Part shown: positions 1 to 64,000 of the stretch, in pieces
Position numbering within the stretch: the first letter of the stretch is position 1
How the letters are laid out: the number at the start of each line of letters is the position of its first letter
DNA from: a virus
IMG/VR virus record: IMGVR_UViG_3300020171_000005
Coordinates: 1 to 64,000 of that record
Strand: one strand, 5' to 3'
Length of the DNA stretch: 64,000 nt
Notes under the pieces: model-generated
What the model saw: only the letters and a program-made list of their open reading frames with translations
Databases searched by the model: none
What the model was told of the DNA's origin: nothing
Program-made: the position numbers and the translations under genes

Positions 1-2
1 AA

Positions 3-218
3 ATGAGACTACCAGATCTTAAACCGCAGGACCCTTCTATGGGGCCACCACTTCCCAAGGAACTTATGCTAATATGGCCTAAGGAACTAAAGGGCCCTCC
101 TATGTCATTATCCTACAGAGCCCAATCATATGCATCTTCTCTGTACCAAAAGACTTCTTTACCAGTTGATAAAATTGTAAACATGGCTAAACATTGGGTT
201 GAAGGTGTAGCAAGGTAG
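3..218 (+). CDS. Small protein with the GPPLP peptide motif
   Basis: No known family recognised. The 71-residue product carries the recurrent peptide of this element near its N-terminus (GPPLPKELMLIWP at about residues 14-26), followed by a second GPP. Because the window starts here, the ATG at 3 may be internal and the real start may lie upstream. It is the only motif carrier on the plus strand. Confidence 0.6.
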   Translation: MRLPDLKPQDPSMGPPLPKELMLIWPKELKGPPMSLSYRAQSYASSLYQKTSLPVDKIVNMAKHWVEGVAR

Positions 219-294
219 ATAAAAAGAGGGAGAATACTACCGGGTGAGGTCGACACCATTTACCTAAATAATAACGAAAGGAGAAACCAATAAC

Positions 295-528
295 ATGTTA
301 AGCTTGGATCAGATGGCCGCAAAAGGGCAAGCTAAGTTGTCAGCAAAAGCTTCTACCATGGCAGCCTCTTGGAATGCTGCTAAGGGCAGAATGGCTGCTG
401 GTTACGGCAACACCCCATTTGGACCAACCAGGAAGGCAGCTTACCAGGCAGGGATCAGCGCAGCCACCTATCATGCCCCAGACCCTGCGAAATGGGCAAC
501 TAACTGGATGGGCAAGATGCGAGAGTAA
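295..528 (+). CDS. Small Ala/Gly-rich basic protein, unknown
   Basis: The 77-residue product is rich in Ala, Lys and aromatic residues, with YGNTPFGPTRKAAY near the middle and a Trp-rich C-terminus. The start is set by AAAGGAG 11 bases upstream. It is followed by a strong intrinsic terminator, so it is probably the last gene of a well-expressed unit. No function can be assigned; a small virion or nucleoid component is one possibility. Confidence 0.7.
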   Translation: MLSLDQMAAKGQAKLSAKASTMAASWNAAKGRMAAGYGNTPFGPTRKAAYQAGISAATYHAPDPAKWATNWMGKMRE

Positions 529-564
529 TTGAGAATCTTACTATCTCAGTTTTAACTTAAAGAC

Positions 565-599
565 AGCTCCTCCCGAAAGGTAGAGGAGCTTTGTTTTTT
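565..599 (+). terminator. Rho-independent terminator
   Basis: Perfect 8-bp stem (AGCTCCTC / GAGGAGCT) with a 10-nt loop, followed immediately by TTGTTTTTT. It lies 36 bases after the stop of the 295-528 gene. Confidence 0.9.
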
Positions 600-643
600 A
601 GTAGTCAAATATGTTGCTAGAGCTATCACTAGACAATCCAAGG

Positions 644-696
644 GCTAAATTTAGCTATCTCCGATAGCTAATAGGTAGTCTAATATAGCTAGACTA
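644..696. repeat. Palindrome cluster between convergent genes
   Basis: Three palindromic elements in 53 bases: GCTAAATTTAGC (644-655), TAGCTATC-tcc-GATAGCTA (652-670) and TAGTCTA-n7-TAGACTA (676-696). The surrounding 600-720 is AT-rich and full of CTAG/GCTA. It lies between convergent transcripts and codes for nothing visible. Candidate roles are protein-binding site, replication or resolution site, or termination of the leftward operon. Confidence 0.6.
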
Positions 697-748
697 ACAA
701 GAGGCTAAACTTGAATTTGGGGAGAGCGTAGGATTGAAAGAGGTACAT

Positions 749-1723
749 TCATTGCCTCCTCAGGATCTTAAGTATCTCCTTGGCTCTGTCTGGATCTCCG
801 CTACATAACCTTGCCACTTGTACACATTGCCTTATATCTGAACCCTCCTGATTTTTAGCCCATACTGACTTAGCTATTTCCGCCGCTAATTCCTCAGAGG
901 AATTCTCCAATGATGTTAATACTTTAGTAGCAACCTTAATGAATTCCACTTCAATGTAAGGGTCAAACTTCAACCTAGTGAACCTGGACATAAGGTCCTT
1001 AGGTAACAGGTTAACTTTTATACCGGCAGCAAAGACCTTAGTGGTGAGCTCCATCATACGAGTCTTACCATACTTACTCTCTGAGATGATACCGGTGGCC
1101 ATGAGGCTATTAAGCACTCCAACGTGTTCTCCAGACAAGCGTTCCACTTCGTCAATCAGTAGAAAGGCAGGTTGGTAAACGAAGAGGAGATTAGCTAATC
1201 CGGCTTGGGTAGTAGTTTGAGCCAGACAGTAATATGCATCGGGTAAACGAGATAGCTCCATCAGGAATAACGTTTTGGCGCTAGCAGGTGGACCTGATAA
1301 CAGAAGGTGGACTGGCTTTGTGGCATCAATCGCGTACCTCACAATCGTTTTGATGTTATCGTGACCTACTATAACGTCAAAGAGGTTGTCTGGGACGACA
1401 CTAGGGGGTAACTCTAATGTAGGCTCTTCTAACGCTTTGATAACCTCAGTAACTAACTCAGGGTCCTTTACCTTGAAATGAGTACCTGAACGAGTAGCGA
1501 GAGTTATGTCCAAGACCTTCTCGGTGACCATCTTGTGGAGGGTGGGTACTGGTGTGTGGACTTGGAACCACTCCCAGCCGTAATACTTACCATAACCTGC
1601 CTCCTCATATGCCTTCTTTCCATCTTTCTCCGCCTCAATGGCCTCCTTAAGTACATCTACCCAACCTTCGTGTTGAGTTAGAAGCTGGTAGAGACGAAGC
1701 TTGTCTTCGGGATGTGGATTCAT
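749..1723 (-). CDS. AAA+ ATPase, RuvB/MCM-like
   Basis: 324 residues. After an N-terminal helical region of about 115 residues comes an AAA+ module: VGHDNIKTIVRYAID, Walker A GPPASAKT (about 144-151), Walker B LLIDEVERL (about 187-195) and a sensor/arginine-finger region around SRFTRL. The layout resembles RuvB and MCM-type hexameric motors that remodel or unwind DNA. The start is supported by GAGGAGGT and the recurrent ATCCACAT leader. It heads the distal end of the leftward early operon. Role in replication or recombination is inferred; the exact subfamily is uncertain. Confidence 0.75.
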   Translation of the reverse strand: MNPHPEDKLRLYQLLTQHEGWVDVLKEAIEAEKDGKKAYEEAGYGKYYGWEWFQVHTPVPTLHKMVTEKVLDITLATRSGTHFKVKDPELVTEVIKALEEPTLELPPSVVPDNLFDVIVGHDNIKTIVRYAIDATKPVHLLLSGPPASAKTLFLMELSRLPDAYYCLAQTTTQAGLANLLFVYQPAFLLIDEVERLSGEHVGVLNSLMATGIISESKYGKTRMMELTTKVFAAGIKVNLLPKDLMSRFTRLKFDPYIEVEFIKVATKVLTSLENSSEELAAEIAKSVWAKNQEGSDIRQCVQVARLCSGDPDRAKEILKILRRQ

Positions 1724-1746
1724 AATGTGGATTACCTCCTCTACTT

Positions 1747-2046
1747 CTAACGGACTTTTAAGTCTCGCTCGAACCCTATAGGTCCATAGACTTCTACTGG
1801 GTCCTCATGGTCGTCCTCTATCCACCATTCCCTAACTTTCTTTGCTGTAATCGGCTCATTAGCCACAATATAAACGCATGGACCATCCCACTTGAGCTGC
1901 TTAATGAACACTCCATTGATATACTCATCAAGCATCTGAGCCATCTCCTCAGCCGAGGTCTCATTGTCAATAGAGAATCTTCCTCTCTTATTACCCGATC
2001 CTAGCTTAATTGGTGGCCCCTCCCAGGGAGGTTGAAGTTTAGGCAT
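1747..2046 (-). CDS. Motif protein, N-terminal PPWEGPP peptide
   Basis: 99-residue acidic protein beginning MPKLQPPWEGPPIKLG, i.e. the element's recurrent peptide at the very N-terminus. The remainder (about 20-99) is a compact alpha/beta-looking domain with no recognised family. Of the motif carriers it is the one inside the early block, so the peptide is not limited to the virion region. Confidence 0.65.
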   Translation of the reverse strand: MPKLQPPWEGPPIKLGSGNKRGRFSIDNETSAEEMAQMLDEYINGVFIKQLKWDGPCVYIVANEPITAKKVREWWIEDDHEDPVEVYGPIGFERDLKVR

Positions 2047-2092
2047 GTTATAATTCCTCCTAATGTTATTGACTATAACTTACCCTCAGGTA

Positions 2093-2296
2093 TTACTCTC
2101 TCCATCCTATTCTTTTACTTGCTCTGACAGCTTCTTCATCACCTATCTGTGACTGTTTCTCTGCCATCTTTTCCTTGTAATAGCTACCCACTCCTCCTAT
2201 AAACATTGGGTCACCTACTGGTGCAGAACGCCAACGCGATAGAAGTTGCTCGTAACTTGCATCATCGATCCACTTCTTCATTTCCTCTGAGTTCAT
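2093..2296 (-). CDS. Small hypothetical protein
   Basis: 67 residues, charged and helical, no recognised domain. GGAGGAGAG lies 4-5 bases before the ATG. It is part of the leftward operon, between the motif protein and the XPF-like nuclease. Confidence 0.6.
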   Translation of the reverse strand: MNSEEMKKWIDDASYEQLLSRWRSAPVGDPMFIGGVGSYYKEKMAEKQSQIGDEEAVRASKRIGWRE

Positions 2297-2340
2297 TCTG
2301 AGCTCTCCTCCTTAAGCTACAATCGCCTCATTCATTTTAT

Positions 2341-2997
2341 TCACCTGTAGGCATCCTCCCTCCTCATCCAGTCGTAAATCATCTTGGCCTTGGATGGGCC
2401 AATAAGCGGAACTTGCTCCAACTCAGCCTTTGAAGCTCCAGCTACCCCTTGAAGTGTTACAAAGTTCTTCAGGAGAGCGGTTCCTAGCTTCTTAGACACT
2501 CCGGGGATGGGCATTAAACTGGCTACCCTCCGATCTGTGGAGGCCTTTCTAGCCACTAAAGCAGAAGTATGTTCTTCCCTTTGGTAGTACGCATAGAGTT
2601 GATTGATGCGTAGGAAGGCATGGTCACGGGATGTGGCTAGTTGGAACCTAAGTCCACTATCCTGAAATGTCTGAATAAGGTTCCAGAGGTGGCCCCAGGT
2701 GAGATGTTCCTGACCACCAATAAGAATGTCATTGGAACGCCGTTGCCACCGGTTGAAGACTAACAGGATGGGGATGTCCACTGTGTCGATAAGTTGGGCC
2801 AGTTCCCTGCGAGCATCCCCAAGACGAGAGGTGAGGTCACCCACGGTTTTAGCTTCTATCCCAACTGTTTTATCATCACTAGCGTGAAAGAAAAAGTCAC
2901 CAGCATCGAGATGTTGCCGGGACCATCCATAAGTGAGGAACTTCTCCACCCAATCTTTCCATAATTCCCCTCTTCCGTCTATTAACTTAGGTAACAA
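2341..2997 (-). CDS. XPF/ERCC4-type structure-specific nuclease
   Basis: 218 residues. The N-terminal half has the ERCC4 active-site signature as E48-A-K50-x3-D54 in GIEAKTVGDL, preceded by the GDF strand. The C-terminal 60 residues carry tandem helix-hairpin-helix motifs (IPGVSKKLGTALL and VPLIGPSKAKMI). This is the minimal XPF/Mus81 nuclease plus HhH2 arrangement, expected to cut branched or flap DNA. Its neighbours are recombination genes, suggesting processing of recombination or replication intermediates. Confidence 0.85.
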   Translation of the reverse strand: MLPKLIDGRGELWKDWVEKFLTYGWSRQHLDAGDFFFHASDDKTVGIEAKTVGDLTSRLGDARRELAQLIDTVDIPILLVFNRWQRRSNDILIGGQEHLTWGHLWNLIQTFQDSGLRFQLATSRDHAFLRINQLYAYYQREEHTSALVARKASTDRRVASLMPIPGVSKKLGTALLKNFVTLQGVAGASKAELEQVPLIGPSKAKMIYDWMRREDAYR

Positions 2998-3015
2998 CTC
3001 TCATCTCTCCTCTGC

Positions 3016-3094
3016 AACCGGGGGGCCTGGAGCCTCCCCCACTATTTCTCCAGCCCGGCACTCTCTAAGAGTTCTTGCACACCGCCCCCCGGTT
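3016..3094. repeat. Long inverted repeat with internal hairpins
   Basis: Perfect 11-bp arms AACCGGGGGGC (3016-3026) and GCCCCCCGGTT (3084-3094) enclose two smaller hairpins: CTGGAG/CTCCAG (3027-3032 with 3048-3053) and ACTCT-cta-AGAGT (3060-3072). It fills the 132-base gap between the DUF669-like and XPF-like genes and would form a branched structure in the leftward mRNA. No U-tract follows, so a simple terminator is unlikely. Confidence 0.6.
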
Positions 3095-3129
3095 TCGACT
3101 TCAAAGTTTGGGCTTTAAAGCACTGCCCT

Positions 3130-3645
3130 TTAGAATGGGGCTTCTTCTCCCCCGAGGTCCTCAATTTCTTCGGTAGCGGGTACAATACTTTGTATACGGG
3201 AGCGGGTCCTACCTTCAAAGGTCTGTTCTGTCCATACAGTTCTACAATCTGCACCCACACAGTCCATGGGGTCAAACCGGAACACCTTGTTCTCCTTGTC
3301 AATCTCGTAGGATACCCCCAAGGCCTCTAGCGTCTGGCAGATGTTCCACCAGGCCTTCGGTTTCCTTGAGCACCAGTACCGTCCCTCACGGTCCTCATAT
3401 TCGGGGTATTCAGGGTCACGAATAGCAAACTGGAACTCAGTCTGCGGCTCCCCCTTACTGGACAGAGACTCTTTCGGCTCCTCAATGCACTTGCTGAGAT
3501 AGGTTCCAGGTGGGAGACCACCAAACTCAGCTCCGTCTGGGATTGGTATTGCCCAGGCCCCTGGCCCTACAGTCTTCTCTGCAATATCTTCCCCCTCCAC
3601 TTCCTCTGCCCCCACTACCTCCATGTCCTTGCTTTCCTTTGCCAT
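3130..3645 (-). CDS. DUF669-like putative ssDNA-binding protein
   Basis: 171 residues: acidic N-terminus (1-25), a beta-rich core with PPGTYLSKCIEEPKES and FQFAIRDPEYPEYEDREGR, and an acidic tail ending EEAPF. The core and the acidic tail resemble phage DUF669 proteins, thought to act as ssDNA-binding partners of Sak4-type annealing systems. It lies directly downstream of a Sak4-like ATPase and a RecB-like nuclease, which supports this. Family assignment is from pattern only. Confidence 0.55.
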   Translation of the reverse strand: MAKESKDMEVVGAEEVEGEDIAEKTVGPGAWAIPIPDGAEFGGLPPGTYLSKCIEEPKESLSSKGEPQTEFQFAIRDPEYPEYEDREGRYWCSRKPKAWWNICQTLEALGVSYEIDKENKVFRFDPMDCVGADCRTVWTEQTFEGRTRSRIQSIVPATEEIEDLGGEEAPF

Positions 3646-3750
3646 GATGTTATTGTCCCTCCTCTATGAGTTTATTTTTGGTGGGCTCTGCTGTCCCAGC
3701 GGCTTATCCAAGCAGGTATTGGCGCCGAGCTCACCAGATGCGCCCTTGGG

Positions 3751-4725
3751 TTATTCTTTCTCCTTCTCAGCAATCACTACCTTAGTAGCCTGGGGCCTCA
3801 CAACCAAAGCCCGTGCCAGCTTCTGCTCTTGGGCACTAGGTAGGGATTTTTTGCCGTCTAAGGCCTCCAGGAAAGTCCTGAAGTTCGGGTTGATCATAAC
3901 CTTACATAGACCAGTCCGGTCCTTTGTAGCAATGGCCTCATGAGGTTGAGTGGTGAGGCAATAGTAGGTATTTGCTCCCCAATGGGCTATATAGCTGTAA
4001 CCTACCACTGAGAAATGGGCTGCGATTAGCTGCTGAAGTGACCCTTGGAGGCCTGGGTATATTTTAGTCCTACCGGTTTTGGGGTCATCATCAGCTTCAG
4101 AAATACAGGTTACAATCTTATGCATGGGGAGCTTTAGAAATGGGTCAAGGAAATGCCTGGTCATCTCAAGGAGGTTACCCCAGTTCTGAATGGCCATCCG
4201 ATGTTCACCCTTCATAGCTTCCTCCATGAATTTAGCCCCCACTCCCTCATTTCCAGAAAGTTCATAGTCCTTGGCAGCCTGTTGGAAGTCACCAAGACCA
4301 TCGAGGATTACTCCAGAGTAGCCAAGTGGGTTCCTCCTAAGACTTAGATACAGAGGCCATAACTGCTTCTCATAGTTAGTTATGACCTGGTAGTCATAGC
4401 CAGTCACCCCCCTCTGGTCAAGAGTCATGAGTTCATCTTCATTGAGAACGACATAAAGGACCTTAAGACCAGCCCCCACCATGTACTTGACCATAGTACC
4501 ACAGAACACAGTCTTACCAGCTCCACTATCTCCGTGGACTAAAATGCTCAAATGCTTAATTTTGTCCTTAGCACTCCTGGTCCTTACCTGTGGGACCTTG
4601 GCCTTAGGTTGCTCCTCTACAGGTGGCTGAGCCTCAGTAGGTTGTTCAGCCAGAACCACCTCAGGTTGCTCCTCCTCAGTCTTCTCAGCCGCTCTTTGTG
4701 TCTCAGCTCCTTCCTCTACCATCAT
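3751..4725 (-). CDS. Sak4-like RecA-fold ATPase
   Basis: 324 residues. Acidic, proline-rich N-terminal tail (1-50), then a RecA-core with Walker A GDSGAGKT (65-72) and Walker B GVILDGLGDF (D142). This matches the phage AAA_24/Sak4 group, ATPases that help single-strand annealing. The start region is ATGATG; GGAGGTGG favours either of the two Met codons (4725 or 4722). The stop of the upstream nuclease gene overlaps these codons, so the pair is translationally coupled. Confidence 0.8.
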   Translation of the reverse strand: MMVEEGAETQRAAEKTEEEQPEVVLAEQPTEAQPPVEEQPKAKVPQVRTRSAKDKIKHLSILVHGDSGAGKTVFCGTMVKYMVGAGLKVLYVVLNEDELMTLDQRGVTGYDYQVITNYEKQLWPLYLSLRRNPLGYSGVILDGLGDFQQAAKDYELSGNEGVGAKFMEEAMKGEHRMAIQNWGNLLEMTRHFLDPFLKLPMHKIVTCISEADDDPKTGRTKIYPGLQGSLQQLIAAHFSVVGYSYIAHWGANTYYCLTTQPHEAIATKDRTGLCKVMINPNFRTFLEALDGKKSLPSAQEQKLARALVVRPQATKVVIAEKEKE

Positions 4726-5543
4726 CCACCTCCTTTCTTGTCATGAGTATTCCGATATAATTCTGAGACTACATCATCCAAATCAACTCCCTGTACTTCT
4801 GCGTTACATAGTTCCCAATAATCACAATAGCATCTCTTCATGGGCATAGGGTACAGACGATCAGGTGGCGTAGTCAATATATCCTCCCCGATGTGGATAA
4901 ACATGTCCTTAAAGTAGTCTAGTTCATAGTTGGATCTCATGATGAGTTCTCTGTAGTATTTCATCTTACTGTATTCAAGGATATTATAGATAGTACCTAT
5001 TGAGTCAGAAACTATACACGAGGCTGCTGACTGGAGATCAATACCGAAGTCTCCAGAATGGTATCTACTCCTCACCTTATGTTCAAATACCATCAGTGTA
5101 TCCTCATCTACCTGCACTACGGCATCAGGGATTGCCAATAGGTGGATATTGGGAGTTAGTTCTACCTGTCGCCTAGCCTCTACCTGTACTACCTCAAAGG
5201 TATCCTTAGGTTGAGCACGCTGATGGTAGGTGGACAATAGCCTGGGTAGTACGGTCTCTATCTTATGCCACTCCTTAACCATCTTCGGCTTAGGATTCTC
5301 TCCCAATGCTATAGGCTTGGCCTTCTTAGTGGAAGCTTCTAGTTGAGTATCTATTAGCTCCTGGCTCCGGTTCTCACTGTCTACCCCGTAGTAGGCTGCA
5401 AGGACCTCACTCACTATGATACCTAATGAGAGAGGAGCAGTCTTTGTCAGGCGGACTAGGTGCCTATTGTAGCGCCAGTGATATGACCTACGACACCTAA
5501 CCCAACGGTTCAGCATTGTGGGACTAAGGACTATCTTGTCCAC
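4722..5543 (-). CDS. RecB/Cas4-like PD-(D/E)XK nuclease with Fe-S cysteines
   Basis: 273 residues. Active-site pattern IPD140 and E154-x-K156 followed by Q171. One N-terminal cysteine (C17 in WVRCRRSY) pairs with three C-terminal ones (C238, C240, C246 in RCYCDYWELC), the spacing style of Cas4/AddB nucleases that hold a 4Fe-4S cluster. With its Sak4-like and DUF669-like neighbours it forms a phage recombination cassette; it probably resects DNA ends to expose single strands. No cas1 or array is nearby, so a CRISPR role is not supported. Confidence 0.8.
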   Translation of the reverse strand: MDKIVLSPTMLNRWVRCRRSYHWRYNRHLVRLTKTAPLSLGIIVSEVLAAYYGVDSENRSQELIDTQLEASTKKAKPIALGENPKPKMVKEWHKIETVLPRLLSTYHQRAQPKDTFEVVQVEARRQVELTPNIHLLAIPDAVVQVDEDTLMVFEHKVRSRYHSGDFGIDLQSAASCIVSDSIGTIYNILEYSKMKYYRELIMRSNYELDYFKDMFIHIGEDILTTPPDRLYPMPMKRCYCDYWELCNAEVQGVDLDDVVSELYRNTHDKKGGG

Positions 5544-5709
5544 TTAACACCGCCTTAAGTCTATCTAGCTCCTGTTCGGAAACGTATGAGCGACCAGTTG
5601 GGAATTTCATTGCATGAATAAAACCTACCCTAGACCAACGATAAGCGGTCTTTGGGTTAATCCCCAATTCTTTGGAGACTCGAAATAAACTGTATCCCTT
5701 TTTAATCAT
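5524..5709 (-). CDS. MerR/excisionase-type HTH regulator
   Basis: 61 residues with a MerR/excisionase-like winged HTH: LFRVSKELGINPKTAYRWSRVGFIHAMKF, then a short wing and SEQELDRL. It overlaps the start of the nuclease gene by 20 bases. No Shine-Dalgarno is visible; a consensus promoter places transcription start only 3-4 bases before the ATG, so the mRNA is probably leaderless. It may regulate the recombination operon it heads, or act as a recombination directionality factor. Confidence 0.7.
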   Translation of the reverse strand: MIKKGYSLFRVSKELGINPKTAYRWSRVGFIHAMKFPTGRSYVSEQELDRLKAVLSGQDSP

Positions 5710-5718
5710 TACTAAGTA

Positions 5719-5747
5719 ATTATAACCCCTTTTATCCTGTTTGTCAA
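5719..5747 (-). promoter_or_regulatory. Sigma70-type promoter of the HTH/recombination operon
   Basis: On the minus strand TTGACA (5747-5742), 17-bp spacer, TATAAT (5724-5719). Both hexamers match consensus. Predicted start is near 5712, almost on the ATG of the HTH gene. Confidence 0.85.
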
Positions 5748-5901
5748 ATGGAGTCGTCCTATACAGATCAGCCCTAATGTTGTTAATAACACTAGAGCTG
5801 ACCTGGAGCTAAAGGGTAAGGGGTAAGGGAGTTGTCCTGGGGTCGCAGACTGTGATGTGCCACTGCTACTGGTGCGCGACTCTCCGCTCTTCCCCAAGCT
5901 A

Positions 5902-6198
5902 TTATTCCTCTGCTGCTACCTCCTCTGCTGCCGCCTTCTCGGCCTTGGCTTTCTCGCTTCCAGCCTTAGCGGCCTTGATCTTGGCAATCACCGCATTCAC
6001 TTCACCTGGAGGGAACGCCCACCGAGCTCTCTTCTGGTCCTCACCCCGGACGTCAAGCTTTCTCAGGATAGACCGGGCCTCTCGAGGCTCCATGCCAATC
6101 TTCTTGGCGATGTCCTTGAGGGATACCATCTCCGGCTCTGCGGGTTTCTCCTTGGGTTTCTCCTCGGGTTTTTCTGTTTTCTTCGCTGCCTCTGCCAT
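5902..6198 (-). CDS. Small protein with the recurrent HTH-like domain
   Basis: 98 residues. Lys/Glu/Pro-rich N-terminus (1-23), a 50-residue domain (MVSLKDIAKKIGMEPREARS, then ILRKLD and WAFPPGEV), and an Ala/Glu/Lys coiled tail. The middle domain looks like an HTH: residues equivalent to Asp-Ile-Ala, Arg-x2-Leu-Arg and a buried Trp. The same pattern occurs in the proteins at 6562-7155, 9978-11153 and 16030-16335. DNA binding is inferred. It has its own promoter and the ATCCACAT leader. Confidence 0.7.
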   Translation of the reverse strand: MAEAAKKTEKPEEKPKEKPAEPEMVSLKDIAKKIGMEPREARSILRKLDVRGEDQKRARWAFPPGEVNAVIAKIKAAKAGSEKAKAEKAAAEEVAAEE

Positions 6199-6253
6199 GA
6201 TGTGGATTATCCTCCTTTGTTAAGATTTGAGATTCTTAATCTCTATTACTCTC

Positions 6254-6282
6254 ATTGTAACACACAACATCCTCGTTGTCAA
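6254..6282 (-). promoter_or_regulatory. Sigma70-type promoter
   Basis: TTGACA (6282-6277), 17-bp spacer, TACAAT (6259-6254) on the minus strand, about 50 bases before the predicted DNA-binding gene that starts at 6198. Confidence 0.8.
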
Positions 6283-6368
6283 TGTTAAAATTAAACTGGA
6301 ATCTAAACGGGCTGTAACCTCCAAGTAACCTAACTAGATGTAGACCTCAACCTTCTGGTTTACTTCTA

Positions 6369-6557
6369 TCATAACTTACCTCCCTTCGTTTTCTGAGCTA
6401 TGGCACGGATAGCCCTCAATTCCTCATGAGCTTTACTGCGGAGAGCCTGCAATTGTTCCTGTAATGTAGCTCTAGCCTTTTCTCTTGCCTCATGAGCTTG
6501 TTTGTCTATCTTGGCCATAGTCCCTTTGTATTGCAGATATACCTCATCCCTTGTCAA
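6369..6557 (-). CDS. Small coiled-coil protein
   Basis: 62 residues, almost entirely a charged amphipathic helix (Ala, Glu, Lys, Arg, Gln) from residue 10 to 55. No catalytic motif. Starts 5 bases after the zinc-ribbon gene ends. Confidence 0.6.
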   Translation of the reverse strand: MTRDEVYLQYKGTMAKIDKQAHEAREKARATLQEQLQALRSKAHEELRAIRAIAQKTKGGKL

Positions 6558-6561
6558 CCCT

Positions 6562-7155
6562 TTACCTCCTGAAGTTCTTAGCTATCTCCTCGGCTTCAGT
6601 CTCAGAGAAGAACCAAGAGCTCCCCGCTTCTTCTGCCTTTCTCCAACCTACTTTCCTAAGCCAGGACCTAAGTTTTTTAGGTTCTACCTTAAGGTTATCG
6701 GCCAAGGTAGACAGAGGAACTGCTCCCGATGGAATAGGCCTTGAGACCCTTGGAGTTCTCTGATAGGTAGGTGCACTCCCCCTGGGTCTTCTGGTCCTAC
6801 CAGTTCCAGCTGGTGCACGATAGTCCATGAGCTCAAACTTGCCCCTGGGGCGGATACTCTCATTGGGGACTATCCTTCCACACTGTAAGCACTTCCACCC
6901 AGTCTTAGTCTTGTAAACAGTAGAAACATAGCTCTCAAACTTACAATGGGGACAAGTATAATCGAAGCCGAATTCAGATGGGTTTATCCCTTCCATAGGT
7001 GGTTCCTCCTGAGTAATTGAGATTATAGAGCTCCCTTCATGTCTTAGTCCCCAAGCCACACCACAGCGGTCACATGACCTGTGGACTAATGCGAACTCCT
7101 TATGTTGCTCTATCTCTCCTAGAAGGAGAGATATTCCACAGACGGGACAAAACAT
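6562..7155 (-). CDS. Zinc-ribbon protein with C-terminal HTH-like domain
   Basis: 197 residues. Three CxxC-type pairs are visible: MFCPVC at the N-terminus with CDRC at about 28-31, then TCPHC and KCLQCG forming a zinc ribbon at about 67-95. A basic, Pro/Arg-rich linker leads to the recurrent HTH-like domain (VPLSTLADNLKVEPKKLRSW, then LRKVGW) at the C-terminus. Zinc ribbon plus HTH suggests nucleic-acid binding and possible transcription control of phage genes. Confidence 0.7.
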   Translation of the reverse strand: MFCPVCGISLLLGEIEQHKEFALVHRSCDRCGVAWGLRHEGSSIISITQEEPPMEGINPSEFGFDYTCPHCKFESYVSTVYKTKTGWKCLQCGRIVPNESIRPRGKFELMDYRAPAGTGRTRRPRGSAPTYQRTPRVSRPIPSGAVPLSTLADNLKVEPKKLRSWLRKVGWRKAEEAGSSWFFSETEAEEIAKNFRR

Positions 7156-7172
7156 TACTAAAGGCCCCCCTT

Positions 7173-7412
7173 TTAGGTTACTGCCTGGGCTTTTCTTGCT
7201 TCGGCTCTCCTCTTCCTCCTCTCTACTCTCTTGGACTTCTTTAACTCCGTCTGTTGGGACTTGAGTTCAGCGAGCTTTGTTTCACCATCAGCTTGGGTCT
7301 CGGGGTTGTTGAGAAGTTGCCTGAGGATACTATGGTTAGCACCATCACATCCGCAAGTACACTCCTCTCGCTTAGCAGTTTGACATTGAACCGGATTTGT
7401 ACATTCTGGCAT
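7173..7412 (-). CDS. Cys-rich small protein with basic tail
   Basis: 79 residues from the ATG at 7412. The N-terminus has clustered cysteines (CTNPVQC and CTCGC), the C-terminus is Lys/Arg-rich. The upstream AAAGGAGGTGATCCA is complementary over 15 bases to the usual 3' end of bacterial 16S rRNA, unusually extended. This start is preferred over the GTG at 7424, which sits inside the ribosome-binding site. Confidence 0.6.
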   Translation of the reverse strand: MPECTNPVQCQTAKREECTCGCDGANHSILRQLLNNPETQADGETKLAELKSQQTELKKSKRVERRKRRAEARKAQAVT

Positions 7413-7430
7413 GATGTGGATCACCTCCTT

Positions 7431-7883
7431 TTAACATTTATACACTTCAAATACTTTCTTGAGGGTGGGGTCATTCTTAAGATCCTTTATAGGACCAGAA
7501 CCTGGCTTCCAATCCTTCTTGAGGAGTGAGCTCATGAACAATATAGCAGGAACTATAAATTCCCTGCCTAGTTCCATGTCACTCCTTACCAAAGCGGATA
7601 CCTGAGTAATGATATCCTTAGCAGTAGGGACATAATTCCCACGGACCCTAACCAATTGTAGGAAGGACCTGCCTGGCCTCATGTTACCGCCTTCCCAAAT
7701 CTCCATAACATTGGGATACTGAAGAGACCCAACCCTATTCCTACACTTAGGGCACTTGAAAGAGACTCTTGGGTTACCGTTGTAACCGTGGTACTTTCGG
7801 GGGTAGGACCTCTTAAGTTCCTCAGGGGCCCATACTTCTCCGCACTGGTGACATAGGTATCTAAAGGATATTATCCTTGTCAT
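7431..7883 (-). CDS. Zinc-ribbon protein, unknown
   Basis: 150 residues starting MTRIISFRYLCHQCGEVW at 7883, where GGAGG and the ATCCACAT leader precede the ATG; the longer reading frame upstream is not used. Cysteine pairs CHQC (about 11-14) and CPKC (about 44-47) suggest a zinc ribbon. The C-terminal half is helical. Function unknown. Confidence 0.65.
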   Translation of the reverse strand: MTRIISFRYLCHQCGEVWAPEELKRSYPRKYHGYNGNPRVSFKCPKCRNRVGSLQYPNVMEIWEGGNMRPGRSFLQLVRVRGNYVPTAKDIITQVSALVRSDMELGREFIVPAILFMSSLLKKDWKPGSGPIKDLKNDPTLKKVFEVYKC

Positions 7884-7899
7884 AATGTGGATCCCTCCT

Positions 7900-8214
7900 T
7901 CATGTTTTCTTGTAAATGGTGAAGCTGGTAAAAGCTCCAGCAGGCTTCTCAACTTTGAAACCATGTTGTGGCTGTATACCAGCAGTACCAATAACAGCTA
8001 CCTTACTGCCCATGTACATGATGGCTATATAGTTACCATCGCAGTGCTGAGATTCCTTGAACACAAGGGAGCAGCCTTTGGTAATATCTGTCCATTCAGG
8101 TTCACTGAATTCCTTGCTTATCACCACTTCGTTACCTTGTATCTCCACCTGGTACTTCACGTCTTTCTCTAGGCATATGGGTACCCTGGTTACTTCCTTG
8201 AACTTCTTTACCAT
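7900..8214 (-). CDS. Hypothetical beta-rich protein
   Basis: 104 residues with alternating hydrophobic strands (YQVEIQGNEVVISKEF, NYIAIMYMGSKVAVIGTAG). No known family. GGAGGTGACAACATC precedes the ATG. Confidence 0.6.
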   Translation of the reverse strand: MVKKFKEVTRVPICLEKDVKYQVEIQGNEVVISKEFSEPEWTDITKGCSLVFKESQHCDGNYIAIMYMGSKVAVIGTAGIQPQHGFKVEKPAGAFTSFTIYKKT

Positions 8215-8236
8215 GATGTTGTCACCTCCTCTTTAA

Positions 8237-8638
8237 TTAAAGGTCAAATAACTTTTGCAGGAATGATGAAAGGTCATTATCTTCCGAGTCACTCCATACA
8301 ACTGTATAGCCCTTTCTTACTCCACTAGAGGGCTTGGTCCATAAGCTAAACGCATCATTCACCCCAACCCAGAATAACCCTGCTAGCACCTCAGCCTTAG
8401 ATTTCATCTCAAAGGTTCTGGCGGAGTGCTCAACCGTATCAGCTATCTGGCCAAATCTAGCCTCGAGTTTGAGCTCCTCTGCCCTTCGTAAATAGGACAT
8501 GTATAGTGTATAGAGCTTCTTGAGTTCATCACTCATAGTACCAACAGTGTGGTCATTATCACCCACTTCCACATGAGGCTCGGAGTAGGTCTTTATTTCC
8601 TGGAGCTCAAGTGGTAACAGTTTTAGGAAAGTACTCAT
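8237..8638 (-). CDS. Hypothetical helical protein
   Basis: 133 residues, mostly helical in the middle (DELKKLYTLYMSYLRRAEEL and following), C-terminus SSFLQKLFDL. First gene after one of the four near-identical promoters. Function unknown. Confidence 0.6.
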   Translation of the reverse strand: MSTFLKLLPLELQEIKTYSEPHVEVGDNDHTVGTMSDELKKLYTLYMSYLRRAEELKLEARFGQIADTVEHSARTFEMKSKAEVLAGLFWVGVNDAFSLWTKPSSGVRKGYTVVWSDSEDNDLSSFLQKLFDL

Positions 8639-8689
8639 AATTAACCTCCGTTCAGACTATGTTTTAGGTACCTTCTTTAGTCTAATGTT

Positions 8690-8719
8690 ATTATATCATT
8701 TCCGATCACTTATTGTCAA
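8690..8719 (-). promoter_or_regulatory. Promoter, repeated CCACATTGACA family (copy 1)
   Basis: TTGACA (8719-8714), 18-bp spacer, TATAAT (8695-8690) on the minus strand. The -35 is embedded in CCACATTGACA and the spacer contains AAGTGATCGG, as in the copy at 12999-13028. Drives the gene starting at 8638. Confidence 0.8.
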
Positions 8720-8728
8720 TGTGGATAC

Positions 8729-9040
8729 CTACTTAATCTTTTCCCCCTTTTCCCTCCAATCACCAGGTAGATTATTGTAGAGAAACTTGGCATAGAGAGG
8801 AAGAATCTTCCCATTGACGTCGTCCGCCTCCCCACAAGCCCTCATGAAGTCATTCTTAACTACTGCTACCATAAAGGGGTCTAGATCATAGTTAGGAATG
8901 CCACCACCGTACCAGAGGACTATGTCCCTCAGGCAGAGGACTACATGAGCTGTCTCCTCAATGCTTAGATGTTCCCCTTCAGATTCTCTTCTAACCCATT
9001 CTCTAATCTCAGACTCTTTCCTAAAATCTCTCACAGGCAT
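8729..9040 (-). CDS. Hypothetical protein
   Basis: 103 residues, charged N-terminus (FRKESEIREWVRRESEGEH) then a helical core with HVVLCLRDIVLWYGGG. No known family. Leader has ATCCACATT followed by AGGAGG. Confidence 0.6.
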   Translation of the reverse strand: MPVRDFRKESEIREWVRRESEGEHLSIEETAHVVLCLRDIVLWYGGGIPNYDLDPFMVAVVKNDFMRACGEADDVNGKILPLYAKFLYNNLPGDWREKGEKIK

Positions 9041-9077
9041 ATTAACCTCCTAATGTGGATACTTACCTACACTGCCC

Positions 9078-9563
9078 CTACCCATACATTCCTGGGAAAT
9101 CTACAGAGTCCAGGTCCTGCACCTGGGAGCTGATATTACTTATAGCCTTCCTGACCTCTCCAACTTCCTCCTCCGAGTAGGGCTCAAGGAAAGTCTCCAG
9201 GCAGCCTAGAGCTCCATCGATAACTGAGAGAGCATTGCTGAGTCGGTAGGCCCTAGAAGTTGACTGCCTCCTGCTCTTTGGCCTAAAGATGACTACCTGG
9301 TAAGTAAGAGCCTTAAGGCCCTCTTCAGTGAGAGACTCACTGTCTTCCATTACTTCCCAGATCTCCTCGAAGCGTATCTCGTCTACATTATCCAAAGTGT
9401 CCTTTGCATCAGATGCCATCTGATAGCGGTTCGTGTTCTCCAGGGCAGTCCCTCCCATGTTGTCCACCCACTCCTCCATCTCATCTCTTAGGCTCTCTAT
9501 TTCAGAAAGATCCAGCCCATCCTCTACGGTGAGGGTCTCAGTAACCTGCTTGTACTTCCCCAT
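9078..9563 (-). CDS. Acidic helical hypothetical protein
   Basis: 161 residues, strongly acidic and helical; Glu/Asp-rich N-terminal 90 residues, then RPKSRRQSTSRAYRLSNA and a second acidic helical part. Possibly a DNA-mimic or protein-binding factor, but nothing specific is seen. Confidence 0.6.
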   Translation of the reverse strand: MGKYKQVTETLTVEDGLDLSEIESLRDEMEEWVDNMGGTALENTNRYQMASDAKDTLDNVDEIRFEEIWEVMEDSESLTEEGLKALTYQVVIFRPKSRRQSTSRAYRLSNALSVIDGALGCLETFLEPYSEEEVGEVRKAISNISSQVQDLDSVDFPGMYG

Positions 9564-9575
9564 AATGATACCTCC

Positions 9576-9965
9576 TTATCTGCTTTCAATTATAAGGCTA
9601 TAATCCCGGTAGTTCTTAATAAACTTCTCAAACCTTTCACCCTCATGGTGCCTGGAAATAGGATTATTTCCGAAGCCAGATACTATCTGGAGTCCACATT
9701 TTGAGCACTGCCAAAGGTCAGCATCCCAGAGGCTGGCGGGGCCGAAGTCTGCCATATCAAGGACTCCAACTCCATTCTTCTCTGGGTACATTTCCACTTG
9801 ACAGGCTGTACATACTGGTCTGTGGTAACTCCTCCCCTTGTTAACCTCCTCGAGGAACTCTTCCAGAGCAACCCTCATACAGGAAGCCTCTTCACCATCG
9901 TTGGACTTCTCCCTGAGAAAGGTCTTCAGGGCCTTCCTAGCTAATGATTTACTGACTGTAGCCAT
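9576..9965 (-). CDS. Zinc-ribbon protein
   Basis: 129 residues. Helical N-terminus (SLARKALKTFLREK), then CTAC (about 52-55) and CSKC (about 87-90) forming a probable zinc ribbon. Followed by a basic C-terminus. Conserved AAGGAGGTAACAT leader. Function unknown. Confidence 0.65.
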   Translation of the reverse strand: MATVSKSLARKALKTFLREKSNDGEEASCMRVALEEFLEEVNKGRSYHRPVCTACQVEMYPEKNGVGVLDMADFGPASLWDADLWQCSKCGLQIVSGFGNNPISRHHEGERFEKFIKNYRDYSLIIESR

Positions 9966-9977
9966 TATGTTACCTCC

Positions 9978-11153
9978 TTATGTTATTTCATTACCACCTA
10001 CTGGGAATAGTCTCTCCAGAGCTTCTTTAACCTCACCTTTTATGGTATATATTTGATTCCTGTGGGCAGTAGATACAGTCAACATCCTTCGGGCTATTTC
10101 ATCATCGTGTGGAAGTTGGCTTGACTTAGCTGATACAACACAGACGAACTTGCGGTTTATATGGACTCTGAGGTCATTGGATATTACCACCTCGTCCCCA
10201 CCACCTTTCTTCCTCCATCCATCGCGGTTCTCCTCAAACCCCAACCTTAATGCAACGTCCCTTCTTAGATTCTCGGCCCTCTGGCCCACTTCTATGTGGA
10301 ACCTTCGGAACAACTCTCCCAGAGTTACATTAAAGGCATTACCATGTTGAGGGTGCTCTTTGAGGATGTTTATTGTGGCAAAGTATCTAGAAAGAACCAG
10401 TAGGAGGTCAGGGTCGAAATTGGGGGTTGCCTTGAAGCTGGAACTCCATAACTCTCTAAGGGTTACCTCTTGGACTAACCTACCAGTATCATGCTCCCAC
10501 TTGAGGACTCCAGTAGCTGTAAGCTTGGAAGAGAGGAACCTGGCATAATCCACTATAAGAAGCTCCTGAGGTGTGTCGTCCCTGGAAGTAGACTGAGTTC
10601 TATCAACGAGGTTACTAACCAACCAGTATGGAATAGAGATCTCAGAGAGGGCATTTACATAGTTTAGGTGGTGGACGTAATAACACTCTCCCCTTTTAAT
10701 CAGACAGTATCGAGTCTCAAGAAGCCAATGACTGACACCGGGTAGGTCCTTAGACTCTTTGAACTCTCCATTGGAAAGGAGGACCACAGTGTTGGACACA
10801 CTTTTCCCCCTTGACCTCCCCCTCCAGTCACCCATTATCCTATGGAATACTAGGTCCTCAGTGGACCCAACAACCTTAATATGAATGTCCTGGGGTTCAG
10901 CTTGGAGCTTCCTAACCTTATCGACCATACCAGGGCCAGCATGCCGACGAACAAGAGAGGGGACACACGTCCCCCCAGTTGTCCTTGTTGACCTCCCCCC
11001 CTCTCCCCCAAATCTCCACCTGACCTGCTCTACCTGTTGTTGGTCGAGATTCCACCTACCACCGGTCCCCACCTGGCCATATCTTGAGCGTAGGAACCTC
11101 CTAATATCCTTGGGGTCAACTCCCAGCTCAGAAGCCAGTATCGACACCCTCAT
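9978..11153 (-). CDS. Large HTH-domain protein, unknown C-terminal part
   Basis: 391 residues, the longest product of unknown function in the leftward block. The first 50 residues are the recurrent HTH-like domain (VSILASELGVDPKDIRRFLR and GGRWNLDQQQVEQVRW). After a basic Gly/Arg/Thr linker comes a region of over 250 residues with no recognised motif, containing IHIKVVGSTEDLVFHRIMGD and VVISNDLRVHINRKFVCVVS. DNA-binding regulator or replication accessory is possible. Ends at 9978 with the conserved TAACATAAGGAGG element at the next gene. Confidence 0.6.
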   Translation of the reverse strand: MRVSILASELGVDPKDIRRFLRSRYGQVGTGGRWNLDQQQVEQVRWRFGGEGGRSTRTTGGTCVPSLVRRHAGPGMVDKVRKLQAEPQDIHIKVVGSTEDLVFHRIMGDWRGRSRGKSVSNTVVLLSNGEFKESKDLPGVSHWLLETRYCLIKRGECYYVHHLNYVNALSEISIPYWLVSNLVDRTQSTSRDDTPQELLIVDYARFLSSKLTATGVLKWEHDTGRLVQEVTLRELWSSSFKATPNFDPDLLLVLSRYFATINILKEHPQHGNAFNVTLGELFRRFHIEVGQRAENLRRDVALRLGFEENRDGWRKKGGGDEVVISNDLRVHINRKFVCVVSAKSSQLPHDDEIARRMLTVSTAHRNQIYTIKGEVKEALERLFPVGGNEIT

Positions 11154-11156
11154 GTT

Positions 11157-11390
11157 TTACCCCCCAGCCATAGGAGCAAACCGGACGAGTTCTACTTCCT
11201 CCTGATGGTAATTATGGAGACCGGCTAGGAGCTCATCCCAGGAATGTATTACTTCCCCATTCGGAAGGACAGTAACCATCTTCTCGAAGTCAAGTTCACG
11301 GGCTTCCTCTACCTCAAGGGTAGCAATGTTGTCCCCATACTCCGGAAGGAGTTCCCTGATCCGTAGCCTCTTAACCTGAATCTCTGTCAT
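11157..11390 (-). CDS. Hypothetical protein
   Basis: 77 residues, KRLRIRELLPEYGDNIATLE then an acidic region. First gene after a promoter at 11427-11455 and only 3 bases upstream of the large HTH protein, so probably co-transcribed. Confidence 0.6.
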   Translation of the reverse strand: MTEIQVKRLRIRELLPEYGDNIATLEVEEARELDFEKMVTVLPNGEVIHSWDELLAGLHNYHQEEVELVRFAPMAGG

Positions 11391-11426
11391 TGGATTTATC
11401 CCCCTTATGTTATTTAATCTAGTGCT

Positions 11427-11455
11427 ATTATATCACAAAGATTCCGAATAGTCAA
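11427..11455 (-). promoter_or_regulatory. Sigma70-type promoter
   Basis: TTGACT (11455-11450), 17-bp spacer, TATAAT (11432-11427) on the minus strand; start site near 11420, 30 bases before the ATG at 11390. Confidence 0.75.
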
Positions 11456-11468
11456 AGAGGTTTCACCA

Positions 11469-11705
11469 TCATGTTAATGTGGGTTTATCATCATGTTGAG
11501 CATTGTGTGGTACTGTTTCCCTGTAGGCCTTTTCTGCTAGGTGCAAAGCTTCTAGGTACTCTTGTTCTGGCCTTCTTGTAAGGCTAAGATAAAACCTCCT
11601 AGCTTCTTCCCAAGCCTTAACAGTGGCTCTTTCGTAGACCTCTTCGGCTTCGCTTGCTGCTCGGCTATAAGCTTTCCTAGCTGCTTTTCCTTTTACCTCT
11701 TGCAC
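11469..11705 (-). CDS. Small coiled-coil protein
   Basis: 78 residues, charged amphipathic helix with Ala/Glu/Arg repeats, similar in style to the protein at 6369-6557. Starts after CTAAGGAGGTAGAAGGTGC. Function unknown. Confidence 0.55.
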   Translation of the reverse strand: MQEVKGKAARKAYSRAASEAEEVYERATVKAWEEARRFYLSLTRRPEQEYLEALHLAEKAYRETVPHNAQHDDKPTLT

Positions 11706-11733
11706 CTTCTACCTCCTTAGGTTAATTTAGACA

Positions 11734-11823
11734 ATCCCAGGTCAATAATAAGGTAGGTGGAATATGATAGATGTAGATTACCATTAGATTGAAATTCAAG
11801 GCAGCCTATTATTGACCTGGGAT
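11734..11823. repeat. Perfect 17-bp inverted repeat, intergenic
   Basis: Arms ATCCCAGGTCAATAATA (11734-11750) and TATTATTGACCTGGGAT (11807-11823), no mismatch, 56-nt loop. TTAATTTAGAC flanks both sides as a direct repeat (from about 11722 and 11828). It occupies the 160-base gap between two small genes and is not a typical terminator because no U-run follows. Confidence 0.75.
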
Positions 11824-11867
11824 CATTTAATTTAGACCTGGACAAAAGTACACCCCCATTCAATATG

Positions 11868-12185
11868 TTATAGATGGGGACGCTTGAGGTATTGATGATC
11901 ACTGGCTAGAGTTTTCCACCTCTCAAGGACTACCACATCACCCACTATAATGTCACCAACACCAGGATACTTCGCCCAGTACATCAAGGTAGCTTTGGAG
12001 TTCTTCCCCCTGTCCTTAAGTTTGCCCTCTTCATCGAGAATAATAGTCACTGCTTTACCGTCTAGTGTACCATGGACGAACTCTACCCAGCCACCAACAA
12101 TCTTCTGGGCCTCCTCTAATGTAGGTCTGTGGTCCAGTTCCTCAGTGGTTCCGTCTACCTTTAGGACATAAGCTCTATTGGGCAT
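11868..12185 (-). CDS. Hypothetical protein
   Basis: 105 residues, beta-like N-terminus (AYVLKVDGTTEELDHRPTLE) suggesting a small sandwich. Leader is AACATAAGGAGGTAATCCAC directly before the ATG, combining both recurrent leader elements. Function unknown. Confidence 0.6.
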   Translation of the reverse strand: MPNRAYVLKVDGTTEELDHRPTLEEAQKIVGGWVEFVHGTLDGKAVTIILDEEGKLKDRGKNSKATLMYWAKYPGVGDIIVGDVVVLERWKTLASDHQYLKRPHL

Positions 12186-12190
12186 GTGGA

Positions 12191-12400
12191 TTACCTCCTT
12201 ATGTTACCCCCTCTTTTCTCGAGCTCAACTCTAGCCTCAACAACCTCTTCATGAAAACCATCATGACAAGGTACCCAGCTCTCAAGAGCCTCAATCTCCT
12301 CCAATGTAAATGAGAAAACAGCCTCTGGGACCCATTCTGTATAGCCGGCAAAGTCATTTACATAATGGCGGACTTTCCTATGCCGAATTTCTGCTGTCAT
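12191..12400 (-). CDS. Hypothetical protein
   Basis: 69 residues, RKVRHYVNDFAGYTEWVPEA then an acidic helix. Overlaps the upstream gene by 4 bases (coupled). Confidence 0.6.
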   Translation of the reverse strand: MTAEIRHRKVRHYVNDFAGYTEWVPEAVFSFTLEEIEALESWVPCHDGFHEEVVEARVELEKRGGNIRR

Positions 12401-12684
12401 CTGTCTCTCCTTATTAACATCTTAGCCCGGGGAGCACAGGATTGAAGCTCCATATAAGAGTTAGTCATCTTGACAAAGGCCTTGAATACCTCTAGGTCGA
12501 GCTCCTTCCTAAGGGTCTTCTGAACCAAATTCCTGACATACATCAACCTATCTTGTGGGAAAGTTGGCATCTTGTCAGCAAGCTTCCGGGCCTCCTCGTG
12601 GGTCTCTTCTCTGATGAGTAACCTATCGGCCTTCGTACCTTCAGCTTGTAATTGGATCATATGTGGTGGAGTTTTCTTGCCCAA
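12397..12684 (-). CDS. Hypothetical protein
   Basis: 95 residues, helical, with one Cys and a basic C-terminus (APRAKMLIRRDR). Preceded by the AACATAAGGAGG leader. Function unknown. Confidence 0.6.
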   Translation of the reverse strand: MGKKTPPHMIQLQAEGTKADRLLIREETHEEARKLADKMPTFPQDRLMYVRNLVQKTLRKELDLEVFKAFVKMTNSYMELQSCAPRAKMLIRRDR

Positions 12685-12702
12685 GGTTATAACCTCCTTA
12701 TG

Positions 12703-12963
12703 TTAGTGGCTAAAGCCTATTGCGAGGCCCAAGTCCACTAGGTCCTCATAAGTTATCTGCATGATCTGGTCATAAGGTACCTGAGCTACTACCTTAGCAT
12801 TCTCCCAATGAGCCGAAGCATGAGGCATGGGGGCACCCAACTGAACTCTACAGAACACCTGCCAGTGGGGATATTCCTCTGAGTCGAAGTCCTCCAGGTC
12901 ATCGGGTACCTTCATGCCAGCTTCTTTTGCTGCTGGGGCTATCATCTCAGGGAAGGCTAGCAT
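12703..12963 (-). CDS. Hypothetical protein
   Basis: 86 residues, acidic (DDLEDFDSEEYPHWQVFCRV). First gene after the promoter at 12999-13028. No recognised domain. Confidence 0.6.
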   Translation of the reverse strand: MLAFPEMIAPAAKEAGMKVPDDLEDFDSEEYPHWQVFCRVQLGAPMPHASAHWENAKVVAQVPYDQIMQITYEDLVDLGLAIGFSH

Positions 12964-12998
12964 TTTGGTTCCTCCTTTCTCTATTCAATTCTAAGTCC

Positions 12999-13028
12999 AT
13001 TATATCATTCCCGATCACTTCCTGTCAA
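12999..13028 (-). promoter_or_regulatory. Promoter, repeated CCACATTGACA family (copy 2)
   Basis: TTGACA (13028-13023), 18-bp spacer with GGAAGTGATCGGG, TATAAT (13004-12999) on the minus strand. Confidence 0.8.
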
Positions 13029-13033
13029 TGTGG

Positions 13034-13234
13034 CTACTCATCCTGGCCCTCTTTCTGCCTCTGGATAAAATCCGCTTGGGCAGAAGCGTACTCCACCTTT
13101 ATGTTTTTTGGAATGGATTCAAGAGGAATGAGGTTGACTATCGTCTTTCTCCCTCCACATCCTGGGCAACCTTTAGGGCCTCTTCCCTTACATTCTGGGC
13201 AGAATGACCATTGGTAGACCATTATCTCATCCAT
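13034..13234 (-). CDS. Zinc-finger protein, DnaJ-type Cys repeats
   Basis: 66 residues from the ATG at 13234, preceded by AAGGAGGAG. Contains CPECKGRGPKGCPGCGG, a CxxCxGxG-type double knuckle as in the zinc domain of DnaJ. Overlaps the upstream gene by 8 bases. The longer frame upstream of 13234 is not used. Confidence 0.65.
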   Translation of the reverse strand: MDEIMVYQWSFCPECKGRGPKGCPGCGGRKTIVNLIPLESIPKNIKVEYASAQADFIQRQKEGQDE

Positions 13235-13427
13235 TACTATACTCCTCCTTAGGTTTATACAACCCTTTCCCAGGTCCACTTCCATCATCCCCAAAAGCCT
13301 CAAGGGGAGGTACCCAGTTGTTCTGGCAGGTCTCATTAGCAATGTGTTCTAGGATTTGGTCACAGATCTCTTCAGGAGCCTCTCCTTCAAACCTGTATCC
13401 ACATAATGGGCAGAAGTCCTTAAACAT
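13227..13427 (-). CDS. Small zinc-knuckle protein
   Basis: 66 residues starting MFKDFCPLCGYRFEG; CPLC at 6-9 may pair with C22 and C34. Preceded by TAACATAAGGGGG. Function unknown. Confidence 0.6.
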   Translation of the reverse strand: MFKDFCPLCGYRFEGEAPEEICDQILEHIANETCQNNWVPPLEAFGDDGSGPGKGLYKPKEEYSNG

Positions 13428-13460
13428 CTTCCTGACCCCCTTATGTTATTCCTTAGGTTA

Positions 13461-13652
13461 TTATAACCCTTTGGTTATGACTCGATACAACCTCCGGTGC
13501 CCAGCTTTCCTAACCCACTTCCCCCACCATTCCATTGCTTTGGACTGTTCTAGTAACTCCAGGTCTACCATATCTAGGTCGTTCTGGGCTTCTATTGCGG
13601 CAGCATCCATATCTGCCTTTTGTTGTTCTGGGTCTTTCTTCTCGTAGGGCAT
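13461..13652 (-). CDS. Small charged protein
   Basis: 63 residues, helical; acidic start, basic end (WVRKAGHRRLYRVITKGL). AACATAAGGAGGTAAATCC leader. Function unknown. Confidence 0.55.
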   Translation of the reverse strand: MPYEKKDPEQQKADMDAAAIEAQNDLDMVDLELLEQSKAMEWWGKWVRKAGHRRLYRVITKGL

Positions 13653-13671
13653 TTGGATTTACCTCCTTATG

Positions 13672-13866
13672 TTATTCCAATTTCTTGAGGGTATCGTACA
13701 GGTTTAGCCCCAGGACTTTTGGGTCCTCCATCTCTTTAGCAAACTTCTCAGCGTCTGCCTTGTAATGGAAGAGTCTACCAAACCTGCCGAGGTCCACCAT
13801 TACCTCCCAACACCCTTCATCCTGGTTCTTCCTCACCAATATCTTGGGTTCAACACTAGCCCACAT
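13672..13866 (-). CDS. Hypothetical protein
   Basis: 64 residues; CWEVMVDLGRFGRLFHYKAD followed by DAEKFAKEMED, a pattern like small sequence-reading or integrase N-terminal-type beta domains, but too short to assign. Confidence 0.55.
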   Translation of the reverse strand: MWASVEPKILVRKNQDEGCWEVMVDLGRFGRLFHYKADAEKFAKEMEDPKVLGLNLYDTLKKLE

Positions 13867-13898
13867 ACCCTACCTCCCTATGTAATTATTTACCTCCT

Positions 13899-14132
13899 CT
13901 AGTCTTCGTCGGTCCACCCCTCAACTGGTTTCTTGAGCTCAGTGAGAAGCTCCATATCACTTTCTACCCTGTCTGCATTCACCTCCTCGATGGTCATCAT
14001 CGTATGAACAGTAGAGTACTCGTATCCACATTCTATACAGTACCCCGAAACATCATCATGGTCTACTGAGCGCTCGAGTGACTCTACTGATCCACATCTT
14101 GGGCAATCTACCGTTTCTGAATAACCGCTCAT
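13899..14132 (-). CDS. Zinc-ribbon protein
   Basis: 77 residues; CPRCGS (10-15) and CIECGY (about 32-37) form a complete four-cysteine zinc ribbon, followed by an acidic helix. Probably nucleic-acid or protein binding. Confidence 0.65.
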   Translation of the reverse strand: MSGYSETVDCPRCGSVESLERSVDHDDVSGYCIECGYEYSTVHTMMTIEEVNADRVESDMELLTELKKPVEGWTDED

Positions 14133-14145
14133 TATGTTTACCTCC

Positions 14146-14331
14146 TTATAAGCTTAATAGGTCCTCTTCAAGCTGTTTGAAGCTCTGGGTTAGGGTGTCA
14201 AGGTCCTCTGAAATGTGCCTGAGGTCAGTAGCTATGGTATCTAGCTTGTCCTCATTAGTGGGCTCACCCAAGAGCTTGTAGAGAGCATCTCTAAACAGCT
14301 TCTCTTCGGGGGACATCTCCATCTCATCCAC
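14146..14331 (-). CDS. Small coiled-coil protein
   Basis: 61 residues; residues 28-61 form a heptad-like helix (IATDLRHISEDLDTLTQSFK). Unknown function. Confidence 0.55.
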   Translation of the reverse strand: MDEMEMSPEEKLFRDALYKLLGEPTNEDKLDTIATDLRHISEDLDTLTQSFKQLEEDLLSL

Positions 14332-14347
14332 CTCCTTATGTTATTCC

Positions 14348-14542
14348 TTAGGCCTGTATTATCTTAAAGTTGGGCTTGAACCTTAAGAAGGCCACTCCAT
14401 TGATGCAGACCCAAATCCTACCGTCCGTGGCAATTTGGATGCCAAGGGCACCCTCCATATAGCCAGGTGTTCGTAGTAGACCCACTGGCCAATTCTCGAT
14501 GGAAATAAGCCCTTTCTGGGTAGTTTCCTTGAGTTCCTTCAT
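14348..14542 (-). CDS. Hypothetical protein
   Basis: 64 residues from the ATG at 14542 (preceded by AAAGGGG). The longer frame would start inside the promoter at 14574-14603, so it is rejected. Beta-like: GIQIATDGRIWVCINGVAF. Confidence 0.6.
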   Translation of the reverse strand: MKELKETTQKGLISIENWPVGLLRTPGYMEGALGIQIATDGRIWVCINGVAFLRFKPNFKIIQA

Positions 14543-14573
14543 CCAGTTACCCCTTTCTATATCTCTCACTAAC

Positions 14574-14603
14574 ATTATAGCTAATGAAGTCACTTCCTGT
14601 CAA
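14574..14603 (-). promoter_or_regulatory. Promoter, repeated CCACATTGACA family (copy 3)
   Basis: TTGACA (14603-14598), 18-bp spacer beginning GGAAGTGAC, TATAAT (14579-14574) on the minus strand. Confidence 0.8.
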
Positions 14604-14617
14604 TGTGGAAGCCTACC

Positions 14618-14815
14618 TTAGAAATCCTGGCCCTGCTCCCTCTTTGTGGCACAGCTATCGCAGTAGCCGTAACTTGGAAGGATCTTAACAATTCTTCCAC
14701 ATCCTTGACACTTCTTCCTAACCGAGCGCTTCTGGACGTCTCGGTAGAACTCGATGTCATCCTCATCCTGGATGTCATAGGTACCGAAGTTATCGTCTAC
14801 ATAACTCCTATTCAC
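14618..14815 (-). CDS. Small zinc-ribbon protein
   Basis: 65 residues; acidic N-terminus, then CQGCG and CDSC spaced by about 15 residues, a four-cysteine zinc ribbon. Preferred over an overlapping frame because of the Cys pairs and its own leader. Confidence 0.6.
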   Translation of the reverse strand: MNRSYVDDNFGTYDIQDEDDIEFYRDVQKRSVRKKCQGCGRIVKILPSYGYCDSCATKREQGQDF

Positions 14816-14848
14816 GTTAGTCCACCCCCTTTTCCTAGGATTTACAAC

Positions 14849-15196
14849 CTAGTGGCTGTGTTCCGTAAACTGGTCAATGAAGTTAAGAGCTCTAGCCATC
14901 TCTTCAGCAGTACACCCTAGACCTACTAGCCTATTCCGGTACCCTGCTATGAAGTCCACAAAGAGTGAAAGGCTACCGTCGTAACGGAGTTGATGAACCT
15001 CTTCGGCCAACTTCTCTTCATCTTCGGTCATTCGTTTCCGGATCATATCCTCGAGCTTACCTTTTCCCCATTCCTCCTCCACTTCTTCATCGGTAAGGTC
15101 GAGGATATACCAACTGCCCCACTTACCCTCGGAGATAAACTTGCAGAATTGGTCTCGAAGGGCTGCAGCCGGTATCTGTCCCATACTTTCTTCCAT
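14849..15196 (-). CDS. Hypothetical helical protein
   Basis: 115 residues from the ATG at 15196, which sits 8 bases after AGGAGG; the GTG at 15205 is too close to it. Acidic helical protein with KWGSWYILDLTDEEVEEEWG. No known family. Confidence 0.6.
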   Translation of the reverse strand: MEESMGQIPAAALRDQFCKFISEGKWGSWYILDLTDEEVEEEWGKGKLEDMIRKRMTEDEEKLAEEVHQLRYDGSLSLFVDFIAGYRNRLVGLGCTAEEMARALNFIDQFTEHSH

Positions 15197-15231
15197 CTCT
15201 CTCACCTCCTGTAACTGTTAGCCCACCTCCC

Positions 15232-15402
15232 CTAATTCACCTTGGATAGGATCTTCAGGGTAATAGCTAGTGTGGCTATCTCTGAACCCAAGGTTTCTAT
15301 CCTATCCCAATCCATCTTCCCAATAGTCTCAATTAGCTCATCCGTAGAGTCAATAATCCCTTGGAAAGCCTGTTTCATACCCTCTTCTCTGTCTTCTGCC
15401 AT
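15232..15402 (-). CDS. Small acidic helical protein
   Basis: 56 residues beginning MAEDREEGMKQAFQ and ending LKILSKVN. Preceded by GGGAGGAAC and by a family promoter 43 bases upstream. Reads as one amphipathic helix. Function unknown. Confidence 0.65.
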   Translation of the reverse strand: MAEDREEGMKQAFQGIIDSTDELIETIGKMDWDRIETLGSEIATLAITLKILSKVN

Positions 15403-15444
15403 AATGTAGTTCCTCCCAATGTGGCTATTTCTATCTTATACCTA

Positions 15445-15474
15445 ATTATAGCTAATTCGGTCGTCTCCTGTCAA
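15445..15474 (-). promoter_or_regulatory. Promoter, repeated CCACATTGACA family (copy 4)
   Basis: TTGACA (15474-15469), 18-bp spacer beginning GGAGACGACC, TATAAT (15450-15445) on the minus strand. Confidence 0.8.
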
Positions 15475-15488
15475 TGTGGCTACATGAC

Positions 15489-15698
15489 CTAAGGTGACCC
15501 CGCATTGGTTCCTGGCGGATAATCAGGCCCATTATAGGGCTCCTCATCACTGGGAACCACAAATACTTCGGTATGGCGGTCCCATAATCCTGTTTGAAGG
15601 GCGAAATGAGCCAGCTTATGGCCCATTTCCTCCAGCTCCTTGGTGGTATGGGTCGCCGACTTTACAATGATTGTAATCTTCCCTTTCAGGTTCTCCAT
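15489..15698 (-). CDS. Hypothetical protein
   Basis: 69 residues; KGKITIIVKSATHTTKELEE, HFALQTGLWDRHTEVFVVPS, Pro-rich end. Small alpha/beta pattern, no family recognised. GGGAGGAGAAT leader. Confidence 0.6.
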   Translation of the reverse strand: MENLKGKITIIVKSATHTTKELEEMGHKLAHFALQTGLWDRHTEVFVVPSDEEPYNGPDYPPGTNAGSP

Positions 15699-15781
15699 AT
15701 TCTCCCCTCCTGTGGCTATTTAGCCACCTACAATTATTATATATATCGCTAGGCTATCTTCCGTTCCCCATCCTGTCCTCT

Positions 15782-15955
15782 CTACCCCCACCCGAGCCTT
15801 TGTAACCTTGGGCCACAGCTACCACAAACCTTAGCGGTAGCTATGCCATACTGGCCCTTTAGCCTGAGGGTCACTATAGCATCAGGCCCTGTTGCCTCCT
15901 CAATAACCTTACCCTCAAACACGACTCTTTCCTTACCGCACCTTTGGCACTTCAT
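15782..15955 (-). CDS. Small zinc-ribbon protein
   Basis: 57 residues beginning MKCQRCGKERVVFEG with a second pair CGSCG near residue 44-48: a complete four-cysteine ribbon around a beta hairpin. GGAGG lies 8 bases before the ATG. Confidence 0.7.
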   Translation of the reverse strand: MKCQRCGKERVVFEGKVIEEATGPDAIVTLRLKGQYGIATAKVCGSCGPRLQRLGWG

Positions 15956-16029
15956 CCTGTAATCCTCCTTCTTAGCTACCCCCCGAGGGGAAGCCGGGGG
16001 AGGTTTTATTCCTCCCCCTTTAGCTCTTC

Positions 16030-16335
16030 CTATTCTCCCTCCTCTTCCTCCCCCTCTTCCTCTTCACCTTCCTCCTTCTCTTCCTCTTCCTTCTCCTCCT
16101 CTTCCCCCTCGTGTAATTCCTTCTCTATCTGGGCCTTCTTCTCTGCCCCAGCCTGGGCCTTCTTTGCCTTGTATGCCTTCTCCACCTCCTTGGCCATAGC
16201 CGTGGGAATTTCCCATTTCTTCCCCTTCATCTCGGCTACCCTGGGCCTATCGGCTCTTAGCATTGCCCGTAGCCTCTTTGCCGAAATTCCCAACTTGGCT
16301 GCAAGGACCTTGGGTTCCATTGTATTGGTTGTCAT
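16030..16335 (-). CDS. HTH-like protein with acidic tail
   Basis: 101 residues from the ATG at 16335 (GGGGGTGAAC upstream). The recurrent HTH-like domain is at the N-terminus (PKVLAAKLGISAKRLRAMLR and KGKKWEIPTAMA). The last 35 residues are nearly pure Glu with Lys and Gly. The DNA-binding head with a polyacidic tail resembles the 5902-6198 protein. Confidence 0.7.
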   Translation of the reverse strand: MTTNTMEPKVLAAKLGISAKRLRAMLRADRPRVAEMKGKKWEIPTAMAKEVEKAYKAKKAQAGAEKKAQIEKELHEGEEEEKEEEEKEEGEEEEGEEEEGE

Positions 16336-16410
16336 CCTGTTCACCCCCTTTGCCTTGTTAAATTTTGCCTCGGGTTTTGGCAAGTCAAGGACTTTTTCTA
16401 TTTATACCTT

Positions 16411-16439
16411 ATTTTAGCAAACTTTTGCCGAAAACTCAA
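16411..16439 (-). promoter_or_regulatory. Sigma70-type promoter
   Basis: TTGAGT (16439-16434), 17-bp spacer, TAAAAT (16416-16411) on the minus strand, about 70 bases before the gene starting at 16335. The 16384-16570 gap is otherwise AT-rich, with GAATTC repeated around 16472-16495, and shows no gene. Confidence 0.6.
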
Positions 16440-16570
16440 TGTTTGAAACAAATCTATCAAATATTCATAAATGAATTCTTTTTTAATCGAATTCAAAAAA
16501 GACCAAAGGGACAAATAAATCAAAGGGGGACTCTATCTGGACCAGTACCTAGCTACTTCTACCCACTTCC

Positions 16571-16774
16571 TCATGTTTCACCTCTACTCACCTCCTTAGG
16601 TGAATAGAACTCCTTTTGGTCTGCGATAAAGTAAGGATCATTGCGGATAGCTGCCCATCCTTGACAACCTTCATAGTCACAGGCACAGGGCATAGTAACA
16701 AACCAACGCCTGTACTCCTCTGTTGTAATATGCTTCTGCTCACAGTAATCTCGTTCAAACTCTTCCCCATCCAC
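16571..16774 (-). CDS. Small Cys-containing protein
   Basis: 67 residues; three cysteines in CACDYEGC-type spacing plus one upstream, Trp and Tyr rich. The best SD (GAGGAGG) is 15 bases from the ATG, so the GTG at 16777 may be the start. Confidence 0.5.
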   Translation of the reverse strand: MDGEEFERDYCEQKHITTEEYRRWFVTMPCACDYEGCQGWAAIRNDPYFIADQKEFYSPKEVSRGET

Positions 16775-16857
16775 TGTCTCTTTAACCTCCTCTTAATGTG
16801 TACCACTGGATGTACCTTTGGTTACCTCCCCCGCCAACTTCTCAACTTCCTCATGTT

Positions 16858-17061
16858 TCACCTCTCCCTCCCCTCTTGTCCTGACTTAGCCTTATACCTA
16901 GTAGGGCTGTTAGCGTTCTCCTTGACCAGCTTCACTATGTCATCCTTCCCCTGCTCAGTAAGCAGTAGGTGGAGGTGGTTAAGGAGACAGCTCAGTTTCC
17001 TGGGTTCCAAGCAGATTATACATTCCTTTGGTTTATCTACGAAGATACACTCAGCCATCAC
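16858..17061 (-). CDS. Small protein with Cys pair
   Basis: 67 residues; CIFVDKPKECIIC near the N-terminus, helical centre (LLNHLHLLLTEQGKDDIVKL), basic end. Overlaps the upstream gene by 11 bases. Function unknown. Confidence 0.55.
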   Translation of the reverse strand: MMAECIFVDKPKECIICLEPRKLSCLLNHLHLLLTEQGKDDIVKLVKENANSPTRYKAKSGQEGRER

Positions 17062-17257
17062 TTTCTTCCCCCTCCTTACCCACCTCCCTTAGAGCATCCG
17101 CTACCATTCTCCTGTCTATATACCTCTTTATGGCATCCAATCCTTCATATGAGTATAAGTCTTTCTCCATCCTCTTAGTAGCTGTCCATAGGGGAGAGGG
17201 GGATAGAGACTCATATATCCTCCAACCTCTATAAATCTCTGGTGGTATCATTCTCAT
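17051..17257 (-). CDS. Hypothetical protein
   Basis: 68 residues; PPEIYRGWRIYESLSPSPLW, then a helical region with KRYIDRRMV. The opening resembles small phage beta-hairpin proteins, but no family can be named. Confidence 0.6.
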   Translation of the reverse strand: MRMIPPEIYRGWRIYESLSPSPLWTATKRMEKDLYSYEGLDAIKRYIDRRMVADALREVGKEGEESDG

Positions 17258-17266
17258 CTCCTTTTC

Positions 17267-17662
17267 TTACCCTTTACTGAATGGGAGCTTAAATGGAAAT
17301 CCCTGCGTCTGTGGCCTCTGCTGTGTCTGTATTTGAACCGTAACTTCCTGCCAGAGGAGGTCTACTTCTCTCACGTATAACCTCTTGCAGTTCTTACAGA
17401 TGGCAAGAAAAACCTTCAGAGTCGACACCTTGGGGGTACTACCTAACAAAGCCTGGGAGGCCATCTTCTGTAGCTTACGTGGGTCATACAGAGGGAACCC
17501 AAGCGACAACCCATTGGCAAACATCTCTTCAGGTATCTTCCCCTTATCCTTCAATTCTCTGATAGTCTCAGCGCCAATACAGTCAGCACACCCACAGTCA
17601 GGGCAGACATCGTATCCCTTTATCGGGAATCCCATGTTAATGTTCTCTTCTCCCATACTCAT
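17267..17662 (-). CDS. Zinc-binding protein
   Basis: 131 residues; CPDCGCADC at about 20-28 and CKNC at about 89-92 make a likely zinc site. Gln/Pro/Phe-rich C-terminus. Leader AACATAAGGAGGTAAA. Confidence 0.6.
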   Translation of the reverse strand: MSMGEENINMGFPIKGYDVCPDCGCADCIGAETIRELKDKGKIPEEMFANGLSLGFPLYDPRKLQKMASQALLGSTPKVSTLKVFLAICKNCKRLYVREVDLLWQEVTVQIQTQQRPQTQGFPFKLPFSKG

Positions 17663-17678
17663 TTTACCTCCTTATGTT

Positions 17679-17771
17679 TTATCCCTTCTTCTTCCCCTTC
17701 TTGGTATATTTCTCGGTGTGTCCCCGGGTCGCTATACGCTGTTTCCTATACTGGAGCTTACGCTTCGCCAT
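17679..17771 (-). CDS. 30-residue basic peptide
   Basis: Begins MAKRKLQYRKQR and ends KKGKKKG; very Lys/Arg rich. The stop codon abuts the conserved AACATAAGGAGG of the next gene, the arrangement used elsewhere in the operon, which supports a real small gene. Could bind nucleic acid. Confidence 0.5.
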   Translation of the reverse strand: MAKRKLQYRKQRIATRGHTEKYTKKGKKKG

Positions 17772-17792
17772 GTCTCACCTATCCTTCTTCTT

Positions 17793-18134
17793 CTACCTTG
17801 GAGTCTCTATCTTAATGTAGTCAATCTCCATGTTCTCTTTTACCGGCCTCTTTGGAACTAAACCTTGTTTTGCCTTTTTGTCATAGGCTTTGAGTATTTC
17901 CTGCCACCATTGGGCAAAGGGTTTATGGATGTTAGCCATTAGTTGCCAAATAAGCTCATCTCCGTCCTGAGACAGTAATATCCTCGGGCAACAACCCTCG
18001 AAGCAGTCGACAAAGACCGACTTTTCATCCCAAGAAGGCCAATTGTGCAGTAATTCCTCAATGTTCTTAGCAAACGCAATTAGGGAGAAGCAGTGAGTAC
18101 ACATAACATTGAACTGTTCCCCGGTTATTAGCAT
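17793..18134 (-). CDS. Cys-containing hypothetical protein
   Basis: 113 residues; CTHC (12-15), then CFEGCCP at about 44-50, possibly a metal site. C-terminal half basic. Function unknown. Confidence 0.6.
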   Translation of the reverse strand: MLITGEQFNVMCTHCFSLIAFAKNIEELLHNWPSWDEKSVFVDCFEGCCPRILLSQDGDELIWQLMANIHKPFAQWWQEILKAYDKKAKQGLVPKRPVKENMEIDYIKIETPR

Positions 18135-18137
18135 TAC

Positions 18138-18479
18138 TTACCCCCTATCAACGGATTCGCTCCATAGTTCTCTTCTTCCAACCCACTCCTTGAGTTTGGC
18201 TTGCCAGTCGTTCTCATCCACCCAACGGTACTCATTAAAATATGACATAACATCTGGGTCACACCTTTCAAGTTGGCTATATTTCTTAAACCACTCCACC
18301 ACTTCCCTTCTGTTCGCTTCTTCACCTGCTTTGAAGGCTATCTCCCAGGTGCGTTTGGCTTGTGCTTCTCGCTCGCATTGAACTTTATCTTCTATTCCAA
18401 ACTCCTCACCACAATGAGGACACCAGATAGATTCACTATGACGTTCTACTTTACTCACTGTCTCTTCCCAACTATTCAT
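18138..18479 (-). CDS. Hypothetical protein with CPHC motif
   Basis: 113 residues; WCPHCGEEFG at about 19-28 with C34 nearby, then a long charged helix rich in Trp, Lys and Glu. Function unknown. Confidence 0.6.
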   Translation of the reverse strand: MNSWEETVSKVERHSESIWCPHCGEEFGIEDKVQCEREAQAKRTWEIAFKAGEEANRREVVEWFKKYSQLERCDPDVMSYFNEYRWVDENDWQAKLKEWVGRRELWSESVDRG

Positions 18480-18585
18480 TCCTTCCCTCCTTCATAATCC
18501 TCAACCAGATGAAGAATGCTCGCTTCCGTAAGTCTGACAATTTATGTCGGTTTTCCCAGAACCAACTTAATGTTGCTCGATACAT
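18472..18585 (-). CDS. 37-residue basic Trp-rich peptide
   Basis: Begins MYRATLSWFWENRHKL, ends KEGRNE; GGAGAGAAGG precedes the ATG and the stop overlaps the next start by 8 bases. It is the first gene after the structured element at 18603-18893. Confidence 0.55.
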   Translation of the reverse strand: MYRATLSWFWENRHKLSDLRKRAFFIWLRIMKEGRNE

Positions 18586-18602
18586 CCTTCTCTCCTATCT
18601 GG

Positions 18603-18893
18603 TGGGTGGGGGTTACCGATTAACTAACAACGCCTCATAGCATCGCTTTCACCCCCACCCATTCCCTCCTACGCCTGAGCCATCCCGCAATCTTCAAACG
18701 ACCTACTTCATAGCGCTTGGCTCATCAGGAGATGGTCTATCCTGCGGAAGCTATCTCCTTAGCTCGGCTCAGGCTTTCCCCCGAAGGGGAGCCAGCTAGT
18801 AGCATATTCGGCAGCAACTACTACACGTTACCAACACTACGATTGGCTTGCGTACCTATCCCTTTCGGGTAGCTGGCACTCCCACGCTGGCTC
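18603..18893 (-). ncRNA. Candidate structured RNA downstream of the recombinase
   Basis: No gene fits these 291 bases, but the minus strand shows nested stems: GAGCCAGC/GCTGGCTC (18886-18893 with 18789-18796), a CCC-GAAA-GGG hairpin (18860-18869), CCCC-UUCG-GGGG (18778-18789), GCCTGAGCC/GGCTCAGGC (18766-18774 with 18673-18681), GGAGAT/ATCTCC (18753-18758 with 18728-18733) and an 11-bp terminal stem (18651-18661 with 18603-18613). Both tetraloops are canonical only on the minus strand. The RNA class is unknown; the same DNA could also hold the recombinase attachment site. Confidence 0.55.
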
Positions 18894-18894
18894 T

Positions 18895-19791
18895 CTAACC
18901 TCTACTACTTGCATCTTCAACTCCCTTCCTGATTAGGGGGTTACCCTCGTAGGACTCCTTCTCAAGCACTTCTGGTTTCAGCCTGCTGTATATCTCAGGC
19001 ATTCTGGCACTTTTCCAGCCGTGGAGTTTCTGTATTCTCATTGAGTCCATGCCCGCACTAGCTTCCCAAGTAACACAGGTCCTCCTCAAGCTATGCATTC
19101 CACATCCCTTAGGCTTCCCCAATGTTATCATATACCCCCTGAACCTCTTCGTCAGTGTACTATCTGGCATCCTGTTTCCACGTGGGGAAAGGAAAAGAGG
19201 AGCATCACTATGTCTATACTTCCCATTCCAGAACATCCTTGGTCCTGCTATGTAATCATCCAACGCTTTAACAGTCTCCACATCAAGGGTTCTCACCCTA
19301 CGCTCTCCGTGCTTCTTCGTCTCTATCTTCAGCCTCGGTGGGCTGTAATCACTTAAATTCAACTCCCTTAACTCCCTCTTCCGTATTCCAGTAACCAAAT
19401 CTAATCTAAACATAGCGTAGTCCATCGGGTCAGCCTTAGCAAGCTCCAATAACATTTGAGCTTCATCCGTCTCCAGGTATGGACGTTCTGGTTCCACCTC
19501 GCCAGGTAGATCACCTATATCTATGTTGAGGGAATTCCACTCCTCTTCACTTCTAGTAATCTTGAAGAACCCACGTACCACCTGGAAAGCCCATCTTATG
19601 TAGTTAGCTGAGTTCCTTTCCTCTAAGCTCTCAAAGTAGGCCAGTATGCTCTCTTGGTTTAGCTCACCATTAGTAAACATAATAAGAGAATTCACCACAC
19701 GGAGATACCTGTACTGGGTTTCAGGTACAAGTCTCTGTATCTTCTTACTGTCCACATACTTGCGATATTCAGGGCTTAATGTAGTTACCAT
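18895..19791 (-). CDS. Tyrosine recombinase/integrase
   Basis: 298 residues. N-terminal SAM-like core-binding region (about 20-90), then a catalytic domain with the full set: Arg in TGIRKRELREL, Lys in TKKHGERR, His-x2-Arg in HSLRRTCVTW, His in LHGWKS and Tyr in PEIYSRLKPE. All catalytic residues are present, so it should cut and rejoin DNA: integration, excision or dimer resolution. It overlaps the upstream Cys protein by 23 bases. Confidence 0.9.
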   Translation of the reverse strand: MVTTLSPEYRKYVDSKKIQRLVPETQYRYLRVVNSLIMFTNGELNQESILAYFESLEERNSANYIRWAFQVVRGFFKITRSEEEWNSLNIDIGDLPGEVEPERPYLETDEAQMLLELAKADPMDYAMFRLDLVTGIRKRELRELNLSDYSPPRLKIETKKHGERRVRTLDVETVKALDDYIAGPRMFWNGKYRHSDAPLFLSPRGNRMPDSTLTKRFRGYMITLGKPKGCGMHSLRRTCVTWEASAGMDSMRIQKLHGWKSARMPEIYSRLKPEVLEKESYEGNPLIRKGVEDASSRG

Positions 19792-19969
19792 TATCTCTGT
19801 CCCCTATTGGTTCTCCTCTCAATGTCACTCTTACAGTGCATGGACATGGGCCGCCATTAGGTAACTGGTCATTACAGCCTATCCAGTCATGGTAACCTCT
19901 TCTATGTCCACACTCAGTACATATATCATCCGCCCAAGTACCCAGTGGACTATATGGAGTTTCTGGCAT
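19769..19969 (-). CDS. Small zinc-binding protein
   Basis: 66 residues; CTECGHRRGYHDWIGC and CPC give a plausible C-C-H/C site. Ends inside the recombinase gene (23-base overlap), suggesting coupled translation. Confidence 0.6.
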   Translation of the reverse strand: MPETPYSPLGTWADDICTECGHRRGYHDWIGCNDQLPNGGPCPCTVRVTLRGEPIGDRDNGNYIKP

Positions 19970-19997
19970 TATAATCTCTCCTTAATGTACCCACCAT

Positions 19998-20309
19998 CTA
20001 GTCATCCTTCGTTTGTTGTGTCAGGTTGTCAGCATATTTCAGGAATCTCTGTATGGTCTTGATGTTCTTTCTCATCTTAAGTGCTATGTCATTTGTGCTC
20101 GACCCTGCCTTTGCCATCCTCTGAGCCTCTAGAGCTGACTCATGTTTACCGGAGTGGATGATGTTGGGGCCTCTCTCTACCATGATGCATCTGTCATAGG
20201 GGCAACATTGGGTGCAGAAGTCTATCCCTGCCTGTGAAACTGGGTCGGAGATACCCTCTTTGGTCAGTGCTCCACAGGGTCGGTAAGCATTGCTTCCTCT
20301 CCCCATCAT
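19998..20309 (-). CDS. Cys-rich protein with C-terminal HTH
   Basis: 103 residues. Cysteine cluster DFCTQCCPYDRC at about 31-42 with C12, then a basic resolvase-type HTH (EAQRMAKAGSSTNDIALKMR, KTIQRFL). Resembles WhiB-like or zinc plus HTH small regulators in layout only. Confidence 0.6.
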   Translation of the reverse strand: MMGRGSNAYRPCGALTKEGISDPVSQAGIDFCTQCCPYDRCIMVERGPNIIHSGKHESALEAQRMAKAGSSTNDIALKMRKNIKTIQRFLKYADNLTQQTKDD

Positions 20310-20731
20310 ATTCTCCTGATGTACTCACCATAAGTCGCGTATTCCCACTCAAAGGGTCGATACCATAATCTCAGTGGGTGGTTCCAAACATACTCTGGGG
20401 CTCTATCTCCCTTCCTAGTCAGCCTAAAATATACCTTAGGCTCTAAATCCTCATGTATAGGATCTCCTATTGGGTTATCAGCCTCTTCTGACCTTTCTGT
20501 TCTCTCGATTAACCCAGCTCTAGCTAAAGACCTAATGTATACCAGTTGAGAGCGATAGGTCCCCAATCTGTAAATATTTCCCTTTGTGGTCTTAGCCCCT
20601 CTGTAGGTCCTCTTATACTCCTGATGAATATCAGTGGGAGAGCCCTCACCATGTTCTCGGAGGAAGTCACGGATGAATACTCCCAAAGGGGGAGGAGTAT
20701 CTATTACCTCTAACGTTATTTCTTCAGCCAT
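20306..20731 (-). CDS. Winged-helix-like protein
   Basis: 141 residues; IRDFLREHGEGSPTDIHQEY and RSLARAGLIERTE then VYFRLTRKG, the order of a winged-helix with a beta wing. Likely DNA-binding; may be a regulator. Overlaps the next gene by 4 bases. Confidence 0.55.
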   Translation of the reverse strand: MAEEITLEVIDTPPPLGVFIRDFLREHGEGSPTDIHQEYKRTYRGAKTTKGNIYRLGTYRSQLVYIRSLARAGLIERTERSEEADNPIGDPIHEDLEPKVYFRLTRKGDRAPEYVWNHPLRLWYRPFEWEYATYGEYIRRI

Positions 20732-20892
20732 CGTTCATGCCTCTCTTTTACCCAAGTCCAGTCATCACTCTCTAATAACTTCGGGAGGGGGAAGCTTATA
20801 CCATGTCTACATAGCAAGTAGTTTCCCCCAAAGCCAGGAAACCTTATTGAGCAGTCCAGTAACTTATTAAGTTTACTCCCCAAGGAGTCCAT
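20716..20892 (-). CDS. Small hypothetical protein
   Basis: 58 residues from MDSLGSKLNKLLDC to HERWLKK. Overlaps the start of the winged-helix gene by 16 bases. The SD is weak, and the frame stays open upstream to the preceding stop, so a non-ATG start is possible. Composition (Trp, Cys, Pro) looks genuine. Confidence 0.5.
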   Translation of the reverse strand: MDSLGSKLNKLLDCSIRFPGFGGNYLLCRHGISFPLPKLLESDDWTWVKERHERWLKK

Positions 20893-20917
20893 CTCATTCC
20901 ACTTATCCTGTTGTATG

Positions 20918-21310
20918 TTAATCTCCTTCTAAGAACAAATAATATGATTCGGACATGGGGAAATCTATTAGCGGTTCATCATAGCCACAATGCTGGCAAA
21001 AGATGTAAGGGTAACCGATAATTATTTGGGTTGAATAGCAACGTGGGCATCTTCTTGTTAAGGGTGATTCTGGCTCTGGCTCTACTTTATCCTCATTCTC
21101 CCATCTCCAGATTGTGAACTCAGGGTATTCAACTTTAATCCAGGCTCCATCCGGATGCTCGAGTTCTATTTCTTGAACCTCAGCCTCGAAGAAACCCGGC
21201 TCCCCAGGAACTATCATGTGGAATTGATAGACCTTAACATTTGGCCATTCGGTAGGATTGAAAGGCTCTTCTGGGACGATTATTAAATCTTTAACCATCT
21301 GGTGTTTCAT
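20918..21310 (-). CDS. Zinc-ribbon hypothetical protein
   Basis: 130 residues. Beta-rich first 75 residues (KVYQFHMIVPGEPGFFEAEV), then CPRC and CQHC about 18 residues apart forming a zinc ribbon, and an acidic end. Function unknown. Confidence 0.6.
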   Translation of the reverse strand: MKHQMVKDLIIVPEEPFNPTEWPNVKVYQFHMIVPGEPGFFEAEVQEIELEHPDGAWIKVEYPEFTIWRWENEDKVEPEPESPLTRRCPRCYSTQIIIGYPYIFCQHCGYDEPLIDFPMSESYYLFLEGD

Positions 21311-21379
21311 TTTCCGCCATTGCTTCCTCTTCTATGTCTTATACTCTATACTCTCCCTTTATTAGATTCTCAGCGGGGG

Positions 21380-21835
21380 CTACCGGCTGGCTAAGGTAAA
21401 TGGCTTTGACAGATTATTAACTGATAGAGTAGATGGTTCCCAATCCTCACCATTCCTGTAGAGCAAATAACATGCAGAAATGAGAGTGGTGATAAGCGGC
21501 GAAGTAACGTTCTTCTTTTGGCCGGCAGCTAATTCTACCGATTGTGTATCCTCCAATATTTTCCCAACTCCGTCCTCGGTATAAGTATAGACGAATGTAA
21601 CATCATATACTCCTTTTGTCCCGCCTGTATTTTGGACGTCGACACTAACGACTTCACAAGGCATGTCAGCGTCACTATCTATCACTACCTGTAAGTTGTC
21701 CACAATGAACTCGGCTGGCATTAGTTCCTCAACGGTTGGCTCTTCCACCACTGGTCCACTGATTGGCGCTGTACCACAGCCCATTGCGAACACAGTCAAC
21801 ACTAGCATGATTGCGATTAGTAACCTTTTCTTCAT
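21380..21835 (-). CDS. Secreted lipoprotein with CARDB-like domain
   Basis: 151 residues from the ATG at 21835. Type II signal peptide: MKKRLL, hydrophobic IAIMLVLTVFAMG, then C20. The mature part is one beta-sandwich with VVSVDVQNTGGTKGVYDVTF, the pattern of CARDB domains. As the only clear lipoprotein it is a candidate for display on the infected cell, for example in superinfection exclusion; that role is inferred. The stop of the upstream gene overlaps its start by 4 bases. Confidence 0.8.
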   Translation of the reverse strand: MKKRLLIAIMLVLTVFAMGCGTAPISGPVVEEPTVEELMPAEFIVDNLQVVIDSDADMPCEVVSVDVQNTGGTKGVYDVTFVYTYTEDGVGKILEDTQSVELAAGQKKNVTSPLITTLISACYLLYRNGEDWEPSTLSVNNLSKPFTLASR

Positions 21836-21993
21836 TTTCTCCTCTCCATCCTTATGCAATGCTTACAAGTAACTTCCTCAGTGGTCTCTCTGACATCTTT
21901 ATTGTCTTGCCAAAGCAAGCCACAAACTGTATCATTACGACCCTCATGTATCTTATGAACAGGCCATCTTTTCCCATTCCGCTTTATATTCAT
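21832..21993 (-). CDS. Small Cys-containing protein
   Basis: 53 residues beginning MNIKRNGKRWPVHKIHEG and containing CGLLW and CKHC: likely a small zinc finger with His. ATGA overlap with the lipoprotein gene; AAGGGGTC upstream. Confidence 0.6.
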   Translation of the reverse strand: MNIKRNGKRWPVHKIHEGRNDTVCGLLWQDNKDVRETTEEVTCKHCIRMERRK

Positions 21994-22013
21994 CTTGACC
22001 CCTTACACTCGGT

Positions 22014-22307
22014 TCATCCCCACCGGCGGGCTTGGCCAATCAAATCTCTTAATGGGACAAGTTTATTATGGTAGTAAGTTCCTTCAAGCTCGGGGAAGGA
22101 GACCCATACGTAGGGCTCTCTACGTGAGAGGGTTGCTTTAGGAGCTATTCCAGTAATAGTACCTGGTCTTACTTGACCTCTGTGGAAGGCCTTTACTTCA
22201 AGCCCCTTAGGTATTCTACTTTCCAATCTCTTAAACCAGGGAGCCTCTCTCACGAGTCTAAGTGGAGGGTATGGTGGCGCTGGGATATAGTCTTTCAAAT
22301 TCTCCAT
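22014..22307 (-). CDS. Hypothetical protein, Pro-rich N-terminus
   Basis: 97 residues. N-terminus YIPAPPYPPLRLVREAPWF is a loose relative of the element's peptide motif; the rest resembles a small SH3-like barrel (GQVRPGTITGIAPKA, PYVWVSFPELEGTYYH). First gene of the leftward block after the divergent promoters. Confidence 0.6.
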   Translation of the reverse strand: MENLKDYIPAPPYPPLRLVREAPWFKRLESRIPKGLEVKAFHRGQVRPGTITGIAPKATLSRREPYVWVSFPELEGTYYHNKLVPLRDLIGQARRWG

Positions 22308-22369
22308 GTTCTCCTCCTTAGGTTATCCACCTTTGAGTTCATTCCTATAAAACTAATAGTATCATATCA

Positions 22370-22398
22370 AATATAGCAAACGTTATCCGCTATGTCAA
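22370..22398 (-). promoter_or_regulatory. Leftward promoter of the divergent pair
   Basis: TTGACA (22398-22393), 17-bp spacer, TATATT (22375-22370) on the minus strand. Confidence 0.8.
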
Positions 22399-22440
22399 AT
22401 GATGTGGAAGGTGGATTTACATCCCACCTCCTAGCCACCT

Positions 22441-22470
22441 TTGACATATGGGTCATAAATATTGTATAAT
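22441..22470 (+). promoter_or_regulatory. Rightward promoter of nucleotide/replication operon
   Basis: TTGACA (22441-22446), 18-bp spacer, TATAAT (22465-22470): two perfect hexamers. Between it and the leftward promoter lies an imperfect inverted repeat (AAGGTGG around 22409 and CCACCTTT around 22435), a possible operator. Confidence 0.85.
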
Positions 22471-22498
22471 TACGTAAACAAATGAAAGGAGGTACCTA

Positions 22499-22711
22499 AT
22501 GAAAGACCAATTGAGTGCTAGGAATGTAGCTTATGTCAATAGCCAGATAGCCTGTGCGATGGTGGAGCTAGAAGCCATGAAGGCAGAGAATGCCCAAAGG
22601 GAAAGGAACGGTGAGGCCCTGGCTTGGAGCTATAATGAATTCCTCAACCTCATTGATAAGTACCAGATGAGCCACAATGCTACACTAGCCAATCTTAATG
22701 CCGGTCAGTAA
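22499..22711 (+). CDS. Small helical protein
   Basis: 70 residues, Ala/Glu/Asn-rich helix. First gene of the rightward operon with AAAGGAGGTACCTA before the ATG. Function unknown. Confidence 0.65.
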   Translation: MKDQLSARNVAYVNSQIACAMVELEAMKAENAQRERNGEALAWSYNEFLNLIDKYQMSHNATLANLNAGQ

Positions 22712-22735
22712 TAAATAACATAAGGAGGAACCCAA

Positions 22736-23074
22736 ATGAAAGACCCGTATGGAGTATTAGAACTTACCCGTAAGCTGGACAGGGAGCCCAACATAGACAC
22801 TGCACTCCATATCATAATGTGGGAGCTGGGGGATTTGGCTAAGTCTCATGTCTATTCTAACTGGCATCCTGACCTAGCTACTTCCTACAGAGCAGAAGCT
22901 AAGCTAGCCCTGGCAAGTCTACTCTTCCAAGTCCACGTAGTGGCTGCTCTCCTCGAGGCCTCTCCTACAGAGCTCCTTAACATTGGGATAGCTACAGTCC
23001 AGGACCGGATCAATGAGATGGAGAAGAAGATAGGGAGATTTGAGCATTATATAGGAGAGAAGAAGGATGAGTGA
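22736..23074 (+). CDS. Helical protein, possibly MazG-like
   Basis: 112 residues, all helical, with MWELGDLAKS and YRAEAKLALASLLFQVHVVA. The spacing of acidic residues loosely recalls MazG/all-alpha NTP pyrophosphohydrolases, and the next gene encodes one, but the EExxE pattern is incomplete. Leader AACATAAGGAGG. Overlaps the next gene by 8 bases. Confidence 0.5.
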   Translation: MKDPYGVLELTRKLDREPNIDTALHIIMWELGDLAKSHVYSNWHPDLATSYRAEAKLALASLLFQVHVVAALLEASPTELLNIGIATVQDRINEMEKKIGRFEHYIGEKKDE

Positions 23075-23615
23075 ATGTAGAACATGTGAGTCATTTAGAG
23101 GTTACCTCATCCACTCTAGTCCCCATATAGGGAGTTGTTACAGAGAAGGCAAATGGAGGAAGTGGATCTCTAAGCCTGATTACAGAGGACCCGTTGACTG
23201 TCCACATTATCAGTTTAAACCGGAATACCCAGCAGCTTCCTTTAAGCCAGATACCATAGAAGAGCTATTCTCCATGCAACAGGTTATAATGGACCACGTC
23301 CCTGGAGGTGACACCCCTGAAGCTATGGCCCACCAAATTACCTGTGGGTTAGGAATCATCGAGGAAACGATGGAGTACCTTAACTCTATTGGTCGTAAGC
23401 CCTGGAGGCCAGTTCCTCTTCCTCCTGAGAAACAACTTGAGGAGCTGGTAGACATCCTCCACTTCTACCTGGAGCTGATCCTCAGGTCTCCATTTGACTG
23501 GGGAGACCTAGTAATAGAATACAAGCGTAAGCATGCAATAAACCTTCAACGTTATGAAGCTGGTTCTAGGGGGGATTTCTCGTGGGACGATAAAGGTATG
23601 AAGGGGGAGCTATGA
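23067..23615 (+). CDS. Dimeric all-alpha dUTPase-type pyrophosphatase
   Basis: 182 residues. A Cys/His-rich N-terminal extension (CRTC, SCYREGKW, CPHY) precedes a dUTPase_2-type core: EETMEYLNSIGRKPWRP, then EELVDILHFYLELI and KRKHAINLQRY. These hold the metal-binding EExxE and ExxD acids and the K-N-R end motif. It would hydrolyse dUTP (or dCTP) to the monophosphate, feeding dUMP to the thymidylate synthases downstream. The N-terminal metal knuckle is an extra. Confidence 0.75.
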   Translation: MSECRTCESFRGYLIHSSPHIGSCYREGKWRKWISKPDYRGPVDCPHYQFKPEYPAASFKPDTIEELFSMQQVIMDHVPGGDTPEAMAHQITCGLGIIEETMEYLNSIGRKPWRPVPLPPEKQLEELVDILHFYLELILRSPFDWGDLVIEYKRKHAINLQRYEAGSRGDFSWDDKGMKGEL

Positions 23616-24031
23616 CTGATTTCAAAGGCTATGATGTAGGCCCAAAGCCTAAGATTATCTGCCTGTGTGGATCTACCAGGTTCATAGAACAGTTCGCAAT
23701 AACATCCTGGGAGCTTGAGAAACAGGGGCACATCACCGTAGGTTGCCACTACCTACCCCCTTCTTACTTTGAAAGTAAAGGCAAGCTGGTAGTTACTGAC
23801 CACCTAGCAGAAAGTGAAGGTGAAGACTGTAAGGAACATATGGACAGGCTCCACTTCAGGAAGATAGAACTAGCTGACGAGATTTTTGTCCTCAATGTAG
23901 GTGGCTACGTTGGGGAGTCAACGCAGAGGGAGATAAATTACGCGAGGTCATTGGGGAAGAAGGTGAGGTGGTTCGAGCACAACATACCACTCTGGAAGAA
24001 AACTCTAAATAGGATAAGGGGGGAGTTATAA
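23612..24031 (+). CDS. Nucleoside 2-deoxyribosyltransferase-like protein
   Basis: 139 residues with IICLCGSTRF at the first strand, HMDRLHFRKIELADEIFVLN and GYVGESTQREINYARSLGK. This matches the nucleoside deoxyribosyltransferase-like Rossmann group found in many phages. The catalytic Glu is probably in GEST. Lies inside the dNTP operon (4-base and 1-base overlaps), so a role in nucleotide salvage or base modification is likely. Confidence 0.7.
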   Translation: MTDFKGYDVGPKPKIICLCGSTRFIEQFAITSWELEKQGHITVGCHYLPPSYFESKGKLVVTDHLAESEGEDCKEHMDRLHFRKIELADEIFVLNVGGYVGESTQREINYARSLGKKVRWFEHNIPLWKKTLNRIRGEL

Positions 24032-24663
24032 TGGAGATCATTTCACCAAGCCATAAAATCATGAGTCCCATAGACACAGACCTGATAATGTTGAAGTTGG
24101 AGGAATGTGGTAGGACTGCTTATAAGTCAGAAGACAAGATAACTCCAGGCTCTGCTGAGAAATTCATTAAGTCTATAATGAAGCGTGGGCATGAGAGTGT
24201 CATAGAGCATGTTAGTCTTACCGTGAGGTTTATCTGTGACCGTGGAGTTACCCATGAATTAGTAAGGCACAGGTTAGTAGCTTATACTCAGGAATCTACC
24301 AGATACTGCAACTACCACAAAAGGGGAATACAGGTAATCAGGCCACCTTTCTGGCACAATGAATATCATCTCTATAGCCACTGGATTCACGCAATGGAGT
24401 TCGCAGAGACAGCATATGATTACCTTATAGAGAATGGTGCTACTCCCCAAGAGGCAAGATCAGTTCTACCTAATTCCCTTAAGACTGAGATAGTATGTAC
24501 TACCAACTTAAGAGAGTGGAGACACATACTCAAACTGAGGACCTCTAAGGCTGCTCACCCCCAGATGAGAGAGTTAATGGTCCCCTTACTTAGAGAACTT
24601 CAGGAGAAACTTCCGGTGATCTTCGGAGACATCGGGGAAGAGGAGGATCCACATAATGAATAA
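24031..24663 (+). CDS. thyX: Flavin-dependent thymidylate synthase ThyX
   Basis: 210 residues with the ThyX signature RHRLVAYTQESTRY (79-92) and a second conserved block around NSLKTEIVCTTNLREWRHIL. It makes dTMP from dUMP with methylene-tetrahydrofolate and FADH2. Its last codons overlap the start and the ATCCACAT leader of the next small gene, so that leader is read both as coding and as a translation signal. Confidence 0.95.
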   Translation: MEIISPSHKIMSPIDTDLIMLKLEECGRTAYKSEDKITPGSAEKFIKSIMKRGHESVIEHVSLTVRFICDRGVTHELVRHRLVAYTQESTRYCNYHKRGIQVIRPPFWHNEYHLYSHWIHAMEFAETAYDYLIENGATPQEARSVLPNSLKTEIVCTTNLREWRHILKLRTSKAAHPQMRELMVPLLRELQEKLPVIFGDIGEEEDPHNE

Positions 24664-24817
24664 GGACCAGTCTAAGAAGCTGGCTGAAGAGCATTGGAAG
24701 TGGCTTGAGTCTGTACTTGCAGTGCAGAGGGAGATGGAGAAGAAATTATTCATTGATGGTTGGGTCCATGGAGCTAAACACCAAAAGGAGTCCACTGATG
24801 CTAAACGTCCAAACTAG
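24656..24817 (+). CDS. Small helical protein
   Basis: 53 residues beginning MNKDQSKKLAEEHWKWLESV and ending KRPN. GAGGAGG plus ATCCACATA precede the ATG inside the thyX 3' end. Overlaps the next gene by 20 bases. Helical, function unknown. Confidence 0.65.
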   Translation: MNKDQSKKLAEEHWKWLESVLAVQREMEKKLFIDGWVHGAKHQKESTDAKRPN

Positions 24818-25535
24818 TAACCTCAACGACCTATTCACCACATCTATGTCCGAGCTAATGAACAACCCACAACATTGGGACGCACAGCAGACCCCTCGTC
24901 TCCTGTCCTACAGTAACCTACTCCAGGCTGAATCCACATCCTTCGACTTTGACCTATCCCATGTTGGCTTCACTAAAACCCGTTGGGCTCGTTATTGCCA
25001 TCAATACCTTGATAAGGAAGCCCTCGACGTATGGCTGGAGAACCTCAAGTATATATCTAAACGAGGAGATAATCTATTCCGGTCTAAGGATGCAGTCCGC
25101 CGTCTCCGTGAGCATGCTCATGGATCCTGTTGGCTGGGTCTATCCTACCGTAACCAGCCACGTACTCTTGTTCTATACTCACGGGTTGCAGAGTTCCCCA
25201 CAAGAGCAGCTCTTGAGCTTACTATGTGCCACTTAGTTGGACAGGAGATAAAGAAGAGATTAGGTAATGATGAACCAATCCGCCTCGTGTGGTTTATTTC
25301 GTCTTTGTTCTTGAGCTGTCTTCACATGCTACCTTGGTTGGCTAGGAATAACATCCTTGAGGAGACTTACGCCAGAGACGATCCTGTGGGGCATTTTGTC
25401 AGGCACCAAATAGACCACATAGCAAAAGGGAACGTCCGCTATGGGCCCACAAAACGTATGGCTAGAAGACTTGAACAGCTTAGAGAAGGAATTGTAGTCC
25501 CAGTTCCTATTAAGGAATTGAGTCTATGGATATAG
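24798..25535 (+). CDS. ThyA-superfamily-like protein 1
   Basis: 245 residues from the ATG at 24798 (AAAGGAG seven bases upstream). Central block HGSCWLGLSYRNQPRTLVLY then SRVAEFPTRAALELTMCHLV recalls the thymidylate synthase core, where a Cys precedes a strand and a substrate-binding Arg-Ser follows. Divergent: the classical PxCH is not clear. With ThyX present, hydroxymethylation or other base modification is more likely than dTMP synthesis. Assignment tentative. Confidence 0.5.
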   Translation: MLNVQTSNLNDLFTTSMSELMNNPQHWDAQQTPRLLSYSNLLQAESTSFDFDLSHVGFTKTRWARYCHQYLDKEALDVWLENLKYISKRGDNLFRSKDAVRRLREHAHGSCWLGLSYRNQPRTLVLYSRVAEFPTRAALELTMCHLVGQEIKKRLGNDEPIRLVWFISSLFLSCLHMLPWLARNNILEETYARDDPVGHFVRHQIDHIAKGNVRYGPTKRMARRLEQLREGIVVPVPIKELSLWI

Positions 25536-25557
25536 TAACATAAGGAGGAAAAACATC

Positions 25558-26355
25558 ATGGAGTACGAGTTAGATAGTCTCGGCCAAGCAGTCCACATCT
25601 CGGCACTTGGGTTACTTACTGCTGGCCAGATAGTAAGTACCAGTGGGTGGCAGGGCTTAAAGGCTATTAGGAGTGAATTTGATACCTTCGAGATAACCAA
25701 CTGGAATTTCTCTGCTCCGGTAGTCCCATCCCTTGACTCTCTACGTGAGATGATAAAGCCTAATCTACCCTGGGCTGATGATCATTTCCTAGAACGTATA
25801 GGTGAAGAACCTCTAAACCCAGGAGTTCAATATCAAAACTGGCCTTACTACACTCCCGGCAGCTTTAAGAAGGGAGATAAATTCACTCATACCTACATGG
25901 AAAGGTTCTGGCCCAAATTCGCTGAAGTTCCTATGGGGTCCACCTTCGGCGTGCCAAGGAATGGAATCCGTTATCCCTACGGTGACCTCAATGACGTGGT
26001 CGACCTCCTACTCAGAGACCCGCTTACTCGCCAAGCATACTTCCCTATCTGGTTCCCAGAGGACACAGGAGCAGTTCACGGAGGTAGAGTCCCGTGTACA
26101 TTAGGATACTACTTCCTCTGTCGTAATAACAAGCTCCACATATTCTACTCCATACGTTCCTGCGACCTTTTCCGCCATTTCCAGGATGACCTTTACTTGG
26201 CTTGTAGGTTACTTCACTGGGTATACATGAAACTGGAGAATGAATTTTGGAGTAAGGTTGGCCTCGGTAGTATCACTATGAACATATACTCCTTACACAT
26301 ATTCGCTAGCGAAGTGGATAAACTAAGAGATAAAATACTTAAGGGGGAATTATAA
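25558..26355 (+). CDS. ThyA-superfamily protein 2 (candidate pyrimidine hydroxymethylase)
   Basis: 265 residues. RVPCTLGYYFLCRNNKLHIF matches the thymidylate synthase catalytic loop (Cys after Pro), and YSIRSCDLFRHFQDDLYLAC matches the RSxDxFxxFxxD dUMP-binding segment; SLHIFASEVDKL corresponds to the DaHIY region. The catalytic Cys and Arg are retained. Because ThyX already makes dTMP, this enzyme may act on dCMP or dUMP to give a hydroxymethyl base. Substrate cannot be read from sequence. Leader AACATAAGGAGG. Confidence 0.7.
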   Translation: MEYELDSLGQAVHISALGLLTAGQIVSTSGWQGLKAIRSEFDTFEITNWNFSAPVVPSLDSLREMIKPNLPWADDHFLERIGEEPLNPGVQYQNWPYYTPGSFKKGDKFTHTYMERFWPKFAEVPMGSTFGVPRNGIRYPYGDLNDVVDLLLRDPLTRQAYFPIWFPEDTGAVHGGRVPCTLGYYFLCRNNKLHIFYSIRSCDLFRHFQDDLYLACRLLHWVYMKLENEFWSKVGLGSITMNIYSLHIFASEVDKLRDKILKGEL

Positions 26356-26801
26356 TGGCAGACAGAATCTCCAGAGAAGAAGCCCTGATGCAAACGGCTG
26401 AACTTTGGGCAAAGAGGTCTACCTGCTTAAAACCTAATGGAGCTGTCATAGCTAGAGACGGGAGGGTAATTGCGATAGGTTACAATGGGTCTCCTGCCGG
26501 ACATCCACATTGTTTAGATGTAGGTTGTGATCCAGGGCCTGATGGGGGATGTCAAAGAACACTCCATGCGGAGGCCAATGCTATTGCGATGGCAGCCAGA
26601 TTCGGTATATCCACAGAAGGGTCGTCTATGTATTGTACTTCCTCTCCATGCCCTATGTGCTCTAAGCTTATCATCAATACGGGGATCTCGGAACTGATTT
26701 ACCGTAATCCTTACAGACTTACCCAGGGACTAGACCTGTTGACTAAGTCTGGAATAAAAGTAAGCTGGTTACATAAGGAGAAGAAGGATGAGGAACGGTA
26801 A
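26355..26801 (+). CDS. dCMP deaminase
   Basis: 148 residues with the zinc site of the ComEB/dCMP deaminase family: HAEANAIAMA (His-Ala-Glu) and SPCPMCSKLI (Pro-Cys-x2-Cys). A Cys/Gly-rich insert (CLDVGCDPGPDGGC) before HAE is typical of phage dCMP deaminases. Converts dCMP to dUMP for ThyX or its paralogues. Overlaps the preceding gene by 1 base and the next by 14. Confidence 0.9.
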   Translation: MADRISREEALMQTAELWAKRSTCLKPNGAVIARDGRVIAIGYNGSPAGHPHCLDVGCDPGPDGGCQRTLHAEANAIAMAARFGISTEGSSMYCTSSPCPMCSKLIINTGISELIYRNPYRLTQGLDLLTKSGIKVSWLHKEKKDEER

Positions 26802-27282
26802 GAGAATCTCTGAAGAGGTAATTGCTCAGATTAAAGATCTTAAGAGTCAGGGGATGACACGCAATGAGATTGCCCAGGCTGTTAATGTTAGTAAGACCAC
26901 AGTAAGACGGTATCTTCGCCCTGAGGTGTTAGCTTTAATACGGAGTAGAAGAATCCACAGTCGAGTAAGGACTACTATCAATGGTATAACGGGCTTTTAC
27001 AGAGTTCAGAAGAGACCTAGACCAGAAAATTGTGAGATCTGTGGAGCCTATTGCCCCTCAGGTAAGAAGTTCTTACATTGGCACCATTGGGATGACTACC
27101 ACTTAGAATTAGGGATGTGGTTATGTACTTGGTGTCATATCTTTGGTAATGGAGTAGAGAATGGTAGATATGAAAAGTACTTAGAGTTAAAGGAGAAAGT
27201 ATATGAACTGGCAGGACCTCTGGGACCAGATAAGGAACCAGAATTGCTCTCTATGCGACCTATCATCACAAAACCGGCATGA
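26788..27282 (+). CDS. HTH plus HNH-like zinc protein
   Basis: 164 residues. N-terminal HTH (QIKDLKSQGMTRNEIAQAVN, VSKTTVRRYL), then a four-Cys zinc frame (CEICGAYCPSG and CTWCH) around WHHWDDYHLELG, an HNH-like His-His pair. Could be a homing-type or recombination endonuclease, or a regulator. Its last 80 bases overlap the polymerase gene in another frame. Confidence 0.7.
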   Translation: MRNGKRISEEVIAQIKDLKSQGMTRNEIAQAVNVSKTTVRRYLRPEVLALIRSRRIHSRVRTTINGITGFYRVQKRPRPENCEICGAYCPSGKKFLHWHHWDDYHLELGMWLCTWCHIFGNGVENGRYEKYLELKEKVYELAGPLGPDKEPELLSMRPIITKPA

Positions 27283-29632
27283 GAAGGTCTGTCTCCTGGG
27301 AATAGGACCAGTTCCATGTGACCTTATGGTTGTTGGGGAGGCTCCTGGAAGGAGAGAGGTAGAGGTTGAGAAACCTTTCAGCGGTCCAGTAGGGAAGTAT
27401 CTAGATTTAATCCTAGAGAATGTCGGTTTGGATAGGGACTCCCTTTATATCACAAATGCCGTTAGATGCCATCCTCCTGGAGATAGGAGCCCTTCTATGC
27501 AGGAACTTAAGGCCTGTAAAGGATATCTCATAGAGGAGATTAAAAGAGTAAGACCGAAGAAGATACTTGCTCTGGGTAATGCCCCTCTTGGGTCTCTTAC
27601 AGGTAAATCTGGGATCACTAAACATCGTGGGTCTCCTGTAGTCATCTCCTTTGATGATCTGCAGGTAGAGGTATTGCCTACCTTCCATCCTGGGTTTACA
27701 AGACGCTATCCCAAGAACTACCCCGTTCTGTATACTGACCTATTGAAGTTCAAGGGAGGTAACAATAATCTTATCATCAAGAACTACACTCCAGTTACCG
27801 ATATAGCACACTTCCGTAGAGTAGCTAGGGAGTTACTCACCTCTCCTGAGATATCCTACGACTACGAGACTGAAGCTCTAGACCCACATACCGGGGCCAG
27901 GATGATTAGTATAGGTCTCAGTCCACATGAGGGTACAGCTTACTCCATTCCTCTTGATACAGAACTAGCTCCATGGACTGACCTCGAAAGAAAGGAAGTC
28001 CACAGGTTACTGGGGGCTATTCTGTCCAGGCCTAGCTGTTTCCACACTGCCTTCAACAGCTGTTTTGAGCTTAAGTGGTCCAAGTCTAATGCTATTGACT
28101 CCAAATGTGATTGGGATCCAATGGTAGCAGCTGGTCTACTCGATGAGAACCTACCCCATGATTTAGGTACTTCAGTTCAAATGTATGTGGATCCTGACTT
28201 TATCAAGTTGGATTCAGCGAAGATCACTACTTGGTCCTGGGATAATGTATGGCCTTATAACTGTGGAGATGCTGATTACAACTTGCGTCTTGCTCATGCT
28301 CTGAAACCTCGTTTGGAGAAGGAACCCAGTTCTCAAATCCTCTATGATAACTTACTCCATCCCTTCCAAACCAAAGTAGTTCCCAAGTTAGAGCTCAACG
28401 GTATCTACATACATGAAGATAAGCTTCAACAAGCTGAGGAGAGATGTATTCCTGAGATAAAGAAATGGTCTGACAAGATCCTCAGTTATGTACCCTCTGA
28501 CTATGTCCTCCCAGTTAAGTCCAGGAAGGCCCTTAAGAGGGGATTTAATCCTGGGTCACCTAAACAACTTGGCAACCTCCTGTTTGATGTCCTAGGGTTA
28601 CCCCCTGGGCCTCTTACTGGCGGTGGAGATTGGTCTACAGGTGAGTCAGTACTTCTAGAACTCAAGGGCAAACATCCTATCATAGAGCCCATCATTGAGT
28701 TCAGAGGCATTGAGAAGCTATTGGATTTCCTTAACTCCTGGAGACAACTCAAGGACTCCAATGGCTTCATCCACCCTCATTACCACTTGAGGCCGGTCAC
28801 AGGTAGGTTATCATGCACTGATCCGAACCTCCAGCAAGTTCCCAGGATTCTTTACATCCGAAATGTTATTGGAGCTCCTCCGGGGTATGTTCTCCTAAGC
28901 TTTGACTATTCTCAGATTGAGCTACGGATAGTAGCCCACTATAGCCGGGATTTGGAGATGATCAGAGCCTTTATGAATCATGAGGATATTCACCTGCTCA
29001 CTGCTTCTGACATCTCAGGTATTCCTATGGAGGAACTTAGGTTAAAGATAGAGAGTGGAGATGAGTGGGCTAAGGAGATGAGGAAGAAAGCTAAGGCCGT
29101 CAACTTTGGGCTGGTATTTGAGATGGGGGCCTTTGGGTTAAAACAGTATGCTAAGGAGAAGTATGGGGTTGAACTTACCATGCAGGAAGCTACCTTGTGG
29201 AGGAACAAGTTCTTTGAGAGACATAATCAAATTCCAGTCTGGCATCAAAAGCAGATCGCTGATGTCCACCTTAACCGACAGGTTGTGTCTATGATCGGGA
29301 GGGTAAGGCACCTTAATAACATCCTGTCCTCGGATGCTGATATAGTAGCAGAGGCCGAGAGGCAAAGTATCAATAGTCCTGTTCAGGGATTAGCTTCAGA
29401 TTTTAATCTAATGGCAGCAGTAGAAGTAGATAAGGTCCTTCCACCTAGAGATGGGCACCTAGCAGGGTTGGTCCATGATGAGGCCATTTATATCATTAAA
29501 GAGGATAAGGTTTCTTATTGGGAAAAGCGTATAAAGGATATAATGGAAAATCCCCCAATACATAAATTTACTACTGAGAAATTCCTCATTCCTTTAGAGG
29601 TGGAGTCTACTGTGTCATCATATTGGGCCTAA
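27203..29632 (+). CDS. Uracil-DNA glycosylase fused to family A DNA polymerase
   Basis: 809 residues. Residues 1-190 form a family 4/5-type uracil-DNA glycosylase: GEAPGRREVEVEKPFSGPVG, TFHPGF, and four Cys (CSLC, RCHPP, ACKGY) for a 4Fe-4S cluster. Residues about 205-390 are a DnaQ-type 3'-5' exonuclease starting YDYETEAL. Residues 400-809 are polymerase A: motif A SFDYSQIELR (about 567), motif B RKKAKAVNFGLVF, motif C LVHDEAIY (about 756). SPO1-like phages carry a similar fusion and use modified DNA. AAAGGAG supports the start. Confidence 0.9.
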   Translation: MNWQDLWDQIRNQNCSLCDLSSQNRHEKVCLLGIGPVPCDLMVVGEAPGRREVEVEKPFSGPVGKYLDLILENVGLDRDSLYITNAVRCHPPGDRSPSMQELKACKGYLIEEIKRVRPKKILALGNAPLGSLTGKSGITKHRGSPVVISFDDLQVEVLPTFHPGFTRRYPKNYPVLYTDLLKFKGGNNNLIIKNYTPVTDIAHFRRVARELLTSPEISYDYETEALDPHTGARMISIGLSPHEGTAYSIPLDTELAPWTDLERKEVHRLLGAILSRPSCFHTAFNSCFELKWSKSNAIDSKCDWDPMVAAGLLDENLPHDLGTSVQMYVDPDFIKLDSAKITTWSWDNVWPYNCGDADYNLRLAHALKPRLEKEPSSQILYDNLLHPFQTKVVPKLELNGIYIHEDKLQQAEERCIPEIKKWSDKILSYVPSDYVLPVKSRKALKRGFNPGSPKQLGNLLFDVLGLPPGPLTGGGDWSTGESVLLELKGKHPIIEPIIEFRGIEKLLDFLNSWRQLKDSNGFIHPHYHLRPVTGRLSCTDPNLQQVPRILYIRNVIGAPPGYVLLSFDYSQIELRIVAHYSRDLEMIRAFMNHEDIHLLTASDISGIPMEELRLKIESGDEWAKEMRKKAKAVNFGLVFEMGAFGLKQYAKEKYGVELTMQEATLWRNKFFERHNQIPVWHQKQIADVHLNRQVVSMIGRVRHLNNILSSDADIVAEAERQSINSPVQGLASDFNLMAAVEVDKVLPPRDGHLAGLVHDEAIYIIKEDKVSYWEKRIKDIMENPPIHKFTTEKFLIPLEVESTVSSYWA

Positions 29633-29691
29633 TCTTTCTTTTGAGGCCAGTGCTAATGTTTATACCTGCGAATTTACGCCTGGGTGCGTCT

Positions 29692-30411
29692 TTAGAAGCT
29701 GGGTATTCCTGAAATTGATGGAGGTAGCGGCGGCCTGGCAGCCAGTATAAAACTCAGTGAATCAGTTATTACTGTTTTCCCTAAGATTGCAATCTCAACG
29801 TAAAGGACATAGGTAGTTTCAGTGAAGATTATGCCGGGGAACCTGTAGTCAAAGAAGATATCCTTACCTGCTCTTCCTGGCTCCAGCGTAAACGGCTGAG
29901 CTATTTGCCTCAGGCTTTCGTCTAATGGCGGGGATAGCTCTTGCAGCGGTTGCCCAGGGAATAGGGGGGTGATACGTGCCTTGACTGAGACCCCTCTAAT
30001 ATCGGAGGTTCCTCCATTCCTCAAGGTAAATCCCAGATGGGTTACTTTTGAATATTGTTCAAAGTTCATATCCCACAGGTCTCTAACCATGTACCCGTTG
30101 TAAATAACCAAGAAGTTGATTATCTCTATTGAATAGGCAATCACTACATCTTCAGTAGCAGTAAAAGTCCCAACGACCACACCTCCACAGAGAATCCGGA
30201 TAAATACTGGGTAGGTCCCAGTAACACTTGGCATGCTTACCTGAAAGTCAACAGGCTTCAACTCCCCGCCAGCCAGATGAAAAGAGGCCGTGGCCATTAC
30301 TGTCCATTCAGCTCCCATACAGAGATCGGCAACATAGTCAAAGCCTGCCGTCTTGGGATTGGTAAGTGTTACCGTAGCCCGGTGTACGCTGCTTGGCGCG
30401 AACTGAGGCAT
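29692..30411 (-). CDS. Two-domain beta-sandwich protein (virion-like)
   Basis: 239 residues with two Ig/CARDB-like beta domains: NPKTAGFDYVADL to FTATEDVVI (about 18-110) and a second from about 125 to 220. The first domain is clearly related to the neighbouring protein at 30421-30837. Last gene of the leftward structural block; convergent with the polymerase gene. Confidence 0.65.
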   Translation of the reverse strand: MPQFAPSSVHRATVTLTNPKTAGFDYVADLCMGAEWTVMATASFHLAGGELKPVDFQVSMPSVTGTYPVFIRILCGGVVVGTFTATEDVVIAYSIEIINFLVIYNGYMVRDLWDMNFEQYSKVTHLGFTLRNGGTSDIRGVSVKARITPLFPGQPLQELSPPLDESLRQIAQPFTLEPGRAGKDIFFDYRFPGIIFTETTYVLYVEIAILGKTVITDSLSFILAARPPLPPSISGIPSF

Positions 30412-30420
30412 AATGCTCCT

Positions 30421-30837
30421 TTAATCCCAGGTTATTTGAGTTACTTTAATGGCAGGGATAATGTATACTGCCACATCTTCGGTAGCGACAAAGGTTATGA
30501 GCAGCGTGCCAAGATGCTTGACTTCAAGGTAGACGTGGAAGGCATCATCCGGGATTGTCAGCACTGGCATATTTACCGAGAAATCCACTGACTTGGAGCC
30601 CCCCGCAAGTATGGTGAAGTTAATTGCCCCCGATGTGGACACTTTGTTCCCTACAACTTTCCCCAAGTATAACTCAGCCGTGTAATCAAATGATGATGTC
30701 TTAGGGTTGGTGAATAGGGCGTGAGCCACATGGACCGTCTCCGACTCAAATGAAGGGTCTTCCATCGTCATCTTCTCTATCCTGACCTCATCCTCACTAC
30801 CAGATAGCTTGTTCATCTTCAACTCCATTTCTTTCAT
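30421..30837 (-). CDS. Single-domain paralogue of the downstream protein
   Basis: 138 residues. After a charged N-terminus comes one domain sharing NPKTSSFDYTAELYLGK, LAGGSKSVDFSVNMP and FVATEDVAV with the protein encoded next (29692-30411): a tandem duplication of a beta-sandwich domain. Confidence 0.65.
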   Translation of the reverse strand: MKEMELKMNKLSGSEDEVRIEKMTMEDPSFESETVHVAHALFTNPKTSSFDYTAELYLGKVVGNKVSTSGAINFTILAGGSKSVDFSVNMPVLTIPDDAFHVYLEVKHLGTLLITFVATEDVAVYIIPAIKVTQITWD

Positions 30838-30853
30838 TTCCTTTTCCCTCCTC

Positions 30854-31450
30854 TTAAATTACATACCATGGCCAGTAAATCCCAAGCAGCCTAGGGAGTG
30901 GTGGCCCTTCCCAAGGACTCATTGGCAGAAAATCACTAAAGGAAGAGCCATAGTGTTCTCGCCAGGTTTCCTCTGATGCAAGCATTATTTGCACTCGGCT
31001 GGTCTCTTGAATAACCTCGGCTATGCTGTCGGTCAACCTCAAAAGTAGCATCCGTAGCCCAAAAACACAATCGCAAGCCGATGAGCTGAACTCAACTGTG
31101 GTGAAGGCAGGCTCAGGGGATTGTGGTGGCAAGTAGAAGGCTTGGAATTGTGTTGAGTCCGCCATAAACGTTAGCAGGTCCTCCTCAACTAGCTGCCCCT
31201 CTGGGTCTAAGAAGTAATACATTATGGCATATAGCCTTATCTCAGGCGTAGGGTTGGACATCTCAACGTAGGCCTTGACATTGGTATTGGGCACGTATTT
31301 TATCATCTCTGGCAAGTCCCAAACTATCTTGCCCAGTTTCTCAGCCTCGGATGGCGGCTCGATTGGGTAGGTAGGGATTTGTAATCCAACAATAGGCCGT
31401 AATTCTATGCCTACAGGCATAGTTGACATTCTTGCTATCTTTACGCCCAC
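30854..31450 (-). CDS. Virion-like protein ending in the WEGPPLPR motif
   Basis: 198 residues; beta-rich body and, uniquely, the element's peptide at the C-terminus: FLPMSPWEGPPLPRLLGIYW, then the last five residues PWYVI. Elsewhere the peptide is N-terminal, so it behaves as a portable tag. The next gene downstream also carries it. Confidence 0.65.
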   Translation of the reverse strand: MGVKIARMSTMPVGIELRPIVGLQIPTYPIEPPSEAEKLGKIVWDLPEMIKYVPNTNVKAYVEMSNPTPEIRLYAIMYYFLDPEGQLVEEDLLTFMADSTQFQAFYLPPQSPEPAFTTVEFSSSACDCVFGLRMLLLRLTDSIAEVIQETSRVQIMLASEETWREHYGSSFSDFLPMSPWEGPPLPRLLGIYWPWYVI

Positions 31451-31456
31451 TTTACT

Positions 31457-31729
31457 TTACTCCCACTCAATTTCAATCTTCCCTATTGGCGGTTCGTCAG
31501 GATGTACTAATGCCACATGGCTTATCAGCTCATCAAGAGTATCAAACGTTTCAGTACAGTAAGGACAGCTGTAGGCTCCAGGTGGTGGTGGTGGAGGTGG
31601 AGGAGGTGGTGGTGGTTCTTCCTCTTCGTACCAAGGCCATGTCAACCCCATCCACTTTGGGAGTGGGGGGCCTACGAGAGGTGAAGTGGGGAACCACTCT
31701 TCTAGTGTATGTCCCATTAGGTCATCCAT
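31457..31729 (-). CDS. Motif protein with poly-Pro and C2H2 finger
   Basis: 90 residues: LVGPPLPKWMGLTWPWY (about 18-34), a run of 12 prolines (about 39-50), then a C2H2 zinc finger (CPYC to HVALVH, about 55-76). The order motif, stiff proline spacer, finger suggests a two-ended adaptor: one end docking via the peptide, the other binding nucleic acid or protein. Confidence 0.7.
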   Translation of the reverse strand: MDDLMGHTLEEWFPTSPLVGPPLPKWMGLTWPWYEEEEPPPPPPPPPPPPGAYSCPYCTETFDTLDELISHVALVHPDEPPIGKIEIEWE

Positions 31730-31921
31730 TTATCGCCTCCTGTTCCTCCTCACTAAAGCCCAACCAAACAGAGGCCCCCCGACTCCAAACAACCCAGCAG
31801 TTAACTTCATTATCAGAAAGTAGGTGGGCTCATTAGTGGCAATTTCCATGGCCACGGCAAAGAGTATCCCCACCACACCGGCTGACATTACTGCTATGCT
31901 TGTGGCTAGTAGCTTATTCAC
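31730..31921 (-). CDS. Two-TM membrane protein
   Basis: 63 residues; two hydrophobic segments (about 5-25 and 33-55) and a basic end RRNRRR. Size and topology fit a class II holin-like protein, but no lysin is adjacent. Overlaps the upstream gene by 4 bases. Confidence 0.6.
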   Translation of the reverse strand: MNKLLATSIAVMSAGVVGILFAVAMEIATNEPTYFLIMKLTAGLFGVGGPLFGWALVRRNRRR

Positions 31922-32214
31922 TGGGTGTCTCCTTTCTTCAGGCTGGATCTGATAGCCCCCGATATCCTGTTGCCAAGCACGTCAAAACCGGCACCCCCCA
32001 GGAATGAGTAAAGGATATCCAGGGGTGCCAGGTGATTGCTGTAGTTAAAAGCTATGGCAAACCCCACGGCAGCGATAACCGCGCGGATGATGCTGCTGGC
32101 GAACTTTCTAGGGACGAAGGTCTCATTGGAGTCCACCCAGCCGAGCGTGGCGGCTACCAGACCCCCCATTAAGGCCGAAACCGCAATCCAGATGATGTTC
32201 ATTATAAGACACAT
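31918..32214 (-). CDS. Membrane protein, holin-like
   Basis: 98 residues; three hydrophobic segments (about 5-25, 42-60, 68-85) and a charged end. TAATG overlap with the upstream gene, and GGAG lies in that gene's last codons. Role in lysis or virion membrane not decidable. Confidence 0.6.
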   Translation of the reverse strand: MCLIMNIIWIAVSALMGGLVAATLGWVDSNETFVPRKFASSIIRAVIAAVGFAIAFNYSNHLAPLDILYSFLGGAGFDVLGNRISGAIRSSLKKGDTQ

Positions 32215-32411
32215 TATTTCTCCAATGCAGCTACTTTAGCTTTGAGTTCATTCTGTATTGCCTTGAGTTCGTCTATTTCAGTTAGGATGTTTCTAGGTAT
32301 CGAAGCCTTCACATCTTCTCTAGATATACCTAGTTTAGCTAACTCTTCAGCAGTTACGTTTTCGCTGTCGACTTCAACTATTCCGTTAGGAGTATGAAAC
32401 TGTACTATCAT
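32214..32411 (-). CDS. Small coiled-coil protein
   Basis: 65 residues from the ATG at 32411 (GGAGGACAGC upstream; overlaps the fibre-tip gene by 4 bases). C-terminal 30 residues form a coiled coil (LTEIDELKAIQNELKAKVAA). May chaperone or join the fibre. Confidence 0.55.
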   Translation of the reverse strand: MIVQFHTPNGIVEVDSENVTAEELAKLGISREDVKASIPRNILTEIDELKAIQNELKAKVAALEK

Positions 32412-33007
32412 GCTGTCCTCCAAAACGCATATTCCTGTAAGTCGCACTGCCATTTAGTAGATGAGGCATGCTTACCATCACAAACAACCCTAACAACTAC
32501 CATCGCCGGAGCAGCTACAACAATCCCTGGAATATTGAGAACATTATTAAAAGCAGTCGCTGCCGCATAGGTGTCAATTGACCCTTCTTCCGTACCATCC
32601 ACATAAACGTCTACAATACCACCAGCAACAGTTTTTGTGAATAGCAACCTCAAGGTATATGTACCTGCCGCTAAACCAACCAAGTAATTAACCTCGTCGG
32701 CATTGGCTCCGGTGCTATTCCGTAGAAAACCGCCGCCAGCACACATGTCGTTAATATGCGACCATGTTCCTTGAATAATGGCACTGTACATGTCTGGCAA
32801 TACCGTAATATGACCACCACCACCAGCAGGCACATCTATCTCAGTCGGGTCAGCACCAGCACCAGCACCCAAGAGGAGCTTGGCAGCAGTCCATTCATAA
32901 AAGCCTTTACCAAGACGGTCTTCTTCAGTAGGCTTATTAGCAACACCTTTCCAAAGCCTATCAGTAGTCAGTTTTGTGCTTCTATATTCTAGTCCTTCTA
33001 ATCCCAT
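32408..33007 (-). CDS. Putative fibre tip/beta-sandwich protein
   Basis: 199 residues; beta-rich with Gly patches (AGGGGHITVLPDMYSAI) and a C1q/jelly-roll-like middle (AGTYTLRLLFTKTVAGGIVDV). Directly downstream of the repetitive fibre gene (adjacent codons), suggesting a receptor-binding tip or fibre partner. Confidence 0.55.
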   Translation of the reverse strand: MGLEGLEYRSTKLTTDRLWKGVANKPTEEDRLGKGFYEWTAAKLLLGAGAGADPTEIDVPAGGGGHITVLPDMYSAIIQGTWSHINDMCAGGGFLRNSTGANADEVNYLVGLAAGTYTLRLLFTKTVAGGIVDVYVDGTEEGSIDTYAAATAFNNVLNIPGIVVAAPAMVVVRVVCDGKHASSTKWQCDLQEYAFWRTA

Positions 33008-34858
33008 TTACGGCCCCCACGTGAGCGTTAGTACGCCCCTGCTTCGATACGTTATGGTTACCTGGTCGATTTGGTCATTCGCCCCATCATTGGTAAACTG
33101 GAGATAGGCATTAAAGGGTATGCCGAAAGGCTTTAATAACCCACCCTCGGTATCCGCAGCCGCATAGATTATAACATCTCTCCTGTCAGCAGCGGCTGGA
33201 GCAGCCACAGCGTCGGCAGCTGGTACATAAGTGGCAAGTGTCCAGTCATGTCCTATCAGTCCACTGATGGTGATGCTCAATATCTCGGCGCCGTTTGTCC
33301 CGCTATCTATGTGAAGCCACTCGGTAGCAGCGGCAAGGATTGCTTGCACACCAGACTGAATTACCCTTATCTGGGAGTCAAGAAGAATATTATCAGTGGT
33401 TAGAGGAAGATTGGCAGCGGCCAGCTCATCCAGATATCCACCTCTAGCTGCGGTATAAGCTGCTAGGGCTGTAGCCAGAGCATTTGTCCAGGTAGCATTA
33501 GTTAATGCCGTAGCTCCTGGTGCTCTGCTGCTTATAGCGGCGTCCAGAAATGCAGCCCTGGCAGCCGTCAGCTTATTGTGAAGAGTAGTCGCTCCTTCAA
33601 TAGCGCCGATAGCAGCCTTTAAGGTATCGACGTCGGCTGGGACATTGCCAGCATCGAGTTCCCCAAGTCGGGCAGCGGTGCAGACAGAAGCCAGTGCTAC
33701 TGCCGCAGTGAGGTATCCCGCTTTGGCATCAGTCCATGTGGCATTTGAAAGGGCAGTTGCAGCAGCAGCTCTACTAGATATAGCCACATCTAGGAAAGCC
33801 GCTTTGGCGGCGGTATAGTTTCCGAGGGCCGTAGCCAGAGCAGCCGTCCATGAGGCTGCCAAGGCGGCACCATCAGTACCTCTCATCGCTGCTCCAGCTA
33901 GTCCTTCAACCTCAGCCTTGATTGCTGCTAAGCCATTGACAGCATCGTCAATCAAATCAACATAAGCGATAATATTGGCAAGGTCAGTAGGTATATTCCC
34001 CGCATCCAGCTCTGCCAGCCTGAGGGCTGTAATCTGGTCCAAGAGAGCCGCCCTGGCAGCGGTGACTTGTAAGAGCCCAGCCTGGTTAATATTGTCCAGG
34101 TAGCCAGCCCTAGCGGCGGTATAGTTTCCGAGGGCCGTGGCAAGGGCAGCCGTCCAACTTGCTGCAAGGGCGACAGCACCGGCAGAGAGGTTGTCAAGGT
34201 AGCCAATTCTGGCAGCACTGAGTGTTGAGATATTTGGAACTGTAGATAAGTTGGCGTTATTGATATTGTTCAAGTAACCAGCTCTAGCAGCAGTTAGTTC
34301 CCCAGCGCCACCGGCAGCTATGAGGGATAAGCGGTCTATGAGAAGCCCCCTGGCAGCTGTTATTTGGTCAAGGAGGGCTGCCCTGGCCGCAGTAACCTGT
34401 AATAGGCCAACTTGGTTGATGTTGTCGAGATAACCTACTCTAGCCACAGTGAGCTCACCAGCACCACCAGCAGCCAAAAGCGTTAATCTATCAATATAAC
34501 CAAGGCGGGCGGCTGTGATATTGATTAGCTGAGCATTATTGATGTTGTCCAGATAACCGATTCTGGCAGCGGTAAGTGTAGACAGGTTAGGGATATTCAG
34601 CAATTGAGCATTGCCGATGTTATCTAGATAGCCTGCTCTGGCAGCGGTAACCTGAAGAAGCCCCGCCTGGTTAATATTATCAAGGTAGCCTATTCTAGCT
34701 GCGGATAAAGTAGACAGGTTAGGCACAACAAGCAGCTGGGCATTATTGATGTTGTCTAAGTAACCTGCACGAGCCGCCGTGAGCTTATCAGCCAACGAGG
34801 TTGCTCCCTGATAGCCCAGATAATTCTTTAAGAGTTGTAGCCAGTTAGTATTGCCCAC
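33008..34858 (-). CDS. Repetitive tail-fibre-like protein
   Basis: 616 residues. About residues 15-480 consist of some 18 imperfect copies of a unit around TAARAGYLDNINNAQLL (Thr-Ala-Ala-Arg/Lys, aromatic or Leu, Leu-Asp). Such TAARxxxLDN repeats are known in phage tail fibres and would form a trimeric rod. The last 110 residues are a beta domain (EWLHIDSGTNGAEILSITIS). Repeats are similar at DNA level, so copy number may vary. Confidence 0.75.
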   Translation of the reverse strand: MGNTNWLQLLKNYLGYQGATSLADKLTAARAGYLDNINNAQLLVVPNLSTLSAARIGYLDNINQAGLLQVTAARAGYLDNIGNAQLLNIPNLSTLTAARIGYLDNINNAQLINITAARLGYIDRLTLLAAGGAGELTVARVGYLDNINQVGLLQVTAARAALLDQITAARGLLIDRLSLIAAGGAGELTAARAGYLNNINNANLSTVPNISTLSAARIGYLDNLSAGAVALAASWTAALATALGNYTAARAGYLDNINQAGLLQVTAARAALLDQITALRLAELDAGNIPTDLANIIAYVDLIDDAVNGLAAIKAEVEGLAGAAMRGTDGAALAASWTAALATALGNYTAAKAAFLDVAISSRAAAATALSNATWTDAKAGYLTAAVALASVCTAARLGELDAGNVPADVDTLKAAIGAIEGATTLHNKLTAARAAFLDAAISSRAPGATALTNATWTNALATALAAYTAARGGYLDELAAANLPLTTDNILLDSQIRVIQSGVQAILAAATEWLHIDSGTNGAEILSITISGLIGHDWTLATYVPAADAVAAPAAADRRDVIIYAAADTEGGLLKPFGIPFNAYLQFTNDGANDQIDQVTITYRSRGVLTLTWGP

Positions 34859-35080
34859 TTATTCCCCTTTAAAGTTCAGATAGGCGATTATTCCCTTTCT
34901 TTCTGCTATAGCAAGAAGGAGCAGCTCTCTGTCGTTTGCGAGACTGGCTCTCTTTGCCCACTCCAATTCGACAGCTTGAAGTTGCATGGTTAATTCCTTT
35001 ATTTCCGCCAGGTATTTCTCTCTATCGGTAATCGGCGTCTCAACTGGTTCTTCCCTAACCTCAGCCCCTTTTTTAGCCAT
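34859..35080 (-). CDS. Small coiled-coil protein
   Basis: 73 residues; charged start, then KYLAEIKELTMQLQAVELEW helix. Precedes the fibre gene without a gap. Possibly a fibre assembly partner. Confidence 0.55.
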   Translation of the reverse strand: MAKKGAEVREEPVETPITDREKYLAEIKELTMQLQAVELEWAKRASLANDRELLLLAIAERKGIIAYLNFKGE

Positions 35081-35091
35081 TTAAATCCTCC

Positions 35092-35205
35092 CTAATCATA
35101 TTCGTGTTGACTGATGAGAAAATCAAGAGTCGCATTATTGCTCGCATTTTTATCTCTTGCCCAGCTCCGCCATCGTTTCTCCTTTATCTCCTTAAATCTG
35201 CTCAT
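35092..35205 (-). CDS. 37-residue basic peptide
   Basis: Begins MSRFKEIKEKRWRSWARDK and ends SQHEYD. Starts inside the previous gene (14-base overlap) and ends 12 bases before the next ATG, filling the gap exactly as a translated gene would. Confidence 0.5.
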   Translation of the reverse strand: MSRFKEIKEKRWRSWARDKNASNNATLDFLISQHEYD

Positions 35206-35632
35206 ATTCATGATAGAATACTTTAACTTTGCAGCTACCATCACCTACGCTGTCCATCATCTTTGCCCTGATTCTAGAGCCAGCTGATAGTAATTCCGTT
35301 TGTAGTGGAAAGGTAAATGACCTCTCCAAGACACTAGCTCGTGAGAAGCCTACTCTGCATATTTCCACATCGGTAGCTCCAGCATAAAACACAATTTCAT
35401 ATTCAGCGTTAATACTTGGCTCTGCAATATCTACCCAGTGAAGGTCAAAAACATGGTCGACAAATCCATCGGCAAGTATATCATTGCTGAAGTCACCTAA
35501 AGCCCAAGAACCAGCACCAGAGGTGACTGTTACTGCTACTGCTCCAGTGGGCGCAATCTTCTGAGGAGAGTGTATGTGCTCGTTGACTACTCTCATTAGT
35601 CTGTCCCAATTGTATTTTAGAGGATAAACCAT
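35192..35632 (-). CDS. Beta-sandwich virion-like protein
   Basis: 146 residues; NEHIHSPQKIAPTGAVAVTV then repeated strands (EYEIVFYAGATDVEICRVGF, SRIRAKMMDS). Reads as a capsid- or tail-decoration domain. No family named. Confidence 0.55.
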   Translation of the reverse strand: MVYPLKYNWDRLMRVVNEHIHSPQKIAPTGAVAVTVTSGAGSWALGDFSNDILADGFVDHVFDLHWVDIAEPSINAEYEIVFYAGATDVEICRVGFSRASVLERSFTFPLQTELLSAGSRIRAKMMDSVGDGSCKVKVFYHEYEQI

Positions 35633-35640
35633 CTATCTCC

Positions 35641-36390
35641 TCATACATTAGTCTTGCCATGTGAATATTGTCCATCTAAAGTATACGGACCGGCAGCACT
35701 CCCCGTGGCGCTGACTCGTATGGAATCTCCAGCTACATATGGGACACCGAACATATCCATGAGGGAGTGATACGTCCCGAAGTTGGCATTAGTAATAACA
35801 AAGGTATCCACAGCCGTTTCCACGCCATTGATAAGAGTGTAGAGTGTGATAGTAACGGTGTTAGCGGCGGTCGGATCTTCGCACTTTACCCTCAAGTCTC
35901 TCAGTATGTAACGAGTATCCGCAACGTTGAGAGTAACGATAAATGTCTCAGCAGCAACAATCTCCTCGGTGAACCCTGCGTCAGCCTGCTCGTGGAAGAT
36001 ACCGGTAGCTCCCTCAATATCAGCAACCAGAGCGATGACAAGTGCTGTCAGAGCAGCCACCTCAGCGGGGACGAATCTGAAGGTGACTATCTTATAGGCA
36101 ACTCCGGCCGGTATAGCAGCAGCCACTCCCTTATAAGCCCCTGCGTATGTCACCTCACCGGTTACGTTATTGAAGGCCGTAATATCCTGGGAGTCCACAT
36201 TAAGCGGCTGTCCAGGATAAAGAACCATCAACATACTGACAAAGCTATTTGGCCCTGCTCCTATCAAGCCAGCATCTATTATCGAAGTTCCAGCTGCTGC
36301 TCCGGCAAAGGTAGTTACCCCTTCAGCGGCTATCGTAGCCTGGAAAAGTGAAAGCCATTCATCCAATGGTGGCCTTTTACTCATTACCAT
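35641..36390 (-). CDS. Virion-like protein
   Basis: 249 residues. N-terminal segment (TTFAGAAAGTSIIDAGLIGA), a short helical hinge (EVAALTALVIALVADIEGAT) and a C-terminal beta domain (YILRDLRVKCEDPTAANTVT). Same hinge-plus-sandwich design as its neighbours. AGGT lies six bases before the ATG. Confidence 0.55.
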   Translation of the reverse strand: MVMSKRPPLDEWLSLFQATIAAEGVTTFAGAAAGTSIIDAGLIGAGPNSFVSMLMVLYPGQPLNVDSQDITAFNNVTGEVTYAGAYKGVAAAIPAGVAYKIVTFRFVPAEVAALTALVIALVADIEGATGIFHEQADAGFTEEIVAAETFIVTLNVADTRYILRDLRVKCEDPTAANTVTITLYTLINGVETAVDTFVITNANFGTYHSLMDMFGVPYVAGDSIRVSATGSAAGPYTLDGQYSHGKTNV

Positions 36391-36399
36391 TATATTACC

Positions 36400-37083
36400 T
36401 CACATCTGATAAGTGAATGCTGCAATGACAAAGGTAACTGGCCTTGCAGGATCCAAGTTCTCTATGAGTACCTTAAGGTTTCTGGGGTCAGATAAGTATG
36501 GTCTGGTCTGCCTAATAAAGGTCCCAGCTACAAAAGCTGGTGACCAAACATCAAAGTCCTCAGAGTCGTAACCAGCCCCATTGATGTAATAGATATCCCC
36601 GGTATTCCACACATTAGCAATTCCACCACCTAGAGCTGCGGTAACTGTGTTTATGGTATTGGCGGTGATAGGTGCAGTACTACCATCTGTGGAGTTAACT
36701 ACTGTCAGGTCTTCTAAGCCATCGGGGATAGGAAAGTGGTTATTAACATCGGTAAGTACCGCTACCCCCATCCCACCTGTATGAGTACCACCAGTGCTGT
36801 CACCATAGGATGAAATCACATGAACTCTGATGCCAGCAGTAGCTATTGCATCATACATAACTTCTATGGTGAGGCATAGCTGTTTTGGGCAATCACTGAG
36901 ATCCAACGCCACGCAATCATATAATCTAGTAGTAACTCCCGCCAAGATAGTCGCTTGGTCAAGTACCCCAGCAGAGCCCTTACCACCTGCTGTCTCGGTT
37001 ACTGGCAGCGGGTTTAGAGCACTTATATCGGCGCCGCCACCGAAGACGGCTCTTAATACTCTTTGGAACACTGATTCTAGCAC
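36400..37083 (-). CDS. Virion-like beta protein
   Basis: 227 residues; amphipathic N-terminal helix (LESVFQRVLRAVFGGG), then a long beta-rich body ending VTFVIAAFTYQM. Overlaps the upstream gene by 1 base. Function unknown. Confidence 0.55.
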   Translation of the reverse strand: MLESVFQRVLRAVFGGGADISALNPLPVTETAGGKGSAGVLDQATILAGVTTRLYDCVALDLSDCPKQLCLTIEVMYDAIATAGIRVHVISSYGDSTGGTHTGGMGVAVLTDVNNHFPIPDGLEDLTVVNSTDGSTAPITANTINTVTAALGGGIANVWNTGDIYYINGAGYDSEDFDVWSPAFVAGTFIRQTRPYLSDPRNLKVLIENLDPARPVTFVIAAFTYQM

Positions 37084-37403
37084 TACATCTCCCTTAACTT
37101 ATCTGCATATTTTTGGAGGCGTCCTGGTACCACAGACGTAAAAACACTCATAAATGGTAAAATAAACCAGTGGTAATTGACTAATGCCTGCGCTAGCTCC
37201 CTGAAGTATTTGGCATCTGATTCCAGCCAGCCAGCTACTTTAAGCTGAATCTCCATATCGTCGCCACCTTCTAGCCAATTATAAACCCTATCGCGTTCAC
37301 TGATTAAGATGAATCCCTCCCCATTGAAGTAATTAGCATCAGCCCTGATTATATCGTCGACCAGTTTACTTACTCTCAACATTCCCCCCAAGCGGATATA
37401 CAA
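37083..37403 (-). CDS. Helical hypothetical protein
   Basis: 106 residues if the TTG at 37403 is used (GGAG upstream), or 99 from the ATG at 37382, whose G-run is too close to act as a ribosome-binding site. Helical, with a hydrophobic stretch HWFILPFMSVFTSVV that could bind membrane or pack in the particle. Confidence 0.5.
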   Translation of the reverse strand: MYIRLGGMLRVSKLVDDIIRADANYFNGEGFILISERDRVYNWLEGGDDMEIQLKVAGWLESDAKYFRELAQALVNYHWFILPFMSVFTSVVPGRLQKYADKLREM

Positions 37404-38049
37404 TAAATAATTCTCCGCATTTCGGGCACATTATAGTCGTTGCCTCACTTGGAACATCAAACTCATGACCACACCACTTACATTTCACGGTTTTTGTTGG
37501 AGGCAGAGGCGGAGTGCCTACGGCTTCTAATATCATGTATGCTCCCACTTGACCTTCCATATTAGCCCCGCCAAGGTTAGTTACTTGAAGGTCAAAATCA
37601 AAGGAAACCGACCCTGTAGGGTCAAAAGTGGCACTTGAAAACTGAACAACCTCCGGCACATAAAATGGTGTCCCACCTGCTAGTTTTGCTAAACACAGAT
37701 GGCGCCATACTCCAGGGACAGGTGGTATTCGTAGTAATAACCAAACCTCTACGTCCTGGTCACAGGCAATCCCAATAGAAATCATGGTTAATGTATAGCC
37801 TACAGGTGTTGAGTATGGTAAATCTATAGCAGTTACGCCATTAACACAATGCACCATAGCTCCTGCAGCAAGGGGGGCTTTGAACCATGAGAAGACAGAG
37901 GCGACACCGCTAAATGATACCAGGAAGGCAAGTAATGTCTGGTTATACTTGAGAGAGTATCCTGGTCTAATTTCGCCAGAAGAAAGCTCATCTGTGTAAT
38001 CAGGCTTACCGATGCCTCTTACTGGAGCATTCCCTTGAACTATTCTCAT
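37366..38049 (-). CDS. Virion-like protein with C-terminal zinc ribbon
   Basis: 227 residues. A beta-sandwich body (about 25-185) followed by a classical zinc ribbon: CKWCGHEF and CPKCGELF near residues 193-213. A zinc ribbon on the end of a structural-looking protein is unusual. Overlaps the upstream gene by 4 bases. Confidence 0.6.
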   Translation of the reverse strand: MRIVQGNAPVRGIGKPDYTDELSSGEIRPGYSLKYNQTLLAFLVSFSGVASVFSWFKAPLAAGAMVHCVNGVTAIDLPYSTPVGYTLTMISIGIACDQDVEVWLLLRIPPVPGVWRHLCLAKLAGGTPFYVPEVVQFSSATFDPTGSVSFDFDLQVTNLGGANMEGQVGAYMILEAVGTPPLPPTKTVKCKWCGHEFDVPSEATTIMCPKCGELFIVYPLGGNVESK

Positions 38050-38564
38050 ACTGCTGCTCCCTCAAGCGCTATTGTCACGGTTATCGCATGCGTGAACCCA
38101 CCATCAGTGTTTACCATCTCTACCCATATCTCCTCGTGGTCCTCTACTCGTTCATTGAAGGGGTACGTCGGGGTAGCATTATTGAGTGATAAGAAATTCT
38201 CATTTGGGCAAAACTGCTTAACGCCATGCCCTACTCTAACGTCCACAAGGGCATTACATCCATTCGGCCAATGCGGAGTTATAGACTTAATATACCCAGC
38301 AAATGGAGCATTCTCCGTCAGCATAGCCCGTGAGCCTACTGCTGGGGGTATCGCTAGGTTAAAGACAAATGGTATCTGCTCAATCTGTACAGGCATAACT
38401 ACCCCTCCTAGGCTCTCAATTGCACTTCCTAGACTGCTGACCCTCTCAGCAAGGGCAACTATCCTAGGACCAAGAAAGTCAAGTCGGTTGTCTATCGAGG
38501 TAAACGGTTCTGGGACCCGCTCTCTCTTCGAGATACTTTTGACAAAATCCTCGTATTCTCCCAT
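38046..38564 (-). CDS. Virion-like protein
   Basis: 172 residues; charged coiled N-terminus (1-55), then a beta domain with GCNALVDVRVGHGVKQFCPN. The coil plus sandwich fits a fibre or decoration subunit. Confidence 0.55.
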   Translation of the reverse strand: MGEYEDFVKSISKRERVPEPFTSIDNRLDFLGPRIVALAERVSSLGSAIESLGGVVMPVQIEQIPFVFNLAIPPAVGSRAMLTENAPFAGYIKSITPHWPNGCNALVDVRVGHGVKQFCPNENFLSLNNATPTYPFNERVEDHEEIWVEMVNTDGGFTHAITVTIALEGAAV

Positions 38565-38588
38565 TTCCTACCCTCTATCTTATTAACA

Positions 38589-38615
38589 GGGGGAGAGGTA
38601 CTATTTAACTCCCCC
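38589..38615 (-). terminator. G-rich hairpin, possible terminator
   Basis: GGGGGAG/CTCCCCC 7-bp stem with a 13-nt loop in the gap between two structural genes; only a weak T-rich stretch follows, so termination may be partial or it may protect mRNA. Confidence 0.4.
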
Positions 38616-38656
38616 TCCCCCTAAGGGTTACTTCTTCACCAGGTTACCGTTTAAGC

Positions 38657-39496
38657 CTAGTCCACAGGCTCAAGATCCACAGTGACACATAATCCCGCAA
38701 GGGTACCAAGATTACCATCCACCGGGTCAAGGGCTATCCTGTCACCTACTTCGAGTATCTGGGCCCCGGTAGCAACTATTGTACCATCCTGCACGGTCTC
38801 AGCAACTCCATTACCGTCAAAACCGCCTCCGGCGTTGTCCGTTAGCAGGTTGTCTCCCGTTCCTGGTACCTCTATGCCTTGAAGTCTCTCAACTTGGATC
38901 ATGCCGAGTGCATCAGCTGTTGCGGTAGTAAAGACACATCTGGCGGCAACTACCTGGCATCGCTTAGTGGCAGTGAAGAACTTGTCGTGCATCGCCGCTG
39001 TCTGGGGTTGAGCTCCATATAGTATCGCCGTAACGATTACCCGTTCAGTCTCCGCTACTGCTAACCTTGCCCTTATGGGGACCAGCTCCTCCAGCTCTAT
39101 GGTTACCTGGACGTTCCTGAGAGCCGCGGGGTTTCCTGTATCCAGTAGACAGATGCGGTCTCCAGCACCCAGGGTCCTGTTGACAACGGTAATACCAGTA
39201 ATGCTACCGTACTGGGGAGTTTCTGCCGCCAGCTGCATGTTAAAGGCCGCTGCAAGCAGAGCATCACCCGCTCCTGGGGCTTCAGCTGGTTCCAGCTTCT
39301 CTGCAGTAAGTGTACAGGCAGCCCCGGCAGCAACGGTATAGACTACCTCCATCCCGACAAAGATATAGCGGTTGGCTGCAGGACAGATGAAGATAACTCC
39401 GTAGTTAGCTGCCGTCCCCGCTATGGCATCTGGAAGGTGGATTGGGAGTAAAAGCCTCCGGGTTTCGTACATTGCAGTTTTATTTCTCAGTGTCAT
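38657..39496 (-). CDS. Two-domain beta protein (decoration-like)
   Basis: 279 residues in two related halves, about 10-135 and 145-279. Each has the order EKLEPAEAPGAGDALL or ERLQGIEVPGTGDNLL, then LGAGDRICLLDTG or EVGDRIALDPVDG, then a final strand ending VTIELEEL or VTVDLEPV. The neighbour at 39498 is a single copy of the same domain. Likely surface decoration or fibre protein; not a known family to me. Confidence 0.65.
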   Translation of the reverse strand: MTLRNKTAMYETRRLLLPIHLPDAIAGTAANYGVIFICPAANRYIFVGMEVVYTVAAGAACTLTAEKLEPAEAPGAGDALLAAAFNMQLAAETPQYGSITGITVVNRTLGAGDRICLLDTGNPAALRNVQVTIELEELVPIRARLAVAETERVIVTAILYGAQPQTAAMHDKFFTATKRCQVVAARCVFTTATADALGMIQVERLQGIEVPGTGDNLLTDNAGGGFDGNGVAETVQDGTIVATGAQILEVGDRIALDPVDGNLGTLAGLCVTVDLEPVD

Positions 39497-39497
39497 G

Positions 39498-39902
39498 CTA
39501 TACCTCCACCAGTTCTACAGTAACACAGACTCCAACCAAAGCGACTAAGCCCACGACATTATCAATCAGGTTAAGCCTGTCCCCAACCGCCAACACCATC
39601 ACTGCCCCTCCAGTTATCGCCGGAAACAGGGGAGTATTGTTTGCTGACGTTAGGAGTGTTTCTGCTGCCAGCGCGTCACCAGCTCCTGATACCTCAACTC
39701 CCTGGAGGCGCTCAAGAATCACCCCTGCTCCTGCGCTAGTGCTTAGGGTTTCGTGGGACTCAGAGACTGATAGCACCTCACATGTGCGGTCAGCAACGTA
39801 GATCTTACCCCAGTTAACGGCAGCCTGAGCCTGAGTTCCCGGAAGGATAGCCACGACACAGAAGCGCCTGGCGGCCCCATAAGTACTTCTCTTACTTCTC
39901 AT
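39498..39902 (-). CDS. Single-domain homologue of the two-domain beta protein
   Basis: 134 residues with ERLQGVEVSGAGDALAAETL, LAVGDRLNLIDNV and CVTVELVEV, matching both halves of the downstream protein. The two genes are 1 base apart, so the domain exists in three tandem copies. Confidence 0.65.
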   Translation of the reverse strand: MRSKRSTYGAARRFCVVAILPGTQAQAAVNWGKIYVADRTCEVLSVSESHETLSTSAGAGVILERLQGVEVSGAGDALAAETLLTSANNTPLFPAITGGAVMVLAVGDRLNLIDNVVGLVALVGVCVTVELVEV

Positions 39903-39930
39903 GCTCTACCTCCTCGCTTATTCATTCGGC

Positions 39931-40659
39931 CTACCTGTTCTGCCAGACCTTGACATAGTCAACGGTCAGTAACCGGATATTGGCAGCCTTATTACGAAGA
40001 ATTATCCAGGGGGTCAGGGGGTCGGCTGGGGTTATAGCGAGCAGGTGTGTGGCTAACAGAACCCCGTTTACATAGTAGTATGCGTTCCCAAGCGCATCCA
40101 ATTGGACCCTGAGGACATAGAAAGTCCCACCTACAGGGAGAATCCCCAGGTCAGTAGCCGCAGGCGCTACGGTGTTTATCACGTTGACAGCGGTGAAATT
40201 GGGGAAGTTGGCGGCGCTATCAAGTGGGTCGAAACCGATTATCACTGCATCGGCGGAGACGGGAGTTGGGAGAGCAGCTCCGGTTAGGTTGTAGTCATCG
40301 AATGCCGAACCCTGTGCTTCTGTCAGGGAATCATTGAAGCCCAGCTCAATGGTACAACCGGTGGCGACATTCAGGTTTAACCTAGCTTCAATACCGCAGG
40401 CTCGGTTCGCGGTCCAGTTTAGCCCGTGTGCCAGCGTAGCCCAGTCGTCATTAACTGCAGTGGTGGTGTGGACGACAGTTCCATTTGGGGCAGCTGCAAT
40501 GGCGATGGTACAACCGGCATCAACATCAACAGCCCATTCATCCTTAAGGATATCACCAAGGAAGTCGTCCTTCAGGAATTGGGTACGCTGCAGAGAGGGC
40601 TCCCAGTCACCTAATTGCCAGATTCTTGAGCCAGCAATAAAGCCTATCTTTTTTGTCAT
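39931..40659 (-). CDS. Lectin/concanavalin-like beta protein
   Basis: 242 residues. From residue 30 the pattern DFLGDILKDEWAVDVDAGCT, CGIEARLNLNVATGCTIELG, YVLRVQLDALGNAYYYVNG and IILRNKAANIRLLTVDYVKV is that of a concanavalin-type jelly roll. Could bind sugars on the host or decorate the capsid. Confidence 0.6.
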   Translation of the reverse strand: MTKKIGFIAGSRIWQLGDWEPSLQRTQFLKDDFLGDILKDEWAVDVDAGCTIAIAAAPNGTVVHTTTAVNDDWATLAHGLNWTANRACGIEARLNLNVATGCTIELGFNDSLTEAQGSAFDDYNLTGAALPTPVSADAVIIGFDPLDSAANFPNFTAVNVINTVAPAATDLGILPVGGTFYVLRVQLDALGNAYYYVNGVLLATHLLAITPADPLTPWIILRNKAANIRLLTVDYVKVWQNR

Positions 40660-40768
40660 GTTTCTCCCTTTGAACTACTTCCCCCTATTCAGGAGCATTT
40701 TAACTTCAGGGTAGTTCTCCTTACTACAGGTAACATATAAGATTTATGCTACCCGAACCTTATTCACT

Positions 40769-41119
40769 TTACTCCGCATCCTCATACACAAGGTAAACCA
40801 TGATGTTACCAGCGGCGCTGGCAATCCCATATGGCTGTGAACCTGCTGGTATGATATAGAGAGGGAGTGAATCCCCCTTCAACTCCTCTGGGTCGTTCCA
40901 CATCTCGTATTGAGTCGCATGCTCTATCCAGTCAAGGATAACGTTAGCGGGAACGGCAGTCTGATGGCCGAATTGTAACTGGTTTGGTCCAGCAAATTGG
41001 TTGGCGGTTTTTATCTTGTAAACATACCGCCTCATGTTGGCTGGGACATGGGAACCGAAGGCAACACCTGCGTTAGTGATGACTCCTAGAACCGAATTCA
41101 GTCCTCTCTTATCTGGCAT
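40769..41119 (-). CDS. Hypothetical structural-like protein
   Basis: 116 residues; MRRYVYKIKTANQFAGPNQL and a C-terminal beta hairpin (GNIMVYLVYEDAE). Starts on the stop of the upstream gene (1-base overlap). The 109 bases after it hold only short hairpins. Confidence 0.55.
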   Translation of the reverse strand: MPDKRGLNSVLGVITNAGVAFGSHVPANMRRYVYKIKTANQFAGPNQLQFGHQTAVPANVILDWIEHATQYEMWNDPEELKGDSLPLYIIPAGSQPYGIASAAGNIMVYLVYEDAE

Positions 41120-41823
41120 TAGCCGCCCTCCTGTATCACAGATTTACTGTAGGCAAGCAAGCCATCCCCAACAAGCTCCGAAAGCCAGTCTGGTATCCTC
41201 GCCGGCTCTGGGTCAATACCGCCCATAGTATGCAGACTTCCTGGCCGCCTCAACGTGAGAATATCCCTGACGAGGTCTCTGTTCTTTATGATGACGTAGG
41301 AGTACCTCATGACATCAAAGTTCAGCATAACATTGTCCATGGTATCAAGCAGAGGATTGTAGCACTGGAAGGCGGGGTAAAGCTCATGGACGGAGAAGAT
41401 TTGGCTCTTCAGAGAGAACGGTCCGTCGAAGGGGCTCATCTCACCATCGACGTAGCCAACGTCACCAACTATGGTACGCTGTATGGCAACTAGGTTCATT
41501 CGGTCTTGCCTGGTGGGGTACTGGAAGAAAATCCTAGCCTTCGGCTTGTTAACCCCATAGAAGCTGTGGTAAATCCACCTCTCTTCTGGGGGCATCAAGT
41601 AACGCCGGCCACCGGCATCAGTTACCTCATCCCAGGCAGCGAGGTTACTGGTGGCCGCCAATGGGTAGTCAGCGGCCACCCCAAGAGAATATGGCTTCAC
41701 ATTGGAAGGTTCCCAGCCTAGGATCCTAAAACAGACCCAACCTTGAGCAAACTGGAGAGCCAAAAGGTAACCCTCTTTCAAGAATCGATTCTCGTGGCTC
41801 TCCTTCACTAGAGCTACGTCCAT
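41119..41823 (-). CDS. Structural-like protein, unknown
   Basis: 234 residues, mixed alpha/beta, Tyr/Phe-rich, no recognised family. With the 235-residue protein upstream it is a candidate for a major virion protein because of its place and size. Confidence 0.5.
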   Translation of the reverse strand: MDVALVKESHENRFLKEGYLLALQFAQGWVCFRILGWEPSNVKPYSLGVAADYPLAATSNLAAWDEVTDAGGRRYLMPPEERWIYHSFYGVNKPKARIFFQYPTRQDRMNLVAIQRTIVGDVGYVDGEMSPFDGPFSLKSQIFSVHELYPAFQCYNPLLDTMDNVMLNFDVMRYSYVIIKNRDLVRDILTLRRPGSLHTMGGIDPEPARIPDWLSELVGDGLLAYSKSVIQEGG

Positions 41824-41837
41824 ATGTACCTCCTCTT

Positions 41838-41858
41838 TTCTCTGTGTCTAACAGAGAA
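41838..41858. repeat. Perfect hairpin before ribosome-binding site
   Basis: TTCTCTGT-gtcta-ACAGAGAA, 8-bp stem, 5-nt loop, immediately upstream of the GAGGAGG of the gene starting at 41823. May act in mRNA processing or translation control. Confidence 0.55.
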
Positions 41859-41892
41859 GGTTTATTCTAACCAGGTAAGTAACCAGCAAAGA

Positions 41893-42600
41893 CTATAACC
41901 AGGCTGGTACTTCAGGGTTGAGTAGGCGTCCAAGCCCAACTACCAAGCCACCCAGTTTCAGGTGCTCAGCTCCCACCTCACCATTGGCAGTTACTAAGAG
42001 CTGATCCTCAGGCAACACAATCTTGGTTGGGATTGGAAATACCGGGACCCCATTTACATTGTCACCAATGAGAATGTCACTGACATCCTCGGGAATCAGG
42101 TTAACACGGCCAATCTGGAAGTGTACCTCCCGGACAAAGGGGACTGGAGCTGTCTGGCTAACCAGATGGGTGATAATAAGGCCGTGGTCCTCAGACAATG
42201 GGAAAGGTGTGGCGGCGTTAAGACCATCCAGGTAGGCTACCCAGGTCCCTATAGCAGCAAAGTTGACCAGCCAGTTGAGCCTTCGGTTTACTGCGAGAAC
42301 TCCCCCTGTTTTGGTATGGACTGGTCTTATGAACCCGAAGCCAATCTCTGCATCACCCGGGTTCATGCCGCGGAACTTGCGCCCGTTAAGCTTTTCCTTG
42401 ATAGCCATGACACCGGCAACGATGGTGTCAACCCGCTCCTCGAAGATTCGCCTAACCTGGCTGTCAGTGGTAGCCATTAACTTGTTGAAGTTGTCCTCAA
42501 AGATGGCTTGTTCCTCACCATCTAATGCGGCCAGGCTGAACTTCTGCCCATATAGGCTGAGTTCTCTTTTACTTAATGCAGATAGTCCTGCTATTCTCAT
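41893..42600 (-). CDS. Candidate major structural protein
   Basis: 235 residues; helical N-terminal third (DGEEQAIFEDNFNKLMATTD), a Gly-rich loop (RGMNPGDAEIGFGFIRPVHT) and a beta C-terminal half. No HK97 or jelly-roll signature can be read. Candidate for major capsid or sheath subunit by context only. Confidence 0.5.
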   Translation of the reverse strand: MRIAGLSALSKRELSLYGQKFSLAALDGEEQAIFEDNFNKLMATTDSQVRRIFEERVDTIVAGVMAIKEKLNGRKFRGMNPGDAEIGFGFIRPVHTKTGGVLAVNRRLNWLVNFAAIGTWVAYLDGLNAATPFPLSEDHGLIITHLVSQTAPVPFVREVHFQIGRVNLIPEDVSDILIGDNVNGVPVFPIPTKIVLPEDQLLVTANGEVGAEHLKLGGLVVGLGRLLNPEVPAWL

Positions 42601-42644
42601 GCTTTCCTCCCTATGTTAATATTTCTCTTTACCTTATGTTTACC

Positions 42645-42941
42645 TTATGACAGGATTTCCTGCCCCAGCGGCCTCTGGGTTACCATTGACGATGCTGGTA
42701 CCTCCCTTACCGTGGTGACAGCACGTCCTCTCCCCGCCCTTCGGAGTGCAGGTTGTGCAGGCATCTCAGGCGGTGCCGGCAGGTCTGGAATCGCCATCGG
42801 GAAATCCGGTACAACGGGGATCTGTTCTGCGGCGTCTAGAAGCATCGTGGAAACAACCGGCGCCCCGGCAGGTAACGCTGCTTCTACTGCGGCCGGATAC
42901 GCTGCTCCTTGGACTAGAATCTCTTTAATATTTGTCGCCAT
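42645..42941 (-). CDS. Pro/Ala-rich protein, tandem paralogue A
   Basis: 98 residues: IKEILVQGAAYPAAVEAALP, a long Pro-rich middle (PVVPDFPMAIPDLPAPPEMP) and the end RPLGQEILS. The gene upstream encodes a paralogue with the same two ends. Shared ends with a variable middle suggest conserved terminal binding sites. Confidence 0.6.
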   Translation of the reverse strand: MATNIKEILVQGAAYPAAVEAALPAGAPVVSTMLLDAAEQIPVVPDFPMAIPDLPAPPEMPAQPALRRAGRGRAVTTVREVPASSMVTQRPLGQEILS

Positions 42942-42951
42942 GTCATCCTCC

Positions 42952-43266
42952 CTATGATAGTATTTCTTCCCCTAGAGGTTTCAGGCTAATATCTAGTGTT
43001 GGAGTCGCTGGAGTAATCTCAACTTTGGTATTGGGATTAAGAGAGATAGGCTCCTCAATACCTCTAATAGGGCCAACTGTAGCCTCAGAGGTCTGAGAGA
43101 ATCCTCTAGAGTCTAGTGGCAGCTCAGGAAGGTTAGGGTTTACTGGTAAAGCAGCAGCAATATTGACCATTAACTGAGATACCTTTGGGGCATTAAGAGG
43201 AAGATTCTTCTCGATGTTCCCCGGAACCCCAGCCTGCTTAACCAAGATATCCTTCAATGAAGGCAT
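42952..43266 (-). CDS. Pro-rich protein, tandem paralogue B
   Basis: 104 residues: LKDILVKQAGVPGNIEKNLP, Pro/Asn-rich middle, end KPLGEEILS. Aligns with its neighbour at both termini. Confidence 0.6.
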   Translation of the reverse strand: MPSLKDILVKQAGVPGNIEKNLPLNAPKVSQLMVNIAAALPVNPNLPELPLDSRGFSQTSEATVGPIRGIEEPISLNPNTKVEITPATPTLDISLKPLGEEILS

Positions 43267-43283
43267 AATTTCACTCCCCCACC

Positions 43284-43637
43284 TTATCTTAGCTGTTTCT
43301 CTACCTCAGACTTAAACTTTCTCACCACCTCTCCCCCAATAGCTTGGTCGACCTGGGAGAGTACCGTATTACAAGCCCGGTCTATGTCCCCTCGGACCTT
43401 TTCAATGGTGGACTTGCCAATTTCAACATCTCTCTTAATCACACTGACAACCCCTTTGACCCCCTCGTCCATTACTCTGGCTCCACCTTCGATGGACTGA
43501 AACAGGGCTTGCCTCATTCCCTCTGCTATGTCCATCCCAACTCCTACTCCCCCCTGAGCAAACGTCTTTACTACCTCGGCTCCCGAGGCTGCTATCTTAG
43601 TGGGGTCAGGTACATCCGGTAATCTACCAAGTGGCAT
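43284..43637 (-). CDS. Helical amphipathic protein
   Basis: 117 residues; short Pro-rich start, then long helices with Val/Ile heptads (VKGVVSVIKRDVEIGKSTIE). May be a scaffold or membrane-associated particle protein. First gene of a transcription unit (promoter 43677-43705). Confidence 0.55.
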   Translation of the reverse strand: MPLGRLPDVPDPTKIAASGAEVVKTFAQGGVGVGMDIAEGMRQALFQSIEGGARVMDEGVKGVVSVIKRDVEIGKSTIEKVRGDIDRACNTVLSQVDQAIGGEVVRKFKSEVEKQLR

Positions 43638-43676
43638 ATTTCACCTCCACATTATTGCTATATACCTCATACTCTC

Positions 43677-43705
43677 ATTTTACCACAAATAGAATCCCTT
43701 GTCAA
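43677..43705 (-). promoter_or_regulatory. Sigma70-type promoter within the structural block
   Basis: TTGACA (43705-43700), 17-bp spacer, TAAAAT (43682-43677) on the minus strand, about 35 bases before the gene starting at 43637. Confidence 0.75.
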
Positions 43706-43727
43706 GGTAGTGAAAAGATCATTTTCA

Positions 43728-44405
43728 TTACATAATCCCACCCCCAAAAAGAGGAATGAGGGGTGGTGGAGGGAAAGGGAATGCTACCTTTGGCCTTGCC
43801 CTTACCGATGCAGCGGGGTCACCTAATAGTATAGCGTTATTATGGTTGAATTGCAGACAGCTTTTTATCAACTCATCTTCCTCGACCTCAATGTTCCTTA
43901 AGTAACCTTCAAGTTCCACATTCAACGCCTCCCCAGCTGTCTCACCATTGAGTAAAGTGTTGAGTCCCTCAACCACTGGCATCAAGCTAGTAGCTGCCAT
44001 CTTATCATCCCAAGGGGTTGAGGCATAGTCAGAATCCATCACCCAAACGTAATCGTCCATATAGCCCATGAAGGCAACACAACCATTCCTCACTAAATCT
44101 GGCCCTAGCTCTACTCCACACTGGCAGGATATAAGTTTAATTACCTTGCCCTTGACTTCCTTAGGATCGTACTTCCCAACCTCAAGAAGTACATCCTCAT
44201 GTTGGCCAGTAAAAGCATCCACATCGCCATGACCAGCTCCAACAATGATATCAGACTGGGGAACAGCCAGTCTAAACGGCAAACGCCGTACCAAAACAGA
44301 AAGGAGCTGAACTGGTTCCACCCTAGGAGCGATATACCTCAGGAGGAAACCAGAGGCACTTCTCGTAGCCAAGTCAAAATCCGCCATGCATAGTGTAATT
44401 GGCAT
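43728..44405 (-). CDS. Caspase/gingipain-like (clan CD, C25/CHAT-type) peptidase
   Basis: 225 residues. DIIVGAGHGDVDAFTG gives the catalytic His (H59) and KLISCQCGVELG the Cys (C94 or C96), each at the end of a hydrophobic strand as in clan CD peptidases. NNAILLGDPAASVRARP near residue 190 matches the conserved LLGDP block of C25/CHAT domains. A long Pro/Phe/Gly-rich tail follows. It lies among virion genes, so processing of virion proteins is plausible; clan CD enzymes often cut after Arg or Lys. Confidence 0.7.
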   Translation of the reverse strand: MPITLCMADFDLATRSASGFLLRYIAPRVEPVQLLSVLVRRLPFRLAVPQSDIIVGAGHGDVDAFTGQHEDVLLEVGKYDPKEVKGKVIKLISCQCGVELGPDLVRNGCVAFMGYMDDYVWVMDSDYASTPWDDKMAATSLMPVVEGLNTLLNGETAGEALNVELEGYLRNIEVEEDELIKSCLQFNHNNAILLGDPAASVRARPKVAFPFPPPPLIPLFGGGIM

Positions 44406-44438
44406 TTATCTCGTCTCTCCTTTTACACTTTCACAACT

Positions 44439-44894
44439 TCACACCCTGAAGCTTGCCTTAGGAGACGTGAGCCTTCTATCGCCATGGCTCCACATTTGGG
44501 TTGGCGTTGCTCCTTCCCAGCTTCCTACTCCATGTACTGCTGCCAGCTCAAGCATTGACGCAGGGTCAGTAGGCAGTTTGTCAATTTTGGCTGTCCAAAT
44601 AGTAACCGCACATTCCTCTGCGCCGAAGACTCCAGGATTTCCAGACTTAACATCAGCTATCATCCTTTGAACCTCCAAAGGGGCAAGAAACGGCTCTGTT
44701 CGATAAAGACCATTTGAGCCCTGAATGTATGCCATCGGGGCACTATCAAGGTACTTAGAATCATCTTGATTGAAGAGGCTAACGACAACAGTAGCTGTGC
44801 TTACAGGCATACCAGCATCATCCAGAACTTGAGCGTAAATTATCGCTGCCTCTCCTGGAGTATATTCACTTCCGAAGACCTTTATCGTTGCCAT
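44439..44894 (-). CDS. Tail-type protein with Ig-like domain
   Basis: 151 residues. Ig-like N-terminal domain (GEAAIIYAQVLDDAGMPVST) and a C-terminal signature LAAVHGVGSWEGATPTQMWS, then RRLT, like the ends of phage tail or fibre proteins. Only 1 base separates it from the next gene. Confidence 0.6.
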   Translation of the reverse strand: MATIKVFGSEYTPGEAAIIYAQVLDDAGMPVSTATVVVSLFNQDDSKYLDSAPMAYIQGSNGLYRTEPFLAPLEVQRMIADVKSGNPGVFGAEECAVTIWTAKIDKLPTDPASMLELAAVHGVGSWEGATPTQMWSHGDRRLTSPKASFRV

Positions 44895-46055
44895 TTATTC
44901 TCCTGCATACAATAATTTTCTCCACCCTGTTCCAGCTTCTCGCTTCAGCTGGTTCCAAGCATAAGGGGTTGGTGGTTCAGAAGCATACTGTAGTTGCTTC
45001 CACTCCGCTCCTACCTCAATATCCCCATAGCCATAAAGACTAATTGCATAACCAACGACCCAGGTATACGTTGCCTCATCGCCTGGGTCTATATGTTCAC
45101 CTAACACCACCCACACACCAGTACCTCCAGAGGTGTCCATCTCTATAGCACCAACAGCATAATAGCATCCGATGTAATCGCCTTCTTGTACCGCAATGGA
45201 AAGCTCGGTAAATGTTCGCTCTGCACCAGCCACTACATCACCTATAAGTTCACTATCTCGGCATTTGAGTGTATCGCCGCTCACAACATAGAAAGTCCCG
45301 ACTATTAAATATGTCATATTAACGTATGGGTAGACTTTTATACTATGAATTATGCCACTAGCGTTGGCAGGATTAGCCTTGTCAACACGAGTGCCACCAG
45401 ATGAATAGTAAGTCGCTCGGTCAATAGAAATTGAGCCAACATCAATGTCTGATACTGGTGGCTCCCAAGGTGTTTCAACTCGCTCCGCCACTCCCTCATT
45501 GACCACCATGATGGAGCCAACGGTAGCCTTTTTGCCAGCAGTAGTAACCTTCCAGTTCAGGATAATAAAGATATATTCGTCTGTTAAAGTAAGGTTCTGG
45601 TTGCAATTGACGGTTACAGTCCCCGTCTTTATCTCACCCGCAGTAGCAGCAAAGGAAATCGTGGCAGAAACCCCGTCTGCCGAGTTCATCTTGGTTAGTT
45701 GAGCTGTGGTTGGATTGGCATAGCTGGTGCGATAGACACGAACATTTATTGTGCCTTCATGAGCATTTGCATCTTTATTTCTGAGCTTATAGGCTATCGC
45801 CCAGTTACCTGAAGGGAATGTCTTATTGTAAATATTCTCTGAACGCCAGCCATGAGCACCATCAGCATCACCTTCAATGAAACTGGCACCGTAAGTAGCA
45901 CCATTGGCGATACCAGGTACATAAGCAAAGTAATTGCCCGAACTGACCTTGCCATTTACGATGCTGGTGGCTTCATTGGCACTATCAGGAGCAACTTCGG
46001 ACAATCTCCATACTTTAGTGGAGAGTTCAACACTCTCAAAGTATAGTGTTGTCAT
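44895..46055 (-). CDS. Large beta-rich virion-like protein
   Basis: 386 residues. First 190 residues a beta-sandwich (YFESVELSTKVWRLSEVAPD), second domain after 195; ends WRKLLYAGE. Typical tail or fibre composition (Thr, Val, Tyr, Gly). Function inferred from place. Confidence 0.6.
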   Translation of the reverse strand: MTTLYFESVELSTKVWRLSEVAPDSANEATSIVNGKVSSGNYFAYVPGIANGATYGASFIEGDADGAHGWRSENIYNKTFPSGNWAIAYKLRNKDANAHEGTINVRVYRTSYANPTTAQLTKMNSADGVSATISFAATAGEIKTGTVTVNCNQNLTLTDEYIFIILNWKVTTAGKKATVGSIMVVNEGVAERVETPWEPPVSDIDVGSISIDRATYYSSGGTRVDKANPANASGIIHSIKVYPYVNMTYLIVGTFYVVSGDTLKCRDSELIGDVVAGAERTFTELSIAVQEGDYIGCYYAVGAIEMDTSGGTGVWVVLGEHIDPGDEATYTWVVGYAISLYGYGDIEVGAEWKQLQYASEPPTPYAWNQLKREAGTGWRKLLYAGE

Positions 46056-46320
46056 CTTTTTCTATCACCCTGAATCCACATTTCGGAGGCACTTGTCCAG
46101 GAGAATAGGGGAAGTTCTTTCGCTGGTCTAGGTCGCAGTTTCCAATCTGTATGTCTTTGTCAAACACCTTGCAGTTGGAGATGAGTGCCCCATAATCCTT
46201 GCCCGATTGCATGACCTCCCCCTTCTTAATAACTCTTAAAGCTACCCACTCAAATTCAGGGCAATGGTTGTCACAGCATCGCCCGCACTGCCGACATTCA
46301 CCAGTGCGTATGTAAAGCAT
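46036..46320 (-). CDS. YkgJ-like Cys-cluster protein
   Basis: 94 residues. N-terminal GECRQCGRCCDNHCP and later C50, C62, C81 fit the CxxxCxxCC-type cluster of YkgJ/UPF0153 zinc or iron-sulfur proteins. It overlaps the large tail gene by 20 bases and breaks a run of structural genes, an odd place for a metal-cluster protein. Confidence 0.7.
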   Translation of the reverse strand: MLYIRTGECRQCGRCCDNHCPEFEWVALRVIKKGEVMQSGKDYGALISNCKVFDKDIQIGNCDLDQRKNFPYSPGQVPPKCGFRVIEKDDNTIL

Positions 46321-46399
46321 AAAAACCTCCTATGCTAAGTCAAACGCTATTCCGCCCTCACGAAGACAGCACTACTGCAATTGCCTACCTTAACCAGCA

Positions 46400-46648
46400 T
46401 TATTCAGTCTCTTCTATTTTCTTTATTGGTGGCTTATCCGTTAGCTTCACAACGCCCATTACCTCTCTATACTTGGCTTCCATCAGCTCAAACCTGATAA
46501 GGTCAAGCACAAAGAGGGTATTCTGGATTGTTGCCCTTTGCTCCTGGACTACTCCGACCAAGGCGTTGTGTAGCTCCTCGCACTCCTTTGCCCGTGCTTG
46601 CTCATAGGCTCTCTCAAGGCTTGCGAATAGCTCTTCCTTCTTAGCCAT
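46400..46648 (-). CDS. Coiled-coil protein
   Basis: 82 residues; nearly continuous amphipathic helix (ASLERAYEQARAKECEELHN, DLIRFELMEAKYREV). May be a fibre or assembly partner. Confidence 0.6.
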   Translation of the reverse strand: MAKKEELFASLERAYEQARAKECEELHNALVGVVQEQRATIQNTLFVLDLIRFELMEAKYREVMGVVKLTDKPPIKKIEETE

Positions 46649-46663
46649 ATTTACTTCCTCCTG

Positions 46664-47260
46664 TTATGCTCCTACCCAAACATAGGCATGCTTGTCAGCA
46701 ATACCAGTGTCAAAGTAGACCTGACCTTCCACTTCTGTGCCTAAGTCTGGCGGAGTATCAACTGCTTCAAGAACCAAGCCATCAGCTTGCTGCTTATTGA
46801 GGTTTACTGCTGCGGTGGGTAAACCAAGCTCATTGAGCAAAATAGCATCACCGCCAGCTAGCTTATGGTCAGCAGCATGTAGCTTAGGGACACTAACGCC
46901 CCTAGAGGCTGCATCCAAGCCCATGTAACCGCTGGCTGCATCCTTGTGAACAAGTTCCTCAAGTCCTGCTTCAGCCGCCGTCTTGTTAATCCATGTGCCT
47001 ACCTCATAAGACAGAACCTCATCGTCAGCTGGTGTAGTGATAGTAACATCTGTCTGCCCAGCATCCAATGCGTGAGCACCAGCACTTTCAGCTGCCCAAG
47101 CTGGGTCAGCAGAAGCACCACCAGACTTCAGCACGTATCCGGATGCACCATGCACCAACTCAATTACAGCACCAGTTGAATCAATAAGTAGCATCCTGTA
47201 GGCTGTTCCCTTTAACTCTGTAGCCAGGTCTCCTGCTAGTAAAATCTTTGTCCAAGCCAT
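46664..47260 (-). CDS. Fibre-like protein
   Basis: 198 residues with fibre-type segments GASGYVLKSGGASADPAWAA, KLHAADHKLAGGDAILLNEL and FDTGIADKHAYVWVGA, which occur in tail and head fibres of many phages. Likely trimeric. Confidence 0.65.
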   Translation of the reverse strand: MAWTKILLAGDLATELKGTAYRMLLIDSTGAVIELVHGASGYVLKSGGASADPAWAAESAGAHALDAGQTDVTITTPADDEVLSYEVGTWINKTAAEAGLEELVHKDAASGYMGLDAASRGVSVPKLHAADHKLAGGDAILLNELGLPTAAVNLNKQQADGLVLEAVDTPPDLGTEVEGQVYFDTGIADKHAYVWVGA

Positions 47261-47261
47261 T

Positions 47262-47501
47262 CTAGTCCTCCTTCCTAATTATTTTTCTCTCACCATTCGT
47301 AGGATTAACATATATTGCCTGTGTCTCAGATAGGAAAACTCGTCTATCTGTATCATCTCGTGCATAGAACACTTCCTCTACAGAATCATAGTCTATCGCA
47401 ACGTCCCAAATATTGACAGGTGGAACTGCAGCTAATCTCACGACCACTAATATACCCCCCTTATCCGCACCTCCACCTCTCCTCAAAATAAAATGCTGCA
47501 C
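47262..47501 (-). CDS. Small hypothetical protein
   Basis: 79 residues; basic Gly-rich start, beta strands (GILVVVRLAAVPPVNIWDVA). Follows the fibre partner genes; unknown. Confidence 0.5.
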   Translation of the reverse strand: MQHFILRRGGGADKGGILVVVRLAAVPPVNIWDVAIDYDSVEEVFYARDDTDRRVFLSETQAIYVNPTNGERKIIRKED

Positions 47502-47521
47502 TTATCATAATGTCTCCTCTT

Positions 47522-47878
47522 CTAATACTTCCCTACTACTCTAACCGATGCTGTATTGCCGGGGTTACACCAATAGTAAACAGCCTCAATTCTCCTGTCC
47601 GCTTTAGTGAAATCAAGTGACAGAGTCTCAGCCAGGTTAAGAGTAGCTGGCTTAGCCAGGCCGTTAATAGCTATGAATACAGAGTTTGGGCCATCATTAA
47701 CTGCCGTGGCAGTTGCCCAAGGGACATTTGGGTACTGATCCAGTTCTAAACACTGAACAACATCAGTAGCACCAAAAGTCCTTGGGTCCAGCTCTCCCTC
47801 AAACTCTTCCTTCTCAAGAGACTTCCGTATTTTGGTTAGCTGCCCCAGTGTGGCAAGCTGGGTAATCGCCTGGATCAC
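47522..47878 (-). CDS. Virion-like protein; frame extends upstream to about 47980
   Basis: 118 residues from the GTG at 47878, but this start has no ribosome-binding site. The same frame is open for 34 more codons with protein-like content (NPSELGKQLAIPQIRVIEDG) yet has no ATG. At its upstream edge is a run of five A (47977-47981) in the end of the motif gene; removing one A would give a GTG start right after GGGAGG. So either a sequence indel, a rare start or a frameshift fusion is involved. Body is beta-rich. Confidence 0.5.
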   Translation of the reverse strand: MIQAITQLATLGQLTKIRKSLEKEEFEGELDPRTFGATDVVQCLELDQYPNVPWATATAVNDGPNSVFIAINGLAKPATLNLAETLSLDFTKADRRIEAVYYWCNPGNTASVRVVGKY

Positions 47879-47969
47879 ATCCGGGCGAACTATCTCCTTA
47901 CCATCCTCAATGACTCTTATCTGAGGGATGGCAAGTTGCTTGCCCAGTTCACTCGGGTTGATTATGGTC

Positions 47970-48257
47970 TTATCCGTTTTTCACAGCCTCCCTATGTACT
48001 ACGACTTTAGTAGGCAACCCCTCTGAACTCCACTCAATCTCCCAACTCTCTTCATTTTGATAGGTAGCCAAGGGGGCCTGCCGCTGGACTATATCTGTTT
48101 CTGTTTCCTCAACCCCAGTGAAAAATTGATGGGGAGTCGGAAGAGAAAGGAACCCAAGTGACTGCTGTTGAGGCCAATATATCCCTAGGAACCGAGGCAA
48201 TGGAGGCCCTTCCCATGGTAACATCGGTAGTAAATCGGCTATATTGAACTGCATCAT
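47970..48257 (-). CDS. Motif protein, N-terminal LPWEGPPLPR peptide
   Basis: 95 residues with the best copy of the peptide: LLPMLPWEGPPLPRFLGIYW, then P (about 8-28). The rest is Gln/Thr-rich with strands EESWEIEWSSEGLPTKVVVH. Overlaps the upstream gene by 4 bases; the downstream frame problem begins at its end. Confidence 0.65.
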   Translation of the reverse strand: MMQFNIADLLPMLPWEGPPLPRFLGIYWPQQQSLGFLSLPTPHQFFTGVEETETDIVQRQAPLATYQNEESWEIEWSSEGLPTKVVVHREAVKNG

Positions 48258-48517
48258 TTACCCCCAGCCACAATCCTCCTCATCAGGTCAAAGAACTCAG
48301 GATTTTTCTCCAACTCATCAGGTATGTTATCCAACGGTACCGCATTGGGATACCTCTTTGCTTTCGTACTCAAGTTCACCAAAATAGGTCTTGAGCCATG
48401 TCCACCTTCTAGCCTCTTGACTTCCTGGTATCTCCTGAAGGCTTCAGCAGCGGCTGCCCGATCACCCCGGCGTAGAGCTTCCTGATACTTTTGCCATTCC
48501 TCTTTTGAGCTAGCCAA
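48254..48517 (-). CDS. Helical hypothetical protein
   Basis: 87 residues; EEWQKYQEALRRGDRAAAAE and EAFRRYQEVKRL form a TPR-like helix pair. C-terminus PDELEKNPEFFDLMRR. Function unknown. Confidence 0.55.
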   Translation of the reverse strand: MASSKEEWQKYQEALRRGDRAAAAEAFRRYQEVKRLEGGHGSRPILVNLSTKAKRYPNAVPLDNIPDELEKNPEFFDLMRRIVAGGK

Positions 48518-48521
48518 TTCT

Positions 48522-50528
48522 TCACTCCTCCTTCATCATCAAAGCTAAATCTGGTATCCCAGAGTAGTAAGCGCCAAAGTCAAAGACATATTTCTTTCCG
48601 TTTCTTAATTGAAATGGGAATTGATACCGGGCAATCGTCGGGGCATAGCCGTCCTCCCATGGGCCAGCTGCGGTAATAGACAGGTCATTTACGGTCTCCG
48701 GCACGAGCTCCCCCCACTCCCAGATATAATACAGTGGCTGCAGGACTGGCATATAAGGTAAAGCACCTCCGGCTCCACAGACTGCTCTCCATTGCGTCGC
48801 CCCAGCGGGAGCGTTAATAACCCTCAATTGGAATCCGGGTGTAACTATGCTCACGGTCTTGAAAGTCCTATCTACTCCGTAATCGTCGCCAAGGGTAGTG
48901 TGAGCCACCGCCCTGAAATGATACGTTGTATTGGGCTGCAGCCCAGTGAGTTTGGCTGTAAACTCCTGACCAGAATGTAAATAGATATAAGTAGTTTTAG
49001 AGCCATAGCTGGTAGTTTTACCCCACTCGAAATGGCAACGCGCCTCATCATGGCTACCAGCGCTGACAAGTCTACCATTAAGGTCGGCACTATCCCCACC
49101 AATACTGGTTGCAGGTAGGGTCTCAACGGTAGGGGCTTCGTAAGCAGCTTCCTTGAAATGAGCTGTAATTAGTCTATGCTCCGTCATGGGATAAACCGGT
49201 GCAGTTATCTTAGTCGTATCCGTCATCTCCCCTGACCACCGGTCGAAAGCATAGCCCGCATAAGGGTGGGCAGTAACATAGACAGTGGTGCCACGGGGGA
49301 ATTGCCAGTTATGCTGTATTCCGCCCGAAGGTGCAGGGTCAGTAGTTACATAGCCAGACCCAGCAGGGTCAATTTTGACCTGAAGAGTCTCTAGTACCTC
49401 TTCGACGACATAATAGACGTCATCCCATTCACCCTCTTTAATGAGATCCCCAGAAACATATATCTGGACTCCGACGTCTCTCCTGTCTATGGTGCCGGCA
49501 ACGGCGATGTCATAGAAGCTGTCGACCGTTGCTGTTATACCAGGAGATATGATAAAGTCTGCAGTTTTGGTAGTCAGCAGTGTGCCATGAGTCGCGTAAA
49601 TACTCCCCTCATAAATTAAGACCTTGATGGTGATTGATTGTTGCTTGGTGCATTTGGAAGTCACATTAAAGATGATTTTTACCGTATCTCCAGGTTTTGC
49701 TTGAGAAGGTGATGCTGTCGGCTGGGTGAGGTCGAAATCGATTACCTCCTCTGGAGCCTTCACATAGTAGACGTCGTCCCACTCACTATCCTTTACCATC
49801 TGACCGCCGACATAGACTTCAACCTCAACATCTCGCCGGTCTATAGTACCGGCTACGGTGGTATGGGAGAAGTTGAACGTCTTAGTCTCCCCAGGAGCGA
49901 TAGCCGTAGCAGGCGAAGTGTACTGTGCCAGCTTGGCACCATGACCGGGCATAAGGCTGCCCTCGTAGATAATGCACTTGACTGTGATGTTATAGGACTC
50001 AGTGGACTCTGATGTCACCGGGCACATGATTTTAATGACCGTACCCGGACTAACAGGGCTGGCCAGGCTGATTGTCGGTCTAGTTAAACTGAAACCAAGC
50101 TCTTCCTCTGGCACCTCACCGGCAACAATGAAGGTCGTCTTCTCGCTGGCTATTGGGGGGAAAGGTGGCAGCACTATGCTGTCCAAGCTGTACGTTGGCC
50201 CAAGGTAAACCGCTACTTCGAGGATAAACTCCCCCTCACGGTCGAAGCCTTTAGGGAACTTAATCTCGAAGTTACCACCAAAAACGGTAGCCCCCTCACT
50301 TATTGTGGGCCCACCAATTATTGGGATTATCTCCTCCCACCAGCTTTCGGGATAGGTGACCTTAGCTTGCACCCAGACTGGTGCTAAGAATAGTAGTCCA
50401 AATAATTCTACCTTACCTTTTACAGTGAAAGGCTCTTTCAGTCTTGGTGCTTCAGGTGTGTAGGTTATATCCTCCAGGGAGAAAAGCATATCGCCTGATA
50501 TTTGAGGGAGTTTAGTCGGTTGTTGCAT
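48522..50528 (-). CDS. Multidomain surface/tail protein (CARDB-like, InlB-repeat-like, FN3)
   Basis: 668 residues. N-terminal beta domain (1-140); two tandem sandwich domains (about 145-265, 265-375) both with AGTIDRRDV and EWDDVYYV; an InlB-type repeat (about 385-460, VYVTAHPYAGYAFDRWSG); an FN3-like domain (about 465-555, GLQPNTTYHFRAVAHT); C-terminal domain to 668. No signal peptide. Architecture is that of bacterial surface proteins and suggests host-derived adhesion modules on a phage particle. Confidence 0.7.
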   Translation of the reverse strand: MQQPTKLPQISGDMLFSLEDITYTPEAPRLKEPFTVKGKVELFGLLFLAPVWVQAKVTYPESWWEEIIPIIGGPTISEGATVFGGNFEIKFPKGFDREGEFILEVAVYLGPTYSLDSIVLPPFPPIASEKTTFIVAGEVPEEELGFSLTRPTISLASPVSPGTVIKIMCPVTSESTESYNITVKCIIYEGSLMPGHGAKLAQYTSPATAIAPGETKTFNFSHTTVAGTIDRRDVEVEVYVGGQMVKDSEWDDVYYVKAPEEVIDFDLTQPTASPSQAKPGDTVKIIFNVTSKCTKQQSITIKVLIYEGSIYATHGTLLTTKTADFIISPGITATVDSFYDIAVAGTIDRRDVGVQIYVSGDLIKEGEWDDVYYVVEEVLETLQVKIDPAGSGYVTTDPAPSGGIQHNWQFPRGTTVYVTAHPYAGYAFDRWSGEMTDTTKITAPVYPMTEHRLITAHFKEAAYEAPTVETLPATSIGGDSADLNGRLVSAGSHDEARCHFEWGKTTSYGSKTTYIYLHSGQEFTAKLTGLQPNTTYHFRAVAHTTLGDDYGVDRTFKTVSIVTPGFQLRVINAPAGATQWRAVCGAGGALPYMPVLQPLYYIWEWGELVPETVNDLSITAAGPWEDGYAPTIARYQFPFQLRNGKKYVFDFGAYYSGIPDLALMMKEE

Positions 50529-50557
50529 TTCAGTTAACCTCCCGCCTAGAACATTAT

Positions 50558-50893
50558 CTACCTCTTCACAAAGCTATATAATAGAGCTAGACCGTTTGAA
50601 GGTATCTTCTTATCCTCCTCAATGAACCTATCTAGCTCCCCAGGAGTTAGTATTTTCCTTAATTCTGCGTAGTGCAGGTCGGATATCTGTCCAGCAAGCA
50701 AAGAGCCAACATAAGGAACAATACTGAGTACCCCACTAAGATCAGTAGCCACAGCGTGCTTAACCGCCTTCTTACGACGGTCGTCCACACTAGGCAGGCG
50801 CATTATGGGAGTTTCTATCCTCGGTAGGTTAATCCCTCCAAAAGGAGTAGGAAGTCCTCTAGCCGGAAGAATCTGCCTAATCCCTCCAAACAT
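50558..50893 (-). CDS. Hypothetical protein, Pro/Gly-rich start
   Basis: 111 residues. The N-terminal 35 residues are Pro-rich (LPTPFGGINLPRIETP), with TPFGG also found in the 63185-63793 protein; the rest is helical. Overlaps the upstream gene by 1 base. Unknown. Confidence 0.55.
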   Translation of the reverse strand: MFGGIRQILPARGLPTPFGGINLPRIETPIMRLPSVDDRRKKAVKHAVATDLSGVLSIVPYVGSLLAGQISDLHYAELRKILTPGELDRFIEEDKKIPSNGLALLYSFVKR

Positions 50894-51246
50894 TATTTAC
50901 CTCCTTCAAGAGCACTCAAAAAACTCTCAAGTGAGTTAGCTTTACTTAGCAACTTATTAAGGGTCTCATTATCAGGTAGCTTTTCCAACATAGGGAGGGC
51001 ACTGGCCAACCTATCAAGGGTTTTTGCATCAGGGACCTTCTTCAAGAGCCTCTCCATGTTCTTGATGTTCCCATCACCTAGTAGCTTTTCTAACTGGGGG
51101 ATAAAAGGGACCAGGCTATTGATAGTAGTATTCAGTTGCTGAAGAGTACTATCACTGGGAAGTTTCTCAGCTAGTTCCAGGAACTTTTTAATATTACTTG
51201 GCCCAGACTGAACCACATCTTTAAGTAAATCTTGCAGAGCGCCCAT
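50893..51246 (-). CDS. Helical repeat protein
   Basis: 117 residues built from about five repeats of a unit like LEKLPDxxTLxxL (ELAEKLPSDSTLQQL, KKVPDAKTLDRL, EKLPDNETLNKL). Would form a small solenoid. First gene of a unit with a promoter inside the reductase gene. Confidence 0.6.
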   Translation of the reverse strand: MGALQDLLKDVVQSGPSNIKKFLELAEKLPSDSTLQQLNTTINSLVPFIPQLEKLLGDGNIKNMERLLKKVPDAKTLDRLASALPMLEKLPDNETLNKLLSKANSLESFLSALEGGK

Positions 51247-51266
51247 ATCAGTTCACCTCTTACCTA

Positions 51267-52214
51267 TTATATTATATCCTCTTTATTGTCCTTTGTCAAG
51301 GTTAACATATTTATAATCGTTTCGTGGATAAAGTCCTTAGTAACCAAAGGGTGATCCTTCAAGTGGCTAGGAAATGAATCTCCCAGAAGGTAAGGCTTAA
51401 AGGCAGATACCATCTTGGTAACCAGAGCTTCTATAGGAGTCTCATGGAAGCCCTCTAGTTGAATTCTGAACCTAACCATTATGAACTCACCAATCCAGTC
51501 AGCCAACTGCCTCAGAGTAGGGGGATTTGGATTGGTAAGCCAGTAAGTACCTGCCGTATGGGGCCTAGCTATCTCGTTAACAACCTGTTCCACCATAACC
51601 AAGTTAAGATAACCCTCAGGATCACCCCTTATCCTGAATACAGGTTCTACAACAGGTAACCTAAGAGTCCCCTCAACCTTGCGGCGAATGACCTCTGCTC
51701 TCCCATGTACTTTTATGAGAATTGAAATGAATTGGGAAAAATGACCTGGGTAAGGATTTTCCCTTGTCCCCATAACGATAGATGGCTTGAAGATTACAAT
51801 CTTGGGTATGCCAGAGCTACTCACCATCTTATCACATTCGATCTTTGACTTTTCGTAAACATTTCTGCCATCATCCACGGTATAGGCCGTAGAACAGAAG
51901 TAAAGTTGATTTATCTCATGTTTACAACAAAAGGCTATAACGCTCTTGGTTCCAGCAACGTTAGTCTTCCAGATGTTACCATTCTTGTCCCTACCAAGAT
52001 GATGGACGGCAGCCAGGTGGTAGACTCTATCTATCCCACGTGGGGCTACCTCGAGGCCAAGGTTAGGTTCAGTAATGTCTCCCACGAGTGGGATAACATT
52101 TTTAGAGGGATGTGGGGGATGCCTCGAGAGGGCATAAACTGTGTTACAGGCAGCTAACTTGGGCAGTAGGACTTTCCCGATGAACCCACTAGCGCCCGTC
52201 AATAAAATCTTCAT
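51267..52214 (-). CDS. Extended SDR, reductase/epimerase type
   Basis: 315 residues. Rossmann motif GASGFIG (7-13), VGDITEPNLG, VYHLAAVH, catalytic S108 (FCSTAY) and Y120-x3-K124 (NVYEKSK). The closest look is the NAD_binding_4 group (fatty acyl or thioester reductases) or nucleoside-sugar epimerases. With a type III PKS, prenyltransferase and lipid carrier downstream, reduction of an acyl or polyketide carbonyl is a reasonable guess. It opens the lipid-type cassette. Confidence 0.75.
   Translation of the reverse strand: MKILLTGASGFIGKVLLPKLAACNTVYALSRHPPHPSKNVIPLVGDITEPNLGLEVAPRGIDRVYHLAAVHHLGRDKNGNIWKTNVAGTKSVIAFCCKHEINQLYFCSTAYTVDDGRNVYEKSKIECDKMVSSSGIPKIVIFKPSIVMGTRENPYPGHFSQFISILIKVHGRAEVIRRKVEGTLRLPVVEPVFRIRGDPEGYLNLVMVEQVVNEIARPHTAGTYWLTNPNPPTLRQLADWIGEFIMVRFRIQLEGFHETPIEALVTKMVSAFKPYLLGDSFPSHLKDHPLVTKDFIHETIINMLTLTKDNKEDII
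51271..51299 (-). promoter_or_regulatory. Promoter inside the 3' end of the SDR gene
   Basis: TTGACA (51299-51294), 17-bp spacer, TATAAT (51276-51271) on the minus strand, 25 bases before the ATG at 51246. An internal promoter that separates the solenoid gene from the lipid cassette. Confidence 0.75.
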
Positions 52215-52270
52215 AATTTCTTCCTTATCCCAATAGCCTTCATTGCTTCTATGTTACTAGCATCTTCATC

Positions 52271-52594
52271 TTACCCCTCCCCCTTGAGGATACCCTCAAG
52301 TAGGGTTACTACTCTCATTCTTTCTGCTCTACTCTCAAATGAGGTTGTCCCTACTGTACGTCCTTTATCTTCTCTAATCACCTTAATCTGCCCCCTACCA
52401 GTAGAAGACTCCTTCCAGACTATTCTCCACGGCCAGACCATCTTGCTCCCAGTAGACACAATCTCCCTTCTACGCCTCTTAGGAAGACCCTCTTCTTCCT
52501 CTCCCCTCGGGAAGAACTTCGGAGGAGTAGGAGGTCTAATAACTCTGAAGAGCCTACGCATTACTTCATCTGGGCTGGGAGGAAACTTAGGCAT
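52271..52594 (-). CDS. Basic protein with MPK-Pro N-terminus
   Basis: 107 residues from the ATG at 52594 (GGAGGTGGCCG upstream; 8-base overlap). Starts MPKFPPSPDEVMRRLFRVIR, then PPTPPKFFP, related in style to the motif proteins; middle very basic (LPKRRRREIVSTGSKMVWPW). Unknown. Confidence 0.55.
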   Translation of the reverse strand: MPKFPPSPDEVMRRLFRVIRPPTPPKFFPRGEEEEGLPKRRRREIVSTGSKMVWPWRIVWKESSTGRGQIKVIREDKGRTVGTTSFESRAERMRVVTLLEGILKGEG

Positions 52595-52931
52595 CGGCCA
52601 CCTCCAGCCTATCAGTCTGAATCTCAAAGGGAACTAACCCCAACTTGATGGAAACTTGAAGGGGCTTCTCGTCAAAGGTTACTGACCAACAATCAGTACC
52701 GAAAGGACCAATGTGATCAGTGGCCTCTCGATAGTTCCCATCTGAACCCACATAAACTCCATATAGGAGAGGAAGAGGAAGCCCGTTACGTACTTGGAAC
52801 TTAAAAGTACTTCCTTCCCAAGAATGAGCCCCATAAAAACGTAAGATTGGCTGGGGAGGGCGAGCTAAGAACTCCGCTATCTTATCCCCAATGGACCTGG
52901 GAACGTCATTCTCAATGATGTTTATTATCAC
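52587..52931 (-). CDS. Beta-rich hypothetical protein
   Basis: 114 residues; helical start (INIIENDVPRSIGDKIAEFL), then GSTFKFQVRNGLPLPLLYGV and further strands. Reminiscent of small carbohydrate-binding or fibre domains. Coupled by a 4-base overlap. Confidence 0.55.
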   Translation of the reverse strand: MIINIIENDVPRSIGDKIAEFLARPPQPILRFYGAHSWEGSTFKFQVRNGLPLPLLYGVYVGSDGNYREATDHIGPFGTDCWSVTFDEKPLQVSIKLGLVPFEIQTDRLEVADA

Positions 52932-53140
52932 TTTAGACCTCTAGTACATTCCTGACATAGTCTTATCTTCCCCATCTTGACAACCTGTTCTCCAGCTCTC
53001 AGTTCCCTTCCACATCCACTACATCTCCACTTTGAACCCCCAGGAACTGTTACTACTTTCACGGCCATCTTTTTCATAATCCCCTTTGGGATAGGGGGGA
53101 AGGGGAACCTTGTTGGTAAAAAGTCATCTTTACTTGGCAT
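52928..53140 (-). CDS. Zinc-ribbon protein with FLP-PPIP N-terminus
   Basis: 70 residues from the ATG at 53140, which overlaps the upstream stop (TGATG). N-terminus DDFLPTRFPFPPIPKGIMKK is a weak variant of the element's peptide (aromatic, PPxPK); C-terminus CSGCG and CQEC form a zinc ribbon. Confidence 0.6.
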   Translation of the reverse strand: MPSKDDFLPTRFPFPPIPKGIMKKMAVKVVTVPGGSKWRCSGCGRELRAGEQVVKMGKIRLCQECTRGLK

Positions 53141-53478
53141 CACCAATTCCCCCTCAGTAGTTCCTTCGGCCATGTAAAGGGTGGATAACTCGCCGGCGGT
53201 AACCAAATGGTACACCAGCCTCGAGGTGAGATCCTTCCTCCAACTACTGAACAGGCGTTGGGGTCCCTCCAAAACCTACATTTCTTACACTTGTAGTCCC
53301 AGAATACAGGAGGTGGGGAGAAGGGTAGATAACCTACTTGGAGTTTAGTGAACTTCCCCTCAGTAATCGCTCTCGAGGTTATCTTATCCACCCAGGGTTG
53401 TAGGACTCCAGGCTTAAAGGTGGAATTGGCAGCTGCCTTACTAACCGAACTGACTAACATCGAAACAGCATTCATCAT
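53140..53478 (-). CDS. HiPIP-like iron-sulfur protein
   Basis: 112 residues. CKKCRFWRDPNAC followed by GWCTIWLP gives C64, C67, C76 and C89, the CxxC-C-C layout and GWC-aromatic ending of high-potential iron-sulfur proteins, but with shorter spacing. A Phe/Pro/Trp-rich flank (YLPFSPPPVFW, PPFTWP) surrounds it. No export signal. A soluble electron carrier for the neighbouring enzymes is possible; a zinc site cannot be excluded. Confidence 0.55.
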   Translation of the reverse strand: MMNAVSMLVSSVSKAAANSTFKPGVLQPWVDKITSRAITEGKFTKLQVGYLPFSPPPVFWDYKCKKCRFWRDPNACSVVGGRISPRGWCTIWLPPASYPPFTWPKELLRGNW

Positions 53479-53489
53479 GTTACCACCCC

Positions 53490-53750
53490 CTAAATATGAT
53501 CCTCCCAGGTATATGGCCAGCCCTCAAACATATACTCTTTAGGAATGGGCTCTCCGGCTATAAGACATGAAGCACTTATCTTGGACTTTTCATAAAACCT
53601 ACCAACCTTAGTTACCACCCCAGGTTCCTTTCCCTTCGTCCACTCAGGCCACATTATAAAATAGCGATGGGGCAAAGGAGGACCCATGTCTGGGGGCAGG
53701 GGAGTCCAACCATATAGCTTTCCAGCCAAATTCCTTCTAAAGTCTCCCAT
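53490..53750 (-). CDS. Motif protein, MGPPLPH variant
   Basis: 86 residues with WTPLPPDMGPPLPHRYFIMW, then PEW (about 14-36). The remainder has EYMFEGWPYTWEDHI at the end. Lies between the HiPIP-like and membrane proteins of the lipid cassette. Confidence 0.6.
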   Translation of the reverse strand: MGDFRRNLAGKLYGWTPLPPDMGPPLPHRYFIMWPEWTKGKEPGVVTKVGRFYEKSKISASCLIAGEPIPKEYMFEGWPYTWEDHI

Positions 53751-53761
53751 TATTCACCTCC

Positions 53762-53980
53762 CTATTCTGGCTTTGCTCTTCTAAACCAGAACTGATTAAC
53801 ATTTCCTGCCCAGTTAATCAAGGCCCCTAGAAGTACATTGGCGCCTGCTGAAGCCAAGACGTCCACAGCTTGTAACTCCGTGCAGGCCCTGTATGTTATC
53901 CATACGCAGAAGACTGCCCACCCGACAGTTACACTCAGAACAAAGAAAGAATATGCCTGCTTGAACTTTTCGTCATTCAT
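53762..53980 (-). CDS. Two-TM membrane protein
   Basis: 72 residues from the ATG at 53980; hydrophobic spans about 10-30 and 42-60, charged ends. Holin-like in size, but its place between the motif protein and a prenyltransferase could mean a membrane partner of that cassette. Confidence 0.55.
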   Translation of the reverse strand: MNDEKFKQAYSFFVLSVTVGWAVFCVWITYRACTELQAVDVLASAGANVLLGALINWAGNVNQFWFRRAKPE

Positions 53981-53981
53981 G

Positions 53982-54878
53982 TTAACTCCCCACCGCTTGC
54001 CCAATTACTAAAAGTATGGGGTAGCACGCACCGGTGACGACAAACCAAGGAGCGAACTTATCAAATGACCCCTTGAGCATGACTAACAGCCCCATGAAGA
54101 TAGGTACTAGTAGGAAAGTAATTCCGGTAAGCGGATGGAATATATCCACCGTAATCAAAAATACCTGATAAGTATACATCAGGGCAAACCAAATTCCAAG
54201 ATAAGCACTCAGGTCGAACTTGTATTCCCACACTTTGTAAGCTATGCTTTTAACACCTTTCTTCAAATTTGCTTCAGCATCTGGCCACTCATCTAACGCT
54301 AACCCCAAAAAGGATAATATGATTGCGATAGGGATACTGGCTATCAAGCCATCTACCCATGGAGGTGATCCACTTACTGAGAACATCCCAAGGAGTACTG
54401 ATATAGGTCCAACGCCCATTCCCAGAGCTAATTCATGAGTGTAATTGAACTTGGCCTTGGAATACCAAAAAGTCACTAACATCCCAAGAAAAGCCAGCAG
54501 AATAACCCAAGGGGAAACCATAACCGACAACATAATAATAGGAATAAGTGCGATAACATACCACCCGATAGCGTTATATAGGACCTCCCTAGAGGAGACC
54601 ACTCCCTGGGCTATAAGACTCTGTCCACCTGTATATGACTTCTCGGCACTGCGTTGGTCCACTTCCCCTTTATCCACCCCCGTCCACTCGTAATCGAGGT
54701 ACGAGTTGAAAGAGTGGCCACCAGCCATTATGAGAAGGCCGGCTATAAGGCCCAGCCAGGGGTAGAGGGTTGATAGGTCACCTCCAGCCAGGATTACCCC
54801 CATCATGATACTGGCCCCAAAGAAAGGTATAGCAAATGGCCTAGGTAAAGTCCACAAGTGGATCTTTAGTTTATTCAT
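53982..54878 (-). CDS. UbiA-family prenyltransferase
   Basis: 298 residues, about nine membrane spans. Both aspartate motifs are present: N58-x3-D62 with D69 and D74 (NSYLDYEWTGVDKGEVDQ), and D196-x3-D200 (LDEWPDAEA). UbiA enzymes transfer an isoprenyl chain from a diphosphate to an acceptor, usually an aromatic ring or glycerol, in the membrane. The acceptor cannot be read, but the polyketide synthase nearby would supply an aromatic one. Rare in phage genomes. Confidence 0.9.
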   Translation of the reverse strand: MNKLKIHLWTLPRPFAIPFFGASIMMGVILAGGDLSTLYPWLGLIAGLLIMAGGHSFNSYLDYEWTGVDKGEVDQRSAEKSYTGGQSLIAQGVVSSREVLYNAIGWYVIALIPIIMLSVMVSPWVILLAFLGMLVTFWYSKAKFNYTHELALGMGVGPISVLLGMFSVSGSPPWVDGLIASIPIAIILSFLGLALDEWPDAEANLKKGVKSIAYKVWEYKFDLSAYLGIWFALMYTYQVFLITVDIFHPLTGITFLLVPIFMGLLVMLKGSFDKFAPWFVVTGACYPILLVIGQAVGS

Positions 54879-54888
54879 GTCTTACCTC

Positions 54889-55617
54889 CTACTCTTTATT
54901 ATATTCCTTTAGAAACTCCATGAGATAGCCCCTAGACAATTCATCTATTCCCCCCTCCACCCCGAATAATTGACCCATCTCTAGTACATCCTTAACATAC
55001 TGTACTGAACCTACAACATAGGGCCTAACTACTCTCAATAAAACCGCAAATCTCATTCCCCGTCTAATGGCATCCAACTCATGCAAAACTGGAGTAGGGA
55101 TTCTTGCCTCTTCTCGGTCTTGCACAAAATGGCCAAGTTCATGACATAACCTAATCCTAAGTCTAGTCAAGCTAGGAGGATTGGTCAGAGCTATATCTAT
55201 GCCCCCACTCTTACCTCGACCCCATGGTCTAGCTTGATACATACTTTGGTCAGAAAAATAGGGCATGTAAGGTAAGTTCAAGTCAGGGGGTCTACCTGGG
55301 GCCCAACCTTGAGACCAACCCCTTCTGGTTTTAGGGGGGTTCCATAGGATTACCCTGACCTCCATTGGACTTCCAAAGTTATTCACCAACCCGCTGGCTT
55401 CATTAGTAGCTAGTGTCGAGAGAAAAGGGTCTATCCACGGGATACCTAATCTCTCTCTAGTTTTTCTGTCCAAAGTCCTTTTAGAGCTAAGTTGATTATA
55501 CTGCTCAAAGGTAATCCTCTCAGAAAGATAATCATTCCTAAGACTTGCAGACTCATTAAGATAGGCCTTCAGTTCAGGATCCATCTTAACATCAGGGACC
55601 ATCTTGGCTCTAGGCAT
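54889..55617 (-). CDS. HELGH zinc metallopeptidase-like protein
   Basis: 242 residues. Zinc motif H159-E-L-G-H163 (LCHELGHFVQ) followed about 16 residues later by HELDA, a candidate third ligand, as in ImmA/IrrE-type or phage capsid-associated peptidases. N-terminal 150 residues are basic and Pro-rich. Its presence inside the lipid cassette is unexplained; it may serve particle maturation. Confidence 0.7.
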   Translation of the reverse strand: MPRAKMVPDVKMDPELKAYLNESASLRNDYLSERITFEQYNQLSSKRTLDRKTRERLGIPWIDPFLSTLATNEASGLVNNFGSPMEVRVILWNPPKTRRGWSQGWAPGRPPDLNLPYMPYFSDQSMYQARPWGRGKSGGIDIALTNPPSLTRLRIRLCHELGHFVQDREEARIPTPVLHELDAIRRGMRFAVLLRVVRPYVVGSVQYVKDVLEMGQLFGVEGGIDELSRGYLMEFLKEYNKE

Positions 55618-55628
55618 CTACTCACCCC

Positions 55629-55928
55629 CTAATGCCATCTCAAGTCTTTTAACATCGTCTGGATGTTTAACATGTGCCTGTGTTCATCTTCTGCCATTGA
55701 CTGCAACGTGGCAGCTATATCCGGCCTACCGATATTATAGGAATCATCAGCCAGCCGGGAGTAATCCTTGAAGGCCGTCTGTTCGTCCTCAACGTACGGA
55801 GTTAGTTTCCTGTTCAACTCCAACTCCTCGATTGGGGTACTTCTGTGTATGCCTGGAGTAAATATCCCAGACCCTCTCCCCAAGGTAAAGGGGATCTTAG
55901 GTGGGAACTCCGGTAGCTTTGGCATCAT
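55629..55928 (-). CDS. Ferritin-like (rubrerythrin-type) small protein
   Basis: 99 residues. N-terminus MPKLPEFPPKIPF resembles the MPKL-Pro start of the motif proteins. Two helices carry VEDEQTAFKDYSRLADD and LQSMAEDEHRHMLNI, the ExxxY and DExxH patterns of ferritin-like di-iron proteins; too short for a full four-helix bundle, so a dimer is needed. Overlaps the PKS gene by 4 bases. Confidence 0.65.
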   Translation of the reverse strand: MMPKLPEFPPKIPFTLGRGSGIFTPGIHRSTPIEELELNRKLTPYVEDEQTAFKDYSRLADDSYNIGRPDIAATLQSMAEDEHRHMLNIQTMLKDLRWH

Positions 55929-56971
55929 TCACCTCCTCCAAAACGTAATAAGGTTGCTCCGGCAGCTAATCCCGCTCCAAGGCTAATCACCACGATGTAA
56001 TCATTAAGCTTAATATCCTCGCTCATCAATAACTTGCCGACTATACCTATAGAAGAAGAAGAGCAGTTACCATAAGTTCTTAACGCTTCTCTTGATAATG
56101 ATAACTTCCCCTCAGGTAGACCAATAACATCTCGGATATTATCTAATACGGTCTTTCCTCCCGGGTGAATAACCCACCAGGAGATGTTATCAATCTCTAA
56201 ACCGTTCCGCTGTAATAACCTATCAACTACAATCTTAGCTCCCAATGGAGCTACCTTAGGCACCTGACGAGACAACAAGCAACGTAGCCTTCCATCCTGC
56301 CAAAGAAAGCCCAAGTGGTGCATGTTCTCAGGGTCGAAGTAACTCTCAAAGTCGATAATATGTGGATGCCTCCAGTTGTTATCGAAGCCTACAAGGACTG
56401 ATGAAGCACCATCCCCAAAGATAGCGTTAGCCCTAAGAAGCTCATAATCCCGAGTTTTATCAGGATGTGGCCCATCCTCAGGGAAATGACACACACTGCA
56501 GATTTCACAACTCACCGCCAACGAGGGTTTTTGATGGGCCACAGTATAGTCAAAAGCCCTTCTGAGAGCAGGGTATCCACCTTCACACCCATGACCTAAG
56601 ACGCTGGTATAGACCACATCCGAAGCAAACTCCATTTCACCCGCAAGTCTATGGATTATACTGGGACACTCGTACCCAGTACAGGAAGCGAAGGAGATAC
56701 TCCCACATGTGGAAGGAGCACGGCCATCCAGACATAACTCTATGACTTTCCTTGATAACCATATAGCCCCTTTCTTATACTCCTCCACAGCTTCCTGCCA
56801 GGAGGTTATCTCCCACATGGGGACCCAAAAATGGCGTTTTTCTATCTCAGCTCCATTAAAAATGGACCACCATCGTAAGGGGTATCCTAAGGCATCAAAA
56901 ACCTCTCGTTGGGTATATGAGTTAGGTGGAACTGCAAACCCTATACTTATTACCTTAGGCAGGTTGTCCAT
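55925..56971 (-). CDS. Type III polyketide synthase (chalcone synthase family)
   Basis: 348 residues, full family length. Catalytic triad: C129 in VLGHGCEGGYPALRRAFDY, H269 in WWVIHPGGKTVLDNI, N302 in TYGNCSSSSIG. The IHPGG block separates it from KAS III and HMG-CoA synthase. These enzymes extend an acyl-CoA with malonyl-CoA and cyclise it to pyrones or resorcinols. Sits between a ferritin-like protein and a prenol-kinase-like protein (22-base overlap), with UbiA two genes on. I know of no common phage homologue. Confidence 0.9.
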   Translation of the reverse strand: MDNLPKVISIGFAVPPNSYTQREVFDALGYPLRWWSIFNGAEIEKRHFWVPMWEITSWQEAVEEYKKGAIWLSRKVIELCLDGRAPSTCGSISFASCTGYECPSIIHRLAGEMEFASDVVYTSVLGHGCEGGYPALRRAFDYTVAHQKPSLAVSCEICSVCHFPEDGPHPDKTRDYELLRANAIFGDGASSVLVGFDNNWRHPHIIDFESYFDPENMHHLGFLWQDGRLRCLLSRQVPKVAPLGAKIVVDRLLQRNGLEIDNISWWVIHPGGKTVLDNIRDVIGLPEGKLSLSREALRTYGNCSSSSIGIVGKLLMSEDIKLNDYIVVISLGAGLAAGATLLRFGGGE

Positions 56972-57603
56972 AACACCCCCATAACCGCTAAACTCGATAC
57001 TATTATTGTCCAGTTATCATCTACCCAGGTCCTTGACAACCCACTGTACTTCTCAACCAATGTGGCTACTACTGCTCCAATGGCAGCTACCCAGTAAGGT
57101 GTAAATAACGTACCAACAAGTAGGCATGTTACTAACATCCCAACACTACCCCAATTACCTTTGACCTCTCTTCCGTAGACCTTAGCTCTTATAAGGCCGG
57201 TTACCATATCACCCCAAGCCATAAAGAGAATGGGGACAATAGCAAGATGTGGATTATCTAGCCATACCCACCCAATACATAGTGATAGCGTCCCCGCGAG
57301 TGGAAACCAGATCTCGGCGAGTGCATGTTGACGTGAGGTGCCACCAACACCTCTAAAGGTGGAAGGTCTTATAAGTCTGGCCCCCAATAGCAGCAAAGTA
57401 AATCCAGCTGAGAGGATAAGAGGGTACCAGGGGGTGGAAAACAACAACACACACAAGAGGTAGCCTAGGCCCCCTACACCATGGCCCACCTTACGGGATA
57501 TGTATTGAGGTACATGGTGGTCGTAGAGGATGTTACTGAGATAAAGACCTACCAGTACTGCTGCAGTTATGATAAATAGACCTGGGAGTTCGGAAATTAA
57601 CAT
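56950..57603 (-). CDS. Phytol/dolichol-kinase-like membrane protein
   Basis: 217 residues, about six membrane spans. Family marks: RKVGHG (37-42), WGDMVTGLIRAKVYGREVKG (130-149) with NWGSVGML after it, and E184 and DDN (195-197). This is the CTP-dependent prenol/dolichol kinase and phosphatidate cytidylyltransferase-like superfamily. It would phosphorylate an isoprenoid alcohol, giving the prenyl donor for the UbiA enzyme after a second phosphorylation. Confidence 0.8.
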   Translation of the reverse strand: MLISELPGLFIITAAVLVGLYLSNILYDHHVPQYISRKVGHGVGGLGYLLCVLLFSTPWYPLILSAGFTLLLLGARLIRPSTFRGVGGTSRQHALAEIWFPLAGTLSLCIGWVWLDNPHLAIVPILFMAWGDMVTGLIRAKVYGREVKGNWGSVGMLVTCLLVGTLFTPYWVAAIGAVVATLVEKYSGLSRTWVDDNWTIIVSSLAVMGVLWTTCLR

Positions 57604-57618
57604 CTTCTCTCCTCTTCT

Positions 57619-57672
57619 TCACTCTACACTCTTCAGAAAATCCCTGTAGTCAAATTCTGGCCACTTAGCCAT
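57619..57672 (-). CDS. Possible 17-residue peptide
   Basis: Starts MAKWPEFDYRDF with a strong GGAGGTGGATAA before the ATG, ends SVE. Could be a leader peptide for the prenol-kinase-like gene or a remnant. Short, so doubtful. Confidence 0.35.
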   Translation of the reverse strand: MAKWPEFDYRDFLKSVE

Positions 57673-57734
57673 TTTATCCACCTCCAGGTAATAATTTCCT
57701 AGCCCAACTAATAGCCTCAAGTAGACTCCAATCC

Positions 57735-57914
57735 CTAATGGATTTTCTTCTCTACTTCCGACATGATCCTCACCACTGTATTCTCAAGGAGTTCGTCCAA
57801 GTAAGCAGCAAAATCTGGAGTATTGATTGGTATCTGACGTCTAATATCAGCCTCATGTCTCATGAAGTCCAATAGCTTTAATTTCAACCTATTTGATAAT
57901 GGGGGTAATGTCAT
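57735..57914 (-). CDS. Small helical protein, possibly frameshifted
   Basis: 59 residues from MTLPPLSNRLKLKLLDFMRH to SEVEKKIH. GGAGGTGAGTA precedes the ATG, which overlaps the upstream stop. At its end the other frame (after AAGAAAA) reads SIRDWSLLEAISWARKLLPG and stops exactly before the ATG of the 57672 peptide. The longer product may be the intended one, by indel or frameshift. Confidence 0.55.
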   Translation of the reverse strand: MTLPPLSNRLKLKLLDFMRHEADIRRQIPINTPDFAAYLDELLENTVVRIMSEVEKKIH

Positions 57915-58351
57915 TACTCACCTCCAAGTTTCACATCATAACTGCTCAATATCCTCCCAACTTTCGACAACAACCTATTGAAGATACTCAGATCCCTTAT
58001 TGCGTAATTCCCCACCACTTTGACATCCCCTTTGGCTCTTGCTCTTGAAAAGGCCACAGGGTTACCATTAAGTAGTTCCTGACATACATTAACGAAAGGA
58101 TCCACTCCCTCAAAGACAATTACAGTCCGGGTGTTATCTAGGCTCTCGGTAGGGATCAACCTCCCACCTTTTACCTCAAAGATCTTAGTCCATTTGTTAT
58201 CTCCACGAATCATTATAACACCCTTACGACCTTCACCAAGCTCAGTTTCCTCGGAAGTAACTACCTCAGGGGCAAAGCGATCTTGAACCTTGAGAATAAA
58301 ATCAAAGAGGTCTTCGACCTCAGCTAACTTCTCAACGTCAGTCTTTGGCAT
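57914..58351 (-). CDS. SCP2-like lipid-binding protein
   Basis: 145 residues. The C-terminal two-thirds follow the SCP2 sterol-carrier fold: GVIMIRGDNKWTKIFEVKGG, TVIVFEGVDPFVNVCQELLN, then KGDVKVVGNYAIRDLSIFNR. SCP2 domains bind fatty acyl or isoprenoid lipids in a cavity. In this operon it is a natural candidate to carry the product or precursor of the PKS/UbiA enzymes. No signal peptide. Confidence 0.7.
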   Translation of the reverse strand: MPKTDVEKLAEVEDLFDFILKVQDRFAPEVVTSEETELGEGRKGVIMIRGDNKWTKIFEVKGGRLIPTESLDNTRTVIVFEGVDPFVNVCQELLNGNPVAFSRARAKGDVKVVGNYAIRDLSIFNRLLSKVGRILSSYDVKLGGE

Positions 58352-58686
58352 CAGTCCTCCTTGTCCTCTTCTTCGAACTTCTCTACTTCATCATACTCTC
58401 CTGCCCATGTTTCTAGTAGAGTTCGACGTCTGTCTAGGTACGTCTCCTGAGCAATCACCATCTGCATCTCCACCTGGCTTTTACCAGCACGCTTGGCTTC
58501 TGCCACCAAGAGTGGATGCCCTATGGGGTATTTCACCTCTGTCTCTTTCAAAGCATTGCGCCATATCTCTTTTACCTCTGGTGCTGCCGTTTTAGGAGGA
58601 CCATACTCTCTCTTCTGCATGGCAATCTTAGGGACTGGGGGACCCTCCCAAGGTGGCTGAGGAAGAAAGTCGCTAAGCTTTGGCAC
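58351..58686 (-). CDS. Motif protein, MPKL-FLP-WEGPPVPK N-terminus
   Basis: 111 residues beginning MPKLSDFLPQPPWEGPPVPK, then a charged helical body (QVEMQMVIAQETYLDRRRTL) and an acidic end EEEDKED. Overlaps the lipid carrier by 1 base and the Mrp-like gene by 14. Confidence 0.65.
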   Translation of the reverse strand: MPKLSDFLPQPPWEGPPVPKIAMQKREYGPPKTAAPEVKEIWRNALKETEVKYPIGHPLLVAEAKRAGKSQVEMQMVIAQETYLDRRRTLLETWAGEYDEVEKFEEEDKED

Positions 58687-59485
58687 TTTTTCTCCTTCTT
58701 GCTAAAGTCAATAGAATTCGGTACGGGAGATTGGAAACCGGAGTAACCTTCAAGTAAGTAGGATCCACCTCCATCAGGTTATCTACAACTCCATCTAAGG
58801 TCGGAAATCCCATACTTGGGAGTACATGAGGAATGGAACCGAGGTAAGGAATCCCTTGAGACTCACAAAAGGCTTTTATATCCTCCTCGCCCAGATCATA
58901 GAGGTCAATCTTCTCTCCATCATGTGGACATTCTACATACACTTGGTTACCAATAAGACCCAATACCGGAACATGAAGATCTTTAAGAAGAGATACAGTT
59001 CTAAGAAGATCCGCTATGGCTGTCGTTGCCGGTTGGGTTACAAGGACTACCCCAAAGAGACCTTTAATCATCAATGCAGCATGAACGAATTTGGCAGTAG
59101 TCGGAGGAGTATCCATTATGAGGTAATCAAGAGGACCATCCACATCCCAATTTATTACCCCTGGGGTGGTTATCTCCATAATATCCTTTATGGTAGATTC
59201 CTCGTCCATAGAGACTGCTTGGTCTGAAGGGAATATAAAGGCAGAAGATACCAATGGGAAACCCTCTGGAGAAATAATTGGTTGTATAATGTCGCCCACT
59301 CCAGCATCGAGGACTAACCCGTGACGTGGGTCAATTCCAAGTTCCACATGAAGATTCGGGGCTACCCAGTCCGTATCTAAGAACCCGACTTTGAGGTTTT
59401 TGCTTTTGAGGGCTCGACCGAGAGCTACACATACTTTGGATTTCCCAACTCCACCCTTGGTAGCCATCACTGGTATCGTCCTCAT
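58673..59485 (-). CDS. Mrp/NBP35-MinD-type ATPase
   Basis: 270 residues. Deviant Walker A KGGVGKS (10-16), LDTDWVAPNLHVELG, LIMDTPPTT, and the block CPHDGEKIDLYDLGEEDIKA followed by GIPYLGSIPH, which matches Mrp/ApbC iron-sulfur carriers. In Mrp this block starts CPHC; here C186 is followed by Asp, so the cluster-binding CxxC is broken. Partition (ParA-like) or Fe-S loading role for the nearby metalloproteins is open. Its own promoter diverges from the plus-strand unit. Confidence 0.75.
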   Translation of the reverse strand: MRTIPVMATKGGVGKSKVCVALGRALKSKNLKVGFLDTDWVAPNLHVELGIDPRHGLVLDAGVGDIIQPIISPEGFPLVSSAFIFPSDQAVSMDEESTIKDIMEITTPGVINWDVDGPLDYLIMDTPPTTAKFVHAALMIKGLFGVVLVTQPATTAIADLLRTVSLLKDLHVPVLGLIGNQVYVECPHDGEKIDLYDLGEEDIKAFCESQGIPYLGSIPHVLPSMGFPTLDGVVDNLMEVDPTYLKVTPVSNLPYRILLTLARRRKSAKA

Positions 59486-59529
59486 AAGCCATACTCCTAA
59501 TGTTATTGCTGGCGTTCTTATAGTTCCAT

Positions 59530-59557
59530 ATTATCATACTATTACCTCCCTTGTCAA
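59530..59557 (-). promoter_or_regulatory. Leftward promoter of the Mrp/lipid cassette unit
   Basis: TTGACA (59557-59552), 16-bp spacer, GATAAT (59535-59530) on the minus strand. Confidence 0.7.
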
Positions 59558-59582
59558 GGTCTAATTCTGACTTTAGCCCTCC

Positions 59583-59611
59583 TTGACAAGTTACATTATA
59601 TGTAGTACAAT
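59583..59611 (+). promoter_or_regulatory. Rightward promoter
   Basis: TTGACA (59583-59588), 17-bp spacer, TACAAT (59606-59611). CCTTGACAAG at 59581-59590 recurs in inverted orientation (CTTGTCAAGG, 59550-59559) at the leftward -35, so both -35 regions share one operator-like arm. Confidence 0.8.
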
Positions 59612-59639
59612 AATAGAAAGTAACCTAAGGAGGCTAACT

Positions 59640-59825
59640 ATGTCCCCAGAAGCCCGCGTGTTCCGCCCAAGATCAGAGACTGAAGACAAAATGATAACCA
59701 GCTTACTGAAGGTTCATCACTTAGAAGGTCATATACAGAGGCCAAGTTGGACACAACTCGTTTCGTATCTTCTGAATAGGGACCTATCTGAGATACGAAA
59801 CAAGCGTAAGCAGAGAGTAAAATAG
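59640..59825 (+). CDS. Small basic protein
   Basis: 61 residues from the ATG at 59640 (AAGGAGG upstream; the frame's earlier ATG lies in the -35). Helical, with SWTQLVSYLLNRDLSEIRNK, resembling a short ribbon-helix-helix or ParB-like accessory; opposite an Mrp/ParA-type gene. Confidence 0.6.
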   Translation: MSPEARVFRPRSETEDKMITSLLKVHHLEGHIQRPSWTQLVSYLLNRDLSEIRNKRKQRVK

Positions 59826-59843
59826 CATCAGGAGGTTATTAGA

Positions 59844-61067
59844 ATGGTAACATCTACGCAACGCTGTTATATCTGTCCGGCCCACCCTGAAAAGCCCTAT
59901 TCTTCATGGAGAAAATTCAGGGGGCACTGGAGCACCCAACACAAAGGCCAGGAGTGTCCTCCACGTGAGGAATTCCTGCAGGAGGTGGAAAGAGAGGAGT
60001 TCTTAGAACAGAAGAAGGAGTTTAAGAGGGAAGGTGGATTCCCTCCTGAGGTGGAAACAACCTATGGTAAAGATATACCTAATGTTGGAGGAGGAGGAGA
60101 ACTACCTGAGGACCCAGTACTAAGGCTAGCTACCATCCTAGATGTCCATGGAGTAGAGAAAGCTGCCAGAGACAACCTCCTGGCCATATTCCAACTTCAT
60201 CCAGGCTACAAGGATAATCCAGTCAACCTTCATTACTTGTTAACTGCGAAGTTAGCCAGAAGATTCCACTCAAGCATCCCCATGATGATAAGTGAGTTTA
60301 CTGCTCAAGAGGCCAGCTACCCCGAGGGTATCCCATTTGCGGGAATGCAACCTGGAGGTGGATATGGGTCAATGCCACCTTTTATGATGGGCGGAGGATA
60401 TCAACCTTACTATCCACCTAACTATTATCCTAGACAGCCTATAGGTGGAAGAGAAATGGCAGAAGAAGAACCTAGACACAGGGCTCGTGAGTCCAATCCA
60501 GTACAGGACGCAGTAGCTCTACTGGGGACCATAATTAAGCTCAAGGATGATCTAATCCCGGATGATAGGGGAGTAGGCCAGCAGGTCCAGGAGATTTTTG
60601 AGGGCTTTAGAGCTACTGTTGAAGAAGTAACTAAGGACTCCAGAGACCAACAGGACAAGCTGCTCGAGAGAATGGAGAGGATGGAGGAGAAAAATAAGGA
60701 GAACCTCGAGTCCATCAAAGAAGAGCTTCATAGGGCTGAGACAGGAAGACTCCAAGATAGGATCACATCCCTAGAGGAATCAAAGGATGAAGAAAGGAGT
60801 GAGGGACTGGGTTCTTTGCTTAAAGAAGCAGGTGAGGGGATAGGTACCCAGGTGGATGGGCTAAGGCAAAGTGTTTCTCAAGGGATGGATAAACTCGGTA
60901 CATTGGCCGAGAAGATAGTTACTGTAGAGGGGCTCCCCAGTGCCCCCATCGGGAGAGTAAAGGGAAAGACCAGCGCCTCTAGGACCATAAATGATGCTTC
61001 AGAGTTGATGAGGGCTGAAGAGGAGGTAGAGGCTCTAGCCAAGGAGCTAGAAGGGACAGTTTCTTAA
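59844..61067 (+). CDS. Zinc finger, low-complexity and coiled-coil protein
   Basis: 407 residues. CYICPAHPEKPYSSWRKFRG with HWSTQH gives a C2H2-like finger (8-34); an acidic coil; a helical region (90-150); a Gly/Met/Pro/Tyr-rich stretch (GGGYQPYYPPNYYP, about 170-200); then a long coiled coil (about 220-330). Looks like a scaffold or phase-separating structural protein rather than an enzyme. Unknown. Confidence 0.6.
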   Translation: MVTSTQRCYICPAHPEKPYSSWRKFRGHWSTQHKGQECPPREEFLQEVEREEFLEQKKEFKREGGFPPEVETTYGKDIPNVGGGGELPEDPVLRLATILDVHGVEKAARDNLLAIFQLHPGYKDNPVNLHYLLTAKLARRFHSSIPMMISEFTAQEASYPEGIPFAGMQPGGGYGSMPPFMMGGGYQPYYPPNYYPRQPIGGREMAEEEPRHRARESNPVQDAVALLGTIIKLKDDLIPDDRGVGQQVQEIFEGFRATVEEVTKDSRDQQDKLLERMERMEEKNKENLESIKEELHRAETGRLQDRITSLEESKDEERSEGLGSLLKEAGEGIGTQVDGLRQSVSQGMDKLGTLAEKIVTVEGLPSAPIGRVKGKTSASRTINDASELMRAEEEVEALAKELEGTVS

Positions 61068-61081
61068 GGAGGTAAGCCACA

Positions 61082-61336
61082 GTGGGCATAATGGACAACA
61101 TTCTAAGAGAGGTAGGATTAAGTAGAACAAGGAGGACCAAGAGGAGGTCTGGCTTGCATTTCCCCCCTAGTCCTGGAGAAATTAAAGAACAAGCTGAGAA
61201 GATTATGAGTGGCTTGAGCGAGTTAAAGGAAGTACCTAAAGCCCTAATGGACAAAGCGGTAGAGGCTGAAGAGGAGTTTAGGAGTGCAGATAAGGCATTT
61301 AGGGGCACGAGGTTCAAGGGGAAGGGGAGGAGATAG
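61082..61336 (+). CDS. Small basic protein
   Basis: 84 residues from GTG at 61082 (AAGGAGG nine bases upstream) or from the ATG at 61091. Basic start (SRTRRTKRRSG), Pro-rich patch (HFPPSPGE), helical end. May be a partner of the coiled-coil protein. Confidence 0.6.
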   Translation: MGIMDNILREVGLSRTRRTKRRSGLHFPPSPGEIKEQAEKIMSGLSELKEVPKALMDKAVEAEEEFRSADKAFRGTRFKGKGRR

Positions 61337-61505
61337 AGCAGGACTCTCTCCACCGCTCTAGCTTTTCCAGTTCGTTCACAATCTCACAGTGTCTCTGGTA
61401 CCTATCAGGCATCTCCTTATTTGACGCGTCGTAGATTATCTTTTTCTGTTCAAGGAGGTGGCTCCTGGCTTTCCCGTACCAACTGTTATTGTTAGAGACT
61501 CCCAC
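61314..61505 (-). CDS. Small helical protein
   Basis: 63 residues, coiled-coil-like (HCEIVNELEKLERWRESC). Overlaps the convergent plus-strand gene by 23 bases and the helicase by 14. Reasonable but unproved. Confidence 0.5.
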   Translation of the reverse strand: MGVSNNNSWYGKARSHLLEQKKIIYDASNKEMPDRYQRHCEIVNELEKLERWRESCSISSPSP

Positions 61506-63081
61506 TTCTCACTGCCTCACGCCACCAAGAAGGAAAGATATGTCCACTTCTAGCTACTAATTCACCAAACTGAGCATCATAGATGTAGCTTACAGACCAA
61601 TCCCCAAGGCTCCGAGTAGCTCTACCAGTCATTTGGACTAACGTACGCGCTGTTCTCCTAGCATACCAAAGAGGGCCATCAGAGAAGGCATGCAACCTCC
61701 GGTTTACCTGGGGACTACCCAAGTTGGGGTAGGGGATCTTCGGTACCATTATTACCCTACAGAGATCCCCTGGAAGGTCTACCCCACGGTCCATACTGGG
61801 GGAAATAAACACGATGGGTTTATTATACCCCTTGAACCTCTCTAGGGCTTGGGCTCTGTCATCCTTATCATGCGTCATCAGTCCATGGTATTGAGGACGA
61901 AGATAGTCCATCAGGAAGTTCCTAAGGTCATAGCTTACTGCATGTATTAGGACTTTCTCCTTAGGGTATTCCTTCAAGGTTGTCTCTATTGCATCACCCA
62001 ACTTAGGATATGCACTACCCTTAGTATTATGAGTCACACTTGCCACTGGGATGTAATTTACCCACCTAGACTCCGCCGGGAATGGAGAGTCGAGGGATAC
62101 AGAGTCCACATCCCAGGAATGTAAACCCAACTCAATTGCCATAGCTTGTGGTCCCATTATAGTAGCGCTCATACCGAGAGACCTTTGAGTGTGCCCCCAG
62201 AGATTACTTGGAGCAAAACCTCCGATTTTTACTGGCTTAAAGACTATAGGTCCAAGGGACTTACGGTACTTATTCTCCTCTTGCTCCATTACCCAGTTGT
62301 CATTCAAGCTGCTAGAGAGGAACTCCAACCTACGGCTAGTCCTCTTTAACCTCATAAGATCTTTGAGCTTAGCTGGACTAAGACTATTAGGTGGACCTAC
62401 CTTCTCTATCTCCTTGATAATTCTAAGCGCTACCTCTTTTATCCATTCCACCCAGGAATCTAATTTGGTCTTATAACGTGGAGGGCCTATGTCTAGCCTT
62501 TTCATGAGATAGGGAGTTATCGAGACCTCTATAAAGCTCATTAGGTGATCTTCAATTCGGTCACACTCATCCATTATAAGGTAACTGAGGTTACTAAAGC
62601 CGCCAACGTAATTTGCCTCAGAAAGAAATAGAGGGTAATTGAGTACGCACATCGGAGCCCTTAATGCCTTACGTTTCTGTTTCAGGTAAGGACAATCTGC
62701 CTCAAAGTCACAGTCATCTCCATGCAGATAGTCAGAGCAGATCTCAGAAGTCACCCCTCTCCCATCATCAAATAGAGCTGGAAAATGTAGACAGGGGTAG
62801 TTGTTACGGCCCTTCAGAGTGGGGACATTGAAGTCAATTTCTATCTGGTCTTGAAGTTGCTTCGTTGAGACCAGATAGACGGATCGTGGTCGGTCCATTA
62901 GGGCGTGGGAGGTCATAGCAAGAAGAGACTTACCGATGCCAGTCGGGGCTTCTACCGAATACAGAGGTTTATCTGAGACAATTATCTTCTGGGCAACCTC
63001 CAGTTGGTTTTCTCGGTAGGATGGGAACTTCTGTGCATCAAACCCAAAGTCAGCAGGGACTACCATTTTCCTCCTATCCAT
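61492..63081 (-). CDS. XPD/DinG-type Fe-S helicase
   Basis: 529 residues. Motif I APTGIGKS (45-52); four cysteines C97, C115, C124 and C130 placed as in the 4Fe-4S domain of XPD/DinG; motif II LIMDECDR (DECD 171-174); motif VI QMTGRATRS near the C-terminus. A 5'-3' superfamily 2 helicase for replication or repair. Its upstream region carries the duplicated 26-bp palindromic repeat. Confidence 0.85.
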   Translation of the reverse strand: MDRRKMVVPADFGFDAQKFPSYRENQLEVAQKIIVSDKPLYSVEAPTGIGKSLLAMTSHALMDRPRSVYLVSTKQLQDQIEIDFNVPTLKGRNNYPCLHFPALFDDGRGVTSEICSDYLHGDDCDFEADCPYLKQKRKALRAPMCVLNYPLFLSEANYVGGFSNLSYLIMDECDRIEDHLMSFIEVSITPYLMKRLDIGPPRYKTKLDSWVEWIKEVALRIIKEIEKVGPPNSLSPAKLKDLMRLKRTSRRLEFLSSSLNDNWVMEQEENKYRKSLGPIVFKPVKIGGFAPSNLWGHTQRSLGMSATIMGPQAMAIELGLHSWDVDSVSLDSPFPAESRWVNYIPVASVTHNTKGSAYPKLGDAIETTLKEYPKEKVLIHAVSYDLRNFLMDYLRPQYHGLMTHDKDDRAQALERFKGYNKPIVFISPSMDRGVDLPGDLCRVIMVPKIPYPNLGSPQVNRRLHAFSDGPLWYARRTARTLVQMTGRATRSLGDWSVSYIYDAQFGELVARSGHIFPSWWREAVRSGSL

Positions 63082-63098
63082 TTGTCTATACTATATTG

Positions 63099-63156
63099 TA
63101 CCTACACTGTAGGTGTGTAGGTAGCCTACGTACCTACACTGTAGGTGTGTAGGTAG
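63099..63156. repeat. Duplicated 26-bp palindromic repeat
   Basis: Two identical 26-bp copies (63099-63124 and 63131-63156), 32 bases apart in register, about three helical turns. Each holds the 15-bp palindrome ACCTACA-C-TGTAGGT plus a third half-site AGGTAG. Located just upstream of the helicase gene: operator or iteron-like origin site. Confidence 0.75.
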
Positions 63157-63184
63157 GATTGTTATGTAAACTTGTAGATACACA

Positions 63185-63793
63185 CTATCCACGTCTCAAC
63201 CACTTCTCGAAAAACTGTATTTCCTGAATAAACGACTCCCTCCACTTGAGCGGAACCCAAGCTGGGTCAAGTGATTGAGCCAAACCTGTGACTAAGCAAA
63301 GTATAGCAATTTTGCTCTTCGGTAACCCAATATCTTCCGCCATGTTACTAACTCTTGAAGTAAAGTTCTTGTTCCTTGCGTAGATACTGTGACTGCTTAT
63401 TTCTTGTGGACCAAGCGAGAAAGGGTATACTCCTCCTCTCCTAATCCTAAATTCTCTTAGCCCGTCATCTGCAGAAAACATAATGGCTTGGTCCAATCTA
63501 TTAGCAAGACCAGGATTCCTACCAACCAAATCCTCTATGATGGGGACACCTACACAAAGAGTTATTCTTTCTACATTAGCCAGGCTTCTAGGGTACATCT
63601 CAGCTACTCTCCTGATGTGGGCCATTATCGCGACAATTACTGTAGGTAGGCCCCTTACAGCTATCCTAACATCATCCTCATCATTTTCACCCCCTTGTGG
63701 ACTACTACTAAATGACCACTCAAGTGAGGGTCCTCCAAATGGGGTGGCAGGCCCAGTATACGCACCGAAGGGTATTGGAAGTTCCATAACCAT
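63185..63793 (-). CDS. Hypothetical protein, Pro/Gly N-terminus
   Basis: 202 residues. N-terminus LPIPFGAYTGPATPFGGPSL is shared in style (TPFGG) with the 50558 protein; middle with RIAVRGLPTVIVAIMAHIRR and ITLCVGVPIIEDLVG; C-terminus aromatic and basic. AAAGGGGTGATCAC precedes the ATG. Function unknown. Confidence 0.6.
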   Translation of the reverse strand: MVMELPIPFGAYTGPATPFGGPSLEWSFSSSPQGGENDEDDVRIAVRGLPTVIVAIMAHIRRVAEMYPRSLANVERITLCVGVPIIEDLVGRNPGLANRLDQAIMFSADDGLREFRIRRGGVYPFSLGPQEISSHSIYARNKNFTSRVSNMAEDIGLPKSKIAILCLVTGLAQSLDPAWVPLKWRESFIQEIQFFEKWLRRG

Positions 63794-63860
63794 GTGATCA
63801 CCCCTTTAACTCTTATCTTTACCATTTAGCTCAAATCTGTAAAGTAAAATTGTCTACAGG

Positions 63861-64000
63861 ATCAGTCACCATTGACTTTCTCGAAGCGATAAAGGAGTTC
63901 ATCACCGCCCCCATAGTAAACAACAGCCCGGTACTGTTCTATAAATTCCCCATAAGAAATACCAGCCTTCCTAGCCAATTTCCTTATGAAATCACGAGGC
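63861..64000 (-). CDS. Partial protein cut by the window edge
   Basis: The last 45 codons of a minus-strand gene: PRDFIRKLARKAGISYGEFI and further, ending KVNGD. The composition looks coding; the start lies beyond the window. Confidence 0.6.

Follow-up and report, generated by a model that had tools for sequence, protein, structure and literature searches.

The locus raises the question of why a virus-like element should carry five genes encoding an SDR, a UbiA-superfamily prenyltransferase, a type III polyketide synthase (PKS), a prenol kinase-like protein and an SCP2-like protein, and whether these act in one lipid pathway. It lies in a window of 64,000 nucleotides, comprising positions 1-64,000 of IMG/VR virus record IMGVR_UViG_3300020171_000005. 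The ORF list confirms that all five ORFs are on the minus strand, at exactly the coordinates of the original prediction; they are not contiguous, with small ORFs, a rubrerythrin-like ORF and an HExxH-motif ORF intervening. Protein searches in viral and bacterial databases with comparison of gene order, a check proposed with that prediction, found the full set colinear in a second viral contig (G001) at 62-77% identity. The features are:

58673..59485, minus strand: ParA/Mrp-like ATPase (Pfam ParA 9.3e-35; 78% identity in G001)
58351..58686, minus strand: small protein whose N-terminal peptide is of the group's PWEGPP type; its ORF overlaps the ParA and SCP2 genes
57914..58351, minus strand: SCP2-like putative lipid-binding protein, 145 aa (74% identity in G001; best PDB match UbiJ-SCP2 6h6p)
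57735..57914, minus strand: 59-aa ORF with no assigned function (G001 counterpart 40%)
56950..57603, minus strand: CTP-type prenol (phytol/dolichol/farnesol) kinase-like membrane protein, 217 aa (motifs, eight helices)
55925..56971, minus strand: type III polyketide synthase, 348 aa (Pfam, PDB, Cys129-His269-Asn302)
55629..55928, minus strand: rubrerythrin-like 99-aa protein (Pfam Rubrerythrin 4.1e-5; weak G001 match, 1.7e-4)
54889..55617, minus strand: HELGH (HExxH) protein (motif in sequence; absent from G001)
53982..54878, minus strand: UbiA-superfamily prenyltransferase, 298 aa (Pfam UbiA 2.2e-13; both Asp motifs)
51267..52214, minus strand: extended SDR, 315 aa (Pfam; Tyr120/Lys124)

The PKS gene overlaps the kinase gene by 22 bases, and the overlapping of cassette genes suggests co-translation; the ParA-like gene is possibly part of the same transcript. 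The small PWEGPP-type ORF was not seen at the corresponding place in G001, and the HELGH protein, which has no Pfam or NCBIfam match, is by its motif a probable metallopeptidase.

Pfam supports the predicted names of the SDR, UbiA and PKS, whereas the window proteins alone gave no library support for those of the kinase and the SCP2-like protein; all NCBIfam matches of the cassette fell far below curated cut-offs. The catalytic residues predicted for the SDR, UbiA, PKS and kinase proved correct, and alignments with 5-10 relatives show no variation in them. The SDR matches Pfam NAD_binding_4 (1.9e-20) and Epimerase (1.4e-15) above curated cut-offs and has the Rossmann glycine motif TGASGFIG and a YxxxK motif, with Y120 and K124 invariant in six viral copies; its NCBIfam matches are to thioester reductase (1.8e-16) and OleD (6.6e-11), both below cut-offs. 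UbiA scores 50.5 bits against a Pfam cut-off of 34.2, and its Asp motifs (D62..D69 and D196..D200) are invariant in ten homologues. The nearest NCBIfam model is MenA (1,4-dihydroxy-2-naphthoate polyprenyltransferase; 2.1e-13), where 50 bits fall below the cut-off of 277, and on sequence the protein is classed as MenA-like, not MenA. In some elements it is replaced by a divergent UbiA (33-36%) with the kinase and PKS retained, an exchange which indicates that the prenyltransferase function was kept.

GD, KG and DDN are motifs of the prenol (phytol/dolichol) kinase family. In the kinase-like protein these motifs (131-132, 148-149 and 195-197) and an RK..H motif (R37, K38, H41) are invariant in 11 homologues, and the predicted structure has eight helices (pLDDT 89.7). 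The motifs and helix count make it a putative kinase with a presumed substrate and step. A profile of this protein detects GD/DN-type proteins with no named function in other bacteria, at 1.7e-6 and, for one that also has RKxxH, at 1.1e-3. Eight helices and an Arg-Lys-His (RKxxH) clamp have been described in PolK, which together with VTE5 and FOLK represents the CTP-dependent phytol/farnesol kinases of tocopherol/prenol salvage (PMC10849223). The viral protein shares both features, and its gene lies beside that of a UbiA prenyltransferase; the viral set, unlike salvage, has no recognised second (prenyl-phosphate) kinase. The predicted phytol/dolichol-kinase likeness is supported by motifs and helices but not by libraries, with no match in Pfam, NCBIfam or PDB, by sequence or by fold.

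The SCP2-like protein, predicted to bind lipids, is likewise supported by fold and not by Pfam. Its AlphaFold model (pLDDT 74.7, moderate) has UbiJ-SCP2 (6h6p) as best Foldseek match (E 2.2e-4, prob 1.00), followed by other SCP2 proteins (top matches E 2e-4 to 2e-3, TM by query ~0.45-0.56), whereas the only Pfam SCP2 sequence match, in one relative, has E = 0.18 and is not over the cut-off. The model points to the SCP2 alpha/beta fold, with lipid binding predicted; UbiJ is the SCP2-fold lipid binder of the ubiquinone pathway (PMC6747719).

We consider it marginally probable that the cassette is a conserved viral lipid-biosynthesis module for a prenylated polyketide phenol or quinone-like membrane lipid, and infer its chemistry and purpose as follows. 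Judging by fold, triad and relatives, the type III PKS would extend an acyl starter with malonyl units to give the lipid head, either aromatic or a pyrone. The SDR would reduce a keto or thioester group. The kinase-like protein would phosphorylate a host prenol with CTP, towards a prenyl-diphosphate donor. One prenol kinase yields the monophosphate only; the element has neither a recognised second prenol kinase nor a recognised prenyl-diphosphate synthase, and the second phosphorylation would be the host's. UbiA, from its family and intact Asp motifs, would transfer the prenyl chain onto the polyketide ring at the membrane, while the SCP2/UbiJ-like protein may, given its fold, bind the hydrophobic intermediates, the role that UbiJ has in ubiquinone synthesis. 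The product would be made during infection of the probable Chloroflexota host, and would either enter the particle or change the membrane or redox state of the host. The original proposal that the genes jointly make, prenylate and carry an aromatic lipid is strengthened by the likeness of the SCP2-like protein's fold to UbiJ and of UbiA to MenA, with the chemical steps themselves predicted.

Ubiquinone and menaquinone synthesis (UbiA/MenA with UbiJ/UbiT, PMC6747719) similarly combines a prenyltransferase with an SCP2-fold accessory protein. The ring of these quinones comes from chorismate, however, whereas that of the viral lipid would come from the type III PKS. The cassette lacks the hydroxylases and methyltransferases that a full quinone pathway has, and the viral UbiA and SCP2-like proteins are far in sequence from the known ubiquinone/menaquinone families.

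Beyond the two viral records, six Chloroflexota genomes have the cassette on contigs assigned to their bins, either complete or cut off where the contig stops. The full set is present in G001, G790 and G693, a kinase-UbiA-PKS-SDR run in two G730 contigs (C59 and C78), and partial cassettes at contig ends in G730 C4, G716, G755 and G550. Homologous clusters occurring only beside non-viral bacterial genes, a prospect raised earlier, are therefore not what is seen: the same set sits on virus-like elements. In nearly every relative a ParA-like gene lies close to the cassette or immediately upstream; ParA relatives precede the SCP2-like gene in L120, L121, L125 and L126, and the cassette as such in L119 and L123.

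This recurrence bears on whether the genes serve one pathway or two functions side by side, in which the kinase and UbiA (with or without SCP2) would reinforce a prenyl-lipid or quinone pathway of the host and the PKS and SDR would yield an alkylpyrone, resorcinol or reduced lipid that stays unprenylated. Such a division is suggested by a kinase-UbiA pair without PKS on two apparently chromosomal contigs and by several other genes between UbiA and PKS in G790. The chromosomal pair suggests that both proteins work together outside the virus; in one case it lies beside a UbiE/MenG-like methyltransferase, a likeness to quinone pathways. The reading of two functions is nevertheless fairly unlikely, as the kinase, UbiA, PKS and SDR lie within ~4-12 kb in all sufficiently long cassette copies, and in G693 and G730 C59 and C78 follow one another closely, with at most little in between.

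The cassette is carried by a virus-like element and not by a bacterial chromosome: the 64.8-kb record is closed, with a 127-base terminal repeat, and has no chromosomal flanks, which refutes the earlier concern that the flanks might be chromosomal. It encodes a phage-type UDG-DNA polymerase (phrog_17, 1e-121) and phage-type Sak4, exonuclease and helicase (PHROGs), and ThyX and dCMP deaminase families appear in the family listing for window and G790 proteins. No terminase, portal, capsid or tail gene was recognised among the families listed for ~120 proteins of the window and G790, a strong, though not exhaustive, negative (25 of 69 families in one listing). A tailed-phage (Caudoviricetes) reading was rejected, with TerL, portal and HK97-type capsid unmatched in PHROGs among the families listed; for capsid candidates at 40769-42600, alignable relatives were not found. 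A plasmid-like or other mobile element, with the cassette as one of its host's ordinary accessory metabolic clusters, a reading that concerns the carrier and not the chemistry, would fit these missing hallmarks and the ParA-like gene adjoining the cassette, but is unlikely given the phage-type genes, the ThyX and dCMP deaminase families, the IMG/VR listing and the lack of conjugation genes among the families listed.

The hosts of these little-known viruses are probably Chloroflexota. For the last 19.5 kb of the window, comparison with DNA of the bacterial order gave only diverged gene-level matches, and a protospacer search in the order no convincing one. IMG/VR scans with single PKS, PolA and UbiA sequences gave no match and those with two-row alignments of kinase and UbiA only G001; a first PKS profile scan recovered G001 and the Caudoviricetes-like contig L003, and a wider one G001 only. 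These outcomes indicate that IMG/VR, as scanned, has hardly any members of the group. The PWEGPP peptide, used as bait for further viruses, gave seven matches, none in the group.

The PKS, on which the polyketide part of the proposed lipid depends, matches Pfam chalcone/stilbene synthase C (7.6e-13) and N (1.2e-8) domains above curated cut-offs, and its Cys129-His269-Asn302 triad is invariant in six cassette copies and aligns with CylI, Pks11 and L003. The triad and full-length match assign it to the type III PKS, with catalysis predicted. Against the NCBIfam equivalog DpgA (3,5-dihydroxyphenylacetyl-CoA synthase), matched over the whole protein at 2.2e-39, it scores 135 bits where the cut-off is 425, and is placed as DpgA-like, not DpgA. 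A KAS III/OleA-like condensing enzyme, making a long-chain keto or hydroxy lipid with an OleD-like SDR, would account for the KAS III match of the C-terminal half (1.6e-14) and the OleD match of the SDR; it is distinctly unlikely, as DpgA outscores KAS III, the top PDB matches are CylI (2.1e-25) and Pks11 (2e-24), the triad sits in PKS register and no OleB or OleC partners were seen.

The viral PKS clade shares fold, triad and full-length alignment with the bacterial enzymes Pks11, DpgA and CylI, yet is ~30% identical to nearly all bacterial type III PKS and ~50% identical to one broken copy (G586). Among the 156 genomes of the bacterial order, it is confined to cassette contigs. Cellular PKS genes have other neighbours: no UbiA, kinase, SCP2 or SDR homologues (E <= 0.01) were found beside the 80 nearest, and in 32 such PKS-bearing genomes no UbiA gene was near the PKS where contig and coordinates were matched by eye. 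A host-cluster origin was rejected on these results. The lone PKS of L003 places such an enzyme on a tailed-phage contig as a viral metabolic gene, but is a separate actinobacterial-type capture without a nearby cassette partner, whereas the viral cassette is a conserved pathway-like set.

The cassette is under purifying selection, with dN of ~0.16-0.30 and saturated dS between window and G001, as in the viral ParA and helicase genes. Hitchhiking host genes, allowed for in the original prediction, or mis-assembly, with no viral role, are highly improbable and already largely refuted: relatives of kinase and UbiA at 45-60% identity do occur in the host lineage, but the record is closed, no cellular cluster of the whole set was found, and conservation in a colinear second virus and several further divergent elements under purifying selection argues against chance or hitchhiking capture.

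Viruses carry single metabolic genes; a conserved multi-enzyme polyketide-prenyl lipid set on viral genomes is undescribed in the literature searched, where no paper was found that describes type III PKS and UbiA together in a phage or virus, in agreement with the original statement that no described phage with this set was known. It is a speculative and rather unlikely extension that non-tailed Chloroflexota viruses make their own prenylated polyketide (quinone-like) lipid for a membrane-bearing particle or for rewiring of the host membrane. If true, it would be the first pathway for a meroterpenoid lipid in a virus. The conserved set, if real, would add a lipid class to viral chemistry and mark membranes as a battleground in Chloroflexota, and the use of self-made particle lipids by viruses without recognisable tailed-phage genes becomes testable. 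The PKS clade and the exchange of UbiA offer a source of enzymes with products to discover.

The original prediction placed five genes on one strand of the window (51267-58351), encoding an SDR, a UbiA, a type III PKS, a prenol-kinase-like protein and an SCP2-like protein; their positions and named catalytic residues were all borne out, and the genes lie on the minus strand. The cassette genes are part of a densely packed run, preceded by a ParA-like ATPase gene, in which the kinase gene shares 22 b with the PKS gene. Most of the other neighbouring genes also overlap or have 10-60 b between them, and one gap of 131 b lies upstream of the kinase gene. Interspersed among the five are a 59-aa ORF, a rubrerythrin-like ORF, an HExxH-motif ORF and small ORFs.

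The full IMG/VR record comprises 64,886 b and its first 127 bases are identical to its last 127, and it is therefore a closed element without chromosomal flank. The window encodes a phage-type UDG-DNA polymerase, Sak4-like recombinase, exonuclease, helicase and integrase. Among the matches listed for ~120 proteins from the window and from G790 contig 9, a related 70-kb Chloroflexota-binned element, none was to a recognised terminase, portal, capsid or tail family, with the lone exception of a marginal tape-measure match (E 0.041). We class the carrier as a virus-like element. Three further features of the window were observed:

40769-42600, three consecutive proteins (235, 234 and 116 aa) within a region lacking recognised capsid or packaging genes (29692-51246), which may be the capsid proteins; counterparts in G790 and in G001 (a second viral contig, IMGVR_UViG_3300032170_000078) keep the order and are not alignable
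33008-34858, a fibre-like 616-aa protein built of short repeats (TAARAGYLDNI), with no meaningful family matches
43728-44405, a 225-aa protein whose GHG- and SCxxG-like stretches recall caspase-type peptidases, with no match in PHROGs

A peptide of approximate sequence PMSPxxGPPLPxxLGIYWPWY, mostly N-terminal, is shared by small proteins that are otherwise unrelated (window, 7; G001, 2; G790, 8); four exact PWEGPP codon matches were observed where 0 were expected. The peptide resembles a tag that these viruses would use in sorting, packaging or assembly, and occurs at:

Window: 3-218, 1747-2046, 30854-31450, 31457-31729, 47970-48257, 53490-53750, 58351-58686
G001: 18138-18350, 28561-29598
G790 contig 9: 2092-2403, 2262-2504, 39456-39827, 56350-59222, 69576-70013

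The cassette recurs in G001 (IMG/VR, 55.8 kb), which is colinear with the window over much of its length and keeps the gene order, with identities of 74% (SCP2-like), 77% (kinase), 77% (PKS), 76% (UbiA) and 62% (SDR); the HExxH gene is missing. G001 also carries, at about 36775-50324, glycosyltransferases, a nucleotide-sugar dehydrogenase and epimerase, an oxidoreductase, an aminotransferase and methyltransferases (named by eye), a putative surface-glycan island. A UbiA search of Chloroflexota genomes yielded additional copies:

G693 contig 25: ParA, SCP2-like, kinase, UbiA, PKS, SDR and two more window-like genes
G730 contigs 59 and 78: kinase, UbiA, PKS, SDR
G790 contig 9: all five genes across about 12 kb
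G730 contig 4, G716, G755, G550: truncated cassettes

G790 contig 9 is further linked to the window by ThyX (72%), a homologue of the 43728-44405 protein (47%) and the shared peptide. UbiA comes before PKS in the Chloroflexota-binned copies and after it in both the window and G001. A divergent UbiA type (33-39% identical) occurs in G730 contigs 59 and 78, G716 and G550, with the remaining cassette genes kept. Cassette-clade PKS is confined to these contigs among 156 genomes of the order, and their binning in Chloroflexota MAGs suggests a Chloroflexota host. DNA 71-75% identical to about 48269-48530 of the window was found in G643 (contig 32, 647-901) and G733 (contig 18, 2581-2768), which had no cassette-PKS match; these are two more Chloroflexota genomes that contain fragments of the virus group.

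Between the window and G001, cassette substitutions cluster at third codon positions, with dN of 0.16-0.30 and saturated dS, similar to the ParA and helicase genes of the virus. The aligned copies all keep the PKS triad, the SDR Tyr/Lys, the UbiA Asp residues and the kinase motifs unchanged.

The PKS was assigned as a type III PKS, with CylI and Pks11 the closest solved structures and DpgA the closest named model (score under its cut-off). In the tree, cassette copies group with two Chloroflexota genes (support 99/97), one of them a frameshifted copy; remaining cellular relatives share ~30% identity. The frameshifted PKS on short Chloroflexota contig G586 contig 157 (3162-4194), about 50% identical to the viral clade and with no other cassette genes found on that contig, reflects either decay of the gene or an error in sequencing. 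L003 (IMGVR_UViG_3300036856_000023), a contig on which capsid-, portal- and terminase-like genes were identified by eye, carries a lone type III PKS of actinobacterial type (9965-11047); it is unrelated to the cassette PKS in the tree and represents a separate acquisition of this kind of enzyme by a tailed phage.

UbiA matches Pfam UbiA, with MenA the closest named model (under cut-off), and the SDR is of the extended type, with weak likeness to thioester reductases and OleD. The moderate-quality AlphaFold model of the SCP2-like protein matched UbiJ-SCP2 best in the PDB, followed by other SCP2 proteins; UbiJ binds ubiquinone intermediates (PMC6747719). The kinase-like protein, which had no match in family libraries or solved structures, shares its eight helices and RKxxH motif with the CTP-dependent prenol kinase PolK (PMC10849223). 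Kinase-UbiA pairs without PKS occur in G100, where a trmD-like gene and two-component genes flank the pair and the contig also bears ftsZ-, ftsA- and mraW-like genes (all named by eye), and in G715, adjoining methyltransferases, one UbiE/MenG-like; two parts of the viral set therefore have cellular partners in a quinone-like setting. Viral and cellular copies are intermixed in the kinase and UbiA trees, giving no direction.

Metabolic genes on viruses are already known, and our literature search, thin on subscription journals, found no virus with this gene set. From the family membership, residues, conservation and context observed directly, we infer as the most likely scheme that PKS would form a ring or pyrone lipid, adjusted by SDR, and that UbiA would join it in the membrane to a prenyl donor derived from host prenol with the kinase's help, the SCP2 protein holding intermediates. 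Such a product might serve as a particle lipid, a host membrane change or a redox change.
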